Assembly (NCBI RefSeq): GCF_008704395.1
Contig: NZ_CP023695.1
Location: 1-64,000, forward strand
Reading direction: 5' to 3'
From: Streptomyces alboniger
GTDB lineage: Bacteria > Actinomycetota > Actinomycetes > Streptomycetales > Streptomycetaceae
Length of the DNA: 64,000 nucleotides
In this document: positions 1-64,000 of the stretch, piece after piece
How positions within the stretch are numbered: the stretch's first letter is position 1
How the letters are laid out: every line of letters begins with the position of its first letter
Notes under the pieces: model-generated
Databases searched by the model: none
What the model saw: only the letters and a program-made list of their open reading frames with translations
Told to the model about the DNA's origin: nothing
Translations under genes and position numbers: made by a program

Positions 1-273
1 CCACCAACGCCCCCACTCACAGTGATGATCGGTCGGGCGGCCGCCCGCGGAGCGGCAGGCCCGCCCTGCGGCCGCCTCGCAGGTCGAGCATTCGACACGG
101 CGCATCCACGAGCGCACGAGATCCGACTCGGCATCGGAGCGGAGGTGTCGTCGCCACTCGCCGCCCCACGGGATGCTGTCCGGTCCGTGCTCCACGCCCA
201 TTGGTCCCCCTGGGTCCGGTGGTGTGTGCCCTCTTGCCTGCCGTGAAACTGACCGTACCTGCGCTGGCGTCCC

Positions 274-837
274 TCAGCGGTCGATCGGGGCAACGCCGTC
301 CAGGCCGCTCTCGGAGAGGATCTGTTGGACCGTGTCGTCCAGGGTGCTGGCCGCGTCGATGACGGTCTCCAGACCGTCGGGGAGCAGGTCCTTGTCTCGG
401 TACCAGTCGCGTAGGTGGCCCTCGTTGACGTGCGCAAGGTACTCGGCATCCGGCTTCGTCGCGTGCCGGATCACCGTCTCCTCGAAGGGCACGTGGAGGT
501 AGTAGCACCGTGTGACGCCCTGATGGGCGCGCACCAGGTCCTGGAGCATCGTGCTGTAGCGGTCGGCGGACAGAATGCCCTCCAGGACGACGTGGAAGCC
601 GTTGTCGAGGGCATAGCGGGCCGTGAGGTCGATCAGGCCGATATTGGCACCGCAAGGCCGGTCGCGTTCGCGCAGCACGATCCGGCGGAGGTTGTCCTGG
701 GCGACGATGGCGAGGTTGCGGCCGAACTTCTCGCGCAGGACGGCTGCCACGGACGACTTGCCCGAGGCGCTGTTGCCTCGGAGCACGATCAGGCGCGTGT
801 CGCTAGTCCCTACGGTGCCGTGCGCGGCCTCGGTCAC
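274..837 (-). CDS. P-loop (zeta-toxin/AAA-type) small kinase
   Basis: A 187-residue cytosolic P-loop protein. Residues about 19-30 form a Walker A loop (LRGNSASGKSS), followed by a short kinase-like fold with QDNLRR after the second strand, as in small-molecule kinases and zeta-toxin-like ATPases that phosphorylate small substrates. The substrate cannot be told from sequence. The GTG start overlaps the stop of the upstream DUF6042-like gene by 4 bp (GTGA), so the two are probably translationally coupled. Length and motif are intact, with no sign of decay. No cognate antitoxin gene is visible, so I prefer a housekeeping kinase of the AAA_33 type over a toxin. Confidence 0.75.
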   Translation of the reverse strand: MTEAAHGTVGTSDTRLIVLRGNSASGKSSVAAVLREKFGRNLAIVAQDNLRRIVLRERDRPCGANIGLIDLTARYALDNGFHVVLEGILSADRYSTMLQDLVRAHQGVTRCYYLHVPFEETVIRHATKPDAEYLAHVNEGHLRDWYRDKDLLPDGLETVIDAASTLDDTVQQILSESGLDGVAPIDR

Positions 838-1634
838 CCGCGGCTCACTTGGATTCGGTTGTCGTGGAAGTGTTCCCAGTCCATGACCAGGCGGAAGCGG
901 CGGTGGGCCTCCAGGCGCTCCGCGTCGGCCGGCTCCGCGGCGCGCTGGACACGGGCGTCGCCGGATTTCACGAGTTCCGCGAGGGCGAGCCGGACGTCGT
1001 CGACGTCCTGGCCCGTGGCTGCCGCCAGCCGGTCCAGGGAGGTGAGGGTCTCTGCCGGTTCACCCAGATCGTCGACCAGGTGGTCGATGAGGGTGTCCAG
1101 GAGCGGGCCGGTGCGCATCATCCAGCGGATTTCGTCGAGGCGCAGGGTGAGTTCGGGGTCCAGGGGCAGCAGGTCGCCGGGCAGCGGGAGCACGGCGGGC
1201 ATGGACCATCGGGTGCCGTCCGGCGTCTCTTCGCAGCGGGCCAGGCCCCACGTCAGGTAGAGCTCGGACAGATCCCGCACGGTGTTGGGTACCGGGAAGC
1301 CGGCTGTCGTCAGCATGGTGCTGAACTGCTCCCAGCGGGCCGCCTCGCATGCCTCGCGGCCCTCCGGCGCGGCCTCGTAGTCCCATTCCTCATCGGGCCA
1401 GGAGAAGGTGAGGGGACCGTCGAGGTTGCCGCCGATCATGTCCCAGCGGCCGTCGAAGATCTCTTGCAGCAGGTCGTCCAGGGAGCCGGTGAAGCCGGGC
1501 TGGCTCGCGGTCCCGATCAGCATGGTCAGCGGGAAGCCCTGGCGGGGCAGGACGTGCTCCCAGCCCGACACCCACCAGTCGTTGTGCATCGCCATGTCCT
1601 GGCGCGGCCCGGGCACAGACGCCTTCTCAGTCAT
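834..1634 (-). CDS. DUF6042-like conserved protein
   Basis: A 266-residue acidic soluble protein rich in Trp (WWVSGWEHV near the N-terminus), with no signal peptide or membrane segment. It resembles actinobacterial proteins annotated DUF6042; that name is from memory of the family and its function is unknown. ATG start at 1634. The stop overlaps the GTG of the downstream kinase by 4 bp, so the two genes form a coupled pair. The C-terminal third (LDRLAAATGQDVDDVRLAL) looks like a small winged-helix segment. Confidence 0.6.
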   Translation of the reverse strand: MTEKASVPGPRQDMAMHNDWWVSGWEHVLPRQGFPLTMLIGTASQPGFTGSLDDLLQEIFDGRWDMIGGNLDGPLTFSWPDEEWDYEAAPEGREACEAARWEQFSTMLTTAGFPVPNTVRDLSELYLTWGLARCEETPDGTRWSMPAVLPLPGDLLPLDPELTLRLDEIRWMMRTGPLLDTLIDHLVDDLGEPAETLTSLDRLAAATGQDVDDVRLALAELVKSGDARVQRAAEPADAERLEAHRRFRLVMDWEHFHDNRIQVSRG

Positions 1635-1697
1635 CCGCAGCTCTTCCTCGAGAACACCTTGATGCCCGCAGCGTACGCAGCGAGACGGGGCAGATTC

Positions 1698-2213
1698 TCA
1701 CGGACGCGCCACCCACGCCTGGTGGGCGGGAGCGACGTGCAGTCCTTCGCGCACGCGGCCGCGCAGGACGCCGACGCGGGTGCGGCCCTCCACGACCTGC
1801 AGCCCGCTGCCCGACGGGTCCAGGAAGCACCGGTCGATCAGGAGCGGCGGGCGTAGCCACGTCCCGTGCTCTTCCCAGTGCAGGCCGACTTCGCGTGGGC
1901 GGACGTCGACCCAGTACGCGGGGTTCTTGGCGTACTCCTCGATGCAGCCGTCGTCGGAGGCTCCGGTCGGCATCCCGTGGAAGTCCGCGGCCGGGATCGT
2001 CTCGAGCCGCCAGGTGATCTCGCGCAGGTCGATGCTGCCGTAGTCGGTTACGAAGTGGTCGTTGTCGCCGAAGTCGTAGAGGAACTGTTCCAGGACGTCG
2101 TCCGGCCACTGAGGCGGGGCCACGGCCGGGTCGATACGGAAGCGGTCGTAGCCGTAGCTGAGGCCGCCGGTTCGGCGGCGCTTCATCAGGGGGCTGAGGT
2201 CTTTCAGCTTCAT
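1698..2213 (-). CDS. Conserved hypothetical protein
   Basis: Reads as a 171-residue protein from the ATG at 2213, opening MKLKDLSPLMKRRR. The same frame stays open far upstream, but that part is antisense to the NACHT gene and not protein-like. The protein is soluble and rich in aromatic and acidic residues (QWPDDVLEQFLYDFGDND). I do not recognise its family. It ends 63 bp before the DUF6042-like gene on the same strand and may be first in that operon. Confidence 0.5.
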   Translation of the reverse strand: MKLKDLSPLMKRRRTGGLSYGYDRFRIDPAVAPPQWPDDVLEQFLYDFGDNDHFVTDYGSIDLREITWRLETIPAADFHGMPTGASDDGCIEEYAKNPAYWVDVRPREVGLHWEEHGTWLRPPLLIDRCFLDPSGSGLQVVEGRTRVGVLRGRVREGLHVAPAHQAWVARP

Positions 2214-2306
2214 GCCGTCAGGTGTACCGCAGACTCTGGACGACCTGGAGTTCGCGTGGGGGCCGCGCATCCGCCTCAGCCGGTGAGCAACCGGGAACCA
2301 GCAGTA

Positions 2307-2335
2307 GGGCCGGACAGGGTGATTCTGTCCGGCCC
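2307..2335 (-). terminator. Hairpin terminator after the ligase C-terminal half
   Basis: Perfect 11-bp stem GGGCCGGACAG/CTGTCCGGCCC with a 7-nt loop, extended by GCAG/CTGC outside. It lies just past the stop of the ligase C-terminal fragment. Its surroundings closely match a second hairpin at 7565-7603. Confidence 0.7.
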
Positions 2336-2347
2336 CGCTGCCGTCGG

Positions 2348-2701
2348 TCAGCGGATGCGTGTGACCGAGACGGTGGCGTGCCGGGTGGTGCCGGCCGCCA
2401 CTTCCACGACCAGGCCCTCGAGGGTGGTGTACCGCTCGCCGTCGTCGGTGTGGGCGCGCTGCCCGGGCCCGGCGGCGGCAATGAAGCGGGCGAGAGCAGC
2501 GGACAGCGGCGCGGTCAGGGCCCGCGACAGCACGCGGCGCCCGTCCGGCAGCCGTACGGCCACGCGGTGCGGGCGGGCGGCGGGCCCGACGTAGCCGACG
2601 ACGTCCGCGTCCACCGTCTCCGCGTGCCGCAGCTTGGCCCAGATCCGCCCGGCCCGGTACACGCTCGTCGCCCGCTTGGCGACCACACCCTCCAGGCCCT
2701 G
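2348..2701 (-). pseudogene. ATP-dependent DNA ligase, C-terminal half (interrupted gene)
   Basis: The translation enters at GLEGVVAKRAT and continues YRAGRIWAKLRH, the motif IV/V region of an ATP-dependent (LigD/LigC-type) DNA ligase, followed by the OB-fold tail. It has no N-terminal adenylation lysine. The missing half lies at 6625-7140 on the same strand. Joining the two at the shared CAGGG gives a continuous ligase reading ...WYEHLPAQG-LEGVVAKRAT. The gene was therefore split by the 3.9-kb insertion 2702-6624 and should give no full-length enzyme. Codon use and the downstream terminator fit a once-functional gene. Confidence 0.85.
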
Positions 2702-3185
2702 CTTGTGTCGGCAGACGCCGCGTCCCGCGCAGGTCATGTCGCTTTACGCGAGGGTCGGGCGTCCCCGTTGTGTCGCGTCGTAGCGAGACATGCTGTCCCT
2801 TTGTCCGGCACGGCTGTGTGACTGAGATCACGTCGGTGTGGGGGTGCTTCGTCGGTTGGAACGATGGGTGAAGGTATGGGTTCGGGCATAGGGGCCTTCC
2901 ATGCAGGGGGCATTCACAGGTGAGTTCAACCAGGGGCGACGATTCGAAGATCGTTTCCCGTTCGTGAGGTGATCGTTCCCCGCCATCACTGTGGCTGGGG
3001 ATGATGGTGCGTGAAACAAGGACGACTCGGGAACTCCTGACTCCCGCACGATGCGGACCGGTTCGGCCCGTTCGGCGCGGCCGGCCAGGACCCGCAGCCG
3101 CGGAGATTTCGGTGCTGCGGCGACAGAGGGCCTCCGCGCCTCTAACCTGATGCCGACGCGATGGTTCACCGAGAGGCGGTCGAGG
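2702..3185. other. Gene-free leader region upstream of the NACHT gene
   Basis: About 480 bp without a convincing gene. It forms the left end of the segment inserted into the ligase and must hold the NACHT promoter. Several short antisense frames cross it but none has protein-like composition. Confidence 0.5.
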
Positions 3186-6100
3186 GTGGAGCCTGCGGCT
3201 TTGGGGATGGCGGCGCGGGTCGCCTCGACACTGATCAAGCCGCTCGTGGCGAAGCTGTTCGTGCGGGAGGAGAGCGGCGCCGACCTCGTCAGCAAGCCGA
3301 TCCGTGTCTCCAAACTGGTCAGCTGGCGTGGCCAGAAGCGCACCCTGGACGAGCGAGACGTACGCAAGATCAGCGAGAAGCTGATCAGCCGGACCCTCGC
3401 CGCGAACCCGTACGAGCCGGCGGTGCACGACGGTGACCGGATAGCCGTGGTCGACGCGCTGACCAAGACCCTGCTCTCGCTCGGCGACCTGGAGATGGAG
3501 GACGTCCAGGCGGTCCACCTCGGGCACGTTGAGCTGGCGCGCAAGCTGTCGGCCGCGGCGGACGACTCGACGCGGAACATGAGCGCCGACGCGACGAACC
3601 TCTACCGTTCCCTGCTCGACGTCTGCTGCCTGCACATCCTGCAGTTCTTCACGCAGCGCTCGGCCTTCATCCCGGCCACGCTGATCACGCAGACCCGCAT
3701 GATCGAAGAGACCATGCGCCGCATGGAGGTGCTGACGGCGCGGCTTCCCCCGCCGCGCAGCCAGGACGCCGATTTCGAGCGGCGCTACCTGGAGCACCTC
3801 GGGCTCAGGTACGGCAAGCTCGCCATCTTCGGGCTCGACCTCAGCGCTCCCGGTCAGGCCCGATGGCCGCTCGACACAGCCTATTTGAGCCTGGAACTCT
3901 CGGCGCAGAACCGCGACGGAAGTGTCTCGGCTACCCACCGGCTCCGGGTCGAAGGGGCGCTGACCGGGAAGTACCGTGTGGTGCTGCGGGGCCCCGCTGG
4001 TTCGGGCAAGACGACATTGGCCCAGTGGCTCGCCGTCAGCGCCGCGCAGAACGACTTCGACGACGAGCTCGCCTTCCTCCGCGGCCGTGTCCCGTTCATA
4101 CTCCCGCTCCGCAGCCTGGCGCAGGAGTCCACGCTCCCCACCGCTCACAAGTTCCTCGCCATGGCCGGCAGCATGCTGGACGGCGCGGAACCAAAGGGCT
4201 GGGCCGACCGGGTCCTGCACAGCGGGCGCGGCATCGTCCTCATCGACGGCGTCGACGAGATCTCGGAGTCGAAGAGGCTGCTGACCAAGCGGTGGCTCAC
4301 GGAACTGACCGAGATCTACCCGCGCACGTTCTTCCTCGTGACCACGCGCCCCTCCGCGGTCCCGATCGGCTGGGCGGCGGACCTCGGGTTCGTCGAGTTC
4401 GACCTGCTGCCCCTCAACCAGCGCGACATCGACAAGTTCGTCAACCGCTGGCACGACGCTGCCCTGTCGACTCTCGGGGATGCCGAGGAGCGCACTGAGG
4501 TGGAGCAGTATCGGGCCGCCCTGCACGTCACGCTGCGCCGCAAGCCCGACCTGTACCAGCTCGCCACCAATCCCCTGATGTGCTCGGTGATCTGCGCTTT
4601 GCACCGTGACCGGCACTCGCAGCTGCCCGAGGGGCGCATGGACCTATACGCGGCCGCGCTGCGGATGCTTCTGGTCCGCCGCGACAAGGAGCGGGAGGTC
4701 ATCGCGCCGGAGGGCTTGCAGCTGACCGAGGAGCAGCAGGTCCAGCTCCTCCAGCGGCTCGCGTACTGGCTCATCCGCAACGGGCGCTCCGAGGCGACCC
4801 AGGCTCTGGCTGTGCGTATCATCCGGGAACGGCTGCCCTCCATGCCGCACGTCGTCCCGGTGGACGGCGCGCACCAGGTGTTCCGTCATCTGCTGCTGCG
4901 CAGCGGGCTGTTACGGGAACCCACGCCGGACACGGTCGACTTCATCCACAGGACCTTTCAGGACTACCTTGGCGCGAAGGCGGCCGTCGAGACCTCGGAC
5001 CTGGATCTGCTCGCCAAGAACGCCGGCGACGACCAGTGGGAGGACGTCATCCGCATGGCCGTCGGCCACGCTCGCGAACGCGAGCGCGCCGAACTGCTCC
5101 GCAAACTGATAACCATCGGCGACCAGCGTCCCTCCCAGCGACGCCGCTATCACCTTCTGGCCGCGGCGAGCCTGGAGAACGCCACGACGCTCGACCCGGC
5201 GGTTAGGGCAGAGGTGATCAGCCGCGCCGCTTTCCTCATCCCTCCGGCCACCCGCGAGGAGGCGGAGAACCTGGCGCGGGCGGGCGCGGTGGTCCTCGAC
5301 GTGCTCTCGGGGCCGGCCGACATGACGGAGGAGCAGGCCGTCGCGAGCGTGCGCACGATCGGGCTGATCGGGGGCCCGGCCGCCCTGCAGCGGATGCAGG
5401 CGTACAAGGACTCGCCCCAGCGCAGTGTCCGGCAGGAGGTCGTCAACGCGTGGCCGCGGTTCGACACAGTCGAGTTCACCGAGTCCATCCTGGCCAGCTG
5501 CCGCTGCGACGACATCGAGATCCCGGTGACGAACGCGGAGCAGGTGGCGTGTCTGCGCCAGCTCCCCGAGGCGCCGAACCTCTCTCTCCCCCAGCCGTCG
5601 CTGATCCACCAGCTCTCCGCCGTCCTCGACCGGGACTCCGTGGGGTCCCTCGCGCTGGGCACGGCCGACCACCGCACATCGGAGCTTCCCGCCCTCGGCG
5701 GTCTGACCGGGCTGCGGCGCCTGCACGTACGCAATCCGACGTCCACGCTGTCCCTGAAACCACTCGCCGACAGCGGCATCCGGGAACTCGTGCTCGACTG
5801 CGTGCCAGTCGGCCTGGACCTCTCCGCGCTCCAGGCCGTTCCGCTGCTGACCACGCTGAGCCTCAGCTTCGCCGACCGCATTGCCCTCCCGGAGGTCGCG
5901 CTGCCCTCGATCACGTCTCTGCGGCTCAAGGGGGTGGCGGAAACGGCAAGGTTGCCCGACTTCGCCGCCCTCTTCCCCGGCCTCACCCGGCTGCACCTGA
6001 ATCTGCACCGCAGGCCGCGCCGGGCGCCCCTCGACCTGTCCCGGGTGCGGGGCATCGACTCCGTCACCGTCCGCGTCCGGAACACGACGAAGGTCATCGG

Positions 6101-6194
6101 CCTCGACGGGCTCGACCCGGGGCAGGTGTCGGTCACCGTGGAGGGCCGCCGCACGGGCGGTCTCCTCGCATCGTTCCGCCACCAGCGCCCCTGA
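3186..6194 (+). CDS. NACHT-domain NTPase, bacterial NLR-like (candidate anti-phage protein)
   Basis: A 1002-residue STAND ATPase. An N-terminal helical region (residues 1-240, opening MEPAALGMAARV) resembles the NACHT N-terminal helical domains of actinobacteria. The NACHT core has Walker A GPAGSGKTT (269-277), Walker B IVLIDGVDEI (about 350-359) and the sensor-like TTRPSA. A winged-helix/superhelical part follows (FIHRTFQDYLGAKAA). The last 200 residues are leucine-rich and repeat-like (LRRLHV, IRELVL, LTTLSL, ITSLRL), as in NLR sensors. I chose the GTG at 3186 because GAGAGG lies 9 bp upstream; the ATG at 3207 is the alternative, and the frame is open back to 3051. Related bNACHT proteins restrict phages, but this role is inferred here. 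It is the only intact gene in the insertion. Confidence 0.85.
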   Translation: MEPAALGMAARVASTLIKPLVAKLFVREESGADLVSKPIRVSKLVSWRGQKRTLDERDVRKISEKLISRTLAANPYEPAVHDGDRIAVVDALTKTLLSLGDLEMEDVQAVHLGHVELARKLSAAADDSTRNMSADATNLYRSLLDVCCLHILQFFTQRSAFIPATLITQTRMIEETMRRMEVLTARLPPPRSQDADFERRYLEHLGLRYGKLAIFGLDLSAPGQARWPLDTAYLSLELSAQNRDGSVSATHRLRVEGALTGKYRVVLRGPAGSGKTTLAQWLAVSAAQNDFDDELAFLRGRVPFILPLRSLAQESTLPTAHKFLAMAGSMLDGAEPKGWADRVLHSGRGIVLIDGVDEISESKRLLTKRWLTELTEIYPRTFFLVTTRPSAVPIGWAADLGFVEFDLLPLNQRDIDKFVNRWHDAALSTLGDAEERTEVEQYRAALHVTLRRKPDLYQLATNPLMCSVICALHRDRHSQLPEGRMDLYAAALRMLLVRRDKEREVIAPEGLQLTEEQQVQLLQRLAYWLIRNGRSEATQALAVRIIRERLPSMPHVVPVDGAHQVFRHLLLRSGLLREPTPDTVDFIHRTFQDYLGAKAAVETSDLDLLAKNAGDDQWEDVIRMAVGHARERERAELLRKLITIGDQRPSQRRRYHLLAAASLENATTLDPAVRAEVISRAAFLIPPATREEAENLARAGAVVLDVLSGPADMTEEQAVASVRTIGLIGGPAALQRMQAYKDSPQRSVRQEVVNAWPRFDTVEFTESILASCRCDDIEIPVTNAEQVACLRQLPEAPNLSLPQPSLIHQLSAVLDRDSVGSLALGTADHRTSELPALGGLTGLRRLHVRNPTSTLSLKPLADSGIRELVLDCVPVGLDLSALQAVPLLTTLSLSFADRIALPEVALPSITSLRLKGVAETARLPDFAALFPGLTRLHLNLHRRPRRAPLDLSRVRGIDSVTVRVRNTTKVIGLDGLDPGQVSVTVEGRRTGGLLASFRHQRP

Positions 6195-6199
6195 CCCGG

Positions 6200-6514
6200 G
6201 CGGCCGCCGGAAAAGAACGCACCGCGCACACCGCAGCCAGCCCGTCCACCGGCCCGCAGGCGTGAAGGGCCCGGAAAGCCTGTGCGCGCGGTCCCGCAGG
6301 ATCCGTGCGTACGTCCCCCAGGACGACGGCGCCGGACAGTTCTCCGTGGCCGCAACCGCAGCCACTCGTTGGCCACCGCTGCCGCACGCAGCCCCCACCC
6401 GTCCTCGAACAGAAGGGCATCGTCGACAAGGCACGCCATCCCTTCGGGAATCGTCAGCATTCCCGACAGCCTCCAGGACTCCCAACCCTCACTGGAGTAG
6501 AACGCCAGCTCCAT
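6200..6514 (-). pseudogene. Frameshifted remnant of an unknown protein
   Basis: From the ATG at 6514 the minus strand encodes a protein-like stretch opening MELAFYSSEGWESWRLSG and running to about 6346 (ANEWLRLRP). Plausible protein sequence then resumes in a different frame (SSWGTYARILRDRAHRLSG), so a frameshift near 6345 is likely. It runs into the 3' end of the NACHT gene, where it is cut off. I do not recognise the family. It appears to be an old resident of the segment that was truncated. Confidence 0.35.
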
Positions 6515-6624
6515 GCCCACCGACCGTACGGACGGGACACAGCCCAGAACACCCACAAGAATGCGTTCGACGCGTCGCTCCAACAAGACGTATGAGACAC
6601 GGCAGTTGTGCGTAAACAACCCTG

Positions 6625-7140
6625 GGCGGGCAGGTGCTCGTACCAGGCGAGCGCGACGTCCGGGTCGTCGCTCGCCGGCGTCGCCTGGATTGGCGGCGGC
6701 ACCCCGTCAAGCACCTCCAGGAGCGCGGCCCTTCTCTCCGTGTACGGCCGTCGGCGCAGTTCGACGCCGTCTACTTGGAGGCAATCCCACACGACGAAGT
6801 TCGCCGGGTACTCCGCCGTAAGGGCGGCCGAGCGCCGCGCGGTGGAGTTGCCGCGAGCCTGCGCAGCCGAGAAGGACAACTGCCCGTTCACCCACACGAC
6901 CGCCTCGCCGTCCAGGACCGTCCCAGGGCGCAGCACCGCCTGGCCGGCCACGGCGAGATCCAACCACGCGGAGGTGACGGTGCAGCCCGACCGGGTGTGG
7001 CAGCGCGTGGTCTCTGCGGTGCGGTGCATCACGAGCCGGTGCCCGTCGTACTTCGGCTCGTACCACCATCCCGGGCCGCGCGGCAGAACGGTGACGGACT
7101 CGGCGAGCGCGACGGGGTACTCCACGCTCAGTGCGCCCAC
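6625..7140 (-). pseudogene. ATP-dependent DNA ligase, N-terminal half (interrupted gene)
   Basis: Starts at the GTG at 7140 and reads the adenylation domain of an ATP-dependent DNA ligase. The nucleotidyl lysine motif is YEPKYDGHR (residues about 27-35), then LDGEAVVW and FVVWDCLQVDG. The ligase sequence stops being recognisable after WYEHLPAQG at about 6625, where foreign sequence begins and the frame runs out at 6454. The remainder of the enzyme is at 2348-2701. The start overlaps the preceding 71-aa gene by 13 bp, so the two formed an operon before disruption. Confidence 0.85.
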
Positions 7141-7343
7141 ACGTCGGGGCCGCCGCCGCGCAACTCGATGAGTGAGGAGCGGACCACATCCATCTCGTCG
7201 AAGCCCTGCAGCCCGGCCTCCTGAAGGAACGCGACCACGTCCTGGACGCTGTACGCGCGCCCGGAGACCTGCCCGTCGACCCGCACGCGGCGGCCGCCCT
7301 CCTCATCGGGCGGGTCCACGACGACCGGGTGCTCACAAGCCAT
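7128..7343 (-). CDS. Small conserved protein upstream of the ligase
   Basis: A 71-residue acidic soluble protein, opening MACEHPVVVDPPDEEGG and ending RGGGPDVWAH. It overlaps the ligase start by 13 bp, so it was translated with it. Similar small proteins with a GGGPDVW tail sit next to ATP-dependent ligases in streptomycetes (from memory). It has no catalytic motif and its role is unknown. The frame is intact. Confidence 0.6.
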   Translation of the reverse strand: MACEHPVVVDPPDEEGGRRVRVDGQVSGRAYSVQDVVAFLQEAGLQGFDEMDVVRSSLIELRGGGPDVWAH

Positions 7344-7564
7344 GCGCCCAGCGTGCGGCCGCAGCGGATGCGACGCGTGTGGTGATACTCCGGTCGCGCC
7401 AAGGAGGTTGTCAGTGCCTCATGCCACCCTGGGTGGGCCCGGCGGTGCCCATCCCCGAAGACGATGCTGCCGCCGGGCACACCCCGGCTTCTTTCCTGAG
7501 CCGTCTCTTGACCGTGCTCACGCCCACTGCGATGCGAGCGTCGCCGCGCAGCTTGAGGAACCAG

Positions 7565-7603
7565 CAGCAGGGCCGAACAGGATGCTCCTGTCCGGCCCTG
7601 CTG
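7565..7603. terminator. Hairpin, near copy of the terminator at 2307-2335
   Basis: Arms of 16 nt (CAGCAGGGCCGAACAG / CTGTCCGGCCCTGCTG) with one mismatch and a 7-nt loop. The flanking bases (GAACCAGCAG before, GTCAGTCAGC after) also match the hairpin at 2307-2335, so the two are homologous copies on either side of the ligase locus. Confidence 0.55.
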
Positions 7604-7678
7604 TCGTCAGTCAGCCGAAGCCGCGCGAAGCCTCCTCCTGGGCAAGGGGCGGCAGGGGGCGGCTGATGCCAGGTCCGG

Positions 7679-7780
7679 TCAGTCGATGCGCTTCGCGGAC
7701 TTGATGTAGACCGGGTCGGCAGGGACGTCCCACATGCCGTTCTTGACGGTGGTGGGGCTGTTGACGATCTGGTCTGCGAC
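7679..7780 (-). pseudogene. C-terminal remnant, peptidyl-prolyl isomerase-like
   Basis: About 34 codons ending in TGA at 7679-7681 read EVADQIVNSPTTVKNG then DPVYIKSAKRID. This resembles the last strand and loop of cyclophilin-type isomerases. No upstream part is present; the sequence beyond 7785 belongs to another remnant on the opposite strand. The family assignment is weak. Confidence 0.3.
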
Positions 7781-7785
7781 CTCCA

Positions 7786-8395
7786 TTGGGCGAGGCACAC
7801 GGCCTCATCACCGACCCGGACGCCTCCTCCTGGCAGTGGTCCCGGGCCGCTGTGGAGGCGCTGGACGCCGACGCCATCCGGGCCGCGATGCCCTCCCCGC
7901 CGATCAGCGGCGGCGCGGCGGCCGAACGGATCGCCAACGCGCTCGGCACACCCAACCCGACCACGTACGGCGAGCGGGCGAACGTGACCGCGTTCGTGGT
8001 GCGCCGGTTCGTCGACCACGGCCTGCTGGTCGACCTGAGCGCGAACCCGGACGGGACGCTGCACCACCCCGGCCAGGTCGCGGAGGTCTGCCGCCGCGAG
8101 GACCTGGCGGCACTGGTCGCCGCCGACACCCCGCTCGGCCCCGAGCAGGCCGCCGCCCGGCTGGGGGTGCGCCGGGCCGACTTCGACCGCATGGTCCGGC
8201 CGTCTGGATCCGCGCCCCAGAGTCGATCGAGGACCGCTTCGGCACCAGCCGGGCCGGAGCCGTCGACGTCGCGCTCTACACCACCGCCTCCGTCAACGCG
8301 GTCATCCCCGCCCACCCCAAAGCCGACTGGGAGCAGCTGCGCACGGTGGAGAAAGGCCGGCGCTCGCCGCTCGCGTCACTGCGCCCGGCACCCGC
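7786..8395 (+). pseudogene. Frameshifted remnant of an unknown conserved protein
   Basis: Protein-like sequence from GEAHGLITDPDASSWQWS to RRADFDRMVR at about 8200 lies in one frame, then continues in the next frame as WIRAPESIEDRFGTSRAG to KGRRSPLASL near 8390. A frameshift near 8200 therefore breaks the gene, and the N-terminus looks truncated. The middle segment (LGPEQAAARLGVRRADFDRM) is helix-turn-helix-like. I do not recognise the family. It is followed at once by unrelated sequence, typical of this decayed region. Confidence 0.5.
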
Positions 8396-8439
8396 GCCCA
8401 CACCCGCCCAAGATCGCGGGCGCCCGTACAGCGCTGCGA

Positions 8440-8735
8440 CGGCGCTCCCCCGCCCGCCGCATCCCAGCCGTCCAGGAAGGCAGCCAGGCAGCGCTGCTCT
8501 TCCTCCCGTGCGACCTGCCAGGCGAGGACCTCACGGTCGATGTAGGGGGCGATGGCGGCGAGGACCAAGCGCTGGAGTTCGTCCGGCTCCAGCGCTTCCA
8601 CCTCCCACTGCACCGGGCGGCGGGGGTCGAAACCGTAGCGGTGGGCGAAGGCCGGCCAGCGCGGGTCGCCGTGCTTGCCCGGGTCGCGGGCAACTCGCAA
8701 GCGCGGACCTGCTCTGTGTGCTGCAGTTCCTGCTC
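8440..8735 (-). pseudogene. Decayed TOPRIM-like gene, copy 1 (C-terminal part)
   Basis: The minus strand encodes HTEQVRACELPA, then in another frame DPRWPAFAHRYGFDPRRP and VEALEPDELQRLVLAAI, ending near FLDGW. The same blocks, in the same order, recur in the pseudogene at 11178-11706, so the two are homologous copies. Only the C-terminal third survives here, with at least one frameshift. The plus-strand neighbour is an IS1182 fragment, suggesting that IS activity destroyed the rest. Confidence 0.55.
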
Positions 8736-8840
8736 GGTCAATGTCGGACCGGCAGACGGCCGAGGCGGTCCGCTGCCGCATCGACTTCAAATACGCCATG
8801 GCCATGGAGCTGGACGATCCCGGCTTCCACAGCGTGCGGC
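8715..8840 (+). pseudogene. IS1182-family transposase fragment
   Basis: LQFL followed in another frame by SDRQTAEAVRCRIDFKYAM and LDDPGFH is the conserved N-terminal region of IS1182-family transposases. Only about 40 codons remain, with a frameshift near 8738; the sequence after 8840 is unrelated. No ends can be defined. Confidence 0.6.
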
Positions 8841-9836
8841 CGCGCCGGAGGGCCGCGCGGCATGCGACGCGGCCCGCTGGCCTTCGGTCGCGCACCCATA
8901 TCAACGTCGTACCACCCAGGTTGCTCGCCCGCGCGAGCGGCGCAATCGGAGACGGAACGTGCTCACCGGAACGGGGAGGGACAACAGGCACCTCGACAGC
9001 TGTATCGGTCATCGGAACCACCCGAGCATGCCTGCCGATCATGCTGCCGCACCGGGAAACTCCAAGATCCCCGACAGAGTCAAACTAGTAATCCAGCAGG
9101 AGTTCGCTTCCTTTGCTGGCAATTATCATCATCCCGCCATGGAGGGGATACATGAAATTTCCGCCTGGGTGATGAGTCGGAGTCAGTAACCAGAGTCACG
9201 GCATCGATCTGTCCGGCATCTCGTCCCGACTTTCGCTGCTGGTGCCGCTTGCTCGGCCCTCATCCCCGGCATTTTTGGGCGTAATTGCGTCTGGGATGCA
9301 TGAGGAGTACGCTTTCCCGTCAAGACGGGGGTAGCACATGCCGATACCTCTTTGGATTCGGCCAACTCCGTGCACGCCAGGGGCGGACGAGCCGTCATCG
9401 TCTCACCTCGCCCTACCTGCATCGGCCTCGCGCGATGCGCCTCGACAGGTCCTGGGTGGCAGAGGCCCCAAGTGTCTTCGGCTGCCGATAACCAGAACCT
9501 GCAGTTCAGAGCCCGCAGGAGCCAGAAACTTCAAAATGGCGACTTCGCGTCAGTACCGGTCGGTGAATATCGGCTAAACGAAATTTTGAGGGGATTTTCC
9601 CTCCGGTGGATTACGTAGTGCCCTGTCGGGTGATTGTTGACGGAAATCGCACACCTTGTTCTATTACAAATATCTGGACATGCGTGTCGTATGGAAGTAG
9701 CGCGTAACCCTCGGACTGTCGCACGGCATGCGGCGCAGACAAATGTTTCGAGGGAAATTACTCTTTTCAGGTGACTTGCCGGCCTGATTTCGCGCCCCGG
9801 ATCGACCCTTGCTTCACCTGAGCCAGAGGAAACACC
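8841..9836. other. Gene-poor region upstream of the glycine-rich gene
   Basis: No convincing intact gene. A short minus-strand start at 9012 (MTDTAVEVPVVPPRSGEH) runs about 50 codons before degenerating. From about 9530 the sequence is clearly more AT-rich than its surroundings, as expected for a promoter region of the gene at 9837. A possible -35 TTGACG lies at 9637-9642 with TATTAC at 9662-9667 (19-bp spacing, weak). Confidence 0.4.
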
Positions 9837-10763
9837 GTGAACCGGAAACAGACCACCGCTCTCCTCACCCTTCCGACCCTCTTCACCGGAGCAGCACTCT
9901 TCTTCGGCGCCCCTGCCGGGGCCTCTGCCCTGGCCTGTACCGCGGGCACTGCGGGCATTGCGGGTGCCAACGGCACCGCCGCCCACCCTGCCGGGTTCCC
10001 CGGCACCGCAGGCGGTGCTGCGACCGGAACGGGCAACTGCGCGGGCGGTGCCGGCGGCCCCGGCGGCAACGGCTTCGCCAACGGGGTCGGCGGTGCGGGC
10101 GGTAACGGCGGAATCGGCGTGGGCAGCGGATCCGGCGGTGCAGGTGCCACCGGTGGCACTGGTGGCTCAAGCGGCGCGACCGGCGGTAACGGTGGCACCG
10201 GTGCCTCCGGCGGCCTCAACGGCGCGGGTGGTGCGGGCGGTGCGGGCGGTGCGGGCACCAACGCCGCTGCGGGCGGCATCGGAGGTGCCGGCGGGAACTC
10301 CGGCGCCAGCGCCGGAGCCGGCGGCCAGGGCGGCCTGGGTGGCGTCGGTGGATCGAGCGGTGGTGCGGGCGGTAACGCAGGCAACGGCGGCATCGGCCAC
10401 GGCGGCGGAAAGGGCGGCAACGGAGGCGCCGGCGGCACCAACGCCTCCGGCAACGGAGGTAAGGGCGGTAATGCCGGGAAGGGCGGCAACGGCAGCTCCG
10501 GCGGTGCTTACCCCGGTGGCGCCGCGGGCATTGGCGGAGCCGGTGGTGTGAGTTCTGGAGGGCTCACCAACTCGGGTGGCAACGGAGGCACCGGCGGCAA
10601 TGGCGGTGTGAAGTCGGGTGCCAGCGTTGACGGCACCTGCGGGATCGGCGGCGCCGGCGGCAACGCCACGGGGGGCATGCTCTTCCGTGGCGGGACCGGT
10701 GGAACGGGCGGAACGTTCGGCGCGGGCAGCCCCTGCGCGAGCGGCGCCAACGGAACACCGTGA
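9837..10763 (+). CDS. Secreted glycine-rich PGRS-like protein
   Basis: A 308-residue protein. A signal peptide (MNRKQTTALLTLPTLFTG... to ASA, about residues 1-32) is followed by some 275 residues of GGN/GGT/GGA/GAGG triplet repeats, more than half Gly, with scattered Ala, Asn, Ser and a few Cys. The composition is close to the PGRS part of mycobacterial PE_PGRS proteins and to glycine-rich wall or adhesive proteins, but there is no PE domain. A GTG start is preceded by AGAGGA at suitable spacing. There is no anchor motif or transmembrane helix at the C-terminus, so secretion is likely. Its function is unknown. It stands alone between decayed sequences yet has an uninterrupted frame, arguing for recent use. 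Confidence 0.75.
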   Translation: MNRKQTTALLTLPTLFTGAALFFGAPAGASALACTAGTAGIAGANGTAAHPAGFPGTAGGAATGTGNCAGGAGGPGGNGFANGVGGAGGNGGIGVGSGSGGAGATGGTGGSSGATGGNGGTGASGGLNGAGGAGGAGGAGTNAAAGGIGGAGGNSGASAGAGGQGGLGGVGGSSGGAGGNAGNGGIGHGGGKGGNGGAGGTNASGNGGKGGNAGKGGNGSSGGAYPGGAAGIGGAGGVSSGGLTNSGGNGGTGGNGGVKSGASVDGTCGIGGAGGNATGGMLFRGGTGGTGGTFGAGSPCASGANGTP

Positions 10764-10846
10764 CCTTGCCCCACCCAGGTGCCCCGCCCCTCACGCCCTC
10801 AGACCACATGGCGCGGTCTCAGGACGTGACGGGTGCACCCTGACGT

Positions 10847-10884
10847 CCGCCCCTGAGAGTCTGAGGACTGACTCTCAGGGGCGG
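10847..10884 (+). terminator. Strong hairpin after the glycine-rich gene
   Basis: Perfect 15-bp inverted repeat CCGCCCCTGAGAGTC / GACTCTCAGGGGCGG with an 8-nt loop, about 80 bp past the stop. GGGTGCAC and its complement flank it outside. A likely rho-independent-type terminator without a U tract, common in streptomycetes. Confidence 0.75.
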
Positions 10885-11157
10885 CGTGCACCCGGGGCTG
10901 CCACTCGCACGACCGCAGGCCTCACCAGCCGCCCACCGGCCCGGCAGCGCGCAGCTCTGCCCCTTCCCGCCGCGTAGTGGCGGCGCGACGCCTCTAAACA
11001 AGGGACACAACCACCGTCTGCTCCCCCGGCGAGAGCTCTGCTGCTCCCCCGGGGACAGTGGCCGAAGCCCCAGCGGAAGGCCTGCTTCTGAGTGGTGATG
11101 AGTGGCGAGCCATCGATATGGACACCGATTTCCCAGGAACACTCGTCTGGGCCGACG

Positions 11158-11180
11158 TGAGGGGTTAAGACGACCCCTCA
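11158..11180. terminator. Short hairpin between converging regions
   Basis: 8-bp perfect stem TGAGGGGT/ACCCCTCA with a 7-nt loop, at the 3' end of the minus-strand pseudogene at 11178. Apart from this and the hairpin at 10847, the 10764-11177 interval holds nothing I can support as a gene. Confidence 0.5.
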
Positions 11181-11706
11181 GACATCACGCGCGCCCCACC
11201 GGCCGACGAACTCCTGAAGGGCGCGGCGCTGCTGTTCCTCGCGGGCTGATCTGCCGGGCGAGGACGTCGCGGTCGATGTACGCGTCGACGGCGGCGAGGA
11301 CCAGGCGCTGGAGTTCGAACGGCTCCAGCGCTTCCACCTCCCATTCACCGGGCGGCGGGGGTCGAAGCCGTAGCGGCGGGCGAAGGCCAGCCACCTCGGG
11401 GCGCCCTGCTTGCCTTCAGCCGCGGGCAGTTCGTAGGCGCGGACATGGTCGTAGGTCAGCAGAACCCGTTCCGTCCGGCTCCAGCAGCCGGTGCGCGCCA
11501 CCCAGTCCCGCTCGATGTCCTCGCCAGAGCAGTCGAAATCACCAACCACCAGAAGAACCCCGTCGCGAGGGTCGGCGGTGACGCGGTCGTGGACGATGTC
11601 GGCGTACGACTGCGAGCCGAAGCCGCGGACCACCAGCACCGGGATGCCCGCAGGAGCGAGCCAGCCGATCAGCTGCTGGCGCAGGGTGTCCTTCTCCGCC
11701 GCGACT
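11178..11706 (-). pseudogene. Decayed TOPRIM-like gene, copy 2
   Basis: The minus strand reads from about 11706 QQLIGWLAPAGIPVLVVRG, then VVGDFDCSGEDIERDWV, which has the GDxDxSGEDI look of a TOPRIM fold as in topoisomerase VI/Spo11 subunits, then YDHVRAYELPA and FARRYGFDPRRP. A frameshift follows, and VEALEPFELQRLVLAAV continues in another frame. The N-terminus is cut at about 11706, where the recombinase module begins. It is homologous to the shorter remnant at 8440-8735. A nuclease or recombination role is only a family-level guess. Confidence 0.55.
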
Positions 11707-11828
11707 TTACCGACCGCAGTTTGGGCTGTTCGTGATGTTCATGATGGCCTGTGACCTGGGCATTCTGGATCCGTTTACCGACCGGCTCCGGGATGTCCGT
11801 CACGTTTCGGTGGTCGGTGTGGAGAGCT

Positions 11829-13004
11829 GTGGCAAGGCAGATAGTGATAGGCGATCTCCGGGTGCAGGAGATCCGGCGGGCCGGTGATCGACGGTCCTGG
11901 ACGATCGTGTGGCCGGAGGGCAGAGAGCATCGGGAGGCGGACGGCTTCCTGCGGAAGTACGAGGAGTCGGGTACCCAGAGGACGTACGCGTACGTGCTGG
12001 TCGATCATCTGCGGTGGCTGGAGCGTGAGTGCTTGCCGCTGGAGACCGTGGCCTTGCGCGATCTTGAGCGGTATATGGGCATTGTCGGGGCCGAGGTCCT
12101 GATGCCGCTCGGAGAACCGTGGCGGCTGGGCAAGAAGCCATATGGGAAGGACGCCCTGTCGGTGGCCGCGGCCTGCTTGAAGGGCTTCTATCTGCACCGG
12201 GCGTCGCTGGGTGTCAACACCGCGCTCGGCATGGCCTTGAACGTGTCCCGGCTGCCGACGCGGGTCGACCGGGACAGGGCCTTGCTGGGGCACGTAATCC
12301 AGACGATGCCGTCCAACCCGCTGGCGCCGAAACGCCCTCGCCGGCGGCACCCGAAGATGTTGCCCGAGGGCGCCCGGGAAGGGCTGATCAGCGTCGTCAA
12401 CGCGGCCCGCGACCGGCTGACCGTCGACTGGCTGAGCGACGGCGGCTTCCGCATCGGCGAGCTCTGTGGGCTGCACCTCCCTGACCTGCACCTTCGCGAG
12501 GGTGCTCGCTGCGGTGAGTGCCGGGCTCCGCATGTTCACATCTGCCACCGGATCGGGAACTCCAATCAGGCGGCCGCGAAGACCAAGTACCCCTGGTCGT
12601 TGGAGGACGGCGTGATCACCGGCGGCCTGATCAAGCGCGTCAGCCCCCAGATGGTCCACTCCTACTTCGACTACATGACCAGCGAGTATCCGCGGGATCC
12701 GGCTCACGACATGCTGATGGTCCAGCTCCACGGACCACGGACGGGGCAGCCTTAGGCGACGGCAGGCGCCCGCCGAATGCTCGGCCGGGCTTCAGTCCGC
12801 GCCGGGCTCGGGAAGATCAAACCCCATGCATTTCGTCACTCGTTCGCGACGTCCGTGCTCGACGCGTCGGACGGCAACCTGGTCGTTGCCCGCGACGCCG
12901 GCGGCTGGGCATCGACACAGGTCCTGGACGAGATCTACGCCCACGTCGACCTCCACGACCGACACTTTGTGGCCGCGCTCGACAAGGTCTGGGGGCTGTC
13001 ATGA
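11829..13004 (+). pseudogene. Tyrosine recombinase A (TnpA-like), interrupted by an in-frame amber codon
   Basis: From the GTG at 11829 (GGAG 4 bp upstream) the frame reads an N-terminal core-binding domain, the box I arginine in DGGFRIGELCGLHL, and then hits TAG at 12753-12755. The same frame continues at once with the box II residues HAFRHSFAT and the tyrosine in VLDEIYAHVD, ending at 13004 after 391 codons. A single base change, probably TGG to TAG, thus removes the HxxR and Tyr residues. TnpA-type enzymes catalyse strand cleavage in Tn554-like integration. The stop overlaps the ATG of the next gene (ATGA at 13001). Confidence 0.8.
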
Positions 13005-14915
13005 GCCGCCCCGACCCCGTATTTCCGTTCTTCCTTGACCATCCGGCCCGCGTCACCAGCGACCGGCTCGAACTCCTGACGGCTTTGGTCAACGGACCGC
13101 GCTTCGACCCGATGTTCCGCGGCGACCTCCTCGTCGTCCCGCCCGACCACCCGGTCTATCGGTGGCAGTGCCGGGTCGGCGGCTGCGAACGTCCAGGTCA
13201 GCATCACGTCGAGCTGTGTTTCCAGCAGGACCGGGAATGGGCGGAAGCTCGCGCCTCCGGCGGCAACCAGGCCGAGTTCCTGGAAGCCGCGACGCGAAGG
13301 CAGCACGCTGGGTGGTCCAGGTTTCCTGCCTGATCTGCCCCGGCTGCCCGGCGACAAGCAAGGACCGGCAGCTCTGCCGCCGTCACGCGAGCCGATGGCA
13401 CAACCGCAACCGCCCGGACAAACCGCCGGTGGACTTCGAATCGTGGGTACTGGAGCAGTCACCGTTCGATGGCTACGGTTCCTGCCCGGTCGCCAGCTGC
13501 AGCGGCCTGGCGGCAAGCCCACTGAAGCTGTGCCGCTGGCACGAGCTGTTCTACCAGCGCGAAGGCCGACCCGGAGGTGCCGTTCTGCCCGAGAAGTGGG
13601 CGCGCTACTACGAGGTCTACGGCAAGCCGGTGCCCGTCACCTACGCGGACCGGCGGCAGTTCGACCAGTGGTCTCGCACGGCCCGCTCGGAGACCCTGCA
13701 CGGACAGTTGAACCTACGCGGGCTTCGGCCGCTGATGAAGGCCGAAATTCAGTGGGGCCTGTTCAAGCACACCGAGGGTGATCGGGCCCGCTGGCCGCTG
13801 CCCTGGGTTCAAGACCTGGTCAACTTCTGCCGGGACCGGGACCTCGGCTCGCTGGCCGACATGGACGTCAACCAATGCACGCACTTCACGCAGATGATCG
13901 CGCGGGAGACCCTCAACGAGCTCCGGCTGATCTACTTCACCCCGGAGACCACCCGTGAGGCTGGCTTCATCGAGACCGACCACTTCGGGATCCGTTTCCC
14001 CGGCCGGATCAGCCACTACGACCTCACCGGCGTGTCCCAGCGCTGGCTCCGCGACGTCCTCTGGGACTACCTCGCCGCGATCCTGCGGTCACCGAAGTGC
14101 CCTCGGACCGGCGCCACCTTCGACCACGCCCGCCGCGGCATTGTCTCCCTGAGCGCCTTCCTCGAAGCCGACGCCCGCGAAGGCGGTCACGATCCCAACC
14201 TCCTGCAGGCCAAGCACATGGAAACGGCCTGGAACCGTATCTGCTGTTGGAACGACCCGAACAGGCGGCGCTCTCGGCCCGGCTGCTGGAACGACGCCAC
14301 CGTGACCTGTTCCTCGTCTCCCGAGTCGACCATGAAGCGGACCTGCTGTACGGGCGGCTCGACGGCATGGACCGGGTCTTCACCATGTCTGCGATGGAGC
14401 CAGAAAAGCGGCGAATCGCAGTGCAGGAGACGGACATTGGGCTTGAAGCACTCACGGTGTTCATCTGCCGGGGTGGGCTGATGCCCGGTGCGGACTCCTG
14501 GAAGCGCTACCGGCACGCCGCATGGCGGCGCATGGTGGCCTTGGCGGATGAGGCGACACCGATGCTGCCGCGCAAGAGGTGGCGCTGGCACGATCTCCGC
14601 CACACCTACGCGCTGCAGCTCTTGTCCTATCTCGAGCGCCAAATGGACGGTGAGGAGCCGGATGCCGTCGCCCGCCGGCGACGCCACCGGTCCTACCTGA
14701 CCAGTCACATCCGGCTGAACCCGTTGCTGATCGTCAGCCGCCGGTTGGGGCACTCCAACCCGGCCACCACATACGAATACCTGCAATACACCGACGACCG
14801 GCTCAACGACTTCGACGCCGCGTTTAAGGGATGGGTCGGAGAGCTGGGCAGCGAGGCAACCTACGCGCAGATGGCCTCCCGCGCGCTCGGCATGACGAAG
14901 GAGGAGGCCAGCTGA
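13001..14915 (+). pseudogene. Tyrosine recombinase B (TnpB-like), two frame breaks
   Basis: Begins MSRPDPVFPFFLDHPARV. The protein-like sequence changes frame near 13285 (to KAARWVVQVSCLICPGCP) and again near 14220 (from LLQAKHMETAWNR to LERPEQAALSARLLERR). The final segment has WRWHDLRHTYALQLL and LGHSNPATTYEYLQY, the HxxR...H...Y boxes of tyrosine recombinases. The box I arginine region is not visible around 14220, so a deletion probably accompanies that frameshift. The N-terminal half has Cys pairs (CLICPGCP, LCRRH) suggesting a zinc-binding part. The stop overlaps the next start (TGATG). Confidence 0.75.
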
Positions 14916-16837
14916 TGCCACGTCGAGGAGAATTCCGCCGCGACTTTCCCGATGCTGGCCCCGATCCGGCGCCGGTGGCCGACAGGATCGGCGAGCGTAT
15001 GGTCCGCACTACTAGCGCGACCAAGCGCAACCTGACCAACCGGGTTCTCCCGTCTGCCTACGCATGTTCGCAACTGGCGGCCGAACTCGCCGACGAGTGG
15101 GTCGAGTACGTCGAAGCCGCCGGGCTGACGGCGGGGACGGTCCAGTCCTACCAGCAGGCGATTTCGAGCCTGTGCGCGTCAGTAGACTTGCAGCTGGGCC
15201 AGGCTGCGTCCGGGGCGTCCTTGGGCCGGGACCAGCCGGACCTTGCGCGGGCGGTCGCGACGTGGGAGCGCACCCTGCCGTCCGGTTTCCCGGCCGGGTC
15301 GATGCGTCCGGCGATCCTGTCGGGGGCGATCCGGGTGCTGGTGAGGCGGCGGGCGGAGCATCCGGAGCGGACGGTGGCAGCCCGGGTGACCGCGCTCGCC
15401 AAGGCTGGCAGCGGGGTCCCTGCAGGAGAATACGAGGAGCTCGACGAGTTCAGCTGGGAAGAGAAACAGGCCATGGTCCGCACGGCCTGGACGGCCGTGG
15501 TCGCGCTGGAGAAGCGGCTAGCGGCCGGGTGGGAGCGGGCTGGGCGTGGCCAGCACCCGCAGCAGGGCTCCTGGACGGGCATCGACGATCTTCTTTGGGG
15601 GCTGGCCCACGGTGAGATCACACCGGCCCGCATTAGCGAAGTTCTTCCGCCGCCACGGTTCTGGCCGGAGCAACTGCGCAAGTGCATCCGTAGGCCAGAC
15701 GGCACCATGCCCCACACGGCAAGGACGGTCCTGACCCGATGGCTGGTCGCTCAGCTCTGGCCGACCACCATGGACCTGCATGCCTTCCGCGTTCTGCTCG
15801 TTGATGCCACCGGCCACCCGCCCGAGGAGGTCAGCCAACTCACCGAGGAAGGAGTTGAATTCACCCCCGGTGGGGTACGGCTGACGCTGGTGCGCAAGCG
15901 CGCGAAGCGCCGCTACTACCGCGCTTTCAAAGACGTGTCGCTCGAGCTGGCCGACGTGATCGAGACCAAGACGTTCAAGGACCAGCCCCGCCGTGAGCCC
16001 GGTGCGATCGCCCGCCGTCTGATGCAGGTGACCGAGCGGACCCGGGAACTGGCACATGAACCGGACCGAAAGCTCTTCGTTCGCGCGGTGGTCGACGTGG
16101 ACCGGGAGCTGAAGTTCTGTGAGTGGAACCCGGAAGCTCCACTCGTCCGCTTCAGCACCTGGCTGAAGGCACACGGGGTCACCGTCGAGGGCAAGACCGA
16201 CATCAGACGGCTGCGCAAGTCGACCAAAGTGGAGCGGGTCGTTACCTCCGGCGGTCACATCAGCGAGGCGGCTAACGACCACCACGAACAGACGTTCAAG
16301 AGCCACTATGCCCAGGGCACGACACTGCGGGTGATCTCCGGAGAGGTCATCAACTCTGCCCAGGAGCACTGGCTCAAGCAAGCCGTCGAAGGCCCGACCG
16401 TCGTCACGCAGTCGGCCGTCAGCGAGGACTCGACACAGCTACAGGAAATCGGCCTGAGCAAACAGGAAGCAGCTGACCTGATCCAGGGCGAACTGGATAT
16501 GGGGGTCACCCACTGCAAGAACCCCTACGACTCGCCCTACAGCCCGACCGGAGAGTTGTGCGCGGTGGCCCCCCTGCGCTGCCTGGAGTGCCGCAATGCC
16601 TGGGTTCTGCCCAGCCAGCTGCCCCAGCTCCTGCTCTTCTCCGATCATCTTGAGCGGATGCGGAACCGGCTCTCCCCACCGCGGTTCACCGCGATCTGGG
16701 GCCAGTCCTATACGAACCTCCAGGCCGTCATCACGGACCGATCAGACGAAGGGATTCGCCTGGCCCGGAAGCACATCGACGATGGCGGCATCGCCCTGGA
16801 CCTGCCCCTTTCCGCACACGTGGAGTTCGACGGATGA
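14915..16837 (+). CDS. Tyrosine recombinase-like protein C, intact but catalytically atypical
   Basis: A 640-residue protein with an uninterrupted frame from the ATG at 14915, overlapping the previous stop. The fold order matches large tyrosine recombinases (SAM-like N-terminal domain, then a core with VRLTLVRKRAKRRYY), but the expected box I arginine reads TGHPPEE and the HxxR box is replaced by TDIRRLRKST. A conserved Tyr survives in TFKSHYAQGTT. A zinc-like C...CxxC set lies near the C-terminus (CAVAPLRCLEC). I infer an accessory or structural subunit that works with catalytic partners, or a degenerate enzyme. It is the only intact recombinase gene of the module. The end overlaps the next gene by 4 bp. 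Confidence 0.7.
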   Translation: MPRRGEFRRDFPDAGPDPAPVADRIGERMVRTTSATKRNLTNRVLPSAYACSQLAAELADEWVEYVEAAGLTAGTVQSYQQAISSLCASVDLQLGQAASGASLGRDQPDLARAVATWERTLPSGFPAGSMRPAILSGAIRVLVRRRAEHPERTVAARVTALAKAGSGVPAGEYEELDEFSWEEKQAMVRTAWTAVVALEKRLAAGWERAGRGQHPQQGSWTGIDDLLWGLAHGEITPARISEVLPPPRFWPEQLRKCIRRPDGTMPHTARTVLTRWLVAQLWPTTMDLHAFRVLLVDATGHPPEEVSQLTEEGVEFTPGGVRLTLVRKRAKRRYYRAFKDVSLELADVIETKTFKDQPRREPGAIARRLMQVTERTRELAHEPDRKLFVRAVVDVDRELKFCEWNPEAPLVRFSTWLKAHGVTVEGKTDIRRLRKSTKVERVVTSGGHISEAANDHHEQTFKSHYAQGTTLRVISGEVINSAQEHWLKQAVEGPTVVTQSAVSEDSTQLQEIGLSKQEAADLIQGELDMGVTHCKNPYDSPYSPTGELCAVAPLRCLECRNAWVLPSQLPQLLLFSDHLERMRNRLSPPRFTAIWGQSYTNLQAVITDRSDEGIRLARKHIDDGGIALDLPLSAHVEFDG

Positions 16838-18944
16838 CTACCCCTATCGCCAGCCCGCTGCCGACGTCGCTCTTCAGGGAAGACGAGCCAGTCATCCAGG
16901 GCCACTCACTACTGCAGTGCGCCACGGTCCCGCTGTTTGGCCAGATCGACGTATGGGACTTCAACGGCGTCGTACGCCGCAACGCTAACCTCACCGAAGG
17001 AGAATGGAAGATCTTTTTCTCCTCGGGGCTCACGCGCCCAGAGTGGAACCTGACTGCACGTGAGATCGCCATGATCATGGCCAACCCGCGGTACGAGGCC
17101 CCGATCGACGCCGGTGTCCATCTCGCGCCCGAACCCTTCGATTTGAAGACTGGAATCCGTGCTGTCTCGGCCCTGCGCAACGTGGTCCGGTGGGCGGAGA
17201 AGAACGGGCTGCCTCCGCAGTTGGGGGCTTGGGGGGATGTAGAGCTGAGGCGGTTCATCAATCACCTACGGGACAAGGGTAGCAAACCAGGCACATTGAT
17301 GAACTATGTGAACTTCCTCAAGCGTCTCCACGAGGTCGGCCCGGCCCTCAGCATGGGTGGCCCACTCGTCGATCCGTGGAAGGGAATGAGTGCCCGCAAG
17401 GCAGCCAAGTACGTGGCCACCGATGAGCTTTCCACACCTGCCGTCCCCCCGGAGATCTGGTTCCCGCTGGTCAGGGCTGCCTGGATCTACGTGCACTCTT
17501 TCGCCCCGGACGTCCTGCGTGCTCTAGCCCGCTACCAGGAACTCCGCGGCTGCCTACGGCCGTCGGGACTCGAACCCGGAGAGATCGATGAACAGCTGGA
17601 TGTCTATCTCGCCGAGCCGGAGAGCCGTATCCCTCTGCACGCTCCCGCTGCCCATGCAGGGGCGTAAAGGGGCACACGACACGAGGGCGTCAATTGGAAT
17701 CTGCTGTCCCTGTTCATCCGCCTCGGTCCTCAAAAGGGGGCGCCTTCAGCGACGGGTCTGCCGTGGGGCGGCGACGCCGCGAGAGAGTCCTGGCAGCACT
17801 CGAGGCCGGCCACCGCACGACGACCGGCCTCATTGATAACCTGATCCAGGTGGATCGGCCGGACGGCAGCAGGGGCCCGTGGCACCCCGGGCTGGACCCT
17901 TGGGCTCTGACGCGAATGCTGTTCAAGCTACGGGATGCCTCGTTCTGTTTGGTCGTGGCTTTGTCGATGATGCGGGACAGTGAGATCCACGAGATCCGCC
18001 GCGGTGCGGTGGTCCAGCACTACAACGCTCCCGCGATTGCTTCGACCTTGGTCAAGGGGCGCTCCGGTCGCCCGGGCAAGCACTGGTGGATTACGGAGCC
18101 GGTCGCCGAGGCCATTGCCGTAGCTGAAGCCCTCTCGGTCCGCCATGAACGGGTATTCGCGCCGCTGAAACGGCCCAGGAGCACCGAGACTGTGCACTCA
18201 AGCCAGATGATCGACTCTTTCATCGAGACCGTGAACGACGACCGGGCCTGGACCGGGTTGGCTGAGATCCCAGCAGGCAGGGCCCGACCTCACATGTTCC
18301 GCCACGCGATGGCGATGCTCACCGACCAGTTCCCTGGATCCGAGATCGCACTCGGGTTACAGCTCAAGCACGTGGCGGCTCGAGCTCTAGCGAACCGCTC
18401 GACGCAGGCTTACGCCGCCGCGGACACCAGGTGGGCAGAGTTGCTAGAGACCGCTCTGGACGCCGTGCGCTTCCGGCGTTTCAAAGAGCTCTACGGCTCG
18501 CACAAGGATGGTGAACCGATCGGCTATGGGCCCGGAGCGGAACGGGTCAAGGACGCTTTCGACGAGGTCACCGCCACCGTCCAAGCCAAGAACGGCGACT
18601 CGAGGATGGAGGAAGACTTGTTGCGTAAGCTCCGCATCACCATCCGGTTCGGCATGCTCAACAACTGTCTGTTCGATCAAGCCAACCCAGTCGGCGCGGT
18701 CTGTCTGGAGAACGCCACAGTTCCCAAGGGGCACAACGGACCGCTCGAATACCGCTGCCGACCCGACCGCTGCCGTAACAGCATGATCGGAGTCGAACAC
18801 GTTGCGATCCACGACGCCCACCGGAGAACACAGCTGAAACCGCTGGAAACGCGGCGACTGCCCGCACCGCGCAAGGACCTGATCCGCCGCGAGATCGAAC
18901 GGGTCGATGCCATCTTGGCCCAGGTCCCTGAGGAGAAGGCATGA
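16834..18944 (+). pseudogene. Tyrosine recombinase D, frame broken mid-gene
   Basis: Starts at the ATG at 16834 (ATGA overlap) and reads a recombinase N-terminal domain to a TAA at 17665. Protein-like sequence continues in the same frame (GVNWNLLSLFIRLGPQKGA), then moves to another frame near 17735 for the remaining 400 residues. The catalytic half carries MMRDSEIHEIRRG (box I Arg) and RPHMFRHAMAML (HxxR), with a late Tyr in RSTQAYAAAD. At least two lesions are therefore needed to explain it. Undamaged, it would be about 700 residues, larger than Tn554 TnpB. Confidence 0.7.
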
Positions 18945-19395
18945 CTGGCCCGGCAGAGCGCACACTCACCCCTGACGGCGTCACCGAGGAGACCGCCAAG
19001 GCGTTACGGTCCGCCATGCAGAGGCTGTTCGCCGGCAAGCCCCAGCGGACGGACGCCTGACAAAGCAGAACCTCTGGCGCGAAGCCGGGATCAGTCGGGC
19101 CACCATGAACCGGGCGCACACCATCCTCGCTGAGTGGGACGCTCATGTTGCCAAACACGGCACCGCGACGCGGGGCGAGGCCCGCCGGGACGAAGAGATC
19201 AGCGAACTCAAGCGCAAACTCGCTGGCAAGACCCGTGAATGCACCGCCCTTCAGCGCCGTCTGGAGGCTGCTGCCACGGCCATCGCGGCCCTTCATCACG
19301 ACAACACTCTCCTGAGGGAGGACCTCGCTCGCAGCGGCGGCAGCGTGATCCCCTTGCACCGCCAGCGAGGCCCCGGCCAGGACCAGGAGGTGTGA
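18941..19395 (+). pseudogene. Small coiled-coil TnpC/DUF6262-like protein, frameshifted
   Basis: ATG at 18941 overlaps the preceding stop. The first 39 codons (MTGPAERTLTPDGV...) end at TGA 19058-19060. One base out of frame, the sequence continues GRLTKQNLWREAGISRATMNRA (two adjoining stretches), then a Glu/Lys/Leu heptad region (EISELKRKLAGKTRECTALQ), closing at 19395. Short proteins with an HTH-like start and coiled coil follow the recombinases in Tn554-like modules and may act as orientation or accessory factors. The frameshift at about 19052 suggests loss of function. Confidence 0.6.
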
Positions 19396-19434
19396 CATCA
19401 CCGAAGGCGCAAGTTGCCTCCGGCCTCGTAGCTA

Positions 19435-20327
19435 GTGGGTGTCTGAGAAGCCCCTTTCAGGGCAGGGTTCTTGCGGAGCGCTGCAGCAAGAGCATGATCG
19501 TGGCGAAGTAGATCGCGTTCTCCTGGCTCGCGGCCAAGTACTCGTAGTCCTTCGAGAGTTGCCGGTAGCGGCCGAGCCAGGCGAAACTCCGCTCGATCAC
19601 CCAGCGCCGTGGCACCTCGCGTGGCGGGGCGTCGGCCTTGGCCCAGGTGCCGCGGAAGCCGCCGTCCTTGCGTTGTACAACCTGGACAGTGATGCCGGTC
19701 TCCTCGCGAACCCAGGCCAGGAACTCTCGGCCGCGATAGCCCTAGTCAGCCCATAGATGCTGCAGGCGTGGGAACTTGTGGGCGCACCGGGCCAGTCCCG
19801 GTCGCTGACGTTGGCAGGGCTGACGCAGACCGCCAGGACGAGGGTGTCGACCAGGAGGTGTCGCTTGATGCCCAGTACCTTCTTGCCGCCGTCGTAACCG
19901 TGCCAGCCGCCGCGCTCGGTGGCCTTGACGCTCTGGCTGTCCACCACACCGGCACTCGGCGTCGGATCACGTCCCTGGCCAGTGCGTTCCCGTGCCCGCA
20001 GGGCATCGAGAACCCCCTCCCAGCGGTCCTCGATACGCCACTTCCGGCAGTAGTGGTAGACGGTCTGGTAGGGGGGAAGTCGTGCGGCAGCAGCCTCCAG
20101 GCACAGTCGGCCCGCGCCCAGTACGCGAGGGCGTCGATGATCTCCCGGCGTTCGTGCTTCGGTGGCCGTCCACCCGGTTTCGGCGGCGGCACAAGTGGCG
20201 CCAGCACCGCCCACTCCGCGTCGGTCAGATCCGTCGGATACGCAAGTCGTCCGCTGGTCATCCCGGCCTCCACCAGCGCAGGAACTACCAACTCGCCCGC
20301 CCTGAATCGGGCTTCTCAGACACCCAC
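19435..20327 (-). mobile_element. IS5-family insertion sequence, 893 bp
   Basis: Bounded by perfect 19-bp inverted repeats GTGGGTGTCTGAGAAGCCC at 19435-19453 and 20309-20327, with partial matching for another 14 bp. TA flanks both sides (19433-19434 and 20328-20329), a likely target duplication. The single transposase gene on the minus strand is broken. It abuts the right end of the recombinase module. Confidence 0.85.
19457..20261 (-). pseudogene. IS5-family transposase, multiply broken
   Basis: The start MTSGRLAYPTDLTDAEW (20261) leads to the IS5 N-terminal helix-turn-helix (PPKPGGRPPKHERREIIDAL). The frame changes near 20080 and continues YQTVYHYCRKWRIEDRWEG and VVDSQSVKATERGG, which includes the first catalytic Asp. 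Near 19790 a small deletion changes frame again. In that third frame an in-frame TAG replaces the Gln of ADQGYRG, before the family's WVIERSFAWLGRYRQLSKDY region. With at least two frameshifts and one nonsense codon, the element cannot transpose itself. Confidence 0.8.
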
Positions 20328-20565
20328 TACCGAGCTTGAACTCGTGAAGTCGTTGGGGTGAGGAATAGTCCGGTTCCGGCGAGGCATCTGTCGATGAGGT
20401 GGGCGCGGTACCAGGGGCATTGCGTGATTGGGATTGGTCCGGTTCGCCGGTCTCGTGAGTGACGTAATGTCATGTCCGTTGTGCGTCAGGGGACTCCGGA
20501 GAGCGGGGCAGGCACGGTGCTGGTGACCATGTGGTTGTCGAGACCCATGAGAACCGAGCGAGACC

Positions 20566-20790
20566 GTGCCTGCCCAAACACCATCGCCCATCCCTTCCGC
20601 ACTGGGGCAACTGGGCTCCCCGACTGATCCCCTCACCGCAAGCGATGTCGCTGACCTGCGGCGTTTCCTGATTCTGGTCGCCAATCCCCGCGATGCGCGA
20701 GGACTGCGGTATCCGGCCCTCGCGTTGCTGTGCGCAGCCGCCTCGGCGGTGCTGACCGGGGCTCGCTTGCTCATCGCGATCAGCGGGCCG
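20566..20790 (+). pseudogene. ISAs1-family transposase, N-terminal fragment
   Basis: GTG at 20566 begins MPAQTPSPIPSALGQ and continues ADLRRFLILVANPRDARG and YPALALLCAAASAVLTGAR, the conserved N-terminal block of ISAs1/H-repeat transposases. It stops matching after about 75 codons. Upstream, GGCAGGCACGGT at 20507 is repeated inverted near 20563, and the IS left end probably lies around 20480. The 20328-20565 interval holds nothing else, and 20790-21035 is featureless. Confidence 0.6.
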
Positions 20791-21035
20791 GTGCCCGCAG
20801 CGCGGGCGTCGGGCCAGGGCGGTCGCCACGGGCCGCGGACTGGAAGTCGGCGCAGACGACCAGGAGGGCCGTGCGGTCGGCGCCGTTGTCTGAGCCGGGT
20901 GCGCCGGGGGAGTGGCGCCGTCGGGGGCTCGGCCGGGTTCATCCGGCCGAGCCCTCCGCACGGGCGGCGACCAGCAGGCGCGGCCGCTGCGGCCGGGCGG
21001 CTGCCGCGAGGGCCGGCCCACCCGCGACCGCCCGG

Positions 21036-22820
21036 TCAGGGCAGGGCTGTGGCGGAGACGAAGCGCTCCACCTCCTGGGCGCGGCGATCCATCTGCGCGG
21101 TGATCCGGTCGGCCACCTGGGCGACAACGCCGGTCACCTCGGCGGGGTCGAGTTCCGCCTTCTCCAGCGTCGTGCGGATGAGCGTGCGGGCGCCGGTCAG
21201 TGCGGCGTGAGGGAGCCCCAGCCCGATGGCGACCGCGGCTCCCGCGACGCCGATCTTCCTGGACCACTTCGCGCCCGCCGTCGCGAACCGCAGCGCGTAG
21301 AAGCCGACGCTTCCCAGGCTCGCGTAGGCTTCGAGCACGCCCTGAGCGGCGCGCAGCGTCCGCCACTTGGGGCGGATCCGTGCGCCGATGGCGGTGCCGA
21401 TGACCCCGGGCAGGACGATGTCCAGGGCGAACTGGTCGTCCCGGATGTCGTACGAGCGGCAGATGCCCAGGGCCATGGGGGTCAGCTCGGCGTTGAGCCG
21501 TATCTGCAGGCGGGCCAGGACCTCGTCCATCCCGGTCAGCCGGTGGATGAGCGCGTCGATGTCCTGTTCGTCCTGTTCGTCGACGGGCCCCGCCTCGGCT
21601 TTTTCCAGCAGGCGGGTCAGCAGGATGCTCCTGGCCTGGTCGAACGCGTCGAGCAGGCCCGTACGAATCCTGTCCTCGAACTCCGGCCGGTCCTTGAGCG
21701 CCAGGATGTCGTGCCGGAACCGGGCCACGTTGACGCGGTGACGTCCGACGCTGGCAAGTCCCCGGGTCACGGCGAGGGACGGTGCCTCGTCATGCTCGAC
21801 GGACGCGTTCGGGAACGCTTTCAGGCACAGTTCGCGTACCACGGGCATGCGCGAACCGCCGCCGGTGAGCACGACCAGCTCGGGTTCCGCCGAGCCGAGC
21901 GCGTCGCGCACCCCTGTCAGGACGTTCGAGAAGCGCTCCGCCCAGCCACCAGGGGCACGGACCACACGCAGCGGGATGTCCACTCCTCTGAGCCAGCCGA
22001 AGGACGGGTTCATGAAGGGGACGAAGCGGGTGTCGCACCCGGCCTGGAGATCCTGGAGGCGCACATCGTCCCTCGTGAACTGCGCCTCCTTGGCCCAGCG
22101 ACACAGCAGGCGCAACGTCTCCTCCGCGCCGTCCTGATCGAGAGCCTCCGTGAACGCCTTGTCTCCCGCGAACGCCTGCCGCACCATCCCGGCCAGCCTG
22201 TCGTCGATCACTCGGCAGCCCAGGTCGGAGCCTAGCGGAAGATTGCGCGGGATCAGGTCTTCGACGAACGTGAAGTCGGTCGTGGACGATCCGATGTCGA
22301 CGACCAGTACCCGGTCGAGACCGCGTGTGTCGCGTTCGATCCTTCGGTCCCGGACGTGGACCAGGGCGGACTGAGACTCGGCTACGAGACGTACGGGCAG
22401 ATTCGTCGACGAGAGATGCCGGCGGTACGCCGCCACGGACACGGCGTCCCAGCCCGTGGGATGGCCCACGTACACCATGCAGTCCCTCCGGACCTCCGGG
22501 TGCTCGGAGAAGAACTCGGTGAGGAGGATCCGGGCGAACCGCACGGCGTCGGGGGGATTCAGGGTGTCCGGGTCGGGGCGGTTCTTGAAGTTGACGCTGA
22601 AGTGCAGGACGTTCCGCGTCAGTACGGCCGCCTCACCGATGAGGTGCCGGTAATCCCCCTGATCCAGGCGTTCGCGGCCCAGGGCCGTCAGGATCGCGGC
22701 GCCCTTGGTCCCCCTGTTGTACACGCGTGCTTCACCACGACCACGGGTCTCCAGCCAGCACAGGGAGCTCTCCCCGTCACCGATGTCCAGGCCGACGGCG
22801 TACCGTACGTCGGGTTCCAT
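21036..22820 (-). CDS. Hsp70/actin-like ATPase
   Basis: A 594-residue protein in the actin/Hsp70 superfamily. Phosphate-1 motif AVGLDIGDGESS (about 8-19), phosphate-2 VLVVDIGSSTTDFTF (about 200), and adenosine motif VVLTGGGSRMP (about 330). It lacks a normal Hsp70 substrate-binding domain: the last 250 residues are helical, with two weakly hydrophobic stretches (VAGAAVAIGLGLPHAALTG). I chose the ATG at 22820, one base after the KAP gene's stop and with GGAGAG upstream; GTG 22832 is the alternative. It is probably co-translated with the KAP NTPase. Similar stand-alone Hsp70-like ATPases occur in bacterial conflict and stress loci, but no specific function can be given. Confidence 0.75.
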   Translation of the reverse strand: MEPDVRYAVGLDIGDGESSLCWLETRGRGEARVYNRGTKGAAILTALGRERLDQGDYRHLIGEAAVLTRNVLHFSVNFKNRPDPDTLNPPDAVRFARILLTEFFSEHPEVRRDCMVYVGHPTGWDAVSVAAYRRHLSSTNLPVRLVAESQSALVHVRDRRIERDTRGLDRVLVVDIGSSTTDFTFVEDLIPRNLPLGSDLGCRVIDDRLAGMVRQAFAGDKAFTEALDQDGAEETLRLLCRWAKEAQFTRDDVRLQDLQAGCDTRFVPFMNPSFGWLRGVDIPLRVVRAPGGWAERFSNVLTGVRDALGSAEPELVVLTGGGSRMPVVRELCLKAFPNASVEHDEAPSLAVTRGLASVGRHRVNVARFRHDILALKDRPEFEDRIRTGLLDAFDQARSILLTRLLEKAEAGPVDEQDEQDIDALIHRLTGMDEVLARLQIRLNAELTPMALGICRSYDIRDDQFALDIVLPGVIGTAIGARIRPKWRTLRAAQGVLEAYASLGSVGFYALRFATAGAKWSRKIGVAGAAVAIGLGLPHAALTGARTLIRTTLEKAELDPAEVTGVVAQVADRITAQMDRRAQEVERFVSATALP

Positions 22821-22821
22821 A

Positions 22822-24111
22822 TCACTCTCCACGCGTCATCACCTCGTCAGGGGCCGCTCCGCCGCTCACCGTCAGCACTTCGGTCAGAAGCCTGATCACG
22901 GCGGGCGTCGGCGGCGGGGGGAAATCGGCGCCCGTGCGCCGCGAGGACACGGCGGCGATCAGCCGCCGTGCACCGGGGTTGTTCCTGGCGAGCTCCGCGT
23001 CCCCGCCGCCGAGTTCGGACTTGGCGAACTCGGCCTCGTCGAACCGCGCCCAGACGCCCGGATCGTTCTGCAGGGCGGTGAAGAAGTCCGGGTGCTTGAT
23101 CTGGAAGGCAAGCAGCGTGCCCGCGTGCAGCAGCCGTTCGTGCCCCGGGGCGTCGCTGTGCTGGTGCAGGGTCAGGGCCGCGTGGTTCAGGCCGTTGACG
23201 AAGCGGCGCACCCGTCGCGGGTTGGCCGCGAAAGCGACCTCGATGAGCTCCCACAGCTCCCGCGACCCCGTCAACGCGAGCGCGGTGACCCGGTCGTGCA
23301 GATTCCGGTGCAGGGCTTCGAAGGGCACTCCGGGCAGATGGAACGGGAAGTGGATCAGCTTCTCCAGATACTGTCGCCCGCGTACGCCGTCCGTGTGTTC
23401 GTTGTCGAAACGTTTGGCGGCCGCCTCGGCGACGATCTGGTAGTCCATGGCCAGGACGAAGACACAGGACCCGTCTCCCAGGAAGAGCTTCAGGGAGTCG
23501 AGCACGGTGATCGCGGCTTCCGGCGTGCAGCGGTCCAGGTCGTCGATGAACAGGACGAGTTGGCCACCGTCGGTGTACGTGTCGACGACGTCCCTGAAGT
23601 CCTGCTCGAAGCGGTTGACGTGCAGGTATGTGTCCATTCCGGGTGCGGTGAGAGCGGTCTGCACGGCATCGATATCCTCGGGGGCCAGCAGTCCTGCCGT
23701 GAGAGGGCCGGCGGCTCGGCGGGCGAGCAGCCAGGCCGCCGCCCGACTGAGTTTCCTGACGGTGTCCAGGGCCGGCGTCAGCCGGTCCCGCAGCGTCTCC
23801 TCGCCGGACTGCCGTCGCTTCTCGAGGTCGTGGGCGATCTCAGCCAGCACGGTCTGGATGAGGGCGTGCCAGATCTCGTCCTTCTGGTCGTACTTCCACG
23901 GGTTGAACCAGACCGTCCTGACGTCGTGTGCCTTGAGCAATCCCTCGCACACCTTCATGAAACTCGACTTTCCCATCCCCCAGGGGCCGAAGACGCCGAT
24001 GGTGAGTGGCAGGTCGTCGGCAGCGGATATCGCGTCGCAGAGGATTTTGGCGTGGGTGCCGAAACCGTATCGGTCTGCTTCCGGCCCTGCGATCGGATTG
24101 TCGGACAACAT
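22822..24111 (-). CDS. KAP-family P-loop NTPase
   Basis: A 429-residue protein. The KAP core has Walker A GVFGPWGMGKSSFM (about 38-51), the family's VWFNPWKYDQ, and Walker B VLFIDDLDRCTPE (about 180), then VLAMDYQIV and LEKLIHFPFHLP. KAP NTPases such as Kidins220 and PifA are often membrane-linked; here only one weakly hydrophobic segment (WLLARRAAGPLTAGLL) sits inside the domain. PifA excludes phage T7 in E. coli, so a defence role is possible but inferred. Start 24111 follows GAGGAGG by 4 bp. Its partners are a 57-aa protein upstream and an Hsp70-like ATPase immediately downstream. Confidence 0.85.
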   Translation of the reverse strand: MLSDNPIAGPEADRYGFGTHAKILCDAISAADDLPLTIGVFGPWGMGKSSFMKVCEGLLKAHDVRTVWFNPWKYDQKDEIWHALIQTVLAEIAHDLEKRRQSGEETLRDRLTPALDTVRKLSRAAAWLLARRAAGPLTAGLLAPEDIDAVQTALTAPGMDTYLHVNRFEQDFRDVVDTYTDGGQLVLFIDDLDRCTPEAAITVLDSLKLFLGDGSCVFVLAMDYQIVAEAAAKRFDNEHTDGVRGRQYLEKLIHFPFHLPGVPFEALHRNLHDRVTALALTGSRELWELIEVAFAANPRRVRRFVNGLNHAALTLHQHSDAPGHERLLHAGTLLAFQIKHPDFFTALQNDPGVWARFDEAEFAKSELGGGDAELARNNPGARRLIAAVSSRRTGADFPPPPTPAVIRLLTEVLTVSGGAAPDEVMTRGE

Positions 24112-24241
24112 GGTGCCTCCTCGGTCGTTCCCGGGCAGCGGACGGTGGCTGCCGGGGCGGGCGTCATGAACGGTGGGCACCGGCCCGGGGCGGGGTATCC
24201 CAGGCCGGTGTCCTCAGGCCCACCGCAGGACGGCGCCCCTG

Positions 24242-24415
24242 TCACTTGCCGATCGCTCGCCAGACGCCCCGGCCCACGAGCCACGCCAGCTGGGTGGCCG
24301 CCGCGACGGTTCCGCTGGCATCCCCGAATGGACGGACGTCGTTGATCAGCTGGCCGGTGACCGTCGGCACGGGCGGCGGGGGCGGGGCCATCTGCCCCGT
24401 GTACAGGTTGCTCAT
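24242..24415 (-). CDS. 57-residue protein leading the KAP/Hsp70 operon
   Basis: ATG at 24415, preceded by AAGGGG. The sequence opens MSNLYTGQMAPPPPPVPTV, a proline run, then a hydrophobic helical half (ATQLAWLVGRGVWRAIGK) that could sit on a membrane surface. I do not recognise it. It lies 130 bp ahead of the KAP NTPase on the same strand and is divergent from the LuxR regulator. The frame is clean and the start well placed, so it is likely real despite its size. Confidence 0.55.
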   Translation of the reverse strand: MSNLYTGQMAPPPPPVPTVTGQLINDVRPFGDASGTVAAATQLAWLVGRGVWRAIGK

Positions 24416-24596
24416 CGCGATCCCCTTCTCTTTTTCCGGCCCGGGCGGGCTGGAGAAGGACAACTCTGGCGCGATGAGCCGACCGAGGGATATCGGTAAA
24501 TTCCCTAGTCTCCGCCGCAGCCGCCGTCGAGCGCCCACAATGGAGACAGGTGCTCGCGCGTCAGCACCGTCGGCCGTCGCTTTCCAGGGGGTTGCC
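24416..24596. promoter_or_regulatory. Divergent promoter region, KAP operon / LAL regulator
   Basis: 181 bp between oppositely oriented starts. The AT-richer stretch around 24490-24510 (GATATCGGTAAATTCCC) is the best candidate for a -10 region on the plus strand. Neither promoter can be fixed by eye. Shared control by the LAL protein is plausible from the layout. Confidence 0.4.
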
Positions 24597-27392
24597 ATGA
24601 CGCCTGGCCGTGAACAGCACGGGCTGCTGTCACGTGGCGAGGAGAAAGACCGGTTACTGCTGCTCCTCTCCGACGCGCGGCAAGGCCGCAGCGGGCTCCT
24701 CGTGCTGCGCGGCGAACCCGGGATCGGCAAAACCGCGCTCCTGGAAGAGGCGGTAACCGAGGCCGTGACTGTGGGAATGCGGGTTCTCAGGGCGACGGGA
24801 ATCGAGATGGAGGCGGAACTCGCCTTCGCCGGCCTCAGTGAACTCATCCGCCCCGTACAGGGTCTGGTGGGTGGCCTGCCGGAGGTTCAGGCGCGCGCTC
24901 TGCGTGTCGCCCTGTCACTGGAGGACGGGGAGGCGCCGGACCGGCTGACCCTGGGAGCCGCCGTGGTGACGCTGCTCACCGATGCCGCGGCGGCGGCACC
25001 CGTGCTGGTCACGGTGGACGACGCGCACTGGATGGACGAGACGAGCGCCCAGGCGCTGCTCTTCGCCTTCCGGCGTATGCAGGCCGAGGGCATTGCCGTG
25101 CTGGTCACCGCACGGGACGCCGAGCGGTGCGCCTTCACCGAGGCGAACGCGAACCTTCCGACGCTGAGACTCACCGGTCTGACGCCCGCTGACGCGGCCG
25201 CGCTGGTGAAGCGGTCCGTTCACGCGGCCGTCGACCCCGACACGATCGGGAAGCTGTACCGGGAGACCGCCGGCAACCCACTCGCCCTGCTGGAGGCGGC
25301 GCCGACTCTGCGTGCTTCCCGATGGGTCACACAGGAACCGGAGAGCCCCCTGCCGGTGGGCCCGCGACTCACTGCCGCCTACGCCTCCCGACTGGCGGCG
25401 CTGCCCGAACCGGGTCGCCGGGCGGTGACCGTCGCGGCGGCCGCCTTCACCGAGGAGGCCGACGTTCTCATCCGAGCACTCGACGCCCTCGCCCTCGACG
25501 CCGCGATCCTGCGGACACTCGAATCCGCGGGGATGATCAGCTTGGCCGGGAACGCCGTCCGGTTCGCGCATCCACTGTTGCGGGCGGCCGCCTACCACAG
25601 GGCGACTCCGCAGCTGCGGCGCGAAGCGCACCGCGTCCTGGCCGGCGCGCTCTCCGAACGCGACGGCCCGGTCGACCGTGACCAGCGCAGCTGGCATCTC
25701 GCCGCCGCAGCGGACGGCCCCGACGCGGCGGCGGCGACCGCTCTGACGGAGACCGCCGCCCGCGCCCGCTCCCGTGGCGCCCTACCGGCCGCGCTCCGCG
25801 CCTACGCGCGTGCCGCTGAACTCACGTCCTCGCCGACCGCTCAGGGGCGCTGCCTCCTGGCCGCCGCCGAGGTGGCCCAGCTCGCCGGCCGAGGGGACGA
25901 GGCGTTGAGACTGGCCGGGGCGGCGTCGGACGCCACGGATGATGTCGCCGTGTTCAACGGCGCGTTGGGACTGCGCAGTCAGGTCCTGCTCCTGCGCCGC
26001 CAACCGCGGGAGGTGCACGACGAACTGGCGGACTCGGCGGAGGGGCTGGACCCGGCCGCGGCCGTGCCTCTGCTGGTGGCCGCCACCGGAGCCGCGTGTA
26101 TGGGCGGCGCCGTCCTCCAGGCCCGTGCGACGGCGGACCGGGCGTGCGCCGCGGCCGGTCACCACCGGAACGGCGACCTCGGCCACTCCGCGGTCGTCCT
26201 GCGGGCCCATACAATGATGCTCGCCGGCGAGCGCGGCGACGCCGCCGCCGTGCTCCGTTCCTGCGAGGGATTCCTCACCGGGATGGATCCGCTCTCCATC
26301 GGCATCGAGGTGACGAGCTTCTCCTCCATGGACCTCATGTGGCTCGAGCGGTTTCAGGCGGCGCGAACCCTGCTGGAGCGGGCGGTTCGGCGCGCACGCA
26401 AGTTCGGCGCTTGCGAGCGGCTCGCCCCGTTTCTGACCGTTCTGGCCGAAACGCAGATGCGTACCGGTTACTGGGACGAGGCCTGCGCCCTGGCGAGTGA
26501 GGGAGGCATGCTCGCCGAGGAGACCGAGCAGCCCGTACTCCAGGCCTACGCCCTTTCCGTACTGGCCCGGATCGAGGCCGCCCGAGGACAATCCGCGCAG
26601 TGCGTCGAGCACGCCCACCGATTTCGCGTGCTCCTCGACGGCACGGGCGCAGAACTCGTCAGCCCTTATATCGAAGCCGCACTCGGCCTGCTCGAACTGA
26701 GTACCGGTAAAGCAGCTGAGGCCGCCGCACGCCTGACCGATCTGCAGCAGCGCGTGCTGCGATCAGGGTTGGCGGAACCCACGGTGCTGCAGCACCAGCC
26801 CGACCTCGTGGAAGCGGCGCTCGCTGCCGGTGACCCCTCCGCCGCGCAGGCGGCTTCGGCCGAACTGCTGCGGCAGGTACGGCAAGCGCCCTCCGTGTGG
26901 GGACAGGCGGTCAGTGAACGATGCCAGGGGTTGGTGCGGGCCGAGGAGGATACGCTGCGAAGGGCGACAGCGCACCACGAGCGCTTGCCGGACCCCTTCG
27001 CCAAGGCGCGCACCGATCTCGCGTACGGGCGACTGTTGCTCAGGACACGCCGGCGCGGTGCCGCCCGTCGCCCGCTCCTCGCCGCCCGGCAGGTGTTCGA
27101 GCGGCTCCGGGCCGACCCGTGGACCACCGCCGCCGAGGAGGAGCTTCGAGCAGCCGGAGCCAGAACCCCCGCCCGCCACGGTCGTGCCACGGCCCCGCTC
27201 ACCGAGCGCGAGACCCAGGTGGCAGTCCTAGTCAGCAAAGGCCACACCACTCCTGAAGTGGCCGCCGCGTTGTTCCTGTCGCCCAAGACGGTAGAGTACC
27301 ACCTCAGCCGGATCTTCGCCAAACTCTCCGTTCGCTCCCGCACCGAACTCGCCGGCCGGCTCAGTACCTTCCCCCAGGGCAACTTCTTATGA
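24597..27392 (+). CDS. LAL-type LuxR family transcriptional regulator
   Basis: A 931-residue large ATP-binding regulator of the LuxR family. The N-terminal AAA part has Walker A LRGEPGIGKTALLEE (about 37-51) and Walker B VLVTVDDAHWMDE (about 137-149). A long TPR-like helical middle follows, with a C-terminal LuxR helix-turn-helix (LTERETQVAVLVSKG...KTVEYHLSRIFAKL, last 65 residues). Start ATG 24597 is preceded by AGGGGG. LAL proteins often switch on secondary-metabolite or sugar genes. This one is divergent from the KAP/Hsp70 operon and 9 kb from the biosynthetic cluster, so its target is uncertain. A dyad terminator follows it. Confidence 0.9.
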   Translation: MTPGREQHGLLSRGEEKDRLLLLLSDARQGRSGLLVLRGEPGIGKTALLEEAVTEAVTVGMRVLRATGIEMEAELAFAGLSELIRPVQGLVGGLPEVQARALRVALSLEDGEAPDRLTLGAAVVTLLTDAAAAAPVLVTVDDAHWMDETSAQALLFAFRRMQAEGIAVLVTARDAERCAFTEANANLPTLRLTGLTPADAAALVKRSVHAAVDPDTIGKLYRETAGNPLALLEAAPTLRASRWVTQEPESPLPVGPRLTAAYASRLAALPEPGRRAVTVAAAAFTEEADVLIRALDALALDAAILRTLESAGMISLAGNAVRFAHPLLRAAAYHRATPQLRREAHRVLAGALSERDGPVDRDQRSWHLAAAADGPDAAAATALTETAARARSRGALPAALRAYARAAELTSSPTAQGRCLLAAAEVAQLAGRGDEALRLAGAASDATDDVAVFNGALGLRSQVLLLRRQPREVHDELADSAEGLDPAAAVPLLVAATGAACMGGAVLQARATADRACAAAGHHRNGDLGHSAVVLRAHTMMLAGERGDAAAVLRSCEGFLTGMDPLSIGIEVTSFSSMDLMWLERFQAARTLLERAVRRARKFGACERLAPFLTVLAETQMRTGYWDEACALASEGGMLAEETEQPVLQAYALSVLARIEAARGQSAQCVEHAHRFRVLLDGTGAELVSPYIEAALGLLELSTGKAAEAAARLTDLQQRVLRSGLAEPTVLQHQPDLVEAALAAGDPSAAQAASAELLRQVRQAPSVWGQAVSERCQGLVRAEEDTLRRATAHHERLPDPFAKARTDLAYGRLLLRTRRRGAARRPLLAARQVFERLRADPWTTAAEEELRAAGARTPARHGRATAPLTERETQVAVLVSKGHTTPEVAAALFLSPKTVEYHLSRIFAKLSVRSRTELAGRLSTFPQGNFL

Positions 27393-27394
27393 CA

Positions 27395-27438
27395 CGTCGT
27401 ACGGTGCGCCGCCTGGACGAGCACCGGACCGTACGACG
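27395..27438 (+). terminator. Inverted repeat after the LAL gene
   Basis: 11-bp perfect arms CGTCGTACGGT/ACCGTACGACG separated by 22 nt, starting 3 bp after the stop. A likely terminator; the long spacer makes a protein-binding dyad an alternative. Confidence 0.5.
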
Positions 27439-27603
27439 CCATACCCCGGGATCCGCCGTTTATTAGACACTCCCGTCACCGAAGCCGGAGGAACCTGGAG
27501 CCGATACGCCCCCGGCGACCACACACGGTGAGACCCTTACTGACCTTCAAATGGTGGTGTCGTGAGGGCTGACGGTTGTTGATCGTCGCGGTATGCCGGT
27601 GTC

Positions 27604-28143
27604 ATGAGGTATGCGCAGGGTGGGGGCCTGACCGCGGAGCGGCGGGCGTTTCGTGAACGGTTGCGGCTGGAGGCCGCGGCAGGCTTCGTTCGTGGCGACG
27701 ACAACGCGGCCATCGCCCGCCAGCTGCGGGTGCATCTGCGTTCGGTGCAGCGGTGGCGCCTGGCCTGGAGTCAAGGCGGGGAGCGGGCACTGGCCACGAA
27801 GGGTCCGGCCTCGTATCCGTTGTTGAGCGATGAGCTGTTCGCGGTGCTGGAGCGGGAGTTGGACAAGGGGCCAGTCGCGCATGGCTGGCCGGATCAGACC
27901 TGGACCCTGGCGCGGATCAAGACCCTGATCGGCCGTCGGTTCCATAAGACGTACACGGTGCAGGGGGTGGCCGCGCTACTCAAGCGGCACGGCTGGTCGG
28001 CCCAGGTGCCCGCGCGCCGTGCCGTCGAGCGCGACGAGGCAGCGGTGGCGGGCTGGGTGAAGGACACGTGGCCGCAGGTGGAAGCGCCGCGGCGGCGCTC
28101 GGGGCCTGGCTCGTGTTCGAAGACGAAGCCGGCTTTGCGATGA
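27604..28143 (+). CDS. IS630 transposase, N-terminal ORF (winged HTH)
   Basis: 179 codons from ATG 27604: helix-turn-helix (NAAIARQLRVHLRSVQRW) and winged-helix segments (TWTLARIKTLIGRRFHKTYT, then VQGVAALLKRHGW), the DNA-binding half of IS630-family transposases. The frame runs past WVKDTWPQVEA into non-homologous sequence, and the catalytic half lies one base back in the overlapping frame. Many IS630 elements join the two by programmed frameshifting, so I treat this as normal rather than decay. Confidence 0.8.
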   Translation: MRYAQGGGLTAERRAFRERLRLEAAAGFVRGDDNAAIARQLRVHLRSVQRWRLAWSQGGERALATKGPASYPLLSDELFAVLERELDKGPVAHGWPDQTWTLARIKTLIGRRFHKTYTVQGVAALLKRHGWSAQVPARRAVERDEAAVAGWVKDTWPQVEAPRRRSGPGSCSKTKPALR

Positions 28144-28676
28144 CGCCGCCGACCAAGCACACCTGGGCCCGCCGCGGCCGCACCCCGGTCATCCGCGTCC
28201 GGGGCCGCTCGAGGCGGCGTCTGTCGATCGCCGCTCTGGCCTGCTACAAGCCCGAACACCGGTCCCGGCTGATCTACCGGCGCCGCATGGATGACGGCAA
28301 CCGCGACGGCCGCAAGAGCTTCGCCTGGACCGACTACCGCGACCTGTTGCAGGCCGCACATGCCCAGCTCGGCGGCCCGATCGTCCTGGTCTGGGACAAC
28401 CTCAACACCCACCTGGCCGCCGGGATGCGCACCTATATCGCCGCCCGGGACTGGCTGACCGTCTACCAACTCCCCTCCTACGCACCCGACCTGAACCCCG
28501 TCGAGGGGATCTGGTCGGTGCTGCGACGCACCTCGCAGGCCAACACCGCCTTCACCGACCCCGAGCACCTGATCCACAGCATCCGCAGCGGCCTCCACGA
28601 TATCCAATACCGCAGCGATCTGATCGACGGCTGCCTCGCCGGGACCGGACTCACTCCGCCCAGCGGATCACCCTGA
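28068..28676 (+). CDS. IS630 transposase, catalytic ORF (DDE)
   Basis: Carries the IS630 DDE domain: first Asp in LVFEDEAGFAM, second in VLVWDNLNTHLA, and the Glu in SYAPDLNPVEGIWSVL. It overlaps the N-terminal ORF and is shifted one base relative to it, with the crossover near 28085. It has no strong start of its own, so it is probably made as a fusion by ribosomal frameshifting. Motifs look complete, so this IS may still be active. Confidence 0.8.
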   Translation: MAAGGSAAAALGAWLVFEDEAGFAMTPPTKHTWARRGRTPVIRVRGRSRRRLSIAALACYKPEHRSRLIYRRRMDDGNRDGRKSFAWTDYRDLLQAAHAQLGGPIVLVWDNLNTHLAAGMRTYIAARDWLTVYQLPSYAPDLNPVEGIWSVLRRTSQANTAFTDPEHLIHSIRSGLHDIQYRSDLIDGCLAGTGLTPPSGSP

Positions 28677-28695
28677 CGACATCACGCTTTCAAGG

Positions 28696-30192
28696 TCAGT
28701 AACGCCGGGTACCAAGAGCGGGTTTCGCGGTCCCGTAGCGCTCACGTGCGGATCTGAAGTATGGGATGAGCAGGTCCAGGCCGCCTGCGGTCGCGTTGTT
28801 CAGGGCGTTCAGGACTTCGGGGAGCAGGGCGACGGGCTCGCCCAGACGGTCGTAGAGGCTTTTGGCCGTTTGCCGTTGGTGCTGAGTGAGGACTTCGGGA
28901 TCGACGCAGTAGGGCAGATGGATGCCGACCTGGATCGCTGAATCGCGTTCGTATGCGACGAAGTTTTCGATGGCGCCGGCCATGGTCGTGGTTTCGATGG
29001 GGGGCCGTTCCGGGGCGAAGTGGTCAAAGTGCGGGTGAGTGACAGCACTGTCGAGGACGACATCGGCGATGTGCTGGGCGATAACGGGTGAGCTGTGGAG
29101 CCCGTCGCGGTAGGTCCCGGACGCGAAGACCAGTCCTGCGCACGCGGCGACCCTGCCCATCAGGGGCAGACCGTCGAGGGTGACGGGGCGTCGGCCGACC
29201 AGCCAGCGGTGGATGCGGGAGTAGGCCAGCCGTTGGTCGAGCTGCTCGCAGGCGTTTCGCAGCAGGTTGGAGGACACGCCGACCCCGGGCCCGACCGGCG
29301 GTAGGAAGGACAGGTTGTTCGTGGCACCGATGTATTCGTGTCCTTCATTGGCGAGCGGCACGAGATGGATTCCGCACGCCCCGGCGTGATTCGGCGTGCG
29401 CACCACATGGCTGAAGCCGGGCAAGTGTGTGCGTTGGGTCTGCACTGCCAACCCTGTGCCGTGCAGCATAGGAGGGATCAGCCCGCGGGGCAGCTGCTCG
29501 ATGAAGCGCTGAGCGAGGCTGCCCGCCGCCACCACTACGGTATGCGCCGGCATTGCTTCACCGTCGGCCAGGCGGACTCCTTGGACCTGGCCATCAGCTG
29601 TGATGAGCTGTTCCACTGTGCTGGGGACGAGGCGGACGCCGTTGGCGGCGAGGGCCTTTTCGAGTAGAGCCAGGACCTCTCGTGCGTCGATAGCCCCTTC
29701 CCGGGGGATGTGCAGGGCACGCACGGGGCGTGCGTTCGCCTCGGGGCTGATGCCCTCGATCTCCTCGGGGGAGATTTCCTCGAACGGCTCCTCATACGCG
29801 GCCAGGGCGGAACGGATAGCGTGGAAATTGCGGATCGTCTCATCTCCGGCTGTGGCTCCGAGAATGATGAAGGTGCCTTCCCGCAACGAACGTGGCCTGC
29901 GTGTCTGCCGTGCAGCGTCGCAGAGTTTGCCCAACCAGGCGGGCCACGCGTCCAGGGCCGCCCTGGTGATGGCGAATTTCGCAGTGGTCGCCGGGTGGGC
30001 CAGCGTCGAAACGGTCGCTTCGCCAAATGCGTTGAGCATGGCCCCGGCCGCTACGGACGCGGCCCCTTCACGGGCGGGTGGTCCGATGACCGACACCCGC
30101 GGGCCGTTCTCGCGCTGAGACAGCTCGAAGGCGATGGACAGGCCAATGATGCCGTTGCCGACCACCACGACGTCACACGGGTCGTGCTCCAC
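28696..30192 (-). CDS. FAD-dependent oxidoreductase (DAO/glycine-oxidase type), 3' end replaced by IS630
   Basis: A 498-residue flavoprotein. The N-terminal dinucleotide fold is DVVVVGNGIIGLSIAFEL, with DAO-family motifs HTVVVAAGSLAQRF and GLPLMGRV...GTYRDGLHSSP. Amine or imino-acid oxidation by FAD is the family role; the substrate is unknown. Start GTG 30192 has GGGAGG 5 bp upstream. The final TGA (28696-28698) lies within the IS630 right end, so the original C-terminus is lost. The DAO core is complete and a C-terminal extension of about 120 residues is still present, so the protein may still be functional. No operon partner is seen. Confidence 0.75.
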   Translation of the reverse strand: MEHDPCDVVVVGNGIIGLSIAFELSQRENGPRVSVIGPPAREGAASVAAGAMLNAFGEATVSTLAHPATTAKFAITRAALDAWPAWLGKLCDAARQTRRPRSLREGTFIILGATAGDETIRNFHAIRSALAAYEEPFEEISPEEIEGISPEANARPVRALHIPREGAIDAREVLALLEKALAANGVRLVPSTVEQLITADGQVQGVRLADGEAMPAHTVVVAAGSLAQRFIEQLPRGLIPPMLHGTGLAVQTQRTHLPGFSHVVRTPNHAGACGIHLVPLANEGHEYIGATNNLSFLPPVGPGVGVSSNLLRNACEQLDQRLAYSRIHRWLVGRRPVTLDGLPLMGRVAACAGLVFASGTYRDGLHSSPVIAQHIADVVLDSAVTHPHFDHFAPERPPIETTTMAGAIENFVAYERDSAIQVGIHLPYCVDPEVLTQHQRQTAKSLYDRLGEPVALLPEVLNALNNATAGGLDLLIPYFRSARERYGTAKPALGTRRY

Positions 30193-30382
30193 GGAAGCCT
30201 CCCTGAACAGGAGGGGCCACGAAACGCTCGTTACCCCTGCCACAAGGCAAGCCACGCGCCAGGGCTCCTGCACCTCGGGATACGCCGTCTGGTACTCGGT
30301 CCTCCGGTGGGACCTGCCTGTTGTCACGCCATGTCTGCGTCCGGACGCGGACACCGCTCCTGACCGGTGCTTCTGCCACACC

Positions 30383-30568
30383 TATGGCTACGGGAACAAC
30401 AAGCATCTGATGATCCCCGGCTGCCCGTACTCCGTCAGCGCCGCGCTGGAGACCGAGTGGGCCTCGTGGACGGCAGTCCTGGATGCGGTCCGCCTCAAGC
30501 CCGGCGCTGACGTCGCCGCGGTCACTGCCGCGCAGATCAGCGAAGCGTCAGCGCGGTGCGACGGATGA
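30383..30568 (+). pseudogene. Transposase C-terminal fragment (IS701-like)
   Basis: About 60 codons reading CPYSVSAALETEWASWTAVL, then DAVRLKPGADVAAVTAAQ, ending in TGA at 30566-30568. The ALExGxxSWTxxLDAVRL...VTAAQ pattern is typical of NF/IS701-type transposases close to the catalytic domain start. Nothing else of the gene remains. Confidence 0.5.
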
Positions 30569-31114
30569 GTAGCAGTACCCGGGTGAGTTCAGGAGCACCT
30601 ACGACGTCGGGTGCTGAAGTACGCGGAGAGCCACGGGGCAGGAATCTTCTGCGAGGTCGGTGCGCTCACGGCGCGGCCGTTCAACCTCGGGTCACGTGAC
30701 AGGCGGTCCGGCAAGCTGTCGCAGACAGGACAGTCACTGTCGGCACCATCGACGTTGGTCACGCCTGGTCAGAGCAAGGGAGAATGCGATTGGAGCTCCC
30801 GACCCAGAGGTTGTACCGTGGTTCAGTCCCTGCGCCGAGTGTCGGTGGCAGTGGCCGGACTTCCTGTTCCTTCTGTGTCGATCTTGGGGTGACGTCCTAT
30901 TAACCAGGCCGTGTAGTCGTCCGTGTTCCCCGCGTGCTGTGTTGTCGCACGTGTCCGGGGGCGGACGTCGCGCTTGCCTGAGTTGCGTCACCCATCCCCG
31001 CAGTTTTCCTTCCCGGGTGCAGCTCTGCCGTCTGCCCCGGGCTTTGGTGTTTTCGGCCCCGGTGCGGCTGTCGGCAGGGCTCCCCGATTCCTTTAAATCA
31101 GGAGTTCTCCCGTC
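30569..31114. other. Gene-free region upstream of the MFS exporter
   Basis: About 545 bp without a supported gene. It must hold the exporter's promoter; a GGAG ribosome site at 31101-31104 serves the GTG at 31115. No clear operator was found. Confidence 0.4.
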
Positions 31115-32587
31115 GTGTCTTCCTCCGCGCTCGGCAACGAGCCGCAGCACACCCAAACCCCACACCCAGCACCTCGCCGCCCGAAAATGGCCCTGGCAGC
31201 CTGGATCGCCCTCTTGGTGCTGCTGACCGCCGAGCTGATGAACATGCTCGACCAGTCGGTCGTCCTGACCGCCCTGCCCGCGATCCAGGAGTCGACCGGC
31301 GCCGGGCCGGTCGCGGTGCAGTGGCTGACCACCGCCTATTCCCTGCCCATCGCCGTCGGGCTGATCACCGGCGGACGGCTCGGTGACATCTACGGCCGCC
31401 GCAGGATCCTGCTCATCGGCACCGTCGTGTTCACCGCCGCCTCGCTGCTGTGCGGTCTGGCCACCGGCCCGGGCATGCTGATCGGCGCCCGCCTGCTCCA
31501 GGGCGCCGGCGTGGCCGTGATGATCCCGCAGGTCCTGGCGACCATGCACGTCACCTTCGAGGGCCACAACCGCAGCAAGGCGTTCGGCCTGTACGGGGCC
31601 GTCCTGGCCATCGCCAACGTCCTGGGCCCGGTCCTGGGAGGTGTGCTCACCCAGGCCGACCTGTTCGAGCTGTCCTGGCGGCCGATCTTCCTGGTCAATG
31701 TGCCCGTCGGGCTGGCCGTACTCCTCCTCGGACGCACATTCATCCCCGAATCGACCGTCCGCAAGGCCGACCGGCTCGACGTGGTCGGCATGCTGCTGTC
31801 CGGCCTAGCCATCGTCTTGATCCTCTTCCCGCTCACCGAGGGCCACGCCCACCGATGGCCGCTGTGGTGCTTCGTCATGCTCGCCGTCGGCGTCCTGGTC
31901 CTCGGTGTCTTCCTGCGCCACCAGCGGCGCAGGCAGGGCAACGCCCCGCTGGTGACCCTGCCCCTCTTCCGGATCAGGCAGTTCTCCGGGGGCATGGCCG
32001 CAGACCTGCTGCACGGCCTGCTGTGCGGCCTGTTCTTCATGACCTGGACGCTGTACCTGCAGCGCGGACTGGGCTTGAGCCCGCTTGAGGCAGCCGTGGC
32101 CTTCGTGCTGCTCTCCGTGGGAGAACTGGGCGGTGCGACGGTCGCGGCGAAGACCGCCGGACGTTTCGCCCGCCGTCTGCCGCAGGCCGGAGCCCTCATC
32201 GCGACCGCTGCGATGGTCACCTACGGGTTCCAGATCGGCAGCCATCAGGCCGACCTGACCCTTTGGGCGATGACCGCTCCGGTGGTCCTGATCGGCTTCG
32301 GTCTGGGCATGGTCTCTGGCCCGCTCATCGACTTGTCGCTGGCCAGGGTCCCGCACGAGGACGCCGGCTCGGCCTCGGGCCTGTTCAACACCGCCATCCA
32401 CCTGGGCATCGCGCTAGGCACCGCGCTCACCGCCGTGGTGTTCTTCGCCATCACCGGCGGCTCTCCTGACGGCGCGGTCAACCGCGACGCGTTCGTCACC
32501 GTGCTGTGGTGGGTCAGCGGCCTCCTGGCCCTGATGTGGGCGCTGATGTTCTGCCTGCCCAAGCAGCCCGGCAACCAGAGCGACTGA
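31115..32587 (+). CDS. MFS drug exporter, DHA2 (14-TM) family
   Basis: A 490-residue membrane protein with about 14 hydrophobic helices. DHA2/EmrB-QacA features: LDQSVVLTALPAIQ in helix 1 (motif D1), GGRLGDIYGRRR (motif A, about 88-99), GARLLQGAGVAVMIP (motif B) and VLGPVLGGVLTQ (motif C, antiporter signature). It probably expels drugs or a natural product in exchange for protons. Its GTG start, with GGAG upstream, follows a long gene-free leader, and a strong terminator follows the gene, so it is monocistronic. No adjacent TetR/MarR repressor is present. It lies 4 kb left of the biosynthetic cluster and could serve it, but this is not shown by the layout. Confidence 0.9.
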   Translation: MSSSALGNEPQHTQTPHPAPRRPKMALAAWIALLVLLTAELMNMLDQSVVLTALPAIQESTGAGPVAVQWLTTAYSLPIAVGLITGGRLGDIYGRRRILLIGTVVFTAASLLCGLATGPGMLIGARLLQGAGVAVMIPQVLATMHVTFEGHNRSKAFGLYGAVLAIANVLGPVLGGVLTQADLFELSWRPIFLVNVPVGLAVLLLGRTFIPESTVRKADRLDVVGMLLSGLAIVLILFPLTEGHAHRWPLWCFVMLAVGVLVLGVFLRHQRRRQGNAPLVTLPLFRIRQFSGGMAADLLHGLLCGLFFMTWTLYLQRGLGLSPLEAAVAFVLLSVGELGGATVAAKTAGRFARRLPQAGALIATAAMVTYGFQIGSHQADLTLWAMTAPVVLIGFGLGMVSGPLIDLSLARVPHEDAGSASGLFNTAIHLGIALGTALTAVVFFAITGGSPDGAVNRDAFVTVLWWVSGLLALMWALMFCLPKQPGNQSD

Positions 32588-32594
32588 TCCATCC

Positions 32595-32632
32595 GTGGCC
32601 AAGATCCCCGACGGGTCGGGGATCTTGGCCAC
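32595..32632 (+). terminator. Strong terminator after the MFS gene
   Basis: Near-perfect palindrome with 17-18 bp arms (GTGGCCAAGATCCCCGA and its complement) around a 2-4 nt loop, 8 bp past the stop. It may serve both strands. Confidence 0.85.
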
Positions 32633-32717
32633 GTCGGCGCTTCTTCTCCTCACCCTTGCTCGTCAGCGGATCACTCAAAGTTCGATGGCACACGACCAAG
32701 GTTCTCTCCAACGGTCT

Positions 32718-33206
32718 TCAGCCGAAGACTCTCGAGATCTTGGCTTCGGCGTATTGGGTACGGATGTGATCTCCGCCGGGTGTCAGCATCGTCAATTTGA
32801 AGCGCAGATCCGTGATGCGGGAACTCACCACGGATCCCACCGCAGCCCCGGAGACTGTCACCCGCTCGACGCTATGAGTCCCGACGACCGAAATGACAAC
32901 CCTGGTCAAGGGCGGCACATCGATCCTCCTGCCCGCGCATACCTGATGACGGCTCTGCTCGTGGCAGGGAACGCCGGAGTGCACGAGGCAGCGGAAGCTG
33001 ATACCTGAGCGGAACGTTCCGTGCAGAGTGAGGAACTGTGCCTGCTTCGCAGCCACATCCCACGAGACGGAGTCCACCCACTCGACCATGTAGGTGGTCA
33101 GGTGGGTAGGGATAAGCTCCGTCTCCACCCCGACGTTCTCCACTTCCTGGTCGTGAAGTGAGACCTCAACCGAGGTCGTCTCGCCGTGATCGAAGGCAAT
33201 GTCCAT
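32718..33206 (-). CDS. Hypothetical protein, beta-rich
   Basis: 162 residues from ATG 33206 (MDIAFDHGETTSVEVSL). The sequence alternates short beta-like segments (TYMVEWVDSVSWDV, TRVVISVVGTHSVERVTVSG), with two Cys (CLVHSGVPC) and no signal peptide or TM helix. The lower GC and slightly unusual codon use compared with neighbours hint at acquisition. I do not recognise it. The frame extends upstream to 33296, but that part is low-complexity. It is isolated, with no operon partner. Confidence 0.5.
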   Translation of the reverse strand: MDIAFDHGETTSVEVSLHDQEVENVGVETELIPTHLTTYMVEWVDSVSWDVAAKQAQFLTLHGTFRSGISFRCLVHSGVPCHEQSRHQVCAGRRIDVPPLTRVVISVVGTHSVERVTVSGAAVGSVVSSRITDLRFKLTMLTPGGDHIRTQYAEAKISRVFG

Positions 33207-33930
33207 GCTGTACCGCCGTGCGCTGAGGGCTGCTGACCGCCGGATCAGGGGCCAGTGCCGGGCGGGCAAGGCTTCTTCGCCCCGACGGCAAACCACGCGG
33301 GCGTTTCGATGGTCCGAATCCCGATGGTGTGACGCCCCGGGCCGATGCAGTACTCATCGTCCTTCTTGTCCAGGTTCTGGTAGATGCACGAAGTTATGCA
33401 CGCGCACAGGGGAAAGGAAGACCGATGGCGCAGACGGCGACAAATGTTCGTATCCATACGACACTTCCCGCACACCGGTCACGCACCTCTCGCCCATCCC
33501 GCACCGGCCGACCGGCGGGCCGATAGACACCGCTGATGAGCCCGGCCCGATGCACCCTCTCGTTCAGCATGGCGGCAAGGGCAGCGGCCTGCGAACCGGA
33601 TACGAAGGCACGCTGATGCCACAACCCCCCTTCGCATACTGCGAGTTCGTCAGGCGGCCGGCTGCCCTCGGCGAGGAACCCGCCGCGATTCGCCTCGCAC
33701 AGCACTGGCGCGAGCGGGCCGGTCTCCCGGTCGGGGCCATGTACCCCTGTGGAATACGCACTGTGTGCGCCAGCGGCTGCTGCTCCAGGTCGTCTCCTGA
33801 TCCACGCAGACCTGTGACGCGGGCGCGCCGCCTCCAGCGCCATGCTCCTCGCTCGCCTTTAGCAGCCGCCCCCCGCCCCCGCCCTGGGGCGAGCTGGTGG
33901 TGCCCGAAGTCTCTTGGTTGCTACCACTCC
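33207..33930. other. Gene-poor region with one weak small ORF
   Basis: About 720 bp with little coding character. A protein-like start at 33616 (MPQPPFAYCEFVRRPAALG, then AIRLAQHWRERAGLPVG) runs on the plus strand but loses protein character after about 50 codons and may be a remnant. A Cys-rich minus-strand frame at 33245-33475 is also weak. Confidence 0.35.
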
Positions 33931-33974
33931 ATCGATCGACGTATCGCTATTCGATAGCATCGATAAACGATACG
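33931..33974 (+). promoter_or_regulatory. Dyad-rich operator upstream of the DUF2975/XRE pair
   Basis: Within 44 bp lie nested inverted repeats built on TATCG: GCTAT-TCG-ATAGC (33946-33958), CGTATCG at 33940-33946 paired with CGATACG at 33968-33974, and ATCGATCGA at 33931. The block ends 9 bp before the ATG at 33984 and overlaps where the promoter and ribosome site (GGGGG) must lie. Autoregulation by the downstream XRE protein is the simplest reading. Confidence 0.6.
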
Positions 33975-33983
33975 GGGGCCGTC

Positions 33984-34628
33984 ATGGCTAAGGTGCGCAA
34001 TCCGCTGGAACCGATGTCCACGGCCGTCAGGGCCGTCGTGACACTGGTCGCGGTCCTGCTGGGAGCCGGGCTGCTCGGCCTGCTGTTCTCCGACGGAGTG
34101 CAGGTCCTCGGCATCGGCGACACGTCGGTTTGTGCCGAGGATTCGACCATGTCGGTCGGCGTCGGCGAGGGGCCGGACTGGGGAGTCGAACCCGCGCCGG
34201 GGGCCACGGTCGACCTGGACGCTCATCCGAACTACTGCACCACGGCCCCCAGTACAGCCCAGAGCCTGCTCAACACGGCCACGAAGCTTGTTCCCTTCGT
34301 CTTCAGCACCGGAGCGCTCCTGCTCGTCCTCCAGCTGATCCGAAGCGCCGAGCGTGAGGGGCTCTACACCGTGCGGACCGCAGAGCGGCTGCGCAAGCTG
34401 GGCTGGTGGCTGCTGGCCGGCAGTACGCTCGCCGCGATCGCCGGCTCCACCGCCAAGACGGGACTCATCGCTTCCCTGAGCCGCGACAGCGAGGTCAGTG
34501 CCCTCTCGGGACTGTTGTCGTGGGACATTCCCTACATGGCTATCTTCACCGGTCTTGGCGTCCTGTCCTTCGCCCGGGTCATGCGTGTCGGCATCACCAT
34601 GCGCGAAGACCTCGAGGGAACCGTCTGA
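33984..34628 (+). CDS. DUF2975 membrane protein
   Basis: 214 residues with four hydrophobic helices: AVRAVVTLVAVLLGAGLLGL, LVPFVFSTGALLLVLQL, LGWWLLAGSTLAAIAG and MAIFTGLGVLSFARVM. An extracellular loop between helices 1 and 2 has two Cys (CAEDST, YCTT). The layout is that of DUF2975 proteins, which nearly always precede a small XRE regulator. The pair is thought to couple a membrane signal to transcription, but the ligand is unknown. The stop overlaps the next ATG by one base. ATG 33984 is preceded by GGGGG. Confidence 0.8.
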   Translation: MAKVRNPLEPMSTAVRAVVTLVAVLLGAGLLGLLFSDGVQVLGIGDTSVCAEDSTMSVGVGEGPDWGVEPAPGATVDLDAHPNYCTTAPSTAQSLLNTATKLVPFVFSTGALLLVLQLIRSAEREGLYTVRTAERLRKLGWWLLAGSTLAAIAGSTAKTGLIASLSRDSEVSALSGLLSWDIPYMAIFTGLGVLSFARVMRVGITMREDLEGTV

Positions 34629-34855
34629 TGCCCGAGGAGAAGCAGGAACACTCGATCGAGGTCCACCTAGACCGGCTGCTCCAGGAGCGCGGGATGACCT
34701 TGGCGGAACTCGCCGAACGGGTCGGCGTCACCCACGTCAACCTGTCGATCCTCAAGAACGGCCGGGCCAGGGCCATGCGGTTCAGCACCCTGACCCGCTT
34801 GTGCGAGGTACTGGAGTGCCAGCCGGGTGACCTTCTCAGCCACCGCCCGCGCTGA
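34628..34855 (+). CDS. Small XRE-family regulator (YozG-like)
   Basis: 75 residues, almost entirely a Cro/C1-type helix-turn-helix (MTLAELAERVGVTHVNLSIL, then FSTLTRLCEVLECQPGDLL). It starts at the TGATG junction with the DUF2975 gene and so is translationally coupled. Such proteins bind short AT-rich dyads; the TATCG dyads at 33931-33974 are the probable operator. Confidence 0.85.
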   Translation: MPEEKQEHSIEVHLDRLLQERGMTLAELAERVGVTHVNLSILKNGRARAMRFSTLTRLCEVLECQPGDLLSHRPR

Positions 34856-34965
34856 GCTCGGTGTCGGCGGTGATCCGCAGCATGGTCGTCCCCACCTCGG
34901 CACCTCCACCTCCACCTCGACCTCGATGGCGGACGTGATGCCAGGATCCGGAGGCTTCGTCGTCC

Positions 34966-35780
34966 TTGGCGCTGACGGGATGTGGCGGGGGTCTGCGGCC
35001 GACGGGTGTCCTGGGCGATCCTGCGGGGTGTGATGCCTCATCTGATACGTCGTCAAGAGCGGCGGGCCTGCGCCTGTGGCCGGTCGGCCTGGTGCTGGCC
35101 GCAACCTTCGCCCTCGCGGTCATGGTGGTCGCCGGTGTGTTCTTCGCCGGGTGGGATCTGCTCGGTGCCCGGGGGCTGAAACCGGAGCGGCGCCTCACCT
35201 CCAAGACCCTCTTCGACCTGGTGAAGCTCTGTTTCGGGGTGGTGGCCGGGGCCGGGGTGCTGGTCGCCCTGGTGGTGGCCTAACGCCGTCGGCGGGTGGA
35301 CGAGGCCGGCGCGCTGCGGGAGGCCGCCCGGCTGCACACCGGCTTCACCACCGGCGTCTCCCAGCTCGGCGAGCAATCCGCCGCGGTGCGACTGGGCGGG
35401 GTGCACGCGCTGGCCGGGCTCGCCGACGACGCGCCCACCGACCTGCTGCGACAGACCTGCATCGACGTGCTGTGCACGTATCTGCGGCTGCCCTGCACCG
35501 CCGGGCCCGACCTGCCTCCGGACGACATGGCCGCCCACCACGCCTACCTGGCGCTGCGCGAGGTGCGGCACACCATCATCCGCCTCATCCGCGACCGCAC
35601 CGCGGTCGGACCCAAGGAGACGCACGTCTCCTGGCAGGGCTATGACTTCGACTTCACCAGTGTCGTCTTCGACGGCGGTGACTTCTCCGGCGCACGGTCT
35701 ACTTCGGCCACGGGGGGTTCTCTGGCGGCACGGTCGACTTCGACCACGCGGAGTTCACCGGCGCCACGGTCTACCCGGCC
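34966..35780 (+). pseudogene. Membrane-anchored pentapeptide-repeat protein, broken
   Basis: The first frame encodes two transmembrane helices (VGLVLAATFALAVMVVAGVFF; FGVVAGAGVLVALVVA) and meets TAA at 35281-35283, where homologues would be expected to continue YRRRRVDEAGALREAA. The same frame reopens at once and reads the conserved linker (AVRLGGVHALAGLADD, LRQTCIDVLCTYLR) up to VSWQGYDFDFTSVVFDGGDF. A frameshift near 35695 then leaves the pentapeptide repeats (GGTVDFDHAEFTGATV) in another frame, and the gene ends abruptly by 35780. The start is uncertain (TTG 34966 or later). At least two lesions are visible. Confidence 0.65.
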
Positions 35781-36333
35781 ACGCGAGCCGTGCCGTGCCG
35801 CATGGTCTGGTGCCTTCTCCCGGAGAGACGCTGCCACCGGGGCTGGAGTTGCCTCCCGCTGCTTCGGGCTCGGCAGCAGCGGGCGGGCCATGAACGCCAG
35901 CCGGCCGACGGCTGCGGCACAGACGGGCAAACGCTCGCAGCAGGAGGAACCGCGCACCCAGCTGACCGGAGCGGAAACCGAACGGGAATGTGCCCAGGCC
36001 CTGGCCGATCTGGCGGCCAGTCGTATCCAGGAGCCGGAGTGCGAACTCCGCCGTGTACGCCAGGCGAAAAGTGCCCCATCGCTCAGTGGACAAGGGGCCA
36101 TCGAGCTGCCACGGCAGTCCGTCGGCGAAGGCAGCGCGGACAACGGGCTTGTGCCAGAGGACCCTACGGTGCACATAGCGCGAGACCTCCTCGACCGCGA
36201 ACGTGAAACCGTCGAGGAGTTCGCCACCGAACCTCGGGCCGGCAGCGACTACCGCGGCACCGGCAAGCACACCCTGCTGCACCACATCGGGCAGTACCGC
36301 AGGCCGCGCGCGCTTCCGAGGGAGAAGCCGCCG
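35781..36333. other. Gene-free boundary before the biosynthetic cluster
   Basis: About 550 bp at the left edge of the cluster. Long frames exist on both strands but lack domains or good starts. A stretch in the plus frame near 35960-36260 (ETERECAQALADLAASRIQE) is charged and helical and could be a remnant; I cannot support more. Confidence 0.35.
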
Positions 36334-37569
36334 CTACACGATGCTCAGGGGCGCGGGCAGTGGGAAGACCAGCTTGCCGCCGCGGGAGCGGAATTCGCCT
36401 TCCCGCTCGATGAATCCGTCCCTGTAGACCCATGGGAGCACCAGCAGCTGGTCAGGGCGTTGTGCGAGAGCCTCCTTCTCGGAGACGATGGGGATGTGGG
36501 TGCCCGGGGTGAACCGGCCGGCCTTCTCCTGGCTGACCTCTCCGATGCACGGCAGGCTGTCCTCGGTGATGCCGCAGTACTGGAGAATCACGTTTCCCTT
36601 GGTGGACGCGCCGTAGCCCAGGGTCAGCTTGCCGTCCTTGCGCGAGGTGTCGAGGAAGTCACGCAGGTGTTCGCGGTGTTCGCGCACACGCTCGCCGAAC
36701 GACTCGAAGGGCGCCATGGTGTCGAGCCGCAGCCCGGCCTCCCGGGCACGCAAGCGGTTCAGCGCCGCCTCGTCACGCCGGTGCCCCGAGCCCTGTCTGC
36801 CGAGGGTGACGCAGAGGCTGCCGCCGTACACCTCGGTGATCTCCGCTCTCACGACGTCGAGGCCGACGCGCTCGGCCATCCACTCGATCTGGCTGAGTGC
36901 GTAGTACTCCAGGTGCTCGTGGCATATCACGTCATAGGCGGTCGCCTCGAGCATCGCCGGAAGATAGCTCATCTCCAGCATCCACACACCGTCGTCAGCG
37001 AGGGTCGCCTTTACGTCCTCCATGAACCGGAGCGGGTCGGGCAGGTCGTAGAACATTGCGATCGAGGTGATGACCTTGGCCCGGCGGGAGCCGTAGTGAG
37101 CGGCGAAGACCTCACGGGAGAAGAAGTTGGGGATCAGGTGGATGTGTTCGGGATAGAACTCTCGCCATTTCTCGCCCGTCGGATCCACTCCGACGAGAGT
37201 CCGGCCGTCCGCCGGGTAAGCGGACAGCAAGGTCCCGTCGTTGCTTCCGATGTCCAGGACCAGGTCCTCGGGTCCGATGTCGACCAGCTTGGTGAGCTCG
37301 TCCACCTTGCCGCGAAGATGGTTGATCATGAAGGGGCGGATACCCGAGCGGTAACCGTATTGATCGCCGTACATCAGGCTGAGGTCGGCGGTGTGCCGGA
37401 GCTGGACGAGACCGCATCCGTCCGGCGAGCACTTGACCAGGTCGAGTGGGGCGGTCGGCACGACTTGCGTGCGGCTGCGAGGGAATACGCCGGTCAGTGC
37501 CTGTTCTCCCAGATCCAGCACCTGAAGCAGTGTCCGATTGCCGCACACACGGCACTCCGCGATGGTCAT
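36334..37569 (-). CDS. NDP-sugar C-methyltransferase (TylCIII/EryBIII type)
   Basis: A 411-residue three-part enzyme. The N-terminal zinc-binding segment is CRVCGNRTLLQVLDLGEQ with a second Cys pair (CSPDGC). The SAM-binding core is VLDIGSNDGTLLS (about 105-117) with MSYLPAML and ICHEHLEYY. The C-terminal domain has LGYGASTKGNVILQYCGI. This is the family that adds a methyl group to a carbon next to the keto group of an NDP-4-keto-deoxysugar, as in mycarose and vancosamine formation. ATG 37569 has GAGAGG 9 bp upstream. It is last in the minus-strand sugar operon, 125 bp after the 3-dehydratase gene. The position methylated here (C-3 is usual) cannot be proved. Confidence 0.88.
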   Translation of the reverse strand: MTIAECRVCGNRTLLQVLDLGEQALTGVFPRSRTQVVPTAPLDLVKCSPDGCGLVQLRHTADLSLMYGDQYGYRSGIRPFMINHLRGKVDELTKLVDIGPEDLVLDIGSNDGTLLSAYPADGRTLVGVDPTGEKWREFYPEHIHLIPNFFSREVFAAHYGSRRAKVITSIAMFYDLPDPLRFMEDVKATLADDGVWMLEMSYLPAMLEATAYDVICHEHLEYYALSQIEWMAERVGLDVVRAEITEVYGGSLCVTLGRQGSGHRRDEAALNRLRAREAGLRLDTMAPFESFGERVREHREHLRDFLDTSRKDGKLTLGYGASTKGNVILQYCGITEDSLPCIGEVSQEKAGRFTPGTHIPIVSEKEALAQRPDQLLVLPWVYRDGFIEREGEFRSRGGKLVFPLPAPLSIV

Positions 37570-37694
37570 GAGTACGTACCTCTCTAACCTTTCTTCGTGG
37601 GCTCGGCCTGGTCATTCACAGCGGGGACCCAGAGGTGTCGGGTGGGGCGGGTCTGGTCAGTGCATGCGTGCGTGCGAGGAGGGCGCGTCAGGAT

Positions 37695-39008
37695 TCAGCG
37701 CGGACTCCCCTTCGCGAACGACCAGATTTCGCGGACCACATAGTCGATCATTTCGTCGGTCACACCGGGGTAGATGCCGGTCCACAATGTGTCGCTGGCG
37801 ACCTTGTCGCTGTTGGACAAGCTGCCAGATATCCGGTACTCGACGTTTTCATATGCGGGGTGACGGGTGAGGTTGCCGCTGAACATCAGCCGGGTGCTGA
37901 TGCGTTTTGACTCCAGATAGAGTTGCAGGTCCCGGCGGGAGTACGGTGCTGAATCCTCGACCGTCAGCGTAAAGCCGAACCAGCTTGGGTCACTGTTCGG
38001 GGCAGGTTCGGGCAAGGTAAGGCCCGGCACGTTCTGTAGCCCCGATCTCATGCGGAGCCAGTTCTTGCGTCGACTGTCGCAGAATTCGGACAGCCGCTCC
38101 AACTGGGACAGTCCCAGGGCCGCTTGAAGATCGGTCGCCTTCAGGTTGTATCCCACATGGGAGAAGACGTATTTGTGGTCGTACCCGTAGGGAAGCGTGC
38201 CGAGCTGCCAGCCGAAACGCTTATTGCATCGGTCGTCCTCTCCCGGTTCGCACCAGCAGTCCCGCCCCCAGTCCCGGTAGGACTCGACAAGGCGCGCGAG
38301 TTCCATGCTGCCCGTCAGGACGCAGCCGCCCTCGCCCATCGTGAGGTGGTGAGCCGGGTAGAAGCTGACGGTGCTGAGGTGTCCGAAGGTTCCCGTTTTC
38401 CTGCCGCGATAGGTGGAGCCGACGGCGTCGCAGTTGTCCTCCACGAACCACAGCCCGTACCGGTCGGCCAGCTCCCGGATCTCGGTGGCCTCGAAGGGGT
38501 TACCCAGCGCATGCGCGATCATGATGGCCTTCGTCTTGGGGCCGATCGCCGCCTCCACCAGCTCCGCGGTGGTGTTGTAGGTGCTCAGGTCGATGTCGAC
38601 GAAGACCGGCACCAGTCCGTTCTGGATGATCGGGTTGACCGTGGTCGGGAAACCCGCCGCCACCGTGATCACTTCGTCGCCGCGGCGCAGCGCGCGCTCG
38701 CCCAGCTCCGGTGCGGTCAGCGCCGACAGCGCCAGCAGGTTGGCCGAGGACCCGGAGTTGGTCAGATGGGCCTTGCGCAATCCGAAATAGCCGGCCAGGG
38801 CCCGCTCGAAGCGGATCGCATAGCTCCCGGATGCGATCCGCAGGTCCAGTGCCGCTTCGACCAGTGCCATCCGGTCCGCCGCCGTCAGTACGGCGCCCGA
38901 GGCCAGCACCCGGTTCTCGCCGGGCACCCAGGTGGATGCCTCGGCCCCGACCGCGTGATGGTACGCGTTGACCAGTGAGAGGATCTCGTCCTTGAGGTTG
39001 TCGTTCAT
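37695..39008 (-). CDS. NDP-4-keto-6-deoxyhexose 3-dehydratase (E1/SpnQ/RfbH type)
   Basis: A 437-residue PMP-dependent member of the DegT family. The internal lysine is replaced by histidine in the AHHLTMGEGG motif (about 220), which is diagnostic of C-3 dehydratases rather than aminotransferases. The [2Fe-2S] cysteines are present: EDNCDAVG, then DCWCEPGEDDRC (spacing C-x-C-x7-C). The enzyme removes the C-3 hydroxyl of an NDP-4-keto-deoxyhexose with electrons from a ferredoxin or flavodoxin reductase; no dedicated reductase is in the window. The ATG overlaps the stop of the upstream ketoreductase gene by 4 bp. With the neighbours this points to a 2,3,6-trideoxy or 3,6-dideoxy sugar. Confidence 0.92.
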   Translation of the reverse strand: MNDNLKDEILSLVNAYHHAVGAEASTWVPGENRVLASGAVLTAADRMALVEAALDLRIASGSYAIRFERALAGYFGLRKAHLTNSGSSANLLALSALTAPELGERALRRGDEVITVAAGFPTTVNPIIQNGLVPVFVDIDLSTYNTTAELVEAAIGPKTKAIMIAHALGNPFEATEIRELADRYGLWFVEDNCDAVGSTYRGRKTGTFGHLSTVSFYPAHHLTMGEGGCVLTGSMELARLVESYRDWGRDCWCEPGEDDRCNKRFGWQLGTLPYGYDHKYVFSHVGYNLKATDLQAALGLSQLERLSEFCDSRRKNWLRMRSGLQNVPGLTLPEPAPNSDPSWFGFTLTVEDSAPYSRRDLQLYLESKRISTRLMFSGNLTRHPAYENVEYRISGSLSNSDKVASDTLWTGIYPGVTDEMIDYVVREIWSFAKGSPR

Positions 39009-40015
39009 CGGGTACCTTCCGCGGGGCAGCCAGCAATGGGGTGGGCCTGGCCCTCACCGGCGGTCCGCCAGATCCAGCGCAGGGTCTCCGGCAGCGTCCG
39101 AGCAGCCGACCAGTCCAGGTGGCGCCGAGCCAGAGTGGGATCGGCGATCTGCCAGTCGGCGGCCAGTGACCGGCCGCCGCCCTCGGGCGCCGGGAGCACG
39201 TCGATCGTGAACTCCACTTCGCTGGCCAGTGCCAGCCCGCGGACCAGGTCGTAGGCGCTGCTGGCTTGCCCGGTGCCGAGATTGAGCACCGGTGCGCCCA
39301 CGGGCCGCCGCGAGACGGTCGCACGGAGGATGGCCTCCGCCAGGTCGCGGGCATCGGCGTAGTCGCGGTGCTGTCTCAGGTCGAACAGGGTCAGCCGCGC
39401 CAGGCGTTTGTCCCGCCGTGCCTGCTCGAGCGTCCGCACGGTCTTGCCGAGCAGGCTCGCAGGCGACATGTTCGATCCGATGGCGTTGAAGATGCGCAGG
39501 ACCACCACGTCCAGCGACGCCTGCTGGGCGATCTCGAAGATCCGTCGGGTGCCCCGCAGTTTGCTTCGCCCGTACTCCGACCGCGGTTCCTGCGGGCAGC
39601 TCTCGTCGGTCGCGTGCGGGTGAGGCAGTGATCCGTACTCCAAGGATGAGCCGAGGTGCACCAGGCGGGCGGTGCTGCTGGTGTCGGCCATCGCCAGCGC
39701 CAGTTGCTCCGGGAGCTGGGCATTGGCTGCCTGGAGCAAGGAGGCGTCGTTCCGCCAGATCTCACCGGCGGTGTTGACCACGGCATCCGGGGTGAACCGG
39801 TTGATCATCGAGGCGAACTGAGCCCGTCGCGGACCTCTGTCGTCCAGCTCGGCCACCTCATACCCCGCGGGCACGGCGGGCGGCCGCCGGGTCACCACGG
39901 TGACGTCCGTGCCCGCCGTGGACAGCCTGTTGAGGACATGACGGCCGAGGAATCCGGTGCCGCCGATCAGAAGGACTTTGGTGTGCAGGGTCCCGCCGGA
40001 GGACTCCGAGGTCAT
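39005..40015 (-). CDS. NDP-hexose 4-ketoreductase (extended SDR, TylCIV/EryBIV type)
   Basis: A 336-residue NAD(P)-dependent epimerase/dehydratase-family protein. Nucleotide-binding VLLIGGTGFLGRHVLNRL (about 14-31), substrate-region HLGSSLEYGS and the YxxxK pair in RSEYGRSKLRG. In deoxysugar pathways this family reduces the 4-keto group as the last step before glycosyl transfer. I chose ATG 40015; GTG 40069 has a better-spaced GGAG and would add 18 residues. It overlaps the 3-dehydratase by 4 bp. The alternative function, 4,6-dehydratase, is unlikely because the sequence matches ketoreductases better and lacks the expected DxE pair. Confidence 0.82.
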   Translation of the reverse strand: MTSESSGGTLHTKVLLIGGTGFLGRHVLNRLSTAGTDVTVVTRRPPAVPAGYEVAELDDRGPRRAQFASMINRFTPDAVVNTAGEIWRNDASLLQAANAQLPEQLALAMADTSSTARLVHLGSSLEYGSLPHPHATDESCPQEPRSEYGRSKLRGTRRIFEIAQQASLDVVVLRIFNAIGSNMSPASLLGKTVRTLEQARRDKRLARLTLFDLRQHRDYADARDLAEAILRATVSRRPVGAPVLNLGTGQASSAYDLVRGLALASEVEFTIDVLPAPEGGGRSLAADWQIADPTLARRHLDWSAARTLPETLRWIWRTAGEGQAHPIAGCPAEGTR

Positions 40016-40114
40016 CACCTTCTCTATCCTCTTCGACTTGACGTGGCGCCCGCTGAAAACGGCTGACACAATGAGGTGCTCCTACCGACAACTCCGGTCA
40101 TTATGTTGGCCGTT

Positions 40115-41107
40115 CTAAGGGACCTCGATCCGTACGGCGACGCGTTCCGCGTCGTCAATGATTCGGGCCTGCCGCCTGCTCATCTCTGATTGGTCGAGCG
40201 TGTTCGATCCCGTCAGTACCGCATGCGCGAAGTACCGCACGATATTGCCGAACTGGTCATCCACCGGAAGCGTGATCTCCTCACGGTGATCCTGCCGCTC
40301 GATGCGCAGCACCGGCTGCAAGGACGGCGGCGGCGTGAACGCCCGGTCGAGCGAGAGCAGACCGCTGCTGCCGGCGAACGCGCAGCCGGTCCGATAGGAG
40401 TGCTCCATTCCGAAGACCACGTCGGCCGTCACCCCTGCGGGCGTGCACGCGAGGATACGTCCGGAGACCACGGCACCCGTGCGGGAACGAACCCGCAGCA
40501 CGGCATGGAGCACTTCAAGAGCAGAGCCAAGGTAGTACAGCGCGGCACGGATCGGATAGATGCCCATGTCGAGCAGGGCGCCGCCGCCGATGTCCGGGCG
40601 ATAGCGCATGTTCTCATCCGGCAGCGGCGGGATCGTGAACACGCTCGCGAAGTCCTTCAGCTCGCCGACTGCTTTGGCAGCGAGCATCTGCCGGACACGG
40701 ACGTGCTGCGAGTGATGTGGGAATGCGACGTTCTCCAAGAGCACCAGGTCCCGTGATGCGGCAAGCGCCAGCAGCTCGTCCGTGCTTTTCGCATCCCCCG
40801 TCAGCGGCTTCTCGGCGAGCACATGCTTGCCCGCCCGCAGCGCCCTGGCGACCCAGTGCGCATGCATCATCGCCGGCAGCGGTATGTAGAGCGCGTCGAT
40901 GTCACCAGCGGCGAGAAGCTCCTCATAGCCCAGTACCCGGGGGCCTCCGAAGGCCGCCGCGAAGCGCCTCCCCTTCGCCTCGTCGCGGCTGGCGAGGGCG
41001 GCGACCTCGATGTCGGGGCAGGCGGCCATCGCCGGCAGAGTGCGGCGCCAGGCGATGTCCGCGCAGCCGAGCACGCCGACGCGCAAAGGACCTTGTGCTG
41101 CGGCCAT
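40115..41107 (-). CDS. NDP-hexose 3-ketoreductase (Gfo/Idh/MocA family)
   Basis: A 330-residue oxidoreductase. The N-terminal Rossmann fold is RVGVLGCADIAWRRTLPAM, the catalytic lysine is in VLAEKPLTGD (EKP motif), and the C-terminal alpha/beta domain has GGGALLDMGIYPI with the expected Asp. Relatives (SpnN, OleW, KijD10 type) reduce the 3-keto group left by an NDP-hexose 2,3-dehydratase. The 2,3-dehydratase itself is not in the window. It lies 12 bp downstream of the N-hydroxylase gene and about 100 bp upstream of the 4-ketoreductase, in one minus-strand operon. Confidence 0.87.
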   Translation of the reverse strand: MAAAQGPLRVGVLGCADIAWRRTLPAMAACPDIEVAALASRDEAKGRRFAAAFGGPRVLGYEELLAAGDIDALYIPLPAMMHAHWVARALRAGKHVLAEKPLTGDAKSTDELLALAASRDLVLLENVAFPHHSQHVRVRQMLAAKAVGELKDFASVFTIPPLPDENMRYRPDIGGGALLDMGIYPIRAALYYLGSALEVLHAVLRVRSRTGAVVSGRILACTPAGVTADVVFGMEHSYRTGCAFAGSSGLLSLDRAFTPPPSLQPVLRIERQDHREEITLPVDDQFGNIVRYFAHAVLTGSNTLDQSEMSRRQARIIDDAERVAVRIEVP

Positions 41108-41119
41108 AGTCAGTCCTCA

Positions 41120-42454
41120 TCAGGCAGAGGTGGTCGGTGCGGATGTCGCCGGCCCGTCGGCGGACCGCCGCCGCAGGATGGAATCCGCGATCTCGCCGCC
41201 GCGCACGGCGATGTTCGACAGGAGGGACGACGTCAGTCCATGGGTGTGTTCGGTGCCGCCCTGGAGGTAGATGCCGCACGACACATCCGGTGTGGTCACC
41301 AGCCGGTAGTCGCGGCCGACCTGGTACCTTCCCGCACCGTCACGCAGGCAGTAGCCGTCGAGTTCGCCCAGGACGCCGCTCGGGTCCATGGAGTCGTATC
41401 CGGTGGCGAAGACGAGCGCGTTCACATCGAGGTCCTGGGAACCGCCGTCGAGCAGCGACTCCATAAAGACGCGCGACTCGTTCCCCATCCGTTTGACATT
41501 CGTGACCCGAGCCATGTTCAGGATGTGCAGACGATTGGTTCCGCGCAGTTCGTCCATGTACACACGCTGATAGAGGTCCCGGATGACTTCGTCGTCGGCA
41601 ACCGAATAGTTCGTGTTCTTGTGGTAGCGCCAGAAGGCTTCCCGAGAACGCTCCGTACCGAAATAGTAGTCATCGACCGCCGCGGAGTCGAACACCCGGT
41701 TGGCGAACGGGGTATCGTCCGCAATCGAATAGCCGTAGGACGGAATGATCGCGTAGATATCGGCCTGCGGAAGGCTGTCGTACAGAAATCTGGCGATCTC
41801 GGCCCCGCTCTGGCCGGCCCCTACGACTGCCACCTTCTTCAGGGTCTCCGGGGAGACCTGCTGGAACCTCTCCAGGAACTCGGAGCTGTGCCAGACCCGT
41901 TCGTCGGATGCCACGCCGTCCGGCACCTGGGGGACGAGACCTGTGGAGATCACGACATTGCGGGCGGCGACGGTCCTGATATCGCCCCTGACAGTGTCAC
42001 GCACGTCGACCTGGAGGTACTGGGCAGTTGCGGAAGCAGATTCCGGGGGCAACTGGATTCCTGCGACTTCCGATCCGTAACTGACCTTGCCCGAGAACAA
42101 CGCCTGTGCCCAGTCAAGGTACTGATGGAACTCCTCCCGGGTCGGGAAGAATGTCTGGGTGTTGATGAACTGTTCAAGCCGGCCGGAGGCGTGAAGAAAG
42201 GAGACAAATCCGAACCGCGATACCGGATTGCGGAGTGTTGCCAGGTCCTTCAGGAACGACACCTGCATCGTCGCCGACGGCAGCAGCATATTGCGGTGCC
42301 AGCCGAACGAGGGCTGCCGCTCGAAGAACGCGGAGGTGAGGGGCCCCGCAGAGGCGTCGCCCCCGCTCTCTTCCAGAGCAATCGCGAACGCCAGGTTGGA
42401 CGGCCCGAATCCAACGCCCACGACATCGTATATCTCAGCTGAATTGGCACCCAT
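41120..42454 (-). CDS. L-ornithine N5-monooxygenase (KtzI/SidA family)
   Basis: A 444-residue flavin N-hydroxylase. FAD motif GVGFGPSNLAFAIAL (about 10-24), HRNMLLPSATMQVSFLKDL, NADPH motif VVGAGQSGAEIARFL (about 192-206) and the late ATGYDS signature of ornithine/lysine N-monooxygenases. These enzymes make N5-hydroxyornithine for siderophores or, with a KtzT partner, for piperazic acid. The KtzT-type gene starts divergently 259 bp away, so piperazate is the likelier fate. ATG 42454 has GGAAG about 10 bp upstream. First gene of the minus-strand operon, so its expression may be tied to the sugar genes. Lysine hydroxylation cannot be excluded by sequence alone. Confidence 0.9.
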   Translation of the reverse strand: MGANSAEIYDVVGVGFGPSNLAFAIALEESGGDASAGPLTSAFFERQPSFGWHRNMLLPSATMQVSFLKDLATLRNPVSRFGFVSFLHASGRLEQFINTQTFFPTREEFHQYLDWAQALFSGKVSYGSEVAGIQLPPESASATAQYLQVDVRDTVRGDIRTVAARNVVISTGLVPQVPDGVASDERVWHSSEFLERFQQVSPETLKKVAVVGAGQSGAEIARFLYDSLPQADIYAIIPSYGYSIADDTPFANRVFDSAAVDDYYFGTERSREAFWRYHKNTNYSVADDEVIRDLYQRVYMDELRGTNRLHILNMARVTNVKRMGNESRVFMESLLDGGSQDLDVNALVFATGYDSMDPSGVLGELDGYCLRDGAGRYQVGRDYRLVTTPDVSCGIYLQGGTEHTHGLTSSLLSNIAVRGGEIADSILRRRSADGPATSAPTTSA

Positions 42455-42713
42455 GGAAACACTTCTTCCGCTAGCGTGACTGCAACGTGACGTACGTTTC
42501 GACGGGCTGTTCCACGTAGATCTTCCGTGTTTGGCTTCGACCCCGCATGCTTGCGCAATCACGTTGCATTGCGGACCTGCGGTGCGTCAAGGTTGATAGC
42601 GTCGAGGGCGCATGCAACAGGCCCTGTCCGCCCATCGGCTGTCCTGCCGACGGGACAGGAATCCAACCATTTTGATGCCCTGGCTACTCGACTTCGAGGG
42701 GTGACATAACCGC
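42455..42713. promoter_or_regulatory. Divergent promoter region between the two piperazate genes
   Basis: 259 bp between the N-hydroxylase (minus) and piperazate synthase (plus) starts. GCATGC occurs twice (near 42545 and 42611), and TTGCGCAATCACGTTGCATTGC near 42551 has a loose dyad character. No -10/-35 pair can be fixed confidently. It must drive both arms of the cluster. Confidence 0.5.
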
Positions 42714-43394
42714 ATGTTCGTTCCCCGCCATTACCGTGAACCCGATGGTTCTTGGATGAGCGATCTAATCCGCGGCAATCCGTTGGCCCTGGCAGTGACC
42801 AACGGCGGTGACGACGGGTTGTTGGCCACTCATCTCCCGATTATCCCGGACCACGGTACGGTGATCGATTGGTCGGGCAGCCCGAATGGCACCGTCCTGC
42901 TCGGGCACTTGAACCGGGCCAATCCCCACTGGCGCGCGCTGCGGACCGGCGATGCCGTCCTCCTGGTGTTCACCGGTCCGCACGGCTACGTGTCGCCCGC
43001 GGTGTACGAGGTGACGCCGGCCGCACCGACCTGGAACTTCACCTCGGTGCATGTGCACGGTGTGATAGAGAGGATCGACTCGCTCGAGGAGACGCTCGAC
43101 GTCGTGCGGGCCACGGCGCAGACCTTTGAAAGCAGTTTCGGTTCTGGATGGGATCAGTCAGAATCGATCGACTACTTCCGCAGTATCGTTTCCGGTGTCG
43201 GGGCGTTCCGTGTCACCGTGACAGGCGCTGAGGGCATGTTCAAGCTCAGCCAGGAGCAGTCCCCCGAGGTCCGTGAACGGGTAGAGCAGTCATTCAGCCA
43301 GCGCGCCTGCAGTCGGCACAAGGAAGCCGCGGAGCTCATGAGCCGGCTTTCCCGGAACGGGCAGCTGAAAAGGGCAGGCGGAGGAGTGGAATGA
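42714..43394 (+). CDS. Piperazate synthase (KtzT-like, PaiB family)
   Basis: A 226-residue protein of the FMN-binding/PaiB fold. It has LATHLPIIPDHG, the GHLNRANPHWRAL segment that in KtzT holds the heme-ligating histidine, and the VYEVTPAAPTWNF strand. KtzT-type proteins are heme enzymes that close N5-hydroxyornithine to piperazic acid by forming the N-N bond. Plain PaiB regulators share the fold, so the call rests on the divergent N-hydroxylase and the NRPS setting. ATG 42714. Its stop overlaps the aminotransferase start by 4 bp, placing it first in the plus-strand operon that runs through the PKS genes. Confidence 0.85.
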   Translation: MFVPRHYREPDGSWMSDLIRGNPLALAVTNGGDDGLLATHLPIIPDHGTVIDWSGSPNGTVLLGHLNRANPHWRALRTGDAVLLVFTGPHGYVSPAVYEVTPAAPTWNFTSVHVHGVIERIDSLEETLDVVRATAQTFESSFGSGWDQSESIDYFRSIVSGVGAFRVTVTGAEGMFKLSQEQSPEVRERVEQSFSQRACSRHKEAAELMSRLSRNGQLKRAGGGVE

Positions 43395-44569
43395 CGCGTC
43401 CCACCGACCATGGTCCGCGGATATCGACGAGGGTTGCGGCACTTCAGGGCAATAGCCTGGGGGAGATCTTCCTCATGGCGCGCGAACGCCAGGGAATCGA
43501 TATGGCGCTCGGCACACCCGGATATCCCGAGACCGCTGCCGACATCATCGGGGCAGCAAATGACGCGATACGTGCGGGGAAGAATCAGTATGTCTTCCCC
43601 CCGGGTGATCTGCGGCTGCGGGAGCACATCGCCGCCACCCTCCCGGTGCCGACCGACCCGCAGACGGAGCTGACCGTCACCGTCGGAGGCACCGAGGCCC
43701 TCTTCCTGGCCCTGCACGCGCTCATCGACCCCGGTGACGAGGTCGTCCTGCTCGATCCCGGCTACGAGCAGTTCAGGTCGACGGTCGCCTTCGCGGGCGG
43801 CGTGCCCCGGCATGTCCCCTTGCACGCGCCCGACTGGCGGTTCGACCCCGACGAACTCGCATCCGCCTTCACCTCCCGTACCCGCGTGGTCCTCCTGAAC
43901 TCGCCCGGCAACCCCACGGGCCGTGTGCTGACCCGTCAAGAGCTTGACCAAGTCGCCGAGTTGGCCGGGCGATGGGACGCGACGGTCGTCTGCGACGAGG
44001 TGTACAGCAGCTTCGTCTTCGACGGCCGGGAGCAGACCTCGATCGCCGAGGTGCCCGGCCTGGCGGAGCGCAGCGTGGTGGTCGGCTCGCTCTCCAAGAG
44101 CCACGCGATCAGCGGGTGGCGGCTCGGCTTTGTGCGTGCGGACGCCACGCGCACCACGGCGGTGCGGCGCGTACAGGAGCTGACCACCAACGGCGCCCCT
44201 GGCCCGCTTCAGCTGGCCGTCGGCCAGGCGGCCGGCTCCGCGGACCTGAGGACGGCATCCGAGGAGATGGGCCGCCGCCGCGACTTGGCCCTGGAGATCT
44301 TCACGGGCATGGGCATGAAGATCTTTCCCCCGGAAGGCGGGTGCTTCCTCCTGGCGGACATCGCCCCGCTCACGGGGGGAGGCATGGACGGCCGTGCCTT
44401 CACCCTCGAACTCCTGGAGGCGACCGGGGTCGTGGTTGTCCCCGCGGCCCCCTCCTTCGCCGATCCCGTGCGCGGCGCGCAGTACGTACGCATCGCTTTC
44501 AACCGGCAGTTCGAGCTGCTGCACGAGGTGGAGCGCCGAGTCCGCAGCTTCCGGCCCTGCGGCCAGTGA
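43391..44569 (+). CDS. Class I/II PLP-dependent aminotransferase
   Basis: A 392-residue fold-type I aminotransferase. TVGGTEALFLALHAL, the NSPGNPTGRVL loop, VCDEVYSSFVF (Asp and Tyr contacts to PLP), the Schiff-base lysine in SLSKSHAISGWRLG (about 237), and a C-terminal RIAFNRQ. It resembles aspartate/aromatic-type enzymes that make or degrade an alpha-amino acid for the product. The substrate is not evident; supply of a non-proteinogenic amino acid, or interplay with the hydroxy-acid oxidase at 56201 (hydroxy acid to keto acid to amino acid), is a reasonable inference. Coupled to the piperazate synthase (ATGA), with the P450 12 bp downstream. Confidence 0.85.
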   Translation: MTRPTDHGPRISTRVAALQGNSLGEIFLMARERQGIDMALGTPGYPETAADIIGAANDAIRAGKNQYVFPPGDLRLREHIAATLPVPTDPQTELTVTVGGTEALFLALHALIDPGDEVVLLDPGYEQFRSTVAFAGGVPRHVPLHAPDWRFDPDELASAFTSRTRVVLLNSPGNPTGRVLTRQELDQVAELAGRWDATVVCDEVYSSFVFDGREQTSIAEVPGLAERSVVVGSLSKSHAISGWRLGFVRADATRTTAVRRVQELTTNGAPGPLQLAVGQAAGSADLRTASEEMGRRRDLALEIFTGMGMKIFPPEGGCFLLADIAPLTGGGMDGRAFTLELLEATGVVVVPAAPSFADPVRGAQYVRIAFNRQFELLHEVERRVRSFRPCGQ

Positions 44570-44581
44570 CGAGGTATTCCA

Positions 44582-45751
44582 ATGACCAAAACCACGATCG
44601 ACCAGCTGGGCCCGCTTCCCGACATCTTGCGTCCTGGTCCCGAGGATGTCGTGCGGGTGGTCGCCGGAACGGGCCACCCCTTCTGGCTCGTACGCAGCTA
44701 CACACTGGGCCGGTCGGTCCTTGCGGACCAGAGGTTCAGCCGGGCCGACGCGCTGCGGCCCGGCGCCCCGACGTTCAATGACGCCCAGCCGGCGGCGGAT
44801 TCCATGATGAGCATGGACGGCAAGCGGCACGCCCGTCTGCGGCGCCTGGTCAGCGGCGCGTTCTCCACCGGCCGGATGGCCAGGATGAGCGCCTTCGTGA
44901 CGGACCTGACCGACCGCCGGCTGGACGCGATCGCCAAGACCGGCAACGGTGCGGACCTGATCGAGAACCTCGCCCGACCGCTGCCGCTGTCCGTGCTCAC
45001 CACCATGCTCGGCATTCCCGAACAGGACACGCCCCGCTTCCGCGGGTGGGTGGACGTGCTCTTCGACCTGGAGGTCACCAGCCTCCGCGAGAAGGCCCGA
45101 CGCCGCATCGAACTCATCGAGTACATCACGGAGTTGCTGGACCGCAAGCGCCGTGATCCACGCGATGACCTGCTCAGTGACCTGACCATCGCGCAGGACG
45201 AGGGCGAGCTTTCCACGAACGAACTGCTCACCCTGGGACTCACCCTCCTGATGGCGGGCTACGAGACCACCACCGGCCAGATCGGCCTCTCGCTGCTGGC
45301 GCTGCTGAGCGACCGCAGCGCCTATGAAGAGCTCCTCGCCCACCCCGAGTACGTCGGGAACGCGACGGAGGAGCTGATCCGGCTGGCCCCTGCCACCCCG
45401 CTGACGTTCGTTCGTATCGCCACCGAACCGGTGCGGCTGGGCGATGTCACCGTGCAAAAGGGCGAGGGCGTCGTGGTGGCCCTGCTCCACGGCAACCGCG
45501 ACGCCAAGGTGTTCGCCGAGCCGGCCTCCCTGGACCTCGCCTGCGGGCACGCTTCCCCCCCTCTCACCTTTGGGCACGGCGTGCACCGCTGCCTGGGCGC
45601 ACCCCTGGCGAGACTCCAGCTGCGCATCGTCCTCGAACGGCTCGTGCAGCGCTTCCCGGCGCTGCGGCTCGCTGACGTTGCGGAACCGGTTGTCTGGAAG
45701 GACGGCCTGGGCATACGCGGCCTGTCACGGCTGCTGGTCGACTTTGAATGA
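44582..45751 (+). CDS. Cytochrome P450 (tailoring)
   Basis: A 389-residue bacterial class I P450. I-helix [10 protein letters not shown] (oxygen-activating Thr), ExxR in [10 protein letters not shown], and heme-cysteine loop [15 protein letters not shown] (Cys near residue 342). All catalytic positions are present, so it is an oxidase rather than a P450-like glycosyltransferase activator. It presumably hydroxylates or epoxidises the product or a building block. No ferredoxin gene is visible. The stop overlaps the PKS start (ATGA at 45748). Confidence 0.9.
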
Positions 45752-48700
45752 GGGAAGGCATGTCAGTCACGGACACCCGCGGGGCCCTTGGAGCCGACCC
45801 GATGAGCGGCGGCGAGCGGCGCGAACCGATCGCGATCGTCGGGATGGCCTGCCGCTTTCCCGGCGGCGTGACCTCGCCCGAGGGCCTGTGGCAGCTGGTC
45901 GCCGACGGTGTCGACGCCATCGGCCCCTTCCCGCGCGACCGCGGCTGGGATCTCGACAACCTCTTCCACCCCGACCCCGAACACCCCGGCACCTCCAGCA
46001 CCCGCGAGGGCGGATTCCTCTACGACGCCGCCGAGTTCGACCCCACCCTCTTTGGAATCAGCCCCCGCGAAGCCCTCAGGATGGATCCCCAGCAGCGGCT
46101 GGTCCTGGAGACATGCTGGGAGGCCATCGAGTACGCCGGCATCGACCCCACCACGCTGCGTGACACCCTGACGGGCACCTACTGCGGCCTCATGTACGCC
46201 GAGTACGGGACGCACAAGAAGGAAGCGTTCGCCATCACCGGCAGGCTGCCGAGCGTGCTGTCCGGCCGCGTCGCCCACGTACTGGGCCTGGTGGGTCCTG
46301 CCATGACTGTGGACACGGCCTGCTCCTCCTCCCTGGTCGCCGTCCACCTGGCCGCCACCGCGCTGCGCCGCGGCGAATGCTCCCTGGCCCTGGCGGGAGG
46401 GGCCACCGTCATGGTCAATGCCGCGCCCTTCGTGGAGTTCAGCCGTCAGCACGGTCTGGCCCCCGACGGACGCTGCAAAGCCTTCGCCGCCACCGCCGAC
46501 GGCACCGCCTGGTCCGAAGGCGTCGGCATGCTCCTCCTCGAACGCCTCAGCGACGCCCACCGCCTGGGCCACCCCATCCACGCCGTCATCCAAGGCTCAG
46601 CCCTCAACCACGACGGCGCCGCCAGCGCACTCACCGCCCCAACGGCCCCTCCCAACAAGCCGTCATCCACGCCGCACTCACCGACGCCCACCTCACCCCC
46701 GACACCATCGACGCCATCGAAGCCCACGGCACCGGCACCGCCCTGGGCGACCCCATCGAAGCCCACGCCCTCCTCGCCACCTACGGCACCCACCACACCC
46801 CCCAACACCCCCTCCACCTAGGAACCATCAAATCCAACATCGGCCACACCCAGGCAGCAGCCGGAGTCGCCGGCATCATCAAAATGACCCTGGCCATCCA
46901 CCACGGCCAACTCCCCAAAACCCTCCACACCGACCAACCCTCCCCCCGCATCGACTGGACCCAAGGACACCTCAACCTCCTCACCCACACCCAACCCTGG
47001 CCCCACCACAACCGCCCCCGCCGCGCCGCCATCTCCTCCTTCGGCCTCAGCGGCACCAACGCCCACCTCATCCTCGAACAACCACCCCACCCCCCACCAC
47101 CCACCACGACATCAGCACCACCGCCGACGACAGGGACGGCTCCTTTCCCTGGCTGTTGTCCGGTCAGAGCGAACAGGCGCTGCGTGCCCGGGCCGCGCAC
47201 CTGCACAACCACCTCACCGCCCACCAGGACCTGGCCACCGCCGACGTCGGCCACTCCCTGGCGACCACCCGGACCACCACACACACCCACCGCGCTGCCG
47301 TCCTGGTCACCGGGCGCGCCCAGGCCCTGCGCAGCCTCCAGGCCCTGGCCCAGGGGGAAGCAGCACCTGAGGTCCTCACCCGTAGCAGCACCTCGACAGC
47401 CGGCGCGACCGCCTTCCTCTTCCCCGGCCAGGGCAGCCAGTACCCGGGGGCCGGCCGCGACCTCCACGGCCGCTTCCCCGCCTTCGCCCGCGCCTTCGAC
47501 GAGGCCTGCGCCCATCTCGATGCGCACCTCGAACACGCCCTCAAGGACGTCCTGTTCGCCGCGCCCGGCACCGCGCCATCCGCGCTGCTCCACCAGACCG
47601 CCTACACCCAGCCCGCGCTCTTCGCCCTCGAAGTCGCCTCCTTCCGGCTCCTGGAGCACCACGGGGCTGCCCCCGACCTGCTGCTGGGCCACTCCATCGG
47701 CGAGTTGGCGGCCGCCCATGTGGCGGGTGTCCTCGATCTGGCAGACGCCTGCACCCTCGTCGCCCACCGGGGCCGCCTGATGCAGTTGGCGCCGGCGGGC
47801 GGGCGCATGGTGGCCCTCGAAGCGAGCGAGGAGGAGATCCGCGAGGTGCTCGCCCTCCATGCAGGGCGGCTGGATCTCGCCGCCGTCAACGGGTCGCGGG
47901 ACGTGGTCGTCACGGGTGACGCCGAGGCCGCCGAGGAACTCGCGCAGGACTGGCGCGCCAGGGGCCGCAGGGCCAGTGAGCTGAAGGTCAGCCATGCCTT
48001 CCACTCCCCCCACATGGACGGCCTGCTGGAGGATTTCCGTGACGTCGCCGCCGGGTTGAGGTTCCGCGAACCCCGTATACCGGTCGTCTCCAATCTCACC
48101 GGTCGCCTGGCCACCGCGGCGATGCTGAGGGACCCGGGTTACTGGGTGCGCCAGCTGCGCGGCACCGTCCGCTTTTACGACGGCGTGCGCTTCCTCCAGT
48201 CCCGGGGTGTCACCGAATACGTCGAGATGGGGCACGGGGTGCTGTCCCACCTGGCGCGCCGCAGCCAGGACCCCGGCTCCCCCGGGGTCGTGACGCCCCT
48301 GGTGCGCCGCGGCCACGACCCCCTCAGCACCGTCACCACGGTGCTCGCCCGGCTCGCTTTGAATGGTGCCCGGCTGGATCCGGGAGAGTCCTTCCCCGGC
48401 GGCCGCCGGATCCCCCTGCCCACCTATCCCTTCCAGCGTCAGCACTACTGGCTGAGCACCCCGGCCGCGGGCGAGGACGCTGCCCGCTCCCACCCGGTAC
48501 TCGACGAGGCTCTGGAGCCGGCCGACGGGAGCGGGCTGGTGTTCACGGGCCGCCTGGACGCCGAGGAGATGCCGTGGCTGGCCGACCATACGGTGGCCGG
48601 GACCCCGGTGCTGCCCGGCGCGGGCATCGCGGAGCTCGCGCTCAGTGCCGCCCGCCGGGCCGGTGCGCAGCAGGTGGCCGAACTCACCCTGGAGCAGGCC

Positions 48701-51139
48701 CTGCCCGTCGCCGGGCCCACCGACATACAGCTGATCGTCGGCGCTCGAGGCGAGAACGGCTGCCGTCCGCTGGCGCTCTACTCCCGTGCGGCGAACACCC
48801 GCGGTGGCGCGTGGACCCGGCACGCCGGCGGAATGCTGTCGGACGCGGCGCCGGCGCAGGTGGCCGCACTGCGTTCATGGCCGCCGAGCGGGGCCTCACC
48901 TGTGCCGGTCGAGGACCTGTACCCGCGGCTCGCGGCGCGTGGTTACGCCTACGGCTACACCTTCCGGGGGCTGCGCGAGCTGTGGCGCGAGGGCAGCGAT
49001 CTCTACGCGGTGGTGGCTGCGCGCGCGAAAGCGAGCCGTGACGGCTTCCGTCTGCATCCCGCCGCCCTGGACGCGGCGCTGCACGCGCTGGCCGCCGCCG
49101 AGGGGGACGAGTCCCGGCTCCTGGTGCCCTTCGCATGGCAGGGCCTGACGCTGCACGGGCCCGGCAACGGCCCGCTCCGTGTCCGTCTGCGGCGTGGCGC
49201 GAACGACTCCTGCTCCCTGCTCGTCGCCGACGAGGCGGGCGTCCCGGTCCTCAGTGCGGACAGGCTCGTCCTGCGCGAGTTCAAGCCGCCCGCCGCGGCC
49301 GCGGCGAGCGGCGGCGCGCTGTTCGCCCTGAACTGGACCGATCTCGCTTTCCACACGCCGTTGCTGAGCGGCACGTGGGCCGCGGTGGGCCCGGGCGCCG
49401 AGGCGGTGGCCGGCCTCGTGCAGGCCGGCCGGACAGCGGCAGGCGTCCACACCGGCCTCGACGACCTGCTCGACTCCCTCGACGAGGGCGCCGCGGTCCC
49501 CGAGGTCGTCCTCGCCTTCGTCACGGCGTCCCCGCCCAGCGGTAGCGGACCGGCCGGGGCCGCCGCCCGTGAGGTCCTCGCTCTCCTCCAGCAGTGGCTC
49601 TCCGACAGCCGGTTGGCCGCCGGCCGGCTCGTCCTGGTCACCCGGGACGCGGTGGGCGCGCCCGGCGACACCCGTGCAGACCCGGAGCACGCCGCCGTGT
49701 GGGGCCTGGTCCGCGCCGCGCAGTCGGAACACCCCGGGCGATTCGCGCTGATCGACATCGACGGCGCCCCCCAGTCCGTCCGCGGCCTGCTCAGGGCCGC
49801 CGCCTCGAAGGAGCCCCAACTCGCCCTGCGCGGCGGCCGCTTCCTTGCGCCCCGCCTACACCCTCACCGCCCGTCCCCCTGCGGCCACGCCCCCTTCGAC
49901 CGGCACAGCCGTGTCCTGATCACCGGCGGCCTGGGCGCCCTGGGACGACTCATCGCCCGTCACCTGGTGGAACGCTACGGAGTTTCCCAGCTGGTGCTCG
50001 TCGGGCGGCGCGGCCCGCGCACACCCGGCGCGGCAAAGTTCGTCGCCGACCTGGAGGGCGCCGGCGTGCGCGTGACGGTCTCGGCAGGCGATGTCGGCGA
50101 CCGCGCCGCCCTGGCCGCCGTCCTGGACGGCCTCGAGGAACCGCCGACCGCGGTGGTGCACGCGGCCGGCGTCCTTGACGACACCATCGTGCAGCGGCTG
50201 ACCCCCGAACGCCTGGACGCCGTCCTGCGGCCGAAGGCCGACGCGGCCCTGCATCTTCATGAACTGACCCGGCACTGGGACCTGTCCGCCTTCGTGCTGT
50301 TCTCGTCCTTCTCCGGCACGCTCGGCCTGCCGGGGCAGGGCAACTATGCGGCGGCCAACGCCTACCTCGACGCACTGGCGCTGAAGCGCCGTGCCCAGGG
50401 CCTGCCGGCCACGTCACTGGCCTGGGGACGGTGGGAGGCCGGGGAGGGTCTCGGCAGCGGGCTGGGCACGCCGGAGCTACAGCGCCTGAGCCGCCACGGA
50501 GCTGCCGCGCTGTCGGTCCAGGACGGCCTGGCCCTCTTCGACGCCGCCGCCACGGACACCGCGACCGTCCTGCTGCCCGCCCGCCTCGACACGCGGGAAC
50601 TGACCGCGGAGTCGGCCCCGCCGCTGCTGCGCGCGCTCGTTCCCGCCGCCACGACGCCCCGCCGCCCGGTGCCCGCCCCCTCGGCCCCGGGCGCGGCCGC
50701 CGCGCTGCGCCGCCGCCTGGCGGATGCGCCCCGTACGGCACGGCACCACCTTCTCCTTGAGGCGGTACGCGCCGAGGTGGCCGCCGTCCTCGAGCTGTCC
50801 GCTGCGGATCAGGTGCCGGTCGGCGCCCGCTTCCAGGACCTGGGCGTGGACTCCCTGACCGCGCTCGAACTGCATCAGCGGATCACCTCGGTGACGGGTG
50901 TGCGGCTGGCCTCGACGGCCGTCTTCGACCACGGCAGCCCCGCCGCCCTCACCGATCGTCTGATCGCGGAGCTCGCCGCCGAGAACGGCCAGGAGCAGAA
51001 CCCGGCGGAGCAGAACCCCGAACCGCCGTACGAGGACACCTCCCTGGACACGATGAGCGCCGAGGAACTGGTCCGCCTGGCCTTGGGGACGCACCGCGGT
51101 GAACGCACCCCGGCACAGATCGAGGGAGAGTCCCGATGA
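45748..51139 (+). CDS. Type I PKS module 1: KS-AT-DH-KR-ACP (frame breaks in KS)
   Basis: One extension module with no loading domain. KS with [13 protein letters not shown] with [11 protein letters not shown] and HAFHSPHM, the malonyl-CoA pattern. DH with [10 protein letters not shown] and [13 protein letters not shown] with [30 protein letters not shown] and the VLDD of B-type reductases. ACP with [11 protein letters not shown]-terminal docking helix [12 protein letters not shown]. The product would be a trans- or cis-2-enoyl unit. The reading frame is broken twice: one base appears missing at about 46640 (ACCGCCCCAACGG where module 2 has one more C), and again at about 47095 after the KS in a C-rich stretch. 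Everything downstream is intact. Real loss or an assembly error in the repeat are both possible. Confidence 0.88.
46294..47107 (+). repeat. KS repeat, copy 1 (near-identical to 51724-52538)
   Basis: About 0.81 kb of KS-coding DNA from GGTCCTGCCATGACTGTGGA to the C-rich end of the KS matches the second PKS at an offset of 5430-5431 bp. Differences are a short block around 46423-46436 (module 2 reads a different [14 protein letters not shown] segment), three or four single-base changes, and one missing C. This suggests recent gene conversion or duplication. The KS ends of both copies share the same frame break. Confidence 0.85.
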
Positions 51140-54100
51140 CGGCATCGCACGACGAACTGGTCGACGCACTGCGGGCGGCCCTGAAGGACAATCAGCAGCT
51201 TCGTGCCGCGGCCACCAAGGCGGAGCGGTACGTCGGCCCGATCGCCATCGTCGGGATGGCATGCCGCTACCCCGGCGGCGTCGAGTCCCCGCAGGACCTG
51301 TGGCAGCTGGTGATGGACGAGCGCGACGTGATCGGGCCGTTCCCCAAGGACCGCGGCTGGGACCTGTCCTCGCTGTACGACCCTGACGCGCGGGGGCCGG
51401 GGACGTCGTATGTCAAGGAGGGCGGATTCCTCGACGACGCCACTAGCTTCGACGCCGAGTTCTTCCGGATCTCGCCGCGCGAGGCGCATGCGATGGACCC
51501 GCAGCACCGGCTGCTGCTGGAGACCGCGTGGGAGGCGTTCGAGGACGCGGGGATCGTGCCGTCGGCGCTGCACGGCAGCCGCACGGGCGTTTTCGTCGGC
51601 ACCATGTACGACGACTACGGCTACCGTGTCCTGCCCTCGCCGGCCGAGTACGAGGGCTATATGGCCCTGGGCAGCGCGAGCGGCTTCGCCTCCGGGCGTA
51701 TCTCCCACAGCTTCGGGTTCCAGGGTCCTGCCATGACTGTGGACACGGCCTGCTCCTCCTCCCTGGTCGCCGTCCACCTGGCCGCCACCGCGCTGCGCCG
51801 GGGCGAATGCTCCCTGGCCCTGGCGGGAGGGGCCACGACCATGGCGACACCGGTGTCGTTCGTGGAGTTCAGCCGTCAGCACGGTCTGGCCCCCGACGGA
51901 CGCTGCAAAGCCTTCGCCGCCACCGCCGACGGCACCGCCTGGTCCGAAGGCGTCGGCATGCTCCTCCTCGAACGCCTCAGCGACGCCCACCGTCTGGGCC
52001 ACCCCATCCACGCCGTCATCCAAGGCTCAGCCCTCAACCACGACGGCGCCGCCAGCGCACTCACCGCCCCCAACGGCCCCTCCCAACAAGCCGTCATCCA
52101 CGCCGCACTCACCGACGCCCACCTCACCCCCGACACCATCGACGCCATCGAAGCCCACGGCACCGGCACCGCCCTGGGAGACCCCATCGAAGCCCACGCC
52201 CTCCTCGCCACCTACGGCACCCACCACACCCCCCAACACCCCCTCCACCTAGGAACCATCAAATCCAACATCGGCCACACCCAGGCAGCAGCCGGAGTCG
52301 CCGGCATCATCAAAATGACCCTGGCCATCCACCACGGCCAACTCCCCAAAACCCTCCACACCGACCAACCCTCCCCCCGCATCGACTGGACCCAAGGACA
52401 CCTCAACCTCCTCACCCACACCCAACCCTGGCCCCACCACAACCGCCCCCGCCGCGCCGCCATCTCCTCCTTCGGCCTCAGCGGCACCAACGCCCACCTC
52501 ATCCTCGAACAACCACCCCACCCCCCACCACCCACCAGGACGAGAACACGGGTGGCAGGGACGCGGCGCCGCTGCCCGTGGTCCCCGTCCTGGTGTCCGG
52601 GCACAGTCCGGCCGCGCTACAGGCACAAGCCCGCCGGGTCCTGGACTGGCTGACCGCCGCGCAGGCCGCTCCCGCGGACCTTGTCGACGTCGGTTTCTCG
52701 CTTGCCACCACCCGCAGCCACCTCGCGCACCGCGCGGTCCTGCTGCCCGAAGAGGAGGGCGGCCTGCTGGAGGGGCTGCACGCCCTGGCGGCGGATCCGG
52801 ACGGCGCCGACGCCATACGCGGGCGGGCCACCGAGGGGCGCACCGCCCTCCTGTTCTGCGGGGACGGCCTTGAACGCCCCGGCACCGGCCGGGAGCTGTA
52901 CCGGACGTTCCCGGCTTTCGCCTGCGCGTTCGACGCGGTCTGCCGTGAACTCGACGGCCACCTGGACCAGCCCCTGCGCACGGTCCTCTTCGGTTCCCAG
53001 AGCGCGCTGCCCGAGCGCCCCGAACACGCACAACTCGCGCTCTTCGCCTACCACGTCGCCCTGTTCCGGCTGCTGGAGTCCTGTGGGGTCGCGCCCGTCG
53101 CCGTCCTTGGCCACGGCATCGGCGCGGTCTGCGCCGCTCATGCCGCCGGCGTGCTCGACCTCGCCGACGCGGCCCAACTCGCAGTGGCCCACAGTCGGTT
53201 GGCGAAGAAGGCGGCGGGAAGCGGAGCCGTGGCCGTCAAGAACCTGAGCTTTCGTGAGCCAGCACTCACGGTGGTCTCAAGCCTGACCGGACGGGCGATG
53301 CGGGATCACGAGTTCACCGACCCCGAGCACTGGGCCCGCCAGGCGGTGGAGACGTTCCGCTTCGAGGACGGCGTGCGGTGCCTGAGCGAGCTGGGATGCA
53401 GCCGGCTGGTGGAGGTCGGCCCGTCCGGTGACCTCACCGCCAGGGTCGCCGACCACTTCGCCGGCCAGGGCGCACCCACCGCGGTCGCGGCGCAGCGCGA
53501 TAAGGAGCCCGAGGCCGCCGCTCTGGTAGGCGCACTCGCCCGGCTGCACGCGGTCGGCGCCGACGTCGACTGGGCCGGCGTGTTCGCGGACCGCGGCGCG
53601 CGTCGGATCCCGCTGCCCACCTACGCCTTCCAGCGGCGCCGCTACTGGATCGACGTACCGCAGCGCACCGCTGCCCGCCCGGCCGGTATCACCGATCTCG
53701 ACCACCCGGTCCTGGCCGCCGCCACGGAGATACCGGCGCCGGAGGGGGTCATGTTCACCGGACGGCTCTCGCACGCCACGCTCCCCTGGCTGGCCGACCA
53801 CCAGGTCGCCGGCAGGACCCTGCTGCCTGGCACCGCCCTGCTCGAGGCGGTGGTGAGCGCCGCCCGTGTGACGGGCGCCGACACGGTCGAGGAACTCGTC
53901 CACGAAGAGATCCTGGACGTGCCGGACGGCGCGGAGTTCGACCTGCGGGTCTTCCTCGCGGCCGCCGACGCCGACGGCCGCAGCGCGGTCACCGTGCACG
54001 CCCGCCGGGCGGACACCGAGGAGCCGGCCTGGTTCCGGTGCGCCCACGGCACCGTCGCCCGGCTCGGATCGCAGCTGGGCGCCGAGCCGCGGCGCGCCCT

Positions 54101-56204
54101 GCCCGCGGCGGCCGCGCCGCTCGACCTGGCGCCGCATGAGCTCTACCGCACCCTGGCAGAACGGGGGTTGGCGTACGGGCCGGCGTTTCTTGGTGTCGGC
54201 GCGATGTGGAGTGCGGGCCCGGAGATTGTCGCCGATGTGGCCCTTCCTGGCGTGGTGCGGCCTGCCACGCACGCCCTGCACCCCGTGCTCCTGGACGCCG
54301 CCCTGCACCCGCTCGCCGCCCAGGGTGGCGCGGGCCCCGGTCTGCTTGCGCACATCTGGCGGGACGTGCGGGTCCGGGCCGCCGCCGGCGCCGCGGCCCG
54401 GGCGCGGGTCCATCTGACGCCCGCGAGCCCCGAGGTGGTCTCGGCCGAGCTGACCGACCCCGACGGCAGGCCGCTGGCCTCGATCGGCTCTCTCGTCCTG
54501 CGGCCGGTCCCGGCCGCCGACGCCAGTCCTTTCGGCGCGCCGGAGCCGGAGGCCGAAAGTCTGTGGGTGCCGTACTGGACGCCGGTCCCCGAGCCGGCCG
54601 GCGTCGGGGCGCGCACGCCGTGGACCGGCCTCGCCGAGACGTTCGCCGCAGGGGGAGCACACCCGCGGACGACCGTGCTGAGGTGCCCGACCGACAGGGC
54701 CGCAACCCCGGCAGCGGTCCGGGAGCTGGTGCTGGAGGTGCTGGGCGCGGCGCAGGGCTTTTTGGCCGACGAGCAGGGGCAGGACTCCCGGCTGGTGGTG
54801 GTCACCCGCGGCGCCGTCGCCGTGGGGGACGAGCAGGAGGCCGGCATACGGCCCGCCCACCGCGCCGTGTGGGGGCTGATCCGCTCCGCGCAGGCCGAGC
54901 ACCCGGGCCGGTTCGTCCTGATCGACGAGGACGGTACCGCCCCCTGCCGTGAGGCGTTCGCCGCCGCGCTGGCCTGCGGCGAGAGCCAGCTCGCGCTGCG
55001 TGAGGGGAGCGCGTACCGGCCGGCCCTTCGCAGCGCCGCCGACGCCCCGGTCCCCGGCGGTTCCTGGGACCCTACGAGAGCGGTGCTGATCACCGGTGGT
55101 CTTGGCTGGCTCGGCCGGATCACCGCCCGGCACCTGGTGGAGCAGCACGGTGTACGGCAGCTGGTTTTGATGGGGCGCGGCGCCCCCGGCCCCGACGCGG
55201 AGCGTGTCATCGCGGACCTGCGGGATCTGGGTGCCAAGGTCCGCACGGTGGCCTGTGACGCCGCCGACCGCGAGGCCTTGGCCGCCGTTCTCGACAGGCT
55301 TGCCCGCTCCGGTGTGCGCATCGGCGGTGTCGTCCATGCCGCGGGTTTCCTCCAAGGCGCTCTGCTGGCCGACCTGAGGGCCGAGGACCTCGACCGGTCG
55401 CTGCGTCCCAAGGTCGACGCGGCGTCTAATCTGCACGAACTGACCGCCGACCTGGACCTGTCCGCGTTCGTCGCCTACTCCTCGGTCGCCGGCACGCTCA
55501 ACTCGGCGGGACAGGGCGCCTATGCCGCCGCGAACGGGTTTTTGGAAGGCCTGATGGAGCAGCGGCACGCCGCCGGCATGCCCGGCGTGGCCATCGTGTG
55601 GGGCCAGTGGGATGTGTCGGGAGGCATGGGCAGCACCCTCACGAACGCCCAGATCGACCGCATGGCCCGGGTCGGTGTCCTGCTGATACCCATCGAAGAG
55701 GGCCTGCGCTTCTTCGACGCGGCGGTGCACGGGACCGAGCCGGTGGTGGTGGCGGGCCGCTGGGATCGCAGCGCTCTGGCCGCACAGCACCGCGGCGGCA
55801 CTCTCCCGCGCATCCTGGAGTCCCTTCTGCCCGCCGACGTCGGGACGCTGGGGACAGGGGAGGATCCGTTGTCGGCCGAGCCGCCGCACGGCCACGCGGA
55901 CACCGCGGCCGCGGAAGGCGGCGGCACGATGTTGGAGCGGCTCCTCGCCGAGGTCGCCGAAGTGCTCGGCCACGCCTCCGCCGACGCGATCGACCCGGAC
56001 GTCACCTTCGACCACGTCGGCATGGACTCGCTGGGGGCGGTGGAGCTGCGCAACCGGCTGATGGCCGCCATCGGGCTGCGCCTTCCGGCCACTTTCGTCT
56101 TCGACTGGCCAACCCCCCGGCTCCTGGCCGATGTCCTCGGTCAGGAGCAGCCGTCCGACGCACGGGCCACCACCGAGAACGGAAACGGAACCCCGATGCC
56201 ATGA
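51136..56204 (+). CDS. Type I PKS module 2: KS-AT(inactive)-DH-KR-ACP
   Basis: Starts with a docking coiled coil ([17 protein letters not shown]) matching the helix ending module 1. KS with [11 protein letters not shown]. The AT is abnormal: the serine motif reads [12 protein letters not shown] (Gly for Ser), GQGSQ is replaced by GDGLERPG, and about 100 residues including the HAFH/YASH region are missing between [14 protein letters not shown] and [18 protein letters not shown] has [10 protein letters not shown] and [13 protein letters not shown] has [17 protein letters not shown] and [17 protein letters not shown] has [10 protein letters not shown]. There is no TE. A one-base frame break lies at about 52535, at the same spot as in module 1. 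Malonyl loading must come from AT1 or another AT in trans. The stop overlaps the next start (ATGA). Confidence 0.88.
51724..52538 (+). repeat. KS repeat, copy 2 (near-identical to 46294-47107)
   Basis: The second copy of the KS repeat described at 46294. Here the first C-run has five Cs, so the KS frame is open up to the shared break near 52535. Outside the repeat the two KS domains diverge clearly, which argues for conversion rather than whole-gene duplication. Confidence 0.85.
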
Positions 56205-57439
56205 CCGAGCACACCCGCACCGCCGCCCCGGCCGGCTGGACGAGCGCGTCCGACCTGGTGCGCGAGATATATCTGGCGGGCCCCGAGGGCCGCAAAGGCC
56301 AACTCACCACCGATCTGACGGCGTTGGAGGACGCGGCCCGTGCGGTCCTTGCGCCCGCGGTGTCCGCCTTCGTGGCCGGCGGCGCCGGAACCGGAGCCAC
56401 GGGGCGCGCCAACCGGGACGCTTTCGACCGGTGGCGCCTGCTGCCCCGGGCACTGCGCGGCGTCACGCGGCGCGACCTGACAGTGGACCTCCTCGGCCGG
56501 CCGCTGCCCGCACCGGTGCTGTTGGCGCCGATCTCCGCACAGAGTGCCGTGCACCCCCAGGGGGAGCTCGCCACCGTCCGGGGCGCGGCCGACGCCGGGC
56601 TGCCGTTCGTGCTGTCCTCCTACTCCTCGCACAGCCTGGAGGAGGTGGCCGCGGCTGCCGGGCCGGGGCCCCGCTGGTTCCAGCTGTACTGGCCCTCGGA
56701 CGACGACCTGGCCGCCTCCCTGGTCCGCCGGGCCGAGGCGAGCGGCTACACGGCGCTGGTCCTCACCGTCGACAATCCCTCCGTCGGCTACCGGCCCGCG
56801 GACCTCGATCACGGCTACCTTCCGCTGATAGGCGGCACCGGGCTCGCCAACTACACGAGTGATCCCGTATTCCGGGCGGCGCTGCCACCGGATGCCGGCC
56901 CCGAGGCGGTCGTCAGGCACTGGGCCCGCGTCAACGGCAACCCGTCGCTGACCTGGGACCGGCTGAACCAGCTGCGCGAGTGGACGAGTCTTCCCCTCCT
57001 CGTCAAGGGGGTCCTGCACCCCGACGACGCGCACCTCGCCGTGGCCAACGGGGCGGACGGTGTGATCGTCTCCAATCACGGGGGACGCCAGCTGGACGGC
57101 GCGGTGGCTTCCCTGGACTGCCTGCCCGCGGTGCGCGCCGCGCTCGGCGGCGCCGTCCCTGTGCTGATGGACTCCGGTGTGCGCACCGGCACCGACGTCG
57201 TCAAGGCCCTGGCCCTCGGCGCGGACGCCGTCCTGCTGGGCCGGCCCTATCTGTACGGGCTGGCGCTCCAGGGGCGTGCCGGGGTGCGGCACGTCCTGCG
57301 GTGCCTGCTCGCCGAGCTCGATGTCGCGCTGACGCAGCTGGGCTGCGGCAGCGCCCGCTCCCTCGGCCCGGAGCTGCTCGCTCCTGCGGGACCTCTGGGC
57401 GGCGGGCCGCGGCCGGCAGCTCGTCAGGATCGCTCGTAG
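56201..57439 (+). CDS. FMN-dependent alpha-hydroxy-acid oxidase
   Basis: A 412-residue TIM-barrel flavoenzyme of the lactate/glycolate/mandelate oxidase family. APISAQSAVHPQGE at the FMN site, WFQLYWPSDDD, LLVKGVLHPDDA (FMN lysine), and the catalytic SNHGGRQLDG (His and Arg), then DSGVRTGTDVVKALALGA and LLGRPYLYGL. It oxidises a 2-hydroxy acid to the 2-keto acid. Placed last in the PKS operon and overlapping the PKS stop (ATGA), it probably prepares or modifies a building block; it might feed the aminotransferase at 43391. Its Gly/Ala-rich N-terminal segment (SAFVAGGAGTGATG) is unusual. The gene ends 70 bp from the converging glycosyltransferase. Confidence 0.88.
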   Translation: MTEHTRTAAPAGWTSASDLVREIYLAGPEGRKGQLTTDLTALEDAARAVLAPAVSAFVAGGAGTGATGRANRDAFDRWRLLPRALRGVTRRDLTVDLLGRPLPAPVLLAPISAQSAVHPQGELATVRGAADAGLPFVLSSYSSHSLEEVAAAAGPGPRWFQLYWPSDDDLAASLVRRAEASGYTALVLTVDNPSVGYRPADLDHGYLPLIGGTGLANYTSDPVFRAALPPDAGPEAVVRHWARVNGNPSLTWDRLNQLREWTSLPLLVKGVLHPDDAHLAVANGADGVIVSNHGGRQLDGAVASLDCLPAVRAALGGAVPVLMDSGVRTGTDVVKALALGADAVLLGRPYLYGLALQGRAGVRHVLRCLLAELDVALTQLGCGSARSLGPELLAPAGPLGGGPRPAARQDRS

Positions 57440-57509
57440 TGCGAAGGGCGCAGCAGCGGTGGGGGGAGGGCTGCTTGCGCGGACTGTGAGGTGATTAGCC
57501 GCGCATACG

Positions 57510-58802
57510 CTAGCGGTTGACGATCCGTTCCAGTTCCCGGACGACCTCGGCGGGCGAGGGCTGCGCTGCCAGCTCCTGGCCGAGCCGTGCGGCGGCCTGC
57601 CCGAACGAGGGTTCCTCCAGCAGCCGCACCACCTGCTCGCGCACCCGCGCACCCTCCAGCTCCTCGGGAGCGTCCCCCCTGATCCACAGGCCGGCCCCGG
57701 AGCGCTCCAACCGCGGGCCGCGCTCGCCGATGTCCGTCATGGCGCGGCCGATCACCAGCTGCGGCACCCCGTGGGCGATCGACTCCAGGAACCCGGGCAC
57801 GCCGCCGTGGTGGATCACGGCCGAGCACGAGGGGACGACGGCGTGCAGTGGAACGAACTCCACCAGCCTGGTATTGCCCGGAACCCGCTCCAGCTCCCGC
57901 TGGAGCTGCTCGGGCAGCGTCACCACCAGCTCGATATCCACATCGGCCAGCGCATCCAGCATCCCCTGCATCTGCTCCAAGGAGAGCGCGGCCGTCGCCG
58001 GGTCCGTGGCCAGACTGAGTCCGTAGGTGGCAAGCACGCGCCGCTTATCCGGAGCGCGCCGGGCCCAGTGCGGTATGACCGAGGGACCGTTGTAGGGGAC
58101 ATAGCGCAGCGCGAGATGCGGCGACGGCGACTTGAGCCGCATCGAGCCGAGCATCTGCTCGATCGTGAACTGCCCGGTCACCATCTCCTCGGAGAACTCG
58201 CCGCCGAACTTGTGCGCCCACTGCCCCAGCCAGTCCCCCAACGGGTCCTCGCGCTCTTTCGGCTCCTGCTCCTGGCGTACCCGCAGGAAGTGCCGGCGGG
58301 CGCGGTCCTCGACGGCCAACTCGGTGCGCATGCGCCCGTGCGGCACGTTGGCCGCCGTGGCCGCGATCGCGCCCGCGTGGCTCAGCCAGTCCCACAGCAC
58401 CAGGTCCGGCTGCCACCAGCGGCAGTACTCCACCAGCTCCTCGACCATCGCGTCATTGGAGGCCCGCGAGGTGGCGGCCAAAAACCGGCTCCCCCACCGC
58501 AGGCGCTCCCAGGTGAGGACCTCTTCGCGGTCCTCGCATACGTCGATCAGGATGTCGTTCTGCTCGCCATGGGCTTCGACGAGCTTGTGGTAGACCTCCC
58601 CCTGCTCGCGTTCGACCTTCTCGAAGACGGGCTCTTCGGGGCCTACCGGTACGGCCGGCAGACCCGAGGCGGTGACGGCGTCCGTCAGCTCGGGGCCGCT
58701 GGCGACCCGGACCTCGTGTCCCGCCGCCTGAAGTGCCCAGGCCAGCGGCACCATGTGCTGTAGGTGGGTTCGCCAGGGGAAGACTACGAACAAAACGCGC
58801 AT
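57510..58802 (-). CDS. Glycosyltransferase (GT1, macrolide-type)
   Basis: A 430-residue GT-B enzyme. N-terminal MRVLFVVFPWRTHLQHMVPL with substrate-facing segments, and a C-terminal nucleotide-sugar site with VEFVPLHAVVPSCSAVIHHG and GVPGFLESIAHGVPQLV. It is closest in style to the EryCIII/DesVII/TylM2 group that attaches deoxysugars and often needs a P450-like activator. No activator with a lost heme cysteine is in the window. It presumably transfers the sugar made by the 36-41 kb genes. ATG 58802 has AAGGAGG about 8 bp upstream. It lies 59 bp after the P450 and ends the minus-strand operon. Confidence 0.9.
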   Translation of the reverse strand: MRVLFVVFPWRTHLQHMVPLAWALQAAGHEVRVASGPELTDAVTASGLPAVPVGPEEPVFEKVEREQGEVYHKLVEAHGEQNDILIDVCEDREEVLTWERLRWGSRFLAATSRASNDAMVEELVEYCRWWQPDLVLWDWLSHAGAIAATAANVPHGRMRTELAVEDRARRHFLRVRQEQEPKEREDPLGDWLGQWAHKFGGEFSEEMVTGQFTIEQMLGSMRLKSPSPHLALRYVPYNGPSVIPHWARRAPDKRRVLATYGLSLATDPATAALSLEQMQGMLDALADVDIELVVTLPEQLQRELERVPGNTRLVEFVPLHAVVPSCSAVIHHGGVPGFLESIAHGVPQLVIGRAMTDIGERGPRLERSGAGLWIRGDAPEELEGARVREQVVRLLEEPSFGQAAARLGQELAAQPSPAEVVRELERIVNR

Positions 58803-58861
58803 GGCGCTTTCCTCCTTCGGAGCGAACTCAATGCAGGTTCGCCGGCTGCGCGGGTATCGGC

Positions 58862-60076
58862 CTAGTCGGTGAGCATCTGGAGTTTCGACACTGCCAGCAG
58901 GTCATCCAGCCCCAGGAACTCCGGGCGCTGGTCCGGGTCCGCCCGCAGGCCGGGGTATCGGTCAAGGAGCATCCGCAGGCAGACGCTGCTCTCGAGGCGG
59001 GCCAGCGGGGCGCCGATGCAGAAGTGGATTCCGCGGCCGAACCCCAGGTGCGGATTGGGGTCGCGGCCGGGGTCGAACTCGTCGGGCCGCTCGAACACCC
59101 GCTCGTCCCGGCTGCCGGCGCCGAGCCAGAGCCGGACCAGGCTCTTGCCCGGTATCTTGACGCCGGCCAGCTCGGTGTCCTCGGCCGTCGCACGGACGGA
59201 GGCCGCGAGCGGGCCGAGGAACCGCAGGGTTTCCTCGGCGGCTCCCGGGATGAGGTCCGCATTGGCCCGCAGCCGGGCGAACTGCTCGGGATGGGCATCC
59301 AGGCACAGCAGCATGTTGGCGATCGTCGCGCTGGTGGTGAGGTGCCCTGCGACGAGGAGTTCCCTGGAGAAGTTCACCACCTGGTTGTCACTCAGGCGCT
59401 CGCCGTCGACCTCCGCCTCCACCAGCCTGGTCAGCAGGTCCTCGCGCGGTGTGACACGCCGTTCGGCCGCGTGGGCGCGCAAGTACTCCATCAGTTCGGG
59501 CACTTGTCCCATGGCGGCCGCGATGTCCTCGTCCTCGCGCTGCGTGCCGCCCGCGCCGTCCTTGACCGCGTCTTCCACGTTCACCTCGCCGGCGGCGGTG
59601 AGGATGGTGTCCACCCACTGCTTGAAGAGGTCGCGGTCGCTGCGCGGGACGCCGAGCATGTCGGCTATCACCATTACCGGCATCGGATACGCCAGGTCTG
59701 CGACCAGTTCCAGGCGTCCTTGGTCCTCCGCCCGGTCGAGGAGCTGACCGGTGACCTCAGCGATCCGCGGTTCGAGATCGGCCACCAGCTTCGGGGTGAA
59801 CGCACGGCTGACAATCTTGCGGAGCTTGGTGTGCTTGGGCGGGTCGGCCGCGCTCAATGCGCCCTCGCTGAGGGTCTCGCCCTCGGGCGCCCCGAACAGC
59901 AGGGCTTCCACATTGGACGAGTACACCCGCGGATCGCCGTAGACCTCCAGGATCTCGGCGTGACCGTAGACATGGACCACGCCGCTCTCGTCCACCTTGA
60001 CGGGCTGCTCCGGCCGGTGACCCCACATCCAGAAGAACGCGGGGTTCACTTGCCAGCGGTCGGCGAGCTGTGTCAT
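58862..60076 (-). CDS. Cytochrome P450 (second, NRPS-associated)
   Basis: A 404-residue class I P450. I-helix LVAGHLTTSAT, ExxR in AEETLRFLGP, heme loop FGRGIHFCIGAPLAR (Cys about 349). I start at ATG 60076 because AGAAGGG is then 6 bp upstream; ATG 60082 would put it too close. Located between MbtH/NRPS and the glycosyltransferase, it may oxidise an NRPS-bound residue or the finished peptide, e.g. piperazate hydroxylation or dehydrogenation, which is known for other clusters; this is inference. Its 73-bp leader carries two copies of a 16-bp dyad. Confidence 0.9.
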   Translation of the reverse strand: MTQLADRWQVNPAFFWMWGHRPEQPVKVDESGVVHVYGHAEILEVYGDPRVYSSNVEALLFGAPEGETLSEGALSAADPPKHTKLRKIVSRAFTPKLVADLEPRIAEVTGQLLDRAEDQGRLELVADLAYPMPVMVIADMLGVPRSDRDLFKQWVDTILTAAGEVNVEDAVKDGAGGTQREDEDIAAAMGQVPELMEYLRAHAAERRVTPREDLLTRLVEAEVDGERLSDNQVVNFSRELLVAGHLTTSATIANMLLCLDAHPEQFARLRANADLIPGAAEETLRFLGPLAASVRATAEDTELAGVKIPGKSLVRLWLGAGSRDERVFERPDEFDPGRDPNPHLGFGRGIHFCIGAPLARLESSVCLRMLLDRYPGLRADPDQRPEFLGLDDLLAVSKLQMLTD

Positions 60077-60101
60077 CTCCATCCCTTCTGTTGCTCGTTC
60101 T

Positions 60102-60139
60102 GTACGGACGCCGTACGCGCACCGTACGGACGCCGTACG
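60102..60139. promoter_or_regulatory. Tandem 16-bp dyads between MbtH and P450 genes
   Basis: Two identical copies of GTACGGACGCCGTACG at 60102-60117 and 60124-60139, spaced 22 bp start to start (two helical turns). Each is an inverted repeat (CGTACGG/CCGTACG core). They fill the gap between the MbtH stop and the P450 ribosome site. They could be an operator for an internal promoter, or a folded mRNA element. Confidence 0.55.
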
Positions 60140-60149
60140 GGCGCAGGTG

Positions 60150-60362
60150 CTACTCGCCCATGGCCAGGCGCAGGCTCCTGGGCCGCAGATCGGTCCAGTT
60201 CTCCTCTATGTGGGCAAGGCACTTCGGCCGGTCCTGCGGACCGAAGGCGATCCGCCAGCCGTCCGGGATGTGTGCGAAGGACGGCCAGAGGGAGTGCTGT
60301 TCCTCGTCGTTCACCAGGACGTAGAACGTGCCGTTCTCGTCGTCGAAGGGGTTCGTGGTCAC
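60150..60362 (-). CDS. MbtH-like protein
   Basis: 70 residues with the full MbtH signature: [33 protein letters not shown], and the tail [11 protein letters not shown]. MbtH proteins bind and activate NRPS adenylation domains. GTG start; its Shine-Dalgarno GGAG abuts the NRPS stop codon, 9 bp away, so translation is coupled. It almost certainly serves the A domain of the adjacent NRPS and others outside the window. Confidence 0.97.
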
Positions 60363-60371
60363 GCGGTCTCC

Positions 60372-63300
60372 TCAGTCACGGAGGTAGCGGTTGATGATGG
60401 TGCAGATCTCGGCCGCGGGCTTGGGCTCGGTCAGTCCGAAGTGCGTGGCGTCGATATCAAAGGTGAGCAGCTCGCCGTCGACGTACGGCTCCCAGGGGCC
60501 GGGCCGCACCTCGGGGCTGTGGGTCGCGCTGAAGAACAGCACGGTGCCGCGGTAGGTGGGCTGGGTGAACTGCGCGACCATCCGGGCGTGTTCGACGACG
60601 ACGGTGGCGCCGTTCTCGACGATGGTTTGACGGTCCTCGTCATCGGCGGTGCCCGGCAGGTAGTCGTCCAGGAAGTCGCGCGCCTCCGACCGGGTGAGGT
60701 GGGCCTGCGCCAGTTGTGCGAACCCGCTGCTCGGAACGGCGTCCAGGAGGGCCACCAGGGCCACCTCGTAGCCCCGCCGCTGGAGTTCGGCACCGATGGC
60801 GTGGGCCAGGCAGCCGCCCAGCGAGTGTCCGGCCAGTTGGTAGGGGCCGTGCGGCTGTACGGCGAGAATCTGTTGCGTGTAGTCGGTGACCATGGCCGTG
60901 AAGTCGGCCGGCAGCGGTGCGCCGTCGAAGCCGCGCGCCTGGATGCCGTGCACCGGGCGGTCCCCCACCTGGGTGGCCAGCCCCAGGTAGGACCAGCACA
61001 GTCCGAATCCGGGGTGCAGGAGCCACAAGGGCGTTTTGCTCCCGCCGGTCCGCAACGGCAGCAGTGTGTCGAAGGGGCCGCCGTCGCCGGGGTCTTGCAG
61101 GCCCCCGATCAGGTGCTCGGCCAGGGTGGCGACGGTCGGCGCCTGGAAGACGGTGCGGATCGGGATCTGTGCGCCCAGTACCGTGCGGATCCGGCTGATG
61201 AGCCTGGTGGCGAGGAGCGAGTGGCCGCCAAGAGCGAAGAAGTCGTCGTCGACGCCGACCCGTTCCACGCCGAGAACCTGCGCGAACACGCTTGCCAGCA
61301 GTTCCTCCTGGGCGTTGCGGGGAGCCCGGTAGGCGGTGTGGCTGAGGAACTGCGGTGCGGGCAGCAGCCTGCGGTCGACCTTCCCGGTCACGGCCAGCGG
61401 CAGACTCTCCATGACCAGGACCGCGGCGGGCACCATGTGCTCCGGTAGCCGCTGTGCGGTGAAGGACCGCAAGGTGTCCGGGCCGGGCGGCTCGCCCTCG
61501 GCCGGTGTGACGTAGGCGACGAGGTGCCTGCCGATGCCCGGCTGGTCCCGGGTGATCACGACGGCCTGCGCGACCTGCGGGTGGTCGGCGAGCACCGCCT
61601 CCACCTCACCGAGTTCGATGCGGAAGCCCCGGATTTTGACCTGGTTGTCGACGCGGCCCCGGAACAGCAGGCGGCCCTGCGGCGTCCAGGCTGCCAGGTC
61701 GCCGGTCCGGTACATCCGCTCGCCCGGCCCGCCGAAGGGGCAGGCCACGAAGCGCTCCGCGGTGAGGCCGTGCCGGTCCAGATATCCGCGGGCCAGCCGT
61801 TCGCCGGCGACGTACAGGTCCCCGACGACCCCTACCGGCGCCGGTCGCAGCGCCGCGTCCAGCACATACAGGCGGGTGTTGTCCATCGGGCGCCCGATCG
61901 GTACGGCCTCGCCGAGGTCGTCCGTAGCGGTGATGACGTGCATGGTGGTGGCCGCGGTGGTCTCGGTCGGGCCGTACCCGTTCACGATGGTCAGGTCGGC
62001 GCATGCGCCCAGCACGCGCTTGAGCGCGGCCGGGGTCACCACGTCGCCGACCGTCCACACCTCACGGGCGCCGCGGAACGCCTCGGGTGCCTCATCGGCG
62101 AAGGCCATGAACTGGCCCGCCGGCATGATGAGTCCGGTGACGCCCTGTTCGGTGATCGTCCGCGTGAGGCCGGCCGGGTCCAGCCGGCCGGACGCGAGGA
62201 TGACGACTGCGCCGCCGCGGAGCAGGGCGGCCCACAGTTCGTAGGTGAAGGTGTCGAACGCCTGGGTGTGGTGCATGAGCACGCGCTCCAGGCGGCTCTC
62301 GTCGTAGCCCCGGTCCGCCGAGAGAACCGCCAGCGACCGGTGGGAGATGCCCACCGCCTTGGGCCGGCCCGTGGAGCCGGAGGTGTACACCACGTAGCAG
62401 AGCTGGTCCGGGTGCCCGTGCGAGCCTGCGCCGAGCGGCTGTGCCGCCGCGATCTGTCGGGCCACCTGGGGCTGGTCGATGACCAGGAGCGGGCAGTCGC
62501 TGTCGGGCAGCTCGGCCGAGGTCTGCGTGTCGGTCACCAGAAGAGCGGGTTTGGCGTCGCTCAGCATGAAGGCGATCCGCTCGGCCGGGTAGGCCGGGTC
62601 CAGGGGCAGGTACACGCCGCCCGCCTTGGCGATGGCCAGCACGGCGACGATGTACTCCGGCGAGCGCGCGAGGGCGAGCCCGACCGGCGACTCCTGGCCC
62701 ACACCGCTTTCCGCCAGCACCCGCGCGAGCCGGCCGGCCCGCTCGTCGAGCTCCCGGTAGGTGAGGGTGGTGTCAGCGCACAGCACGGCGTCCGCGTCGG
62801 GACGCCGGGCGGCCCGCTGCTCGAACAGCGCGGCCACGGTGGCCCAGGGGGCCTGACAGGCGGTGTCGTTGAACCCGCTCAGCACGAGCTCGCGCTCGGC
62901 CGGTGCCACCGGGTCGATCCCGCTCACCGGGGTGGCGGGGTCCGCCGCGAGGGCGCCGAGGATCCGTGTCAGGCCCTGTGCCAGACGCTGTACGGTCGCG
63001 GTGTCGAAGGCATGGTCGCGGTAGCCCAGCATCAGTTGGAGATCCGGGTCGGCGGTGGCGAACAGGGCGAGCGGGTAGTGCACGGCCGCTTCCCAGTCCA
63101 TTCCGGTGATCGCGATGCCGGCCGCGCTCAGCGTCTGGTCGAGGTCGTCCCCGCCGGCCGGGTAGGACTCGAAGACCACCACCGAGTCGAAGAGCACGGG
63201 CAGACCGACGGCCCCGTGGATCTCGGCGAGGCCCAGGAAGTGGTGGTCCATCAACGCGGCCTGCCGCTGCTGAAGGTCGAGCAGCAGGTCGGCCGCGCTC

Positions 63301-64000
63301 TGGCCGGCCCTTGTGCGCACCCGGACGGGGAGGGTGTTGATGAACAGGCCCACCATCTCGTCCATGCCCGCCACCTGCGGCGGCCGCCCCGAGACCGTGG
63401 CGCCGAACACCACGTCCTGGCGGCCCGTGTGGCTCGCGATGAGCAGTGCCCAGGCGCCCTGCACCAGACTGTTGAGGGTGATGCCGAGTTCGGCGGCGCG
63501 CCGCGACAGGCAGCGCGCCGTGTCGCGGTCCAGCTCGACCGGCATCCTCAAGTGGCCGCCCGCCTCCTGCTGCCGGCTGAGGGGAGCCACCAGCGTCGGC
63601 TCGTCCAGCCCCTCCAGCTCGGCTAGCCACGCCTGTGCCGCACCCTCCTTGTCCTGGCGCGACAGCCAGTCGAGGAAGTCCCGGTAGGGGCGCACCCGGT
63701 TCAGTGATCCGGCATCCCCGAAGGTGGCGTACAAGTGCAGCAGGCTGTGCAGCACGAGCGGCGAGGACCAGCCGTCGTACACGATGTGATGGACGGTCAT
63801 CACCAGTTCGTGGCGCTCGGCCCCCCGCTGTACGAGGGTCAGGCGCAGCAGGGGCGGGTCGGTGGGGTCGAAGGGCGTGGTCCGGTCCCGCTCCCGCAGC
63901 TCGAGCAGTCGTTCCTCCTGCTCCCGCTCGGGCAGGCTGCTCCAGTTGACGGCGTGCCAGGGCAGTTCGACGCGGTCGAGGAGTACCTGCACGGATTCGC
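60372..64000 (-). CDS. NRPS terminal module C-A-PCP-TE (5' end outside window)
   Basis: About 1209 codons visible; translation begins beyond 64000. Condensation domain with HHIVYDGWS (HHxxxDG). Adenylation domain with [25 protein letters not shown] and [11 protein letters not shown]. By alignment to GrsA the pocket residues are D-T-Y-I-W-V-G-A-A-K, which I cannot match to a known substrate. PCP with [14 protein letters not shown]. Thioesterase with [12 protein letters not shown] and a late ATHFGL histidine. There is no epimerisation or methylation domain. It releases the chain by hydrolysis or cyclisation. As this is a terminal module, further NRPS modules must lie to the right or on the missing N-terminal part. 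Confidence 0.95.

Follow-up and report, generated by a model that had tools for sequence, protein, structure and literature searches.

Two genes that start back to back in the genome of Streptomyces alboniger raise the question of whether they supply piperazic acid, an uncommon amino acid in which two nitrogens are bonded to each other, and of what product such a supply would serve. The window, that is, the whole stretch of DNA that was analysed, comprises 64,000 nucleotides of contig NZ_CP023695.1; the cluster runs beyond it, to about 108 kb. The reading that we favour, and hold to be fairly probable, is a piperazate-supplied, sugar-decorated hexapeptide containing a PKS-derived amino acid that is loaded by one A domain.

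The divergent KtzI/KtzT-type gene pair

The back-to-back arrangement of an ornithine N-hydroxylase and a KtzT/PaiB-type gene, proposed in the initial annotation, was found as described, and both families were matched by Pfam and PDB searches. The gene on the minus strand (41120..42562) is predicted to encode a KtzI-type L-ornithine N5-hydroxylase: its product scored 347 bits with Pfam Lys_Orn_oxgnase, its best PDB match was KtzI (4tlx, 557 bits) with MbtG second (449 bits), and it is 89% identical in S. orinoci. Since the 4tlx alignment begins at residue 38, the ATG at 42454 is a likelier start than the GTG at 42562.

The gene on the plus strand (42714..43394) is, by its predicted function, a heme piperazate synthase of the KtzT/PipS type, as judged from Pfam, PDB matches and active-site residues. 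Solved piperazate synthases outscored NohD and PaiB: the piperazate synthase 9ebk/9ebm ranked best (339 bits), followed by KtzT (9jn4-6, 215 bits), SbPZS (9qlk, 208 bits) and LnzB (9kea, 196 bits), whereas NohD reached at most 159 bits and PaiB 97 bits. The enzymes in 9jn5, 9kea and 9qlk are named here as in the available text of PMC13274692. Of 13 SbPZS residues compared, which are those named in that same text, the window protein shares 11 (T39, H65, N67, N70, Y98, A104, P105, T106, Y154, I158 and K177); the heme-ligand His and the active-site residues of the solved piperazate synthases are thus retained (H65, T106, Y154, K177 and others). The two non-identical positions, Asp177 and Lys178 of SbPZS, are E181 and Q182 in the window protein, and the PipS and KtzT chains aligned with it also have E and Q there. 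A piperazate synthase motif, KLSQ with M and E on either side, is given in the accessible part of PMC10888640; the corresponding stretch is MFKLSQE both in the window protein and in the PipS and KtzT chains of the alignment. On bit scores and residues, a PaiB-type regulator was rejected as the identity of this protein.

In S. alboniger, the side-chain nitrogen of ornithine would be hydroxylated by KtzI and the N-N bond would be closed by the heme enzyme KtzT, giving L-piperazate. Among 80 KtzT loci, KtzI was present in 67, the flanks being short at some loci, and the divergent layout, with KtzI on the opposite strand less than 1 kb from KtzT, was found in 49. Scanning the gap between KtzI and KtzT for promoters and terminators gave 0 of each. 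An LmbU-family regulator gene, convergent and at most 2 kb downstream of KtzT, was observed at 61 of the 80 piperazate loci.

NRPS genes, sugar genes and related clusters

Further NRPS modules, which were to be sought on the right side, were located there. NRPS1, on the minus strand, occupies 60372..64000 with its 3' part and extends to 76691 as a whole gene (C-A-T-E-C-A-T-C-A-T-E-C-A-T-TE); NRPS2 lies past the window, at 88405-96429, and opens with an A domain. Profile search detected an MbtH-like protein gene on the minus strand (60150..60362).

A-domain codes were taken from alignment. Two NRPS1 A domains, both outside the window, read DVFSVAAYAK, as they do in S. orinoci, Streptomyces sp. 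CB01201 and Actinomadura soli, and this code is identical to the piperazate code of HmtL-A1 printed in the excerpted text of PMC3943440. The earlier suggestion of piperazate supply is borne out by enzyme homology, by the active-site residues and by these two domains with the exact HmtL-A1 code; the KtzI/KtzT pair most likely makes piperazic acid for this Streptomyces cluster, as far as sequence can tell. The codes DMWTVGAVWK, DAWMTGAVCK and DTYIWVGAAK gave no substrate match. The product predicted from both NRPSs together is the hexapeptide D-X1 / Thr-like / D-Piz / L-Piz / D-X5 / X6; an FkbM methyltransferase is embedded at the Thr-like module. NRPS2 would begin the peptide and NRPS1 would complete it, and the TE at the end of NRPS1 would release the hexapeptide, probably as a ring.

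Deoxysugar genes and a macrolide-type glycosyltransferase, expected in the same cluster, were identified by Pfam and NCBIfam, all on the minus strand. They are predicted to code for an NDP-hexose C-methyltransferase-like protein (36334..37569; Pfam Methyltransf_13/23/14; 92% in S. orinoci, while the CB01201 stretch and contig C188 of A. soli gave no hit at E<=1e-20); an RfbH-type PLP 3-dehydratase for sugar 3-deoxygenation (37695..39008; NCBIfam NF011936, 664 bits against a cut-off of 423); a putative sugar 4-ketoreductase of the NAD epimerase/dehydratase family (39005..40069; Pfam Epimerase); a putative sugar 3-ketoreductase of the GFO/IDH/MocA family (40115..41107; Pfam); and a putative activator-dependent macrolide-type glycosyltransferase (57510..58802; TIGR04516, 453.7 bits against a cut-off of 440; Pfam EryCIII-like). 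The cluster holds two glycosyltransferases besides this one, on which alone TIGR04516 was run. For the P450-like activator family TIGR04515, the three cluster P450s scored 130, 128 and 114 bits against a cut-off of 343. Di- or trideoxysugars would be added after the peptide by up to three glycosyltransferases, with the peptide as the presumed acceptor. A glycosyltransferase search in which 8000 candidates were scored listed 58 proteins at E<=1e-150, the names given being generic or missing.

The same cluster was found in S. orinoci NRRL B-3379 (contig NZ_PHNC01000008), where synteny extends over about 71 kb, the A codes are the same and proteins are mostly 75-93% identical to those of the window; unlike in the window, the PKS frames are intact, the AT2 serine is present and the 3-ketoreductase matches in two pieces. 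CB01201 and A. soli share NRPS1 (71% and 70%), NRPS2, KtzI/KtzT, glycosyltransferase genes, sugar genes, the aminotransferase, the FMN oxidase and the three P450s (P450a, P450b and P450c), in a different gene order, and their A codes differ from those of the window at a single residue, which belongs to the last domain. Unlike the window, CB01201 has a PKS made up of a loading part and three modules, and it additionally has a berberine-type oxidase, an RmlC-like gene and a further NRPS of two modules; in A. soli the cluster genes are split over two contigs. The CB01201 stretch and contig C188 of A. soli yielded no relative of the CLF or the MIO enzyme. With matches at E<=1e-120 in 93 of 392 genomes, P450c was dropped as a marker of the cluster family.

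The initial annotation had called the combination of genes unusual and had matched it to no known compound. The literature search likewise gave no compound, but clusters of this kind are present in three further genomes and close glycosyltransferase relatives occur in several strains beyond the four carriers, so that the combination is less singular than supposed. The gene list given then was also incomplete: two large NRPSs, a second and a third glycosyltransferase and other genes, mostly outside the window, belong to the cluster as well. Among the literature matches listed, including the available portion of PMC11761653, there was no compound matching S. orinoci, CB01201 or A. soli, nor was there a glycosylated piperazate product. 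The enzymes are of known kinds; their combination is matched to no product in the literature searched.

Two other accounts of this gene content were weighed. KtzI shares its flavoprotein family with siderophore ornithine hydroxylases, and N-hydroxyornithine could feed a hydroxamate siderophore; this is very unlikely, to the point of being negligible, because the TE-bearing NRPS has two DVFSVAAYAK A domains. The piperazate synthase adjoining KtzI also argues against it, and to our knowledge none of the six A codes is an ornithine code; the siderophore reading was rejected on the A codes and the piperazate synthase. The separate operons for PKS/sugar genes and NRPS genes would suit two unrelated adjacent clusters, one for a glycosylated polyketide and one for a piperazate NRPS product, but CB01201 has the gene set on one contig, reordered, with the sugar genes between KtzI/KtzT and NRPS1, and A. 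soli has it likewise over two contigs, which makes a chance juxtaposition highly improbable.

The PKS modules and the proposed amino-acid cassette

Two PKS modules had been noted and are present on the plus strand, as KS-AT-DH-KR-ACP (45748..51139) and KS-AT(defective)-DH-KR-ACP (51136..56204), but as sequenced both have frame breaks, near 46.6 and 47.1 kb in the first and near 52.5 kb in the second, and the AT of module 2 (AT2) is defective. Of the 319 profile positions, AT2 covers 3-141 only, and its motif reads GHGIG. The three breaks, which fall in two KS regions, and the state of AT2 could indicate a decaying cluster, with the PKS a pseudogene and the product altered or absent. Against this, the two modules have a 0.8-kb segment in common (98% identity), a setting in which assemblies easily go wrong, and each break falls inside this segment or at its end; S. 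orinoci has a similar repeat (97%), and each of its modules is one open frame. The AT2 gap, by eye, is visible in S. orinoci too, where the serine is retained, and the other genes were called as open frames, most with S. orinoci relatives of at least 75%. We regard decay as a rather improbable explanation.

The modules are flanked by genes for a class I aminotransferase (43391..44569, plus strand; Pfam Aminotran_1_2; relatives of 55-75% next to P450a homologues), the cytochrome P450a (44582..45751, plus strand; profile search, homologues) and, as anticipated for a hydroxy-acid oxidase, an FMN-dependent alpha-hydroxy-acid oxidase (56201..57439, plus strand; profile search). P450b (58862..60082, minus strand) is 93% identical in S. 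orinoci. Relatives of P450a (E<=1e-100, 51-61%) were found in nine of 391 other Streptomyces genomes. A type I PKS adjoins seven of the nine and an aminotransferase neighbours five; in four, an FMN oxidase (65-69%) lies on the same contig, 16-21 kb away. The oxidase relative is on a different contig in G268, G430 and G452, and G495 and G009 have distant relatives only. A close aminotransferase is absent at the P450a relatives of G650, G701 and G009, and the G495 stretch read has neither aminotransferase nor type I PKS there. A thioesterase is fused to the FMN oxidase in CB01201 (Pfam) and in A. soli, G505 and G701 (BLAST). Elsewhere the cassette also sits near NRPSs for which a motif search gave five codes, none of them for piperazate.

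By analogy with ilamycin, the PKS, P450, FMN oxidase and aminotransferase probably make a non-proteinogenic alpha-amino acid. The two PKS modules would stand outside the peptide assembly line; P450a would alpha-hydroxylate their chain, the FMN oxidase would convert it to the alpha-keto acid, and transamination would give the alpha-amino acid, which one A domain would load. Which residue it becomes is a guess, because three A codes lack a substrate match. The starter unit is possibly phenylalanine-derived, through a block of MIO enzyme, KS and CLF. A more specific proposal, to which we give somewhat less than an even chance, is that glycosylated piperazate cyclohexapeptides form a family whose PKS works as a detached factory for an amino acid, that a TE-linked FMN oxidase, a P450 and an aminotransferase convert the polyketide to an alpha-amino acid, and that the chain of the window and S. 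orinoci starts from a phenylalanine-derived unit (AdmH-like MIO enzyme and KS/CLF pair) in place of the CB01201 loading part. Hydroxyphenylglycine supply, by the aminotransferase and a hydroxymandelate-oxidase-like enzyme, was discarded: Pfam assigned none of the 39 called genes to hydroxymandelate synthase, and the best scores of the oxidase were to lactate oxidases.

The main competitor of a separate amino-acid cassette is a true PKS-NRPS hybrid, in which a PKS acyl chain caps or enters the peptide. Both sets of genes share one cluster, the first C domain of NRPS1 could in principle accept a PKS chain, and in azinothricin-type clusters, according to the available parts of PMC10888640 and PMC3943440, a PKS acyl chain is joined to a piperazate hexadepsipeptide. 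Nevertheless the cassette looks like a building-block set, because NRPS2 opens with an A domain, a Pfam search of the 39 genes called between 36 and 111 kb gave no free-standing C domain or gene, and the PKS goes with P450a, aminotransferase and FMN oxidase elsewhere, also near NRPSs in which the motif search gave no piperazate code. We consider the hybrid unlikely. Read as a joint assembly line, the PKS-NRPS of the initial annotation is doubtful; the PKS and NRPS probably form no single line, judging by domain order and gene recurrence.

Comparison with known systems

Bioactive rings are plentiful among piperazate peptides, and the cluster family predicts a glycosylated member, with four sequenced carriers giving a choice of producer. 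The recurring P450 and FMN oxidase, sometimes TE-fused and often with an aminotransferase, may convert polyketide chains into alpha-amino acids; such an enzyme set, if real, would be useful in peptide engineering.

The clusters for kutzneride and himastatin, both piperazate cyclohexadepsipeptides, resemble the window cluster, with its six NRPS modules, in their KtzI/KtzT-type pair, and that for himastatin also in the identical HmtL-A1 code and an LmbU-family regulator. We know of no deoxysugar or glycosyltransferase genes, and of no PKS amino-acid cassette, in the kutzneride and himastatin clusters.

The cassette itself resembles the ilamycin/rufomycin pathway to 2-amino-4-hexenoic acid (IlaC-H) in its TE-less PKS with twin KS segments and one crippled AT, in the neighbouring P450 homologue, and in a TEII and an aminotransferase in the cluster. 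In the portion of PMC5577134 available, knock-outs and feeding tie the TE-less PKS and the P450 to that amino acid, the PKS has identical KS twins and one mutated AT, an aminotransferase mutant retains roughly two thirds of production, and there is no mention of a flavin oxidase. One genome of the survey, G009, looks ilamycin-type (P450, 4785-aa PKS, TEII, MbtH, aminotransferase, 8011-aa NRPS and a NO synthase 21 kb from the P450), and P450a is 51% identical to the P450 adjoining its PKS; as in this type of pathway, the PKS next to the P450 homologue of the window lacks a TE and has twin KS and one crippled AT. Unlike in the window, the aminotransferase of G009, used here for comparison rather than IlaH itself, belongs to another group (33% over 146 aa), and no close FMN oxidase lies near the PKS: a closer relative (52%) is 0.56 Mb away, and the only nearby one (39-40%) directly follows the NRPS gene. 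The G009 stretches read held no piperazate code and no sugar-gene relatives.

The azinothricin family (polyoxypeptin, aurantimycin, diperamycin) shares with the window cluster six NRPS modules, two piperazates, PKS genes and TE release. Its PKS gives an N-acyl chain, whereas NRPS2 of the window cluster opens with an A domain and the window PKS accompanies amino-acid-forming enzymes and sugar genes.

The KtzI/KtzT pair and an LmbU-family regulator

Pfam placed the product of 41120-42562(-) among the ornithine/lysine N-hydroxylases, and its closest solved relative was KtzI itself. The gene at 42714-43394(+) codes for a protein of Pfam family FMN_bind_2/PaiB-like, whose top solved relatives were piperazate synthases, well ahead of NohD and of the regulator PaiB. 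The two genes are divergent. The initial annotation, which had described an ornithine N-hydroxylase and a KtzT-type protein starting back to back, was borne out. Of the 13 residues named for SbPZS in the available part of PMC13274692, 11 were identical in the KtzT-like protein (the heme-ligand His and 10 others), and the two remaining positions carry E and Q, which the PipS and KtzT chains also have there; the numbering of that paper was assumed to run from the first aligned Met, with which all 13 letters were consistent.

Such a divergent layout is frequent, being seen in 49 of 80 KtzT loci. In a family-level sample of 394 genomes, synthase matches at E<=0.001 occurred in 214, mostly weak, and matches of at least 58% identity were counted in 28 genomes besides that of the window. 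The same genome contains a second KtzI-KtzT-like pair (C1:6084268-6087444(-) on the window's contig; loci L002/L007), at 48% to the window KtzT and with piperazate synthases as nearest solved relatives. It is followed by a DAO-family oxidase, a tautomerase gene lies nearby, and the 20 kb of sequence inspected there showed no NRPS-sized gene, 1024 aa being the length of the largest product called.

Homologues of the cluster's LmbU-family regulator occur in loci L010-L088. By raw count, 61 of 80 piperazate loci have one that is convergent to KtzT and starts or ends within 2 kb on its downstream side (median gap 181 bp); it is placed otherwise in 8 and absent from the flanking DNA covered in 11. 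HmtD of himastatin is described as a positive regulator of this family in the available part of PMC6510168. Because of this precedent and the frequent placement beside KtzT, piperazate loci may in general be accompanied by LmbU proteins. In the window cluster the LmbU-family regulator is 39 kb from KtzT, at C1:82083-82676(-), 18 kb right of the window (NF038070 223 bits, cut-off 125).

Cluster extent and predicted peptide

The window represents bases 1-64000 of a single contig of 7.96 Mb from an actinomycete, probably a Streptomyces to judge by its relatives. Reading was extended to 138.5 kb, genes being called with a simple codon-usage script, and Pfam searches covered all 39 genes predicted between 36334 and 110602; the cluster spans approximately 36 kb to 108 kb. 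At its right edge lies a dimethylargininase/arginine-dihydrolase-like gene (C1:109793-110602(+)), a 34% relative of which is also found at the edge of the Streptomyces sp. CB01201 cluster. An NNH1-NACHT ATPase, a protein kind known from defence and signalling, is encoded at 3207-6194(+).

In S. orinoci NRRL B-3379 the gene order of this cluster is conserved between the C-methyltransferase and the MIO enzyme, a stretch of about 71 kb in which identities are mostly 75-93% and the 3-ketoreductase match is split into two pieces. CB01201 and Actinomadura soli carry the same NRPS1, NRPS2, KtzI/KtzT, sugar, glycosyltransferase, P450 and cassette genes in a rearranged order, spread in A. soli over two contigs.

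The remaining NRPS modules, which the initial annotation had proposed to seek on the right side, were present there: the rest of NRPS1 (whole gene 60372-76691; C-A-T-E-C-A-T-C-A-T-E-C-A-T-TE) and the whole of NRPS2 (88405-96429; A-T-E-C-(C remnant)-A-T, the second A domain bearing an FkbM methyltransferase), the E and remnant domains being assigned by motif. The lack of a first C domain in NRPS2 and the terminal TE of NRPS1 suggest the order NRPS2 to NRPS1. Alignment gave the A codes DMWTVGAVWK and DFWNVGMVHK for NRPS2, and DVFSVAAYAK, DVFSVAAYAK, DAWMTGAVCK and DTYIWVGAAK for NRPS1, the tenth letter K being supplied and not read from the sequence. We take DFWNVGMVHK to be a threonine code, and the A domain with the inserted FkbM-type methyltransferase is reminiscent of KtzH of kutzneride. 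DVFSVAAYAK is the piperazate code of HmtL-A1 (PMC3943440, available part). Judged from the sequence, piperazate is used within this same cluster. The NRPS2 codes are identical in all four genomes, as are those of NRPS1 save for the last domain, which reads DTYAWVGAAK in CB01201 and A. soli.

Sugar genes and a possible starter block

The cluster contains RmlA-like and RmlB-like genes, a 2,3-dehydratase (PF03559), an RfbH-type 3-dehydratase and, by Pfam, a C-methyltransferase as well as reductases of the GFO/IDH and epimerase families; another member of the epimerase family, at 86930, gave a partial profile match only. This set would fit a di- or trideoxyhexose, possibly of two kinds. An RmlC-like gene, judged from its first residues, occurs in CB01201 and A. 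soli; neither the window region nor the S. orinoci stretch yielded a relative of the CB01201 gene, so D-sugars are possible. Three EryCIII-like glycosyltransferases start at 57510, 78128 and 100144. The first, 57510-58802(-), belongs to the activator-dependent subfamily, and none of the cluster's three P450s reached the TIGR04515 activator cut-off. One protein search listed at least 58 relatives of the glycosyltransferase, with apparently two to four copies in several strains. Within flanks of at most 10 kb, sugar or glycosyltransferase relatives of at least 40% identity accompany 6 of 80 KtzT loci, three of them with RfbH only. In S. werraensis, Streptomyces sp. DH41 and S. parvulus (L047, L050, L079) a 65% RfbH-type 3-dehydratase lies about 4-5 kb from KtzI, and the other tested sugar genes were absent at >=40% from their flanking DNA.

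The CB01201 PKS comprises three extending modules and, besides them, a loading part made up of a partial KS match, an AT and an ACP; the window cluster and that of S. orinoci have no such part. Both of the latter carry, at 101.5-108.4 kb in the window's contig, an ACP, a KS, a CLF-like partner, an adenylating enzyme, an AdmH-like MIO enzyme (TIGR04475 874 bits, cut-off 800; AdmH 710 bits) and a second ACP; in the window the KS keeps its Cys, which the CLF-like partner lacks. Searches of the CB01201 stretch and of A. soli contig C188 gave neither a MIO nor a CLF relative. Given this complementarity of block and loading part, an aryl starter may come from the block, whose MIO enzyme would act as an ammonia-lyase or an aminomutase. 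The window cluster also encodes a small FabZ/ApeI-like protein, below both cut-offs, with no S. orinoci counterpart among the matches listed (>=60%).

A proposed PKS amino-acid cassette

PKS1 (45748-51139) and PKS2 (51136-56204) are each KS-AT-DH-KR-ACP, with neither loading module nor TE. Their KS regions share 820 bp at 98% (46293-47110 and 51723-52541), and in S. orinoci 817 bp at 97%. As the repeat recurs in both species despite about 12% divergence of the PKS genes, it probably reflects recurrent KS gene conversion. In the present sequence the reading frame of PKS1 is interrupted near 46.6 and 47.1 kb, that of PKS2 near 52.5 kb. These breaks could be real; they fall within the KS repeat or at its end, and each S. 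orinoci module is one single frame, sequencing or assembly error being the simpler reading. The AT of PKS2 is crippled in the window, shows by eye a similar gap in S. orinoci, and is full-length in CB01201.

Few other Streptomyces genomes have relatives of P450a (44582-45751): 9 of 391 at E<=1e-100. The aminotransferase adjoins the relative in five of the nine and a type I PKS in seven; no type I PKS was found in the G495 stretch, and the G452 contig ends there. The FMN oxidase is on the same contig in four (65-69%) and on another in three (63-67%), with distant ones only in two. It is fused to a thioesterase in CB01201 and, by BLAST, in A. soli, G505 and G701. A motif search of the NRPSs near the G505 cassette found five codes, none for piperazate. 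G009 appears to hold an ilamycin-type cluster, to judge by the order of its genes, the size of the PKS, and its NO synthase and NRPS; a 267-aa gene there is taken for a putative hydrolase, and a 39-40% FMN-oxidase relative directly follows the NRPS gene.

In ilamycin biosynthesis, according to the available part of PMC5577134, free 2-amino-4-hexenoic acid comes from a PKS that lacks a TE and has twin KS of identical sequence and one mutated AT, together with a P450 and a proposed aminotransferase; production was abolished in the P450 and PKS mutants and stayed at about two thirds in the aminotransferase mutant, and no flavin oxidase is named in that part. The window resembles this system in its KS twin segment, crippled second AT, P450a and class I aminotransferase. 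Because of these ingredients and the recurrence of the cassette genes elsewhere, including near the NRPSs of G505, we propose by analogy that the PKS chain is turned into an amino acid: it would be assembled first by PKS1/PKS2, alpha-hydroxylated by the P450, oxidised to the keto acid and finally transaminated. Among the matches listed from the open literature, no compound corresponded to a cluster that joins two piperazates with deoxysugars and a proposed detached PKS amino-acid cassette; every part of the cluster is of a known kind.
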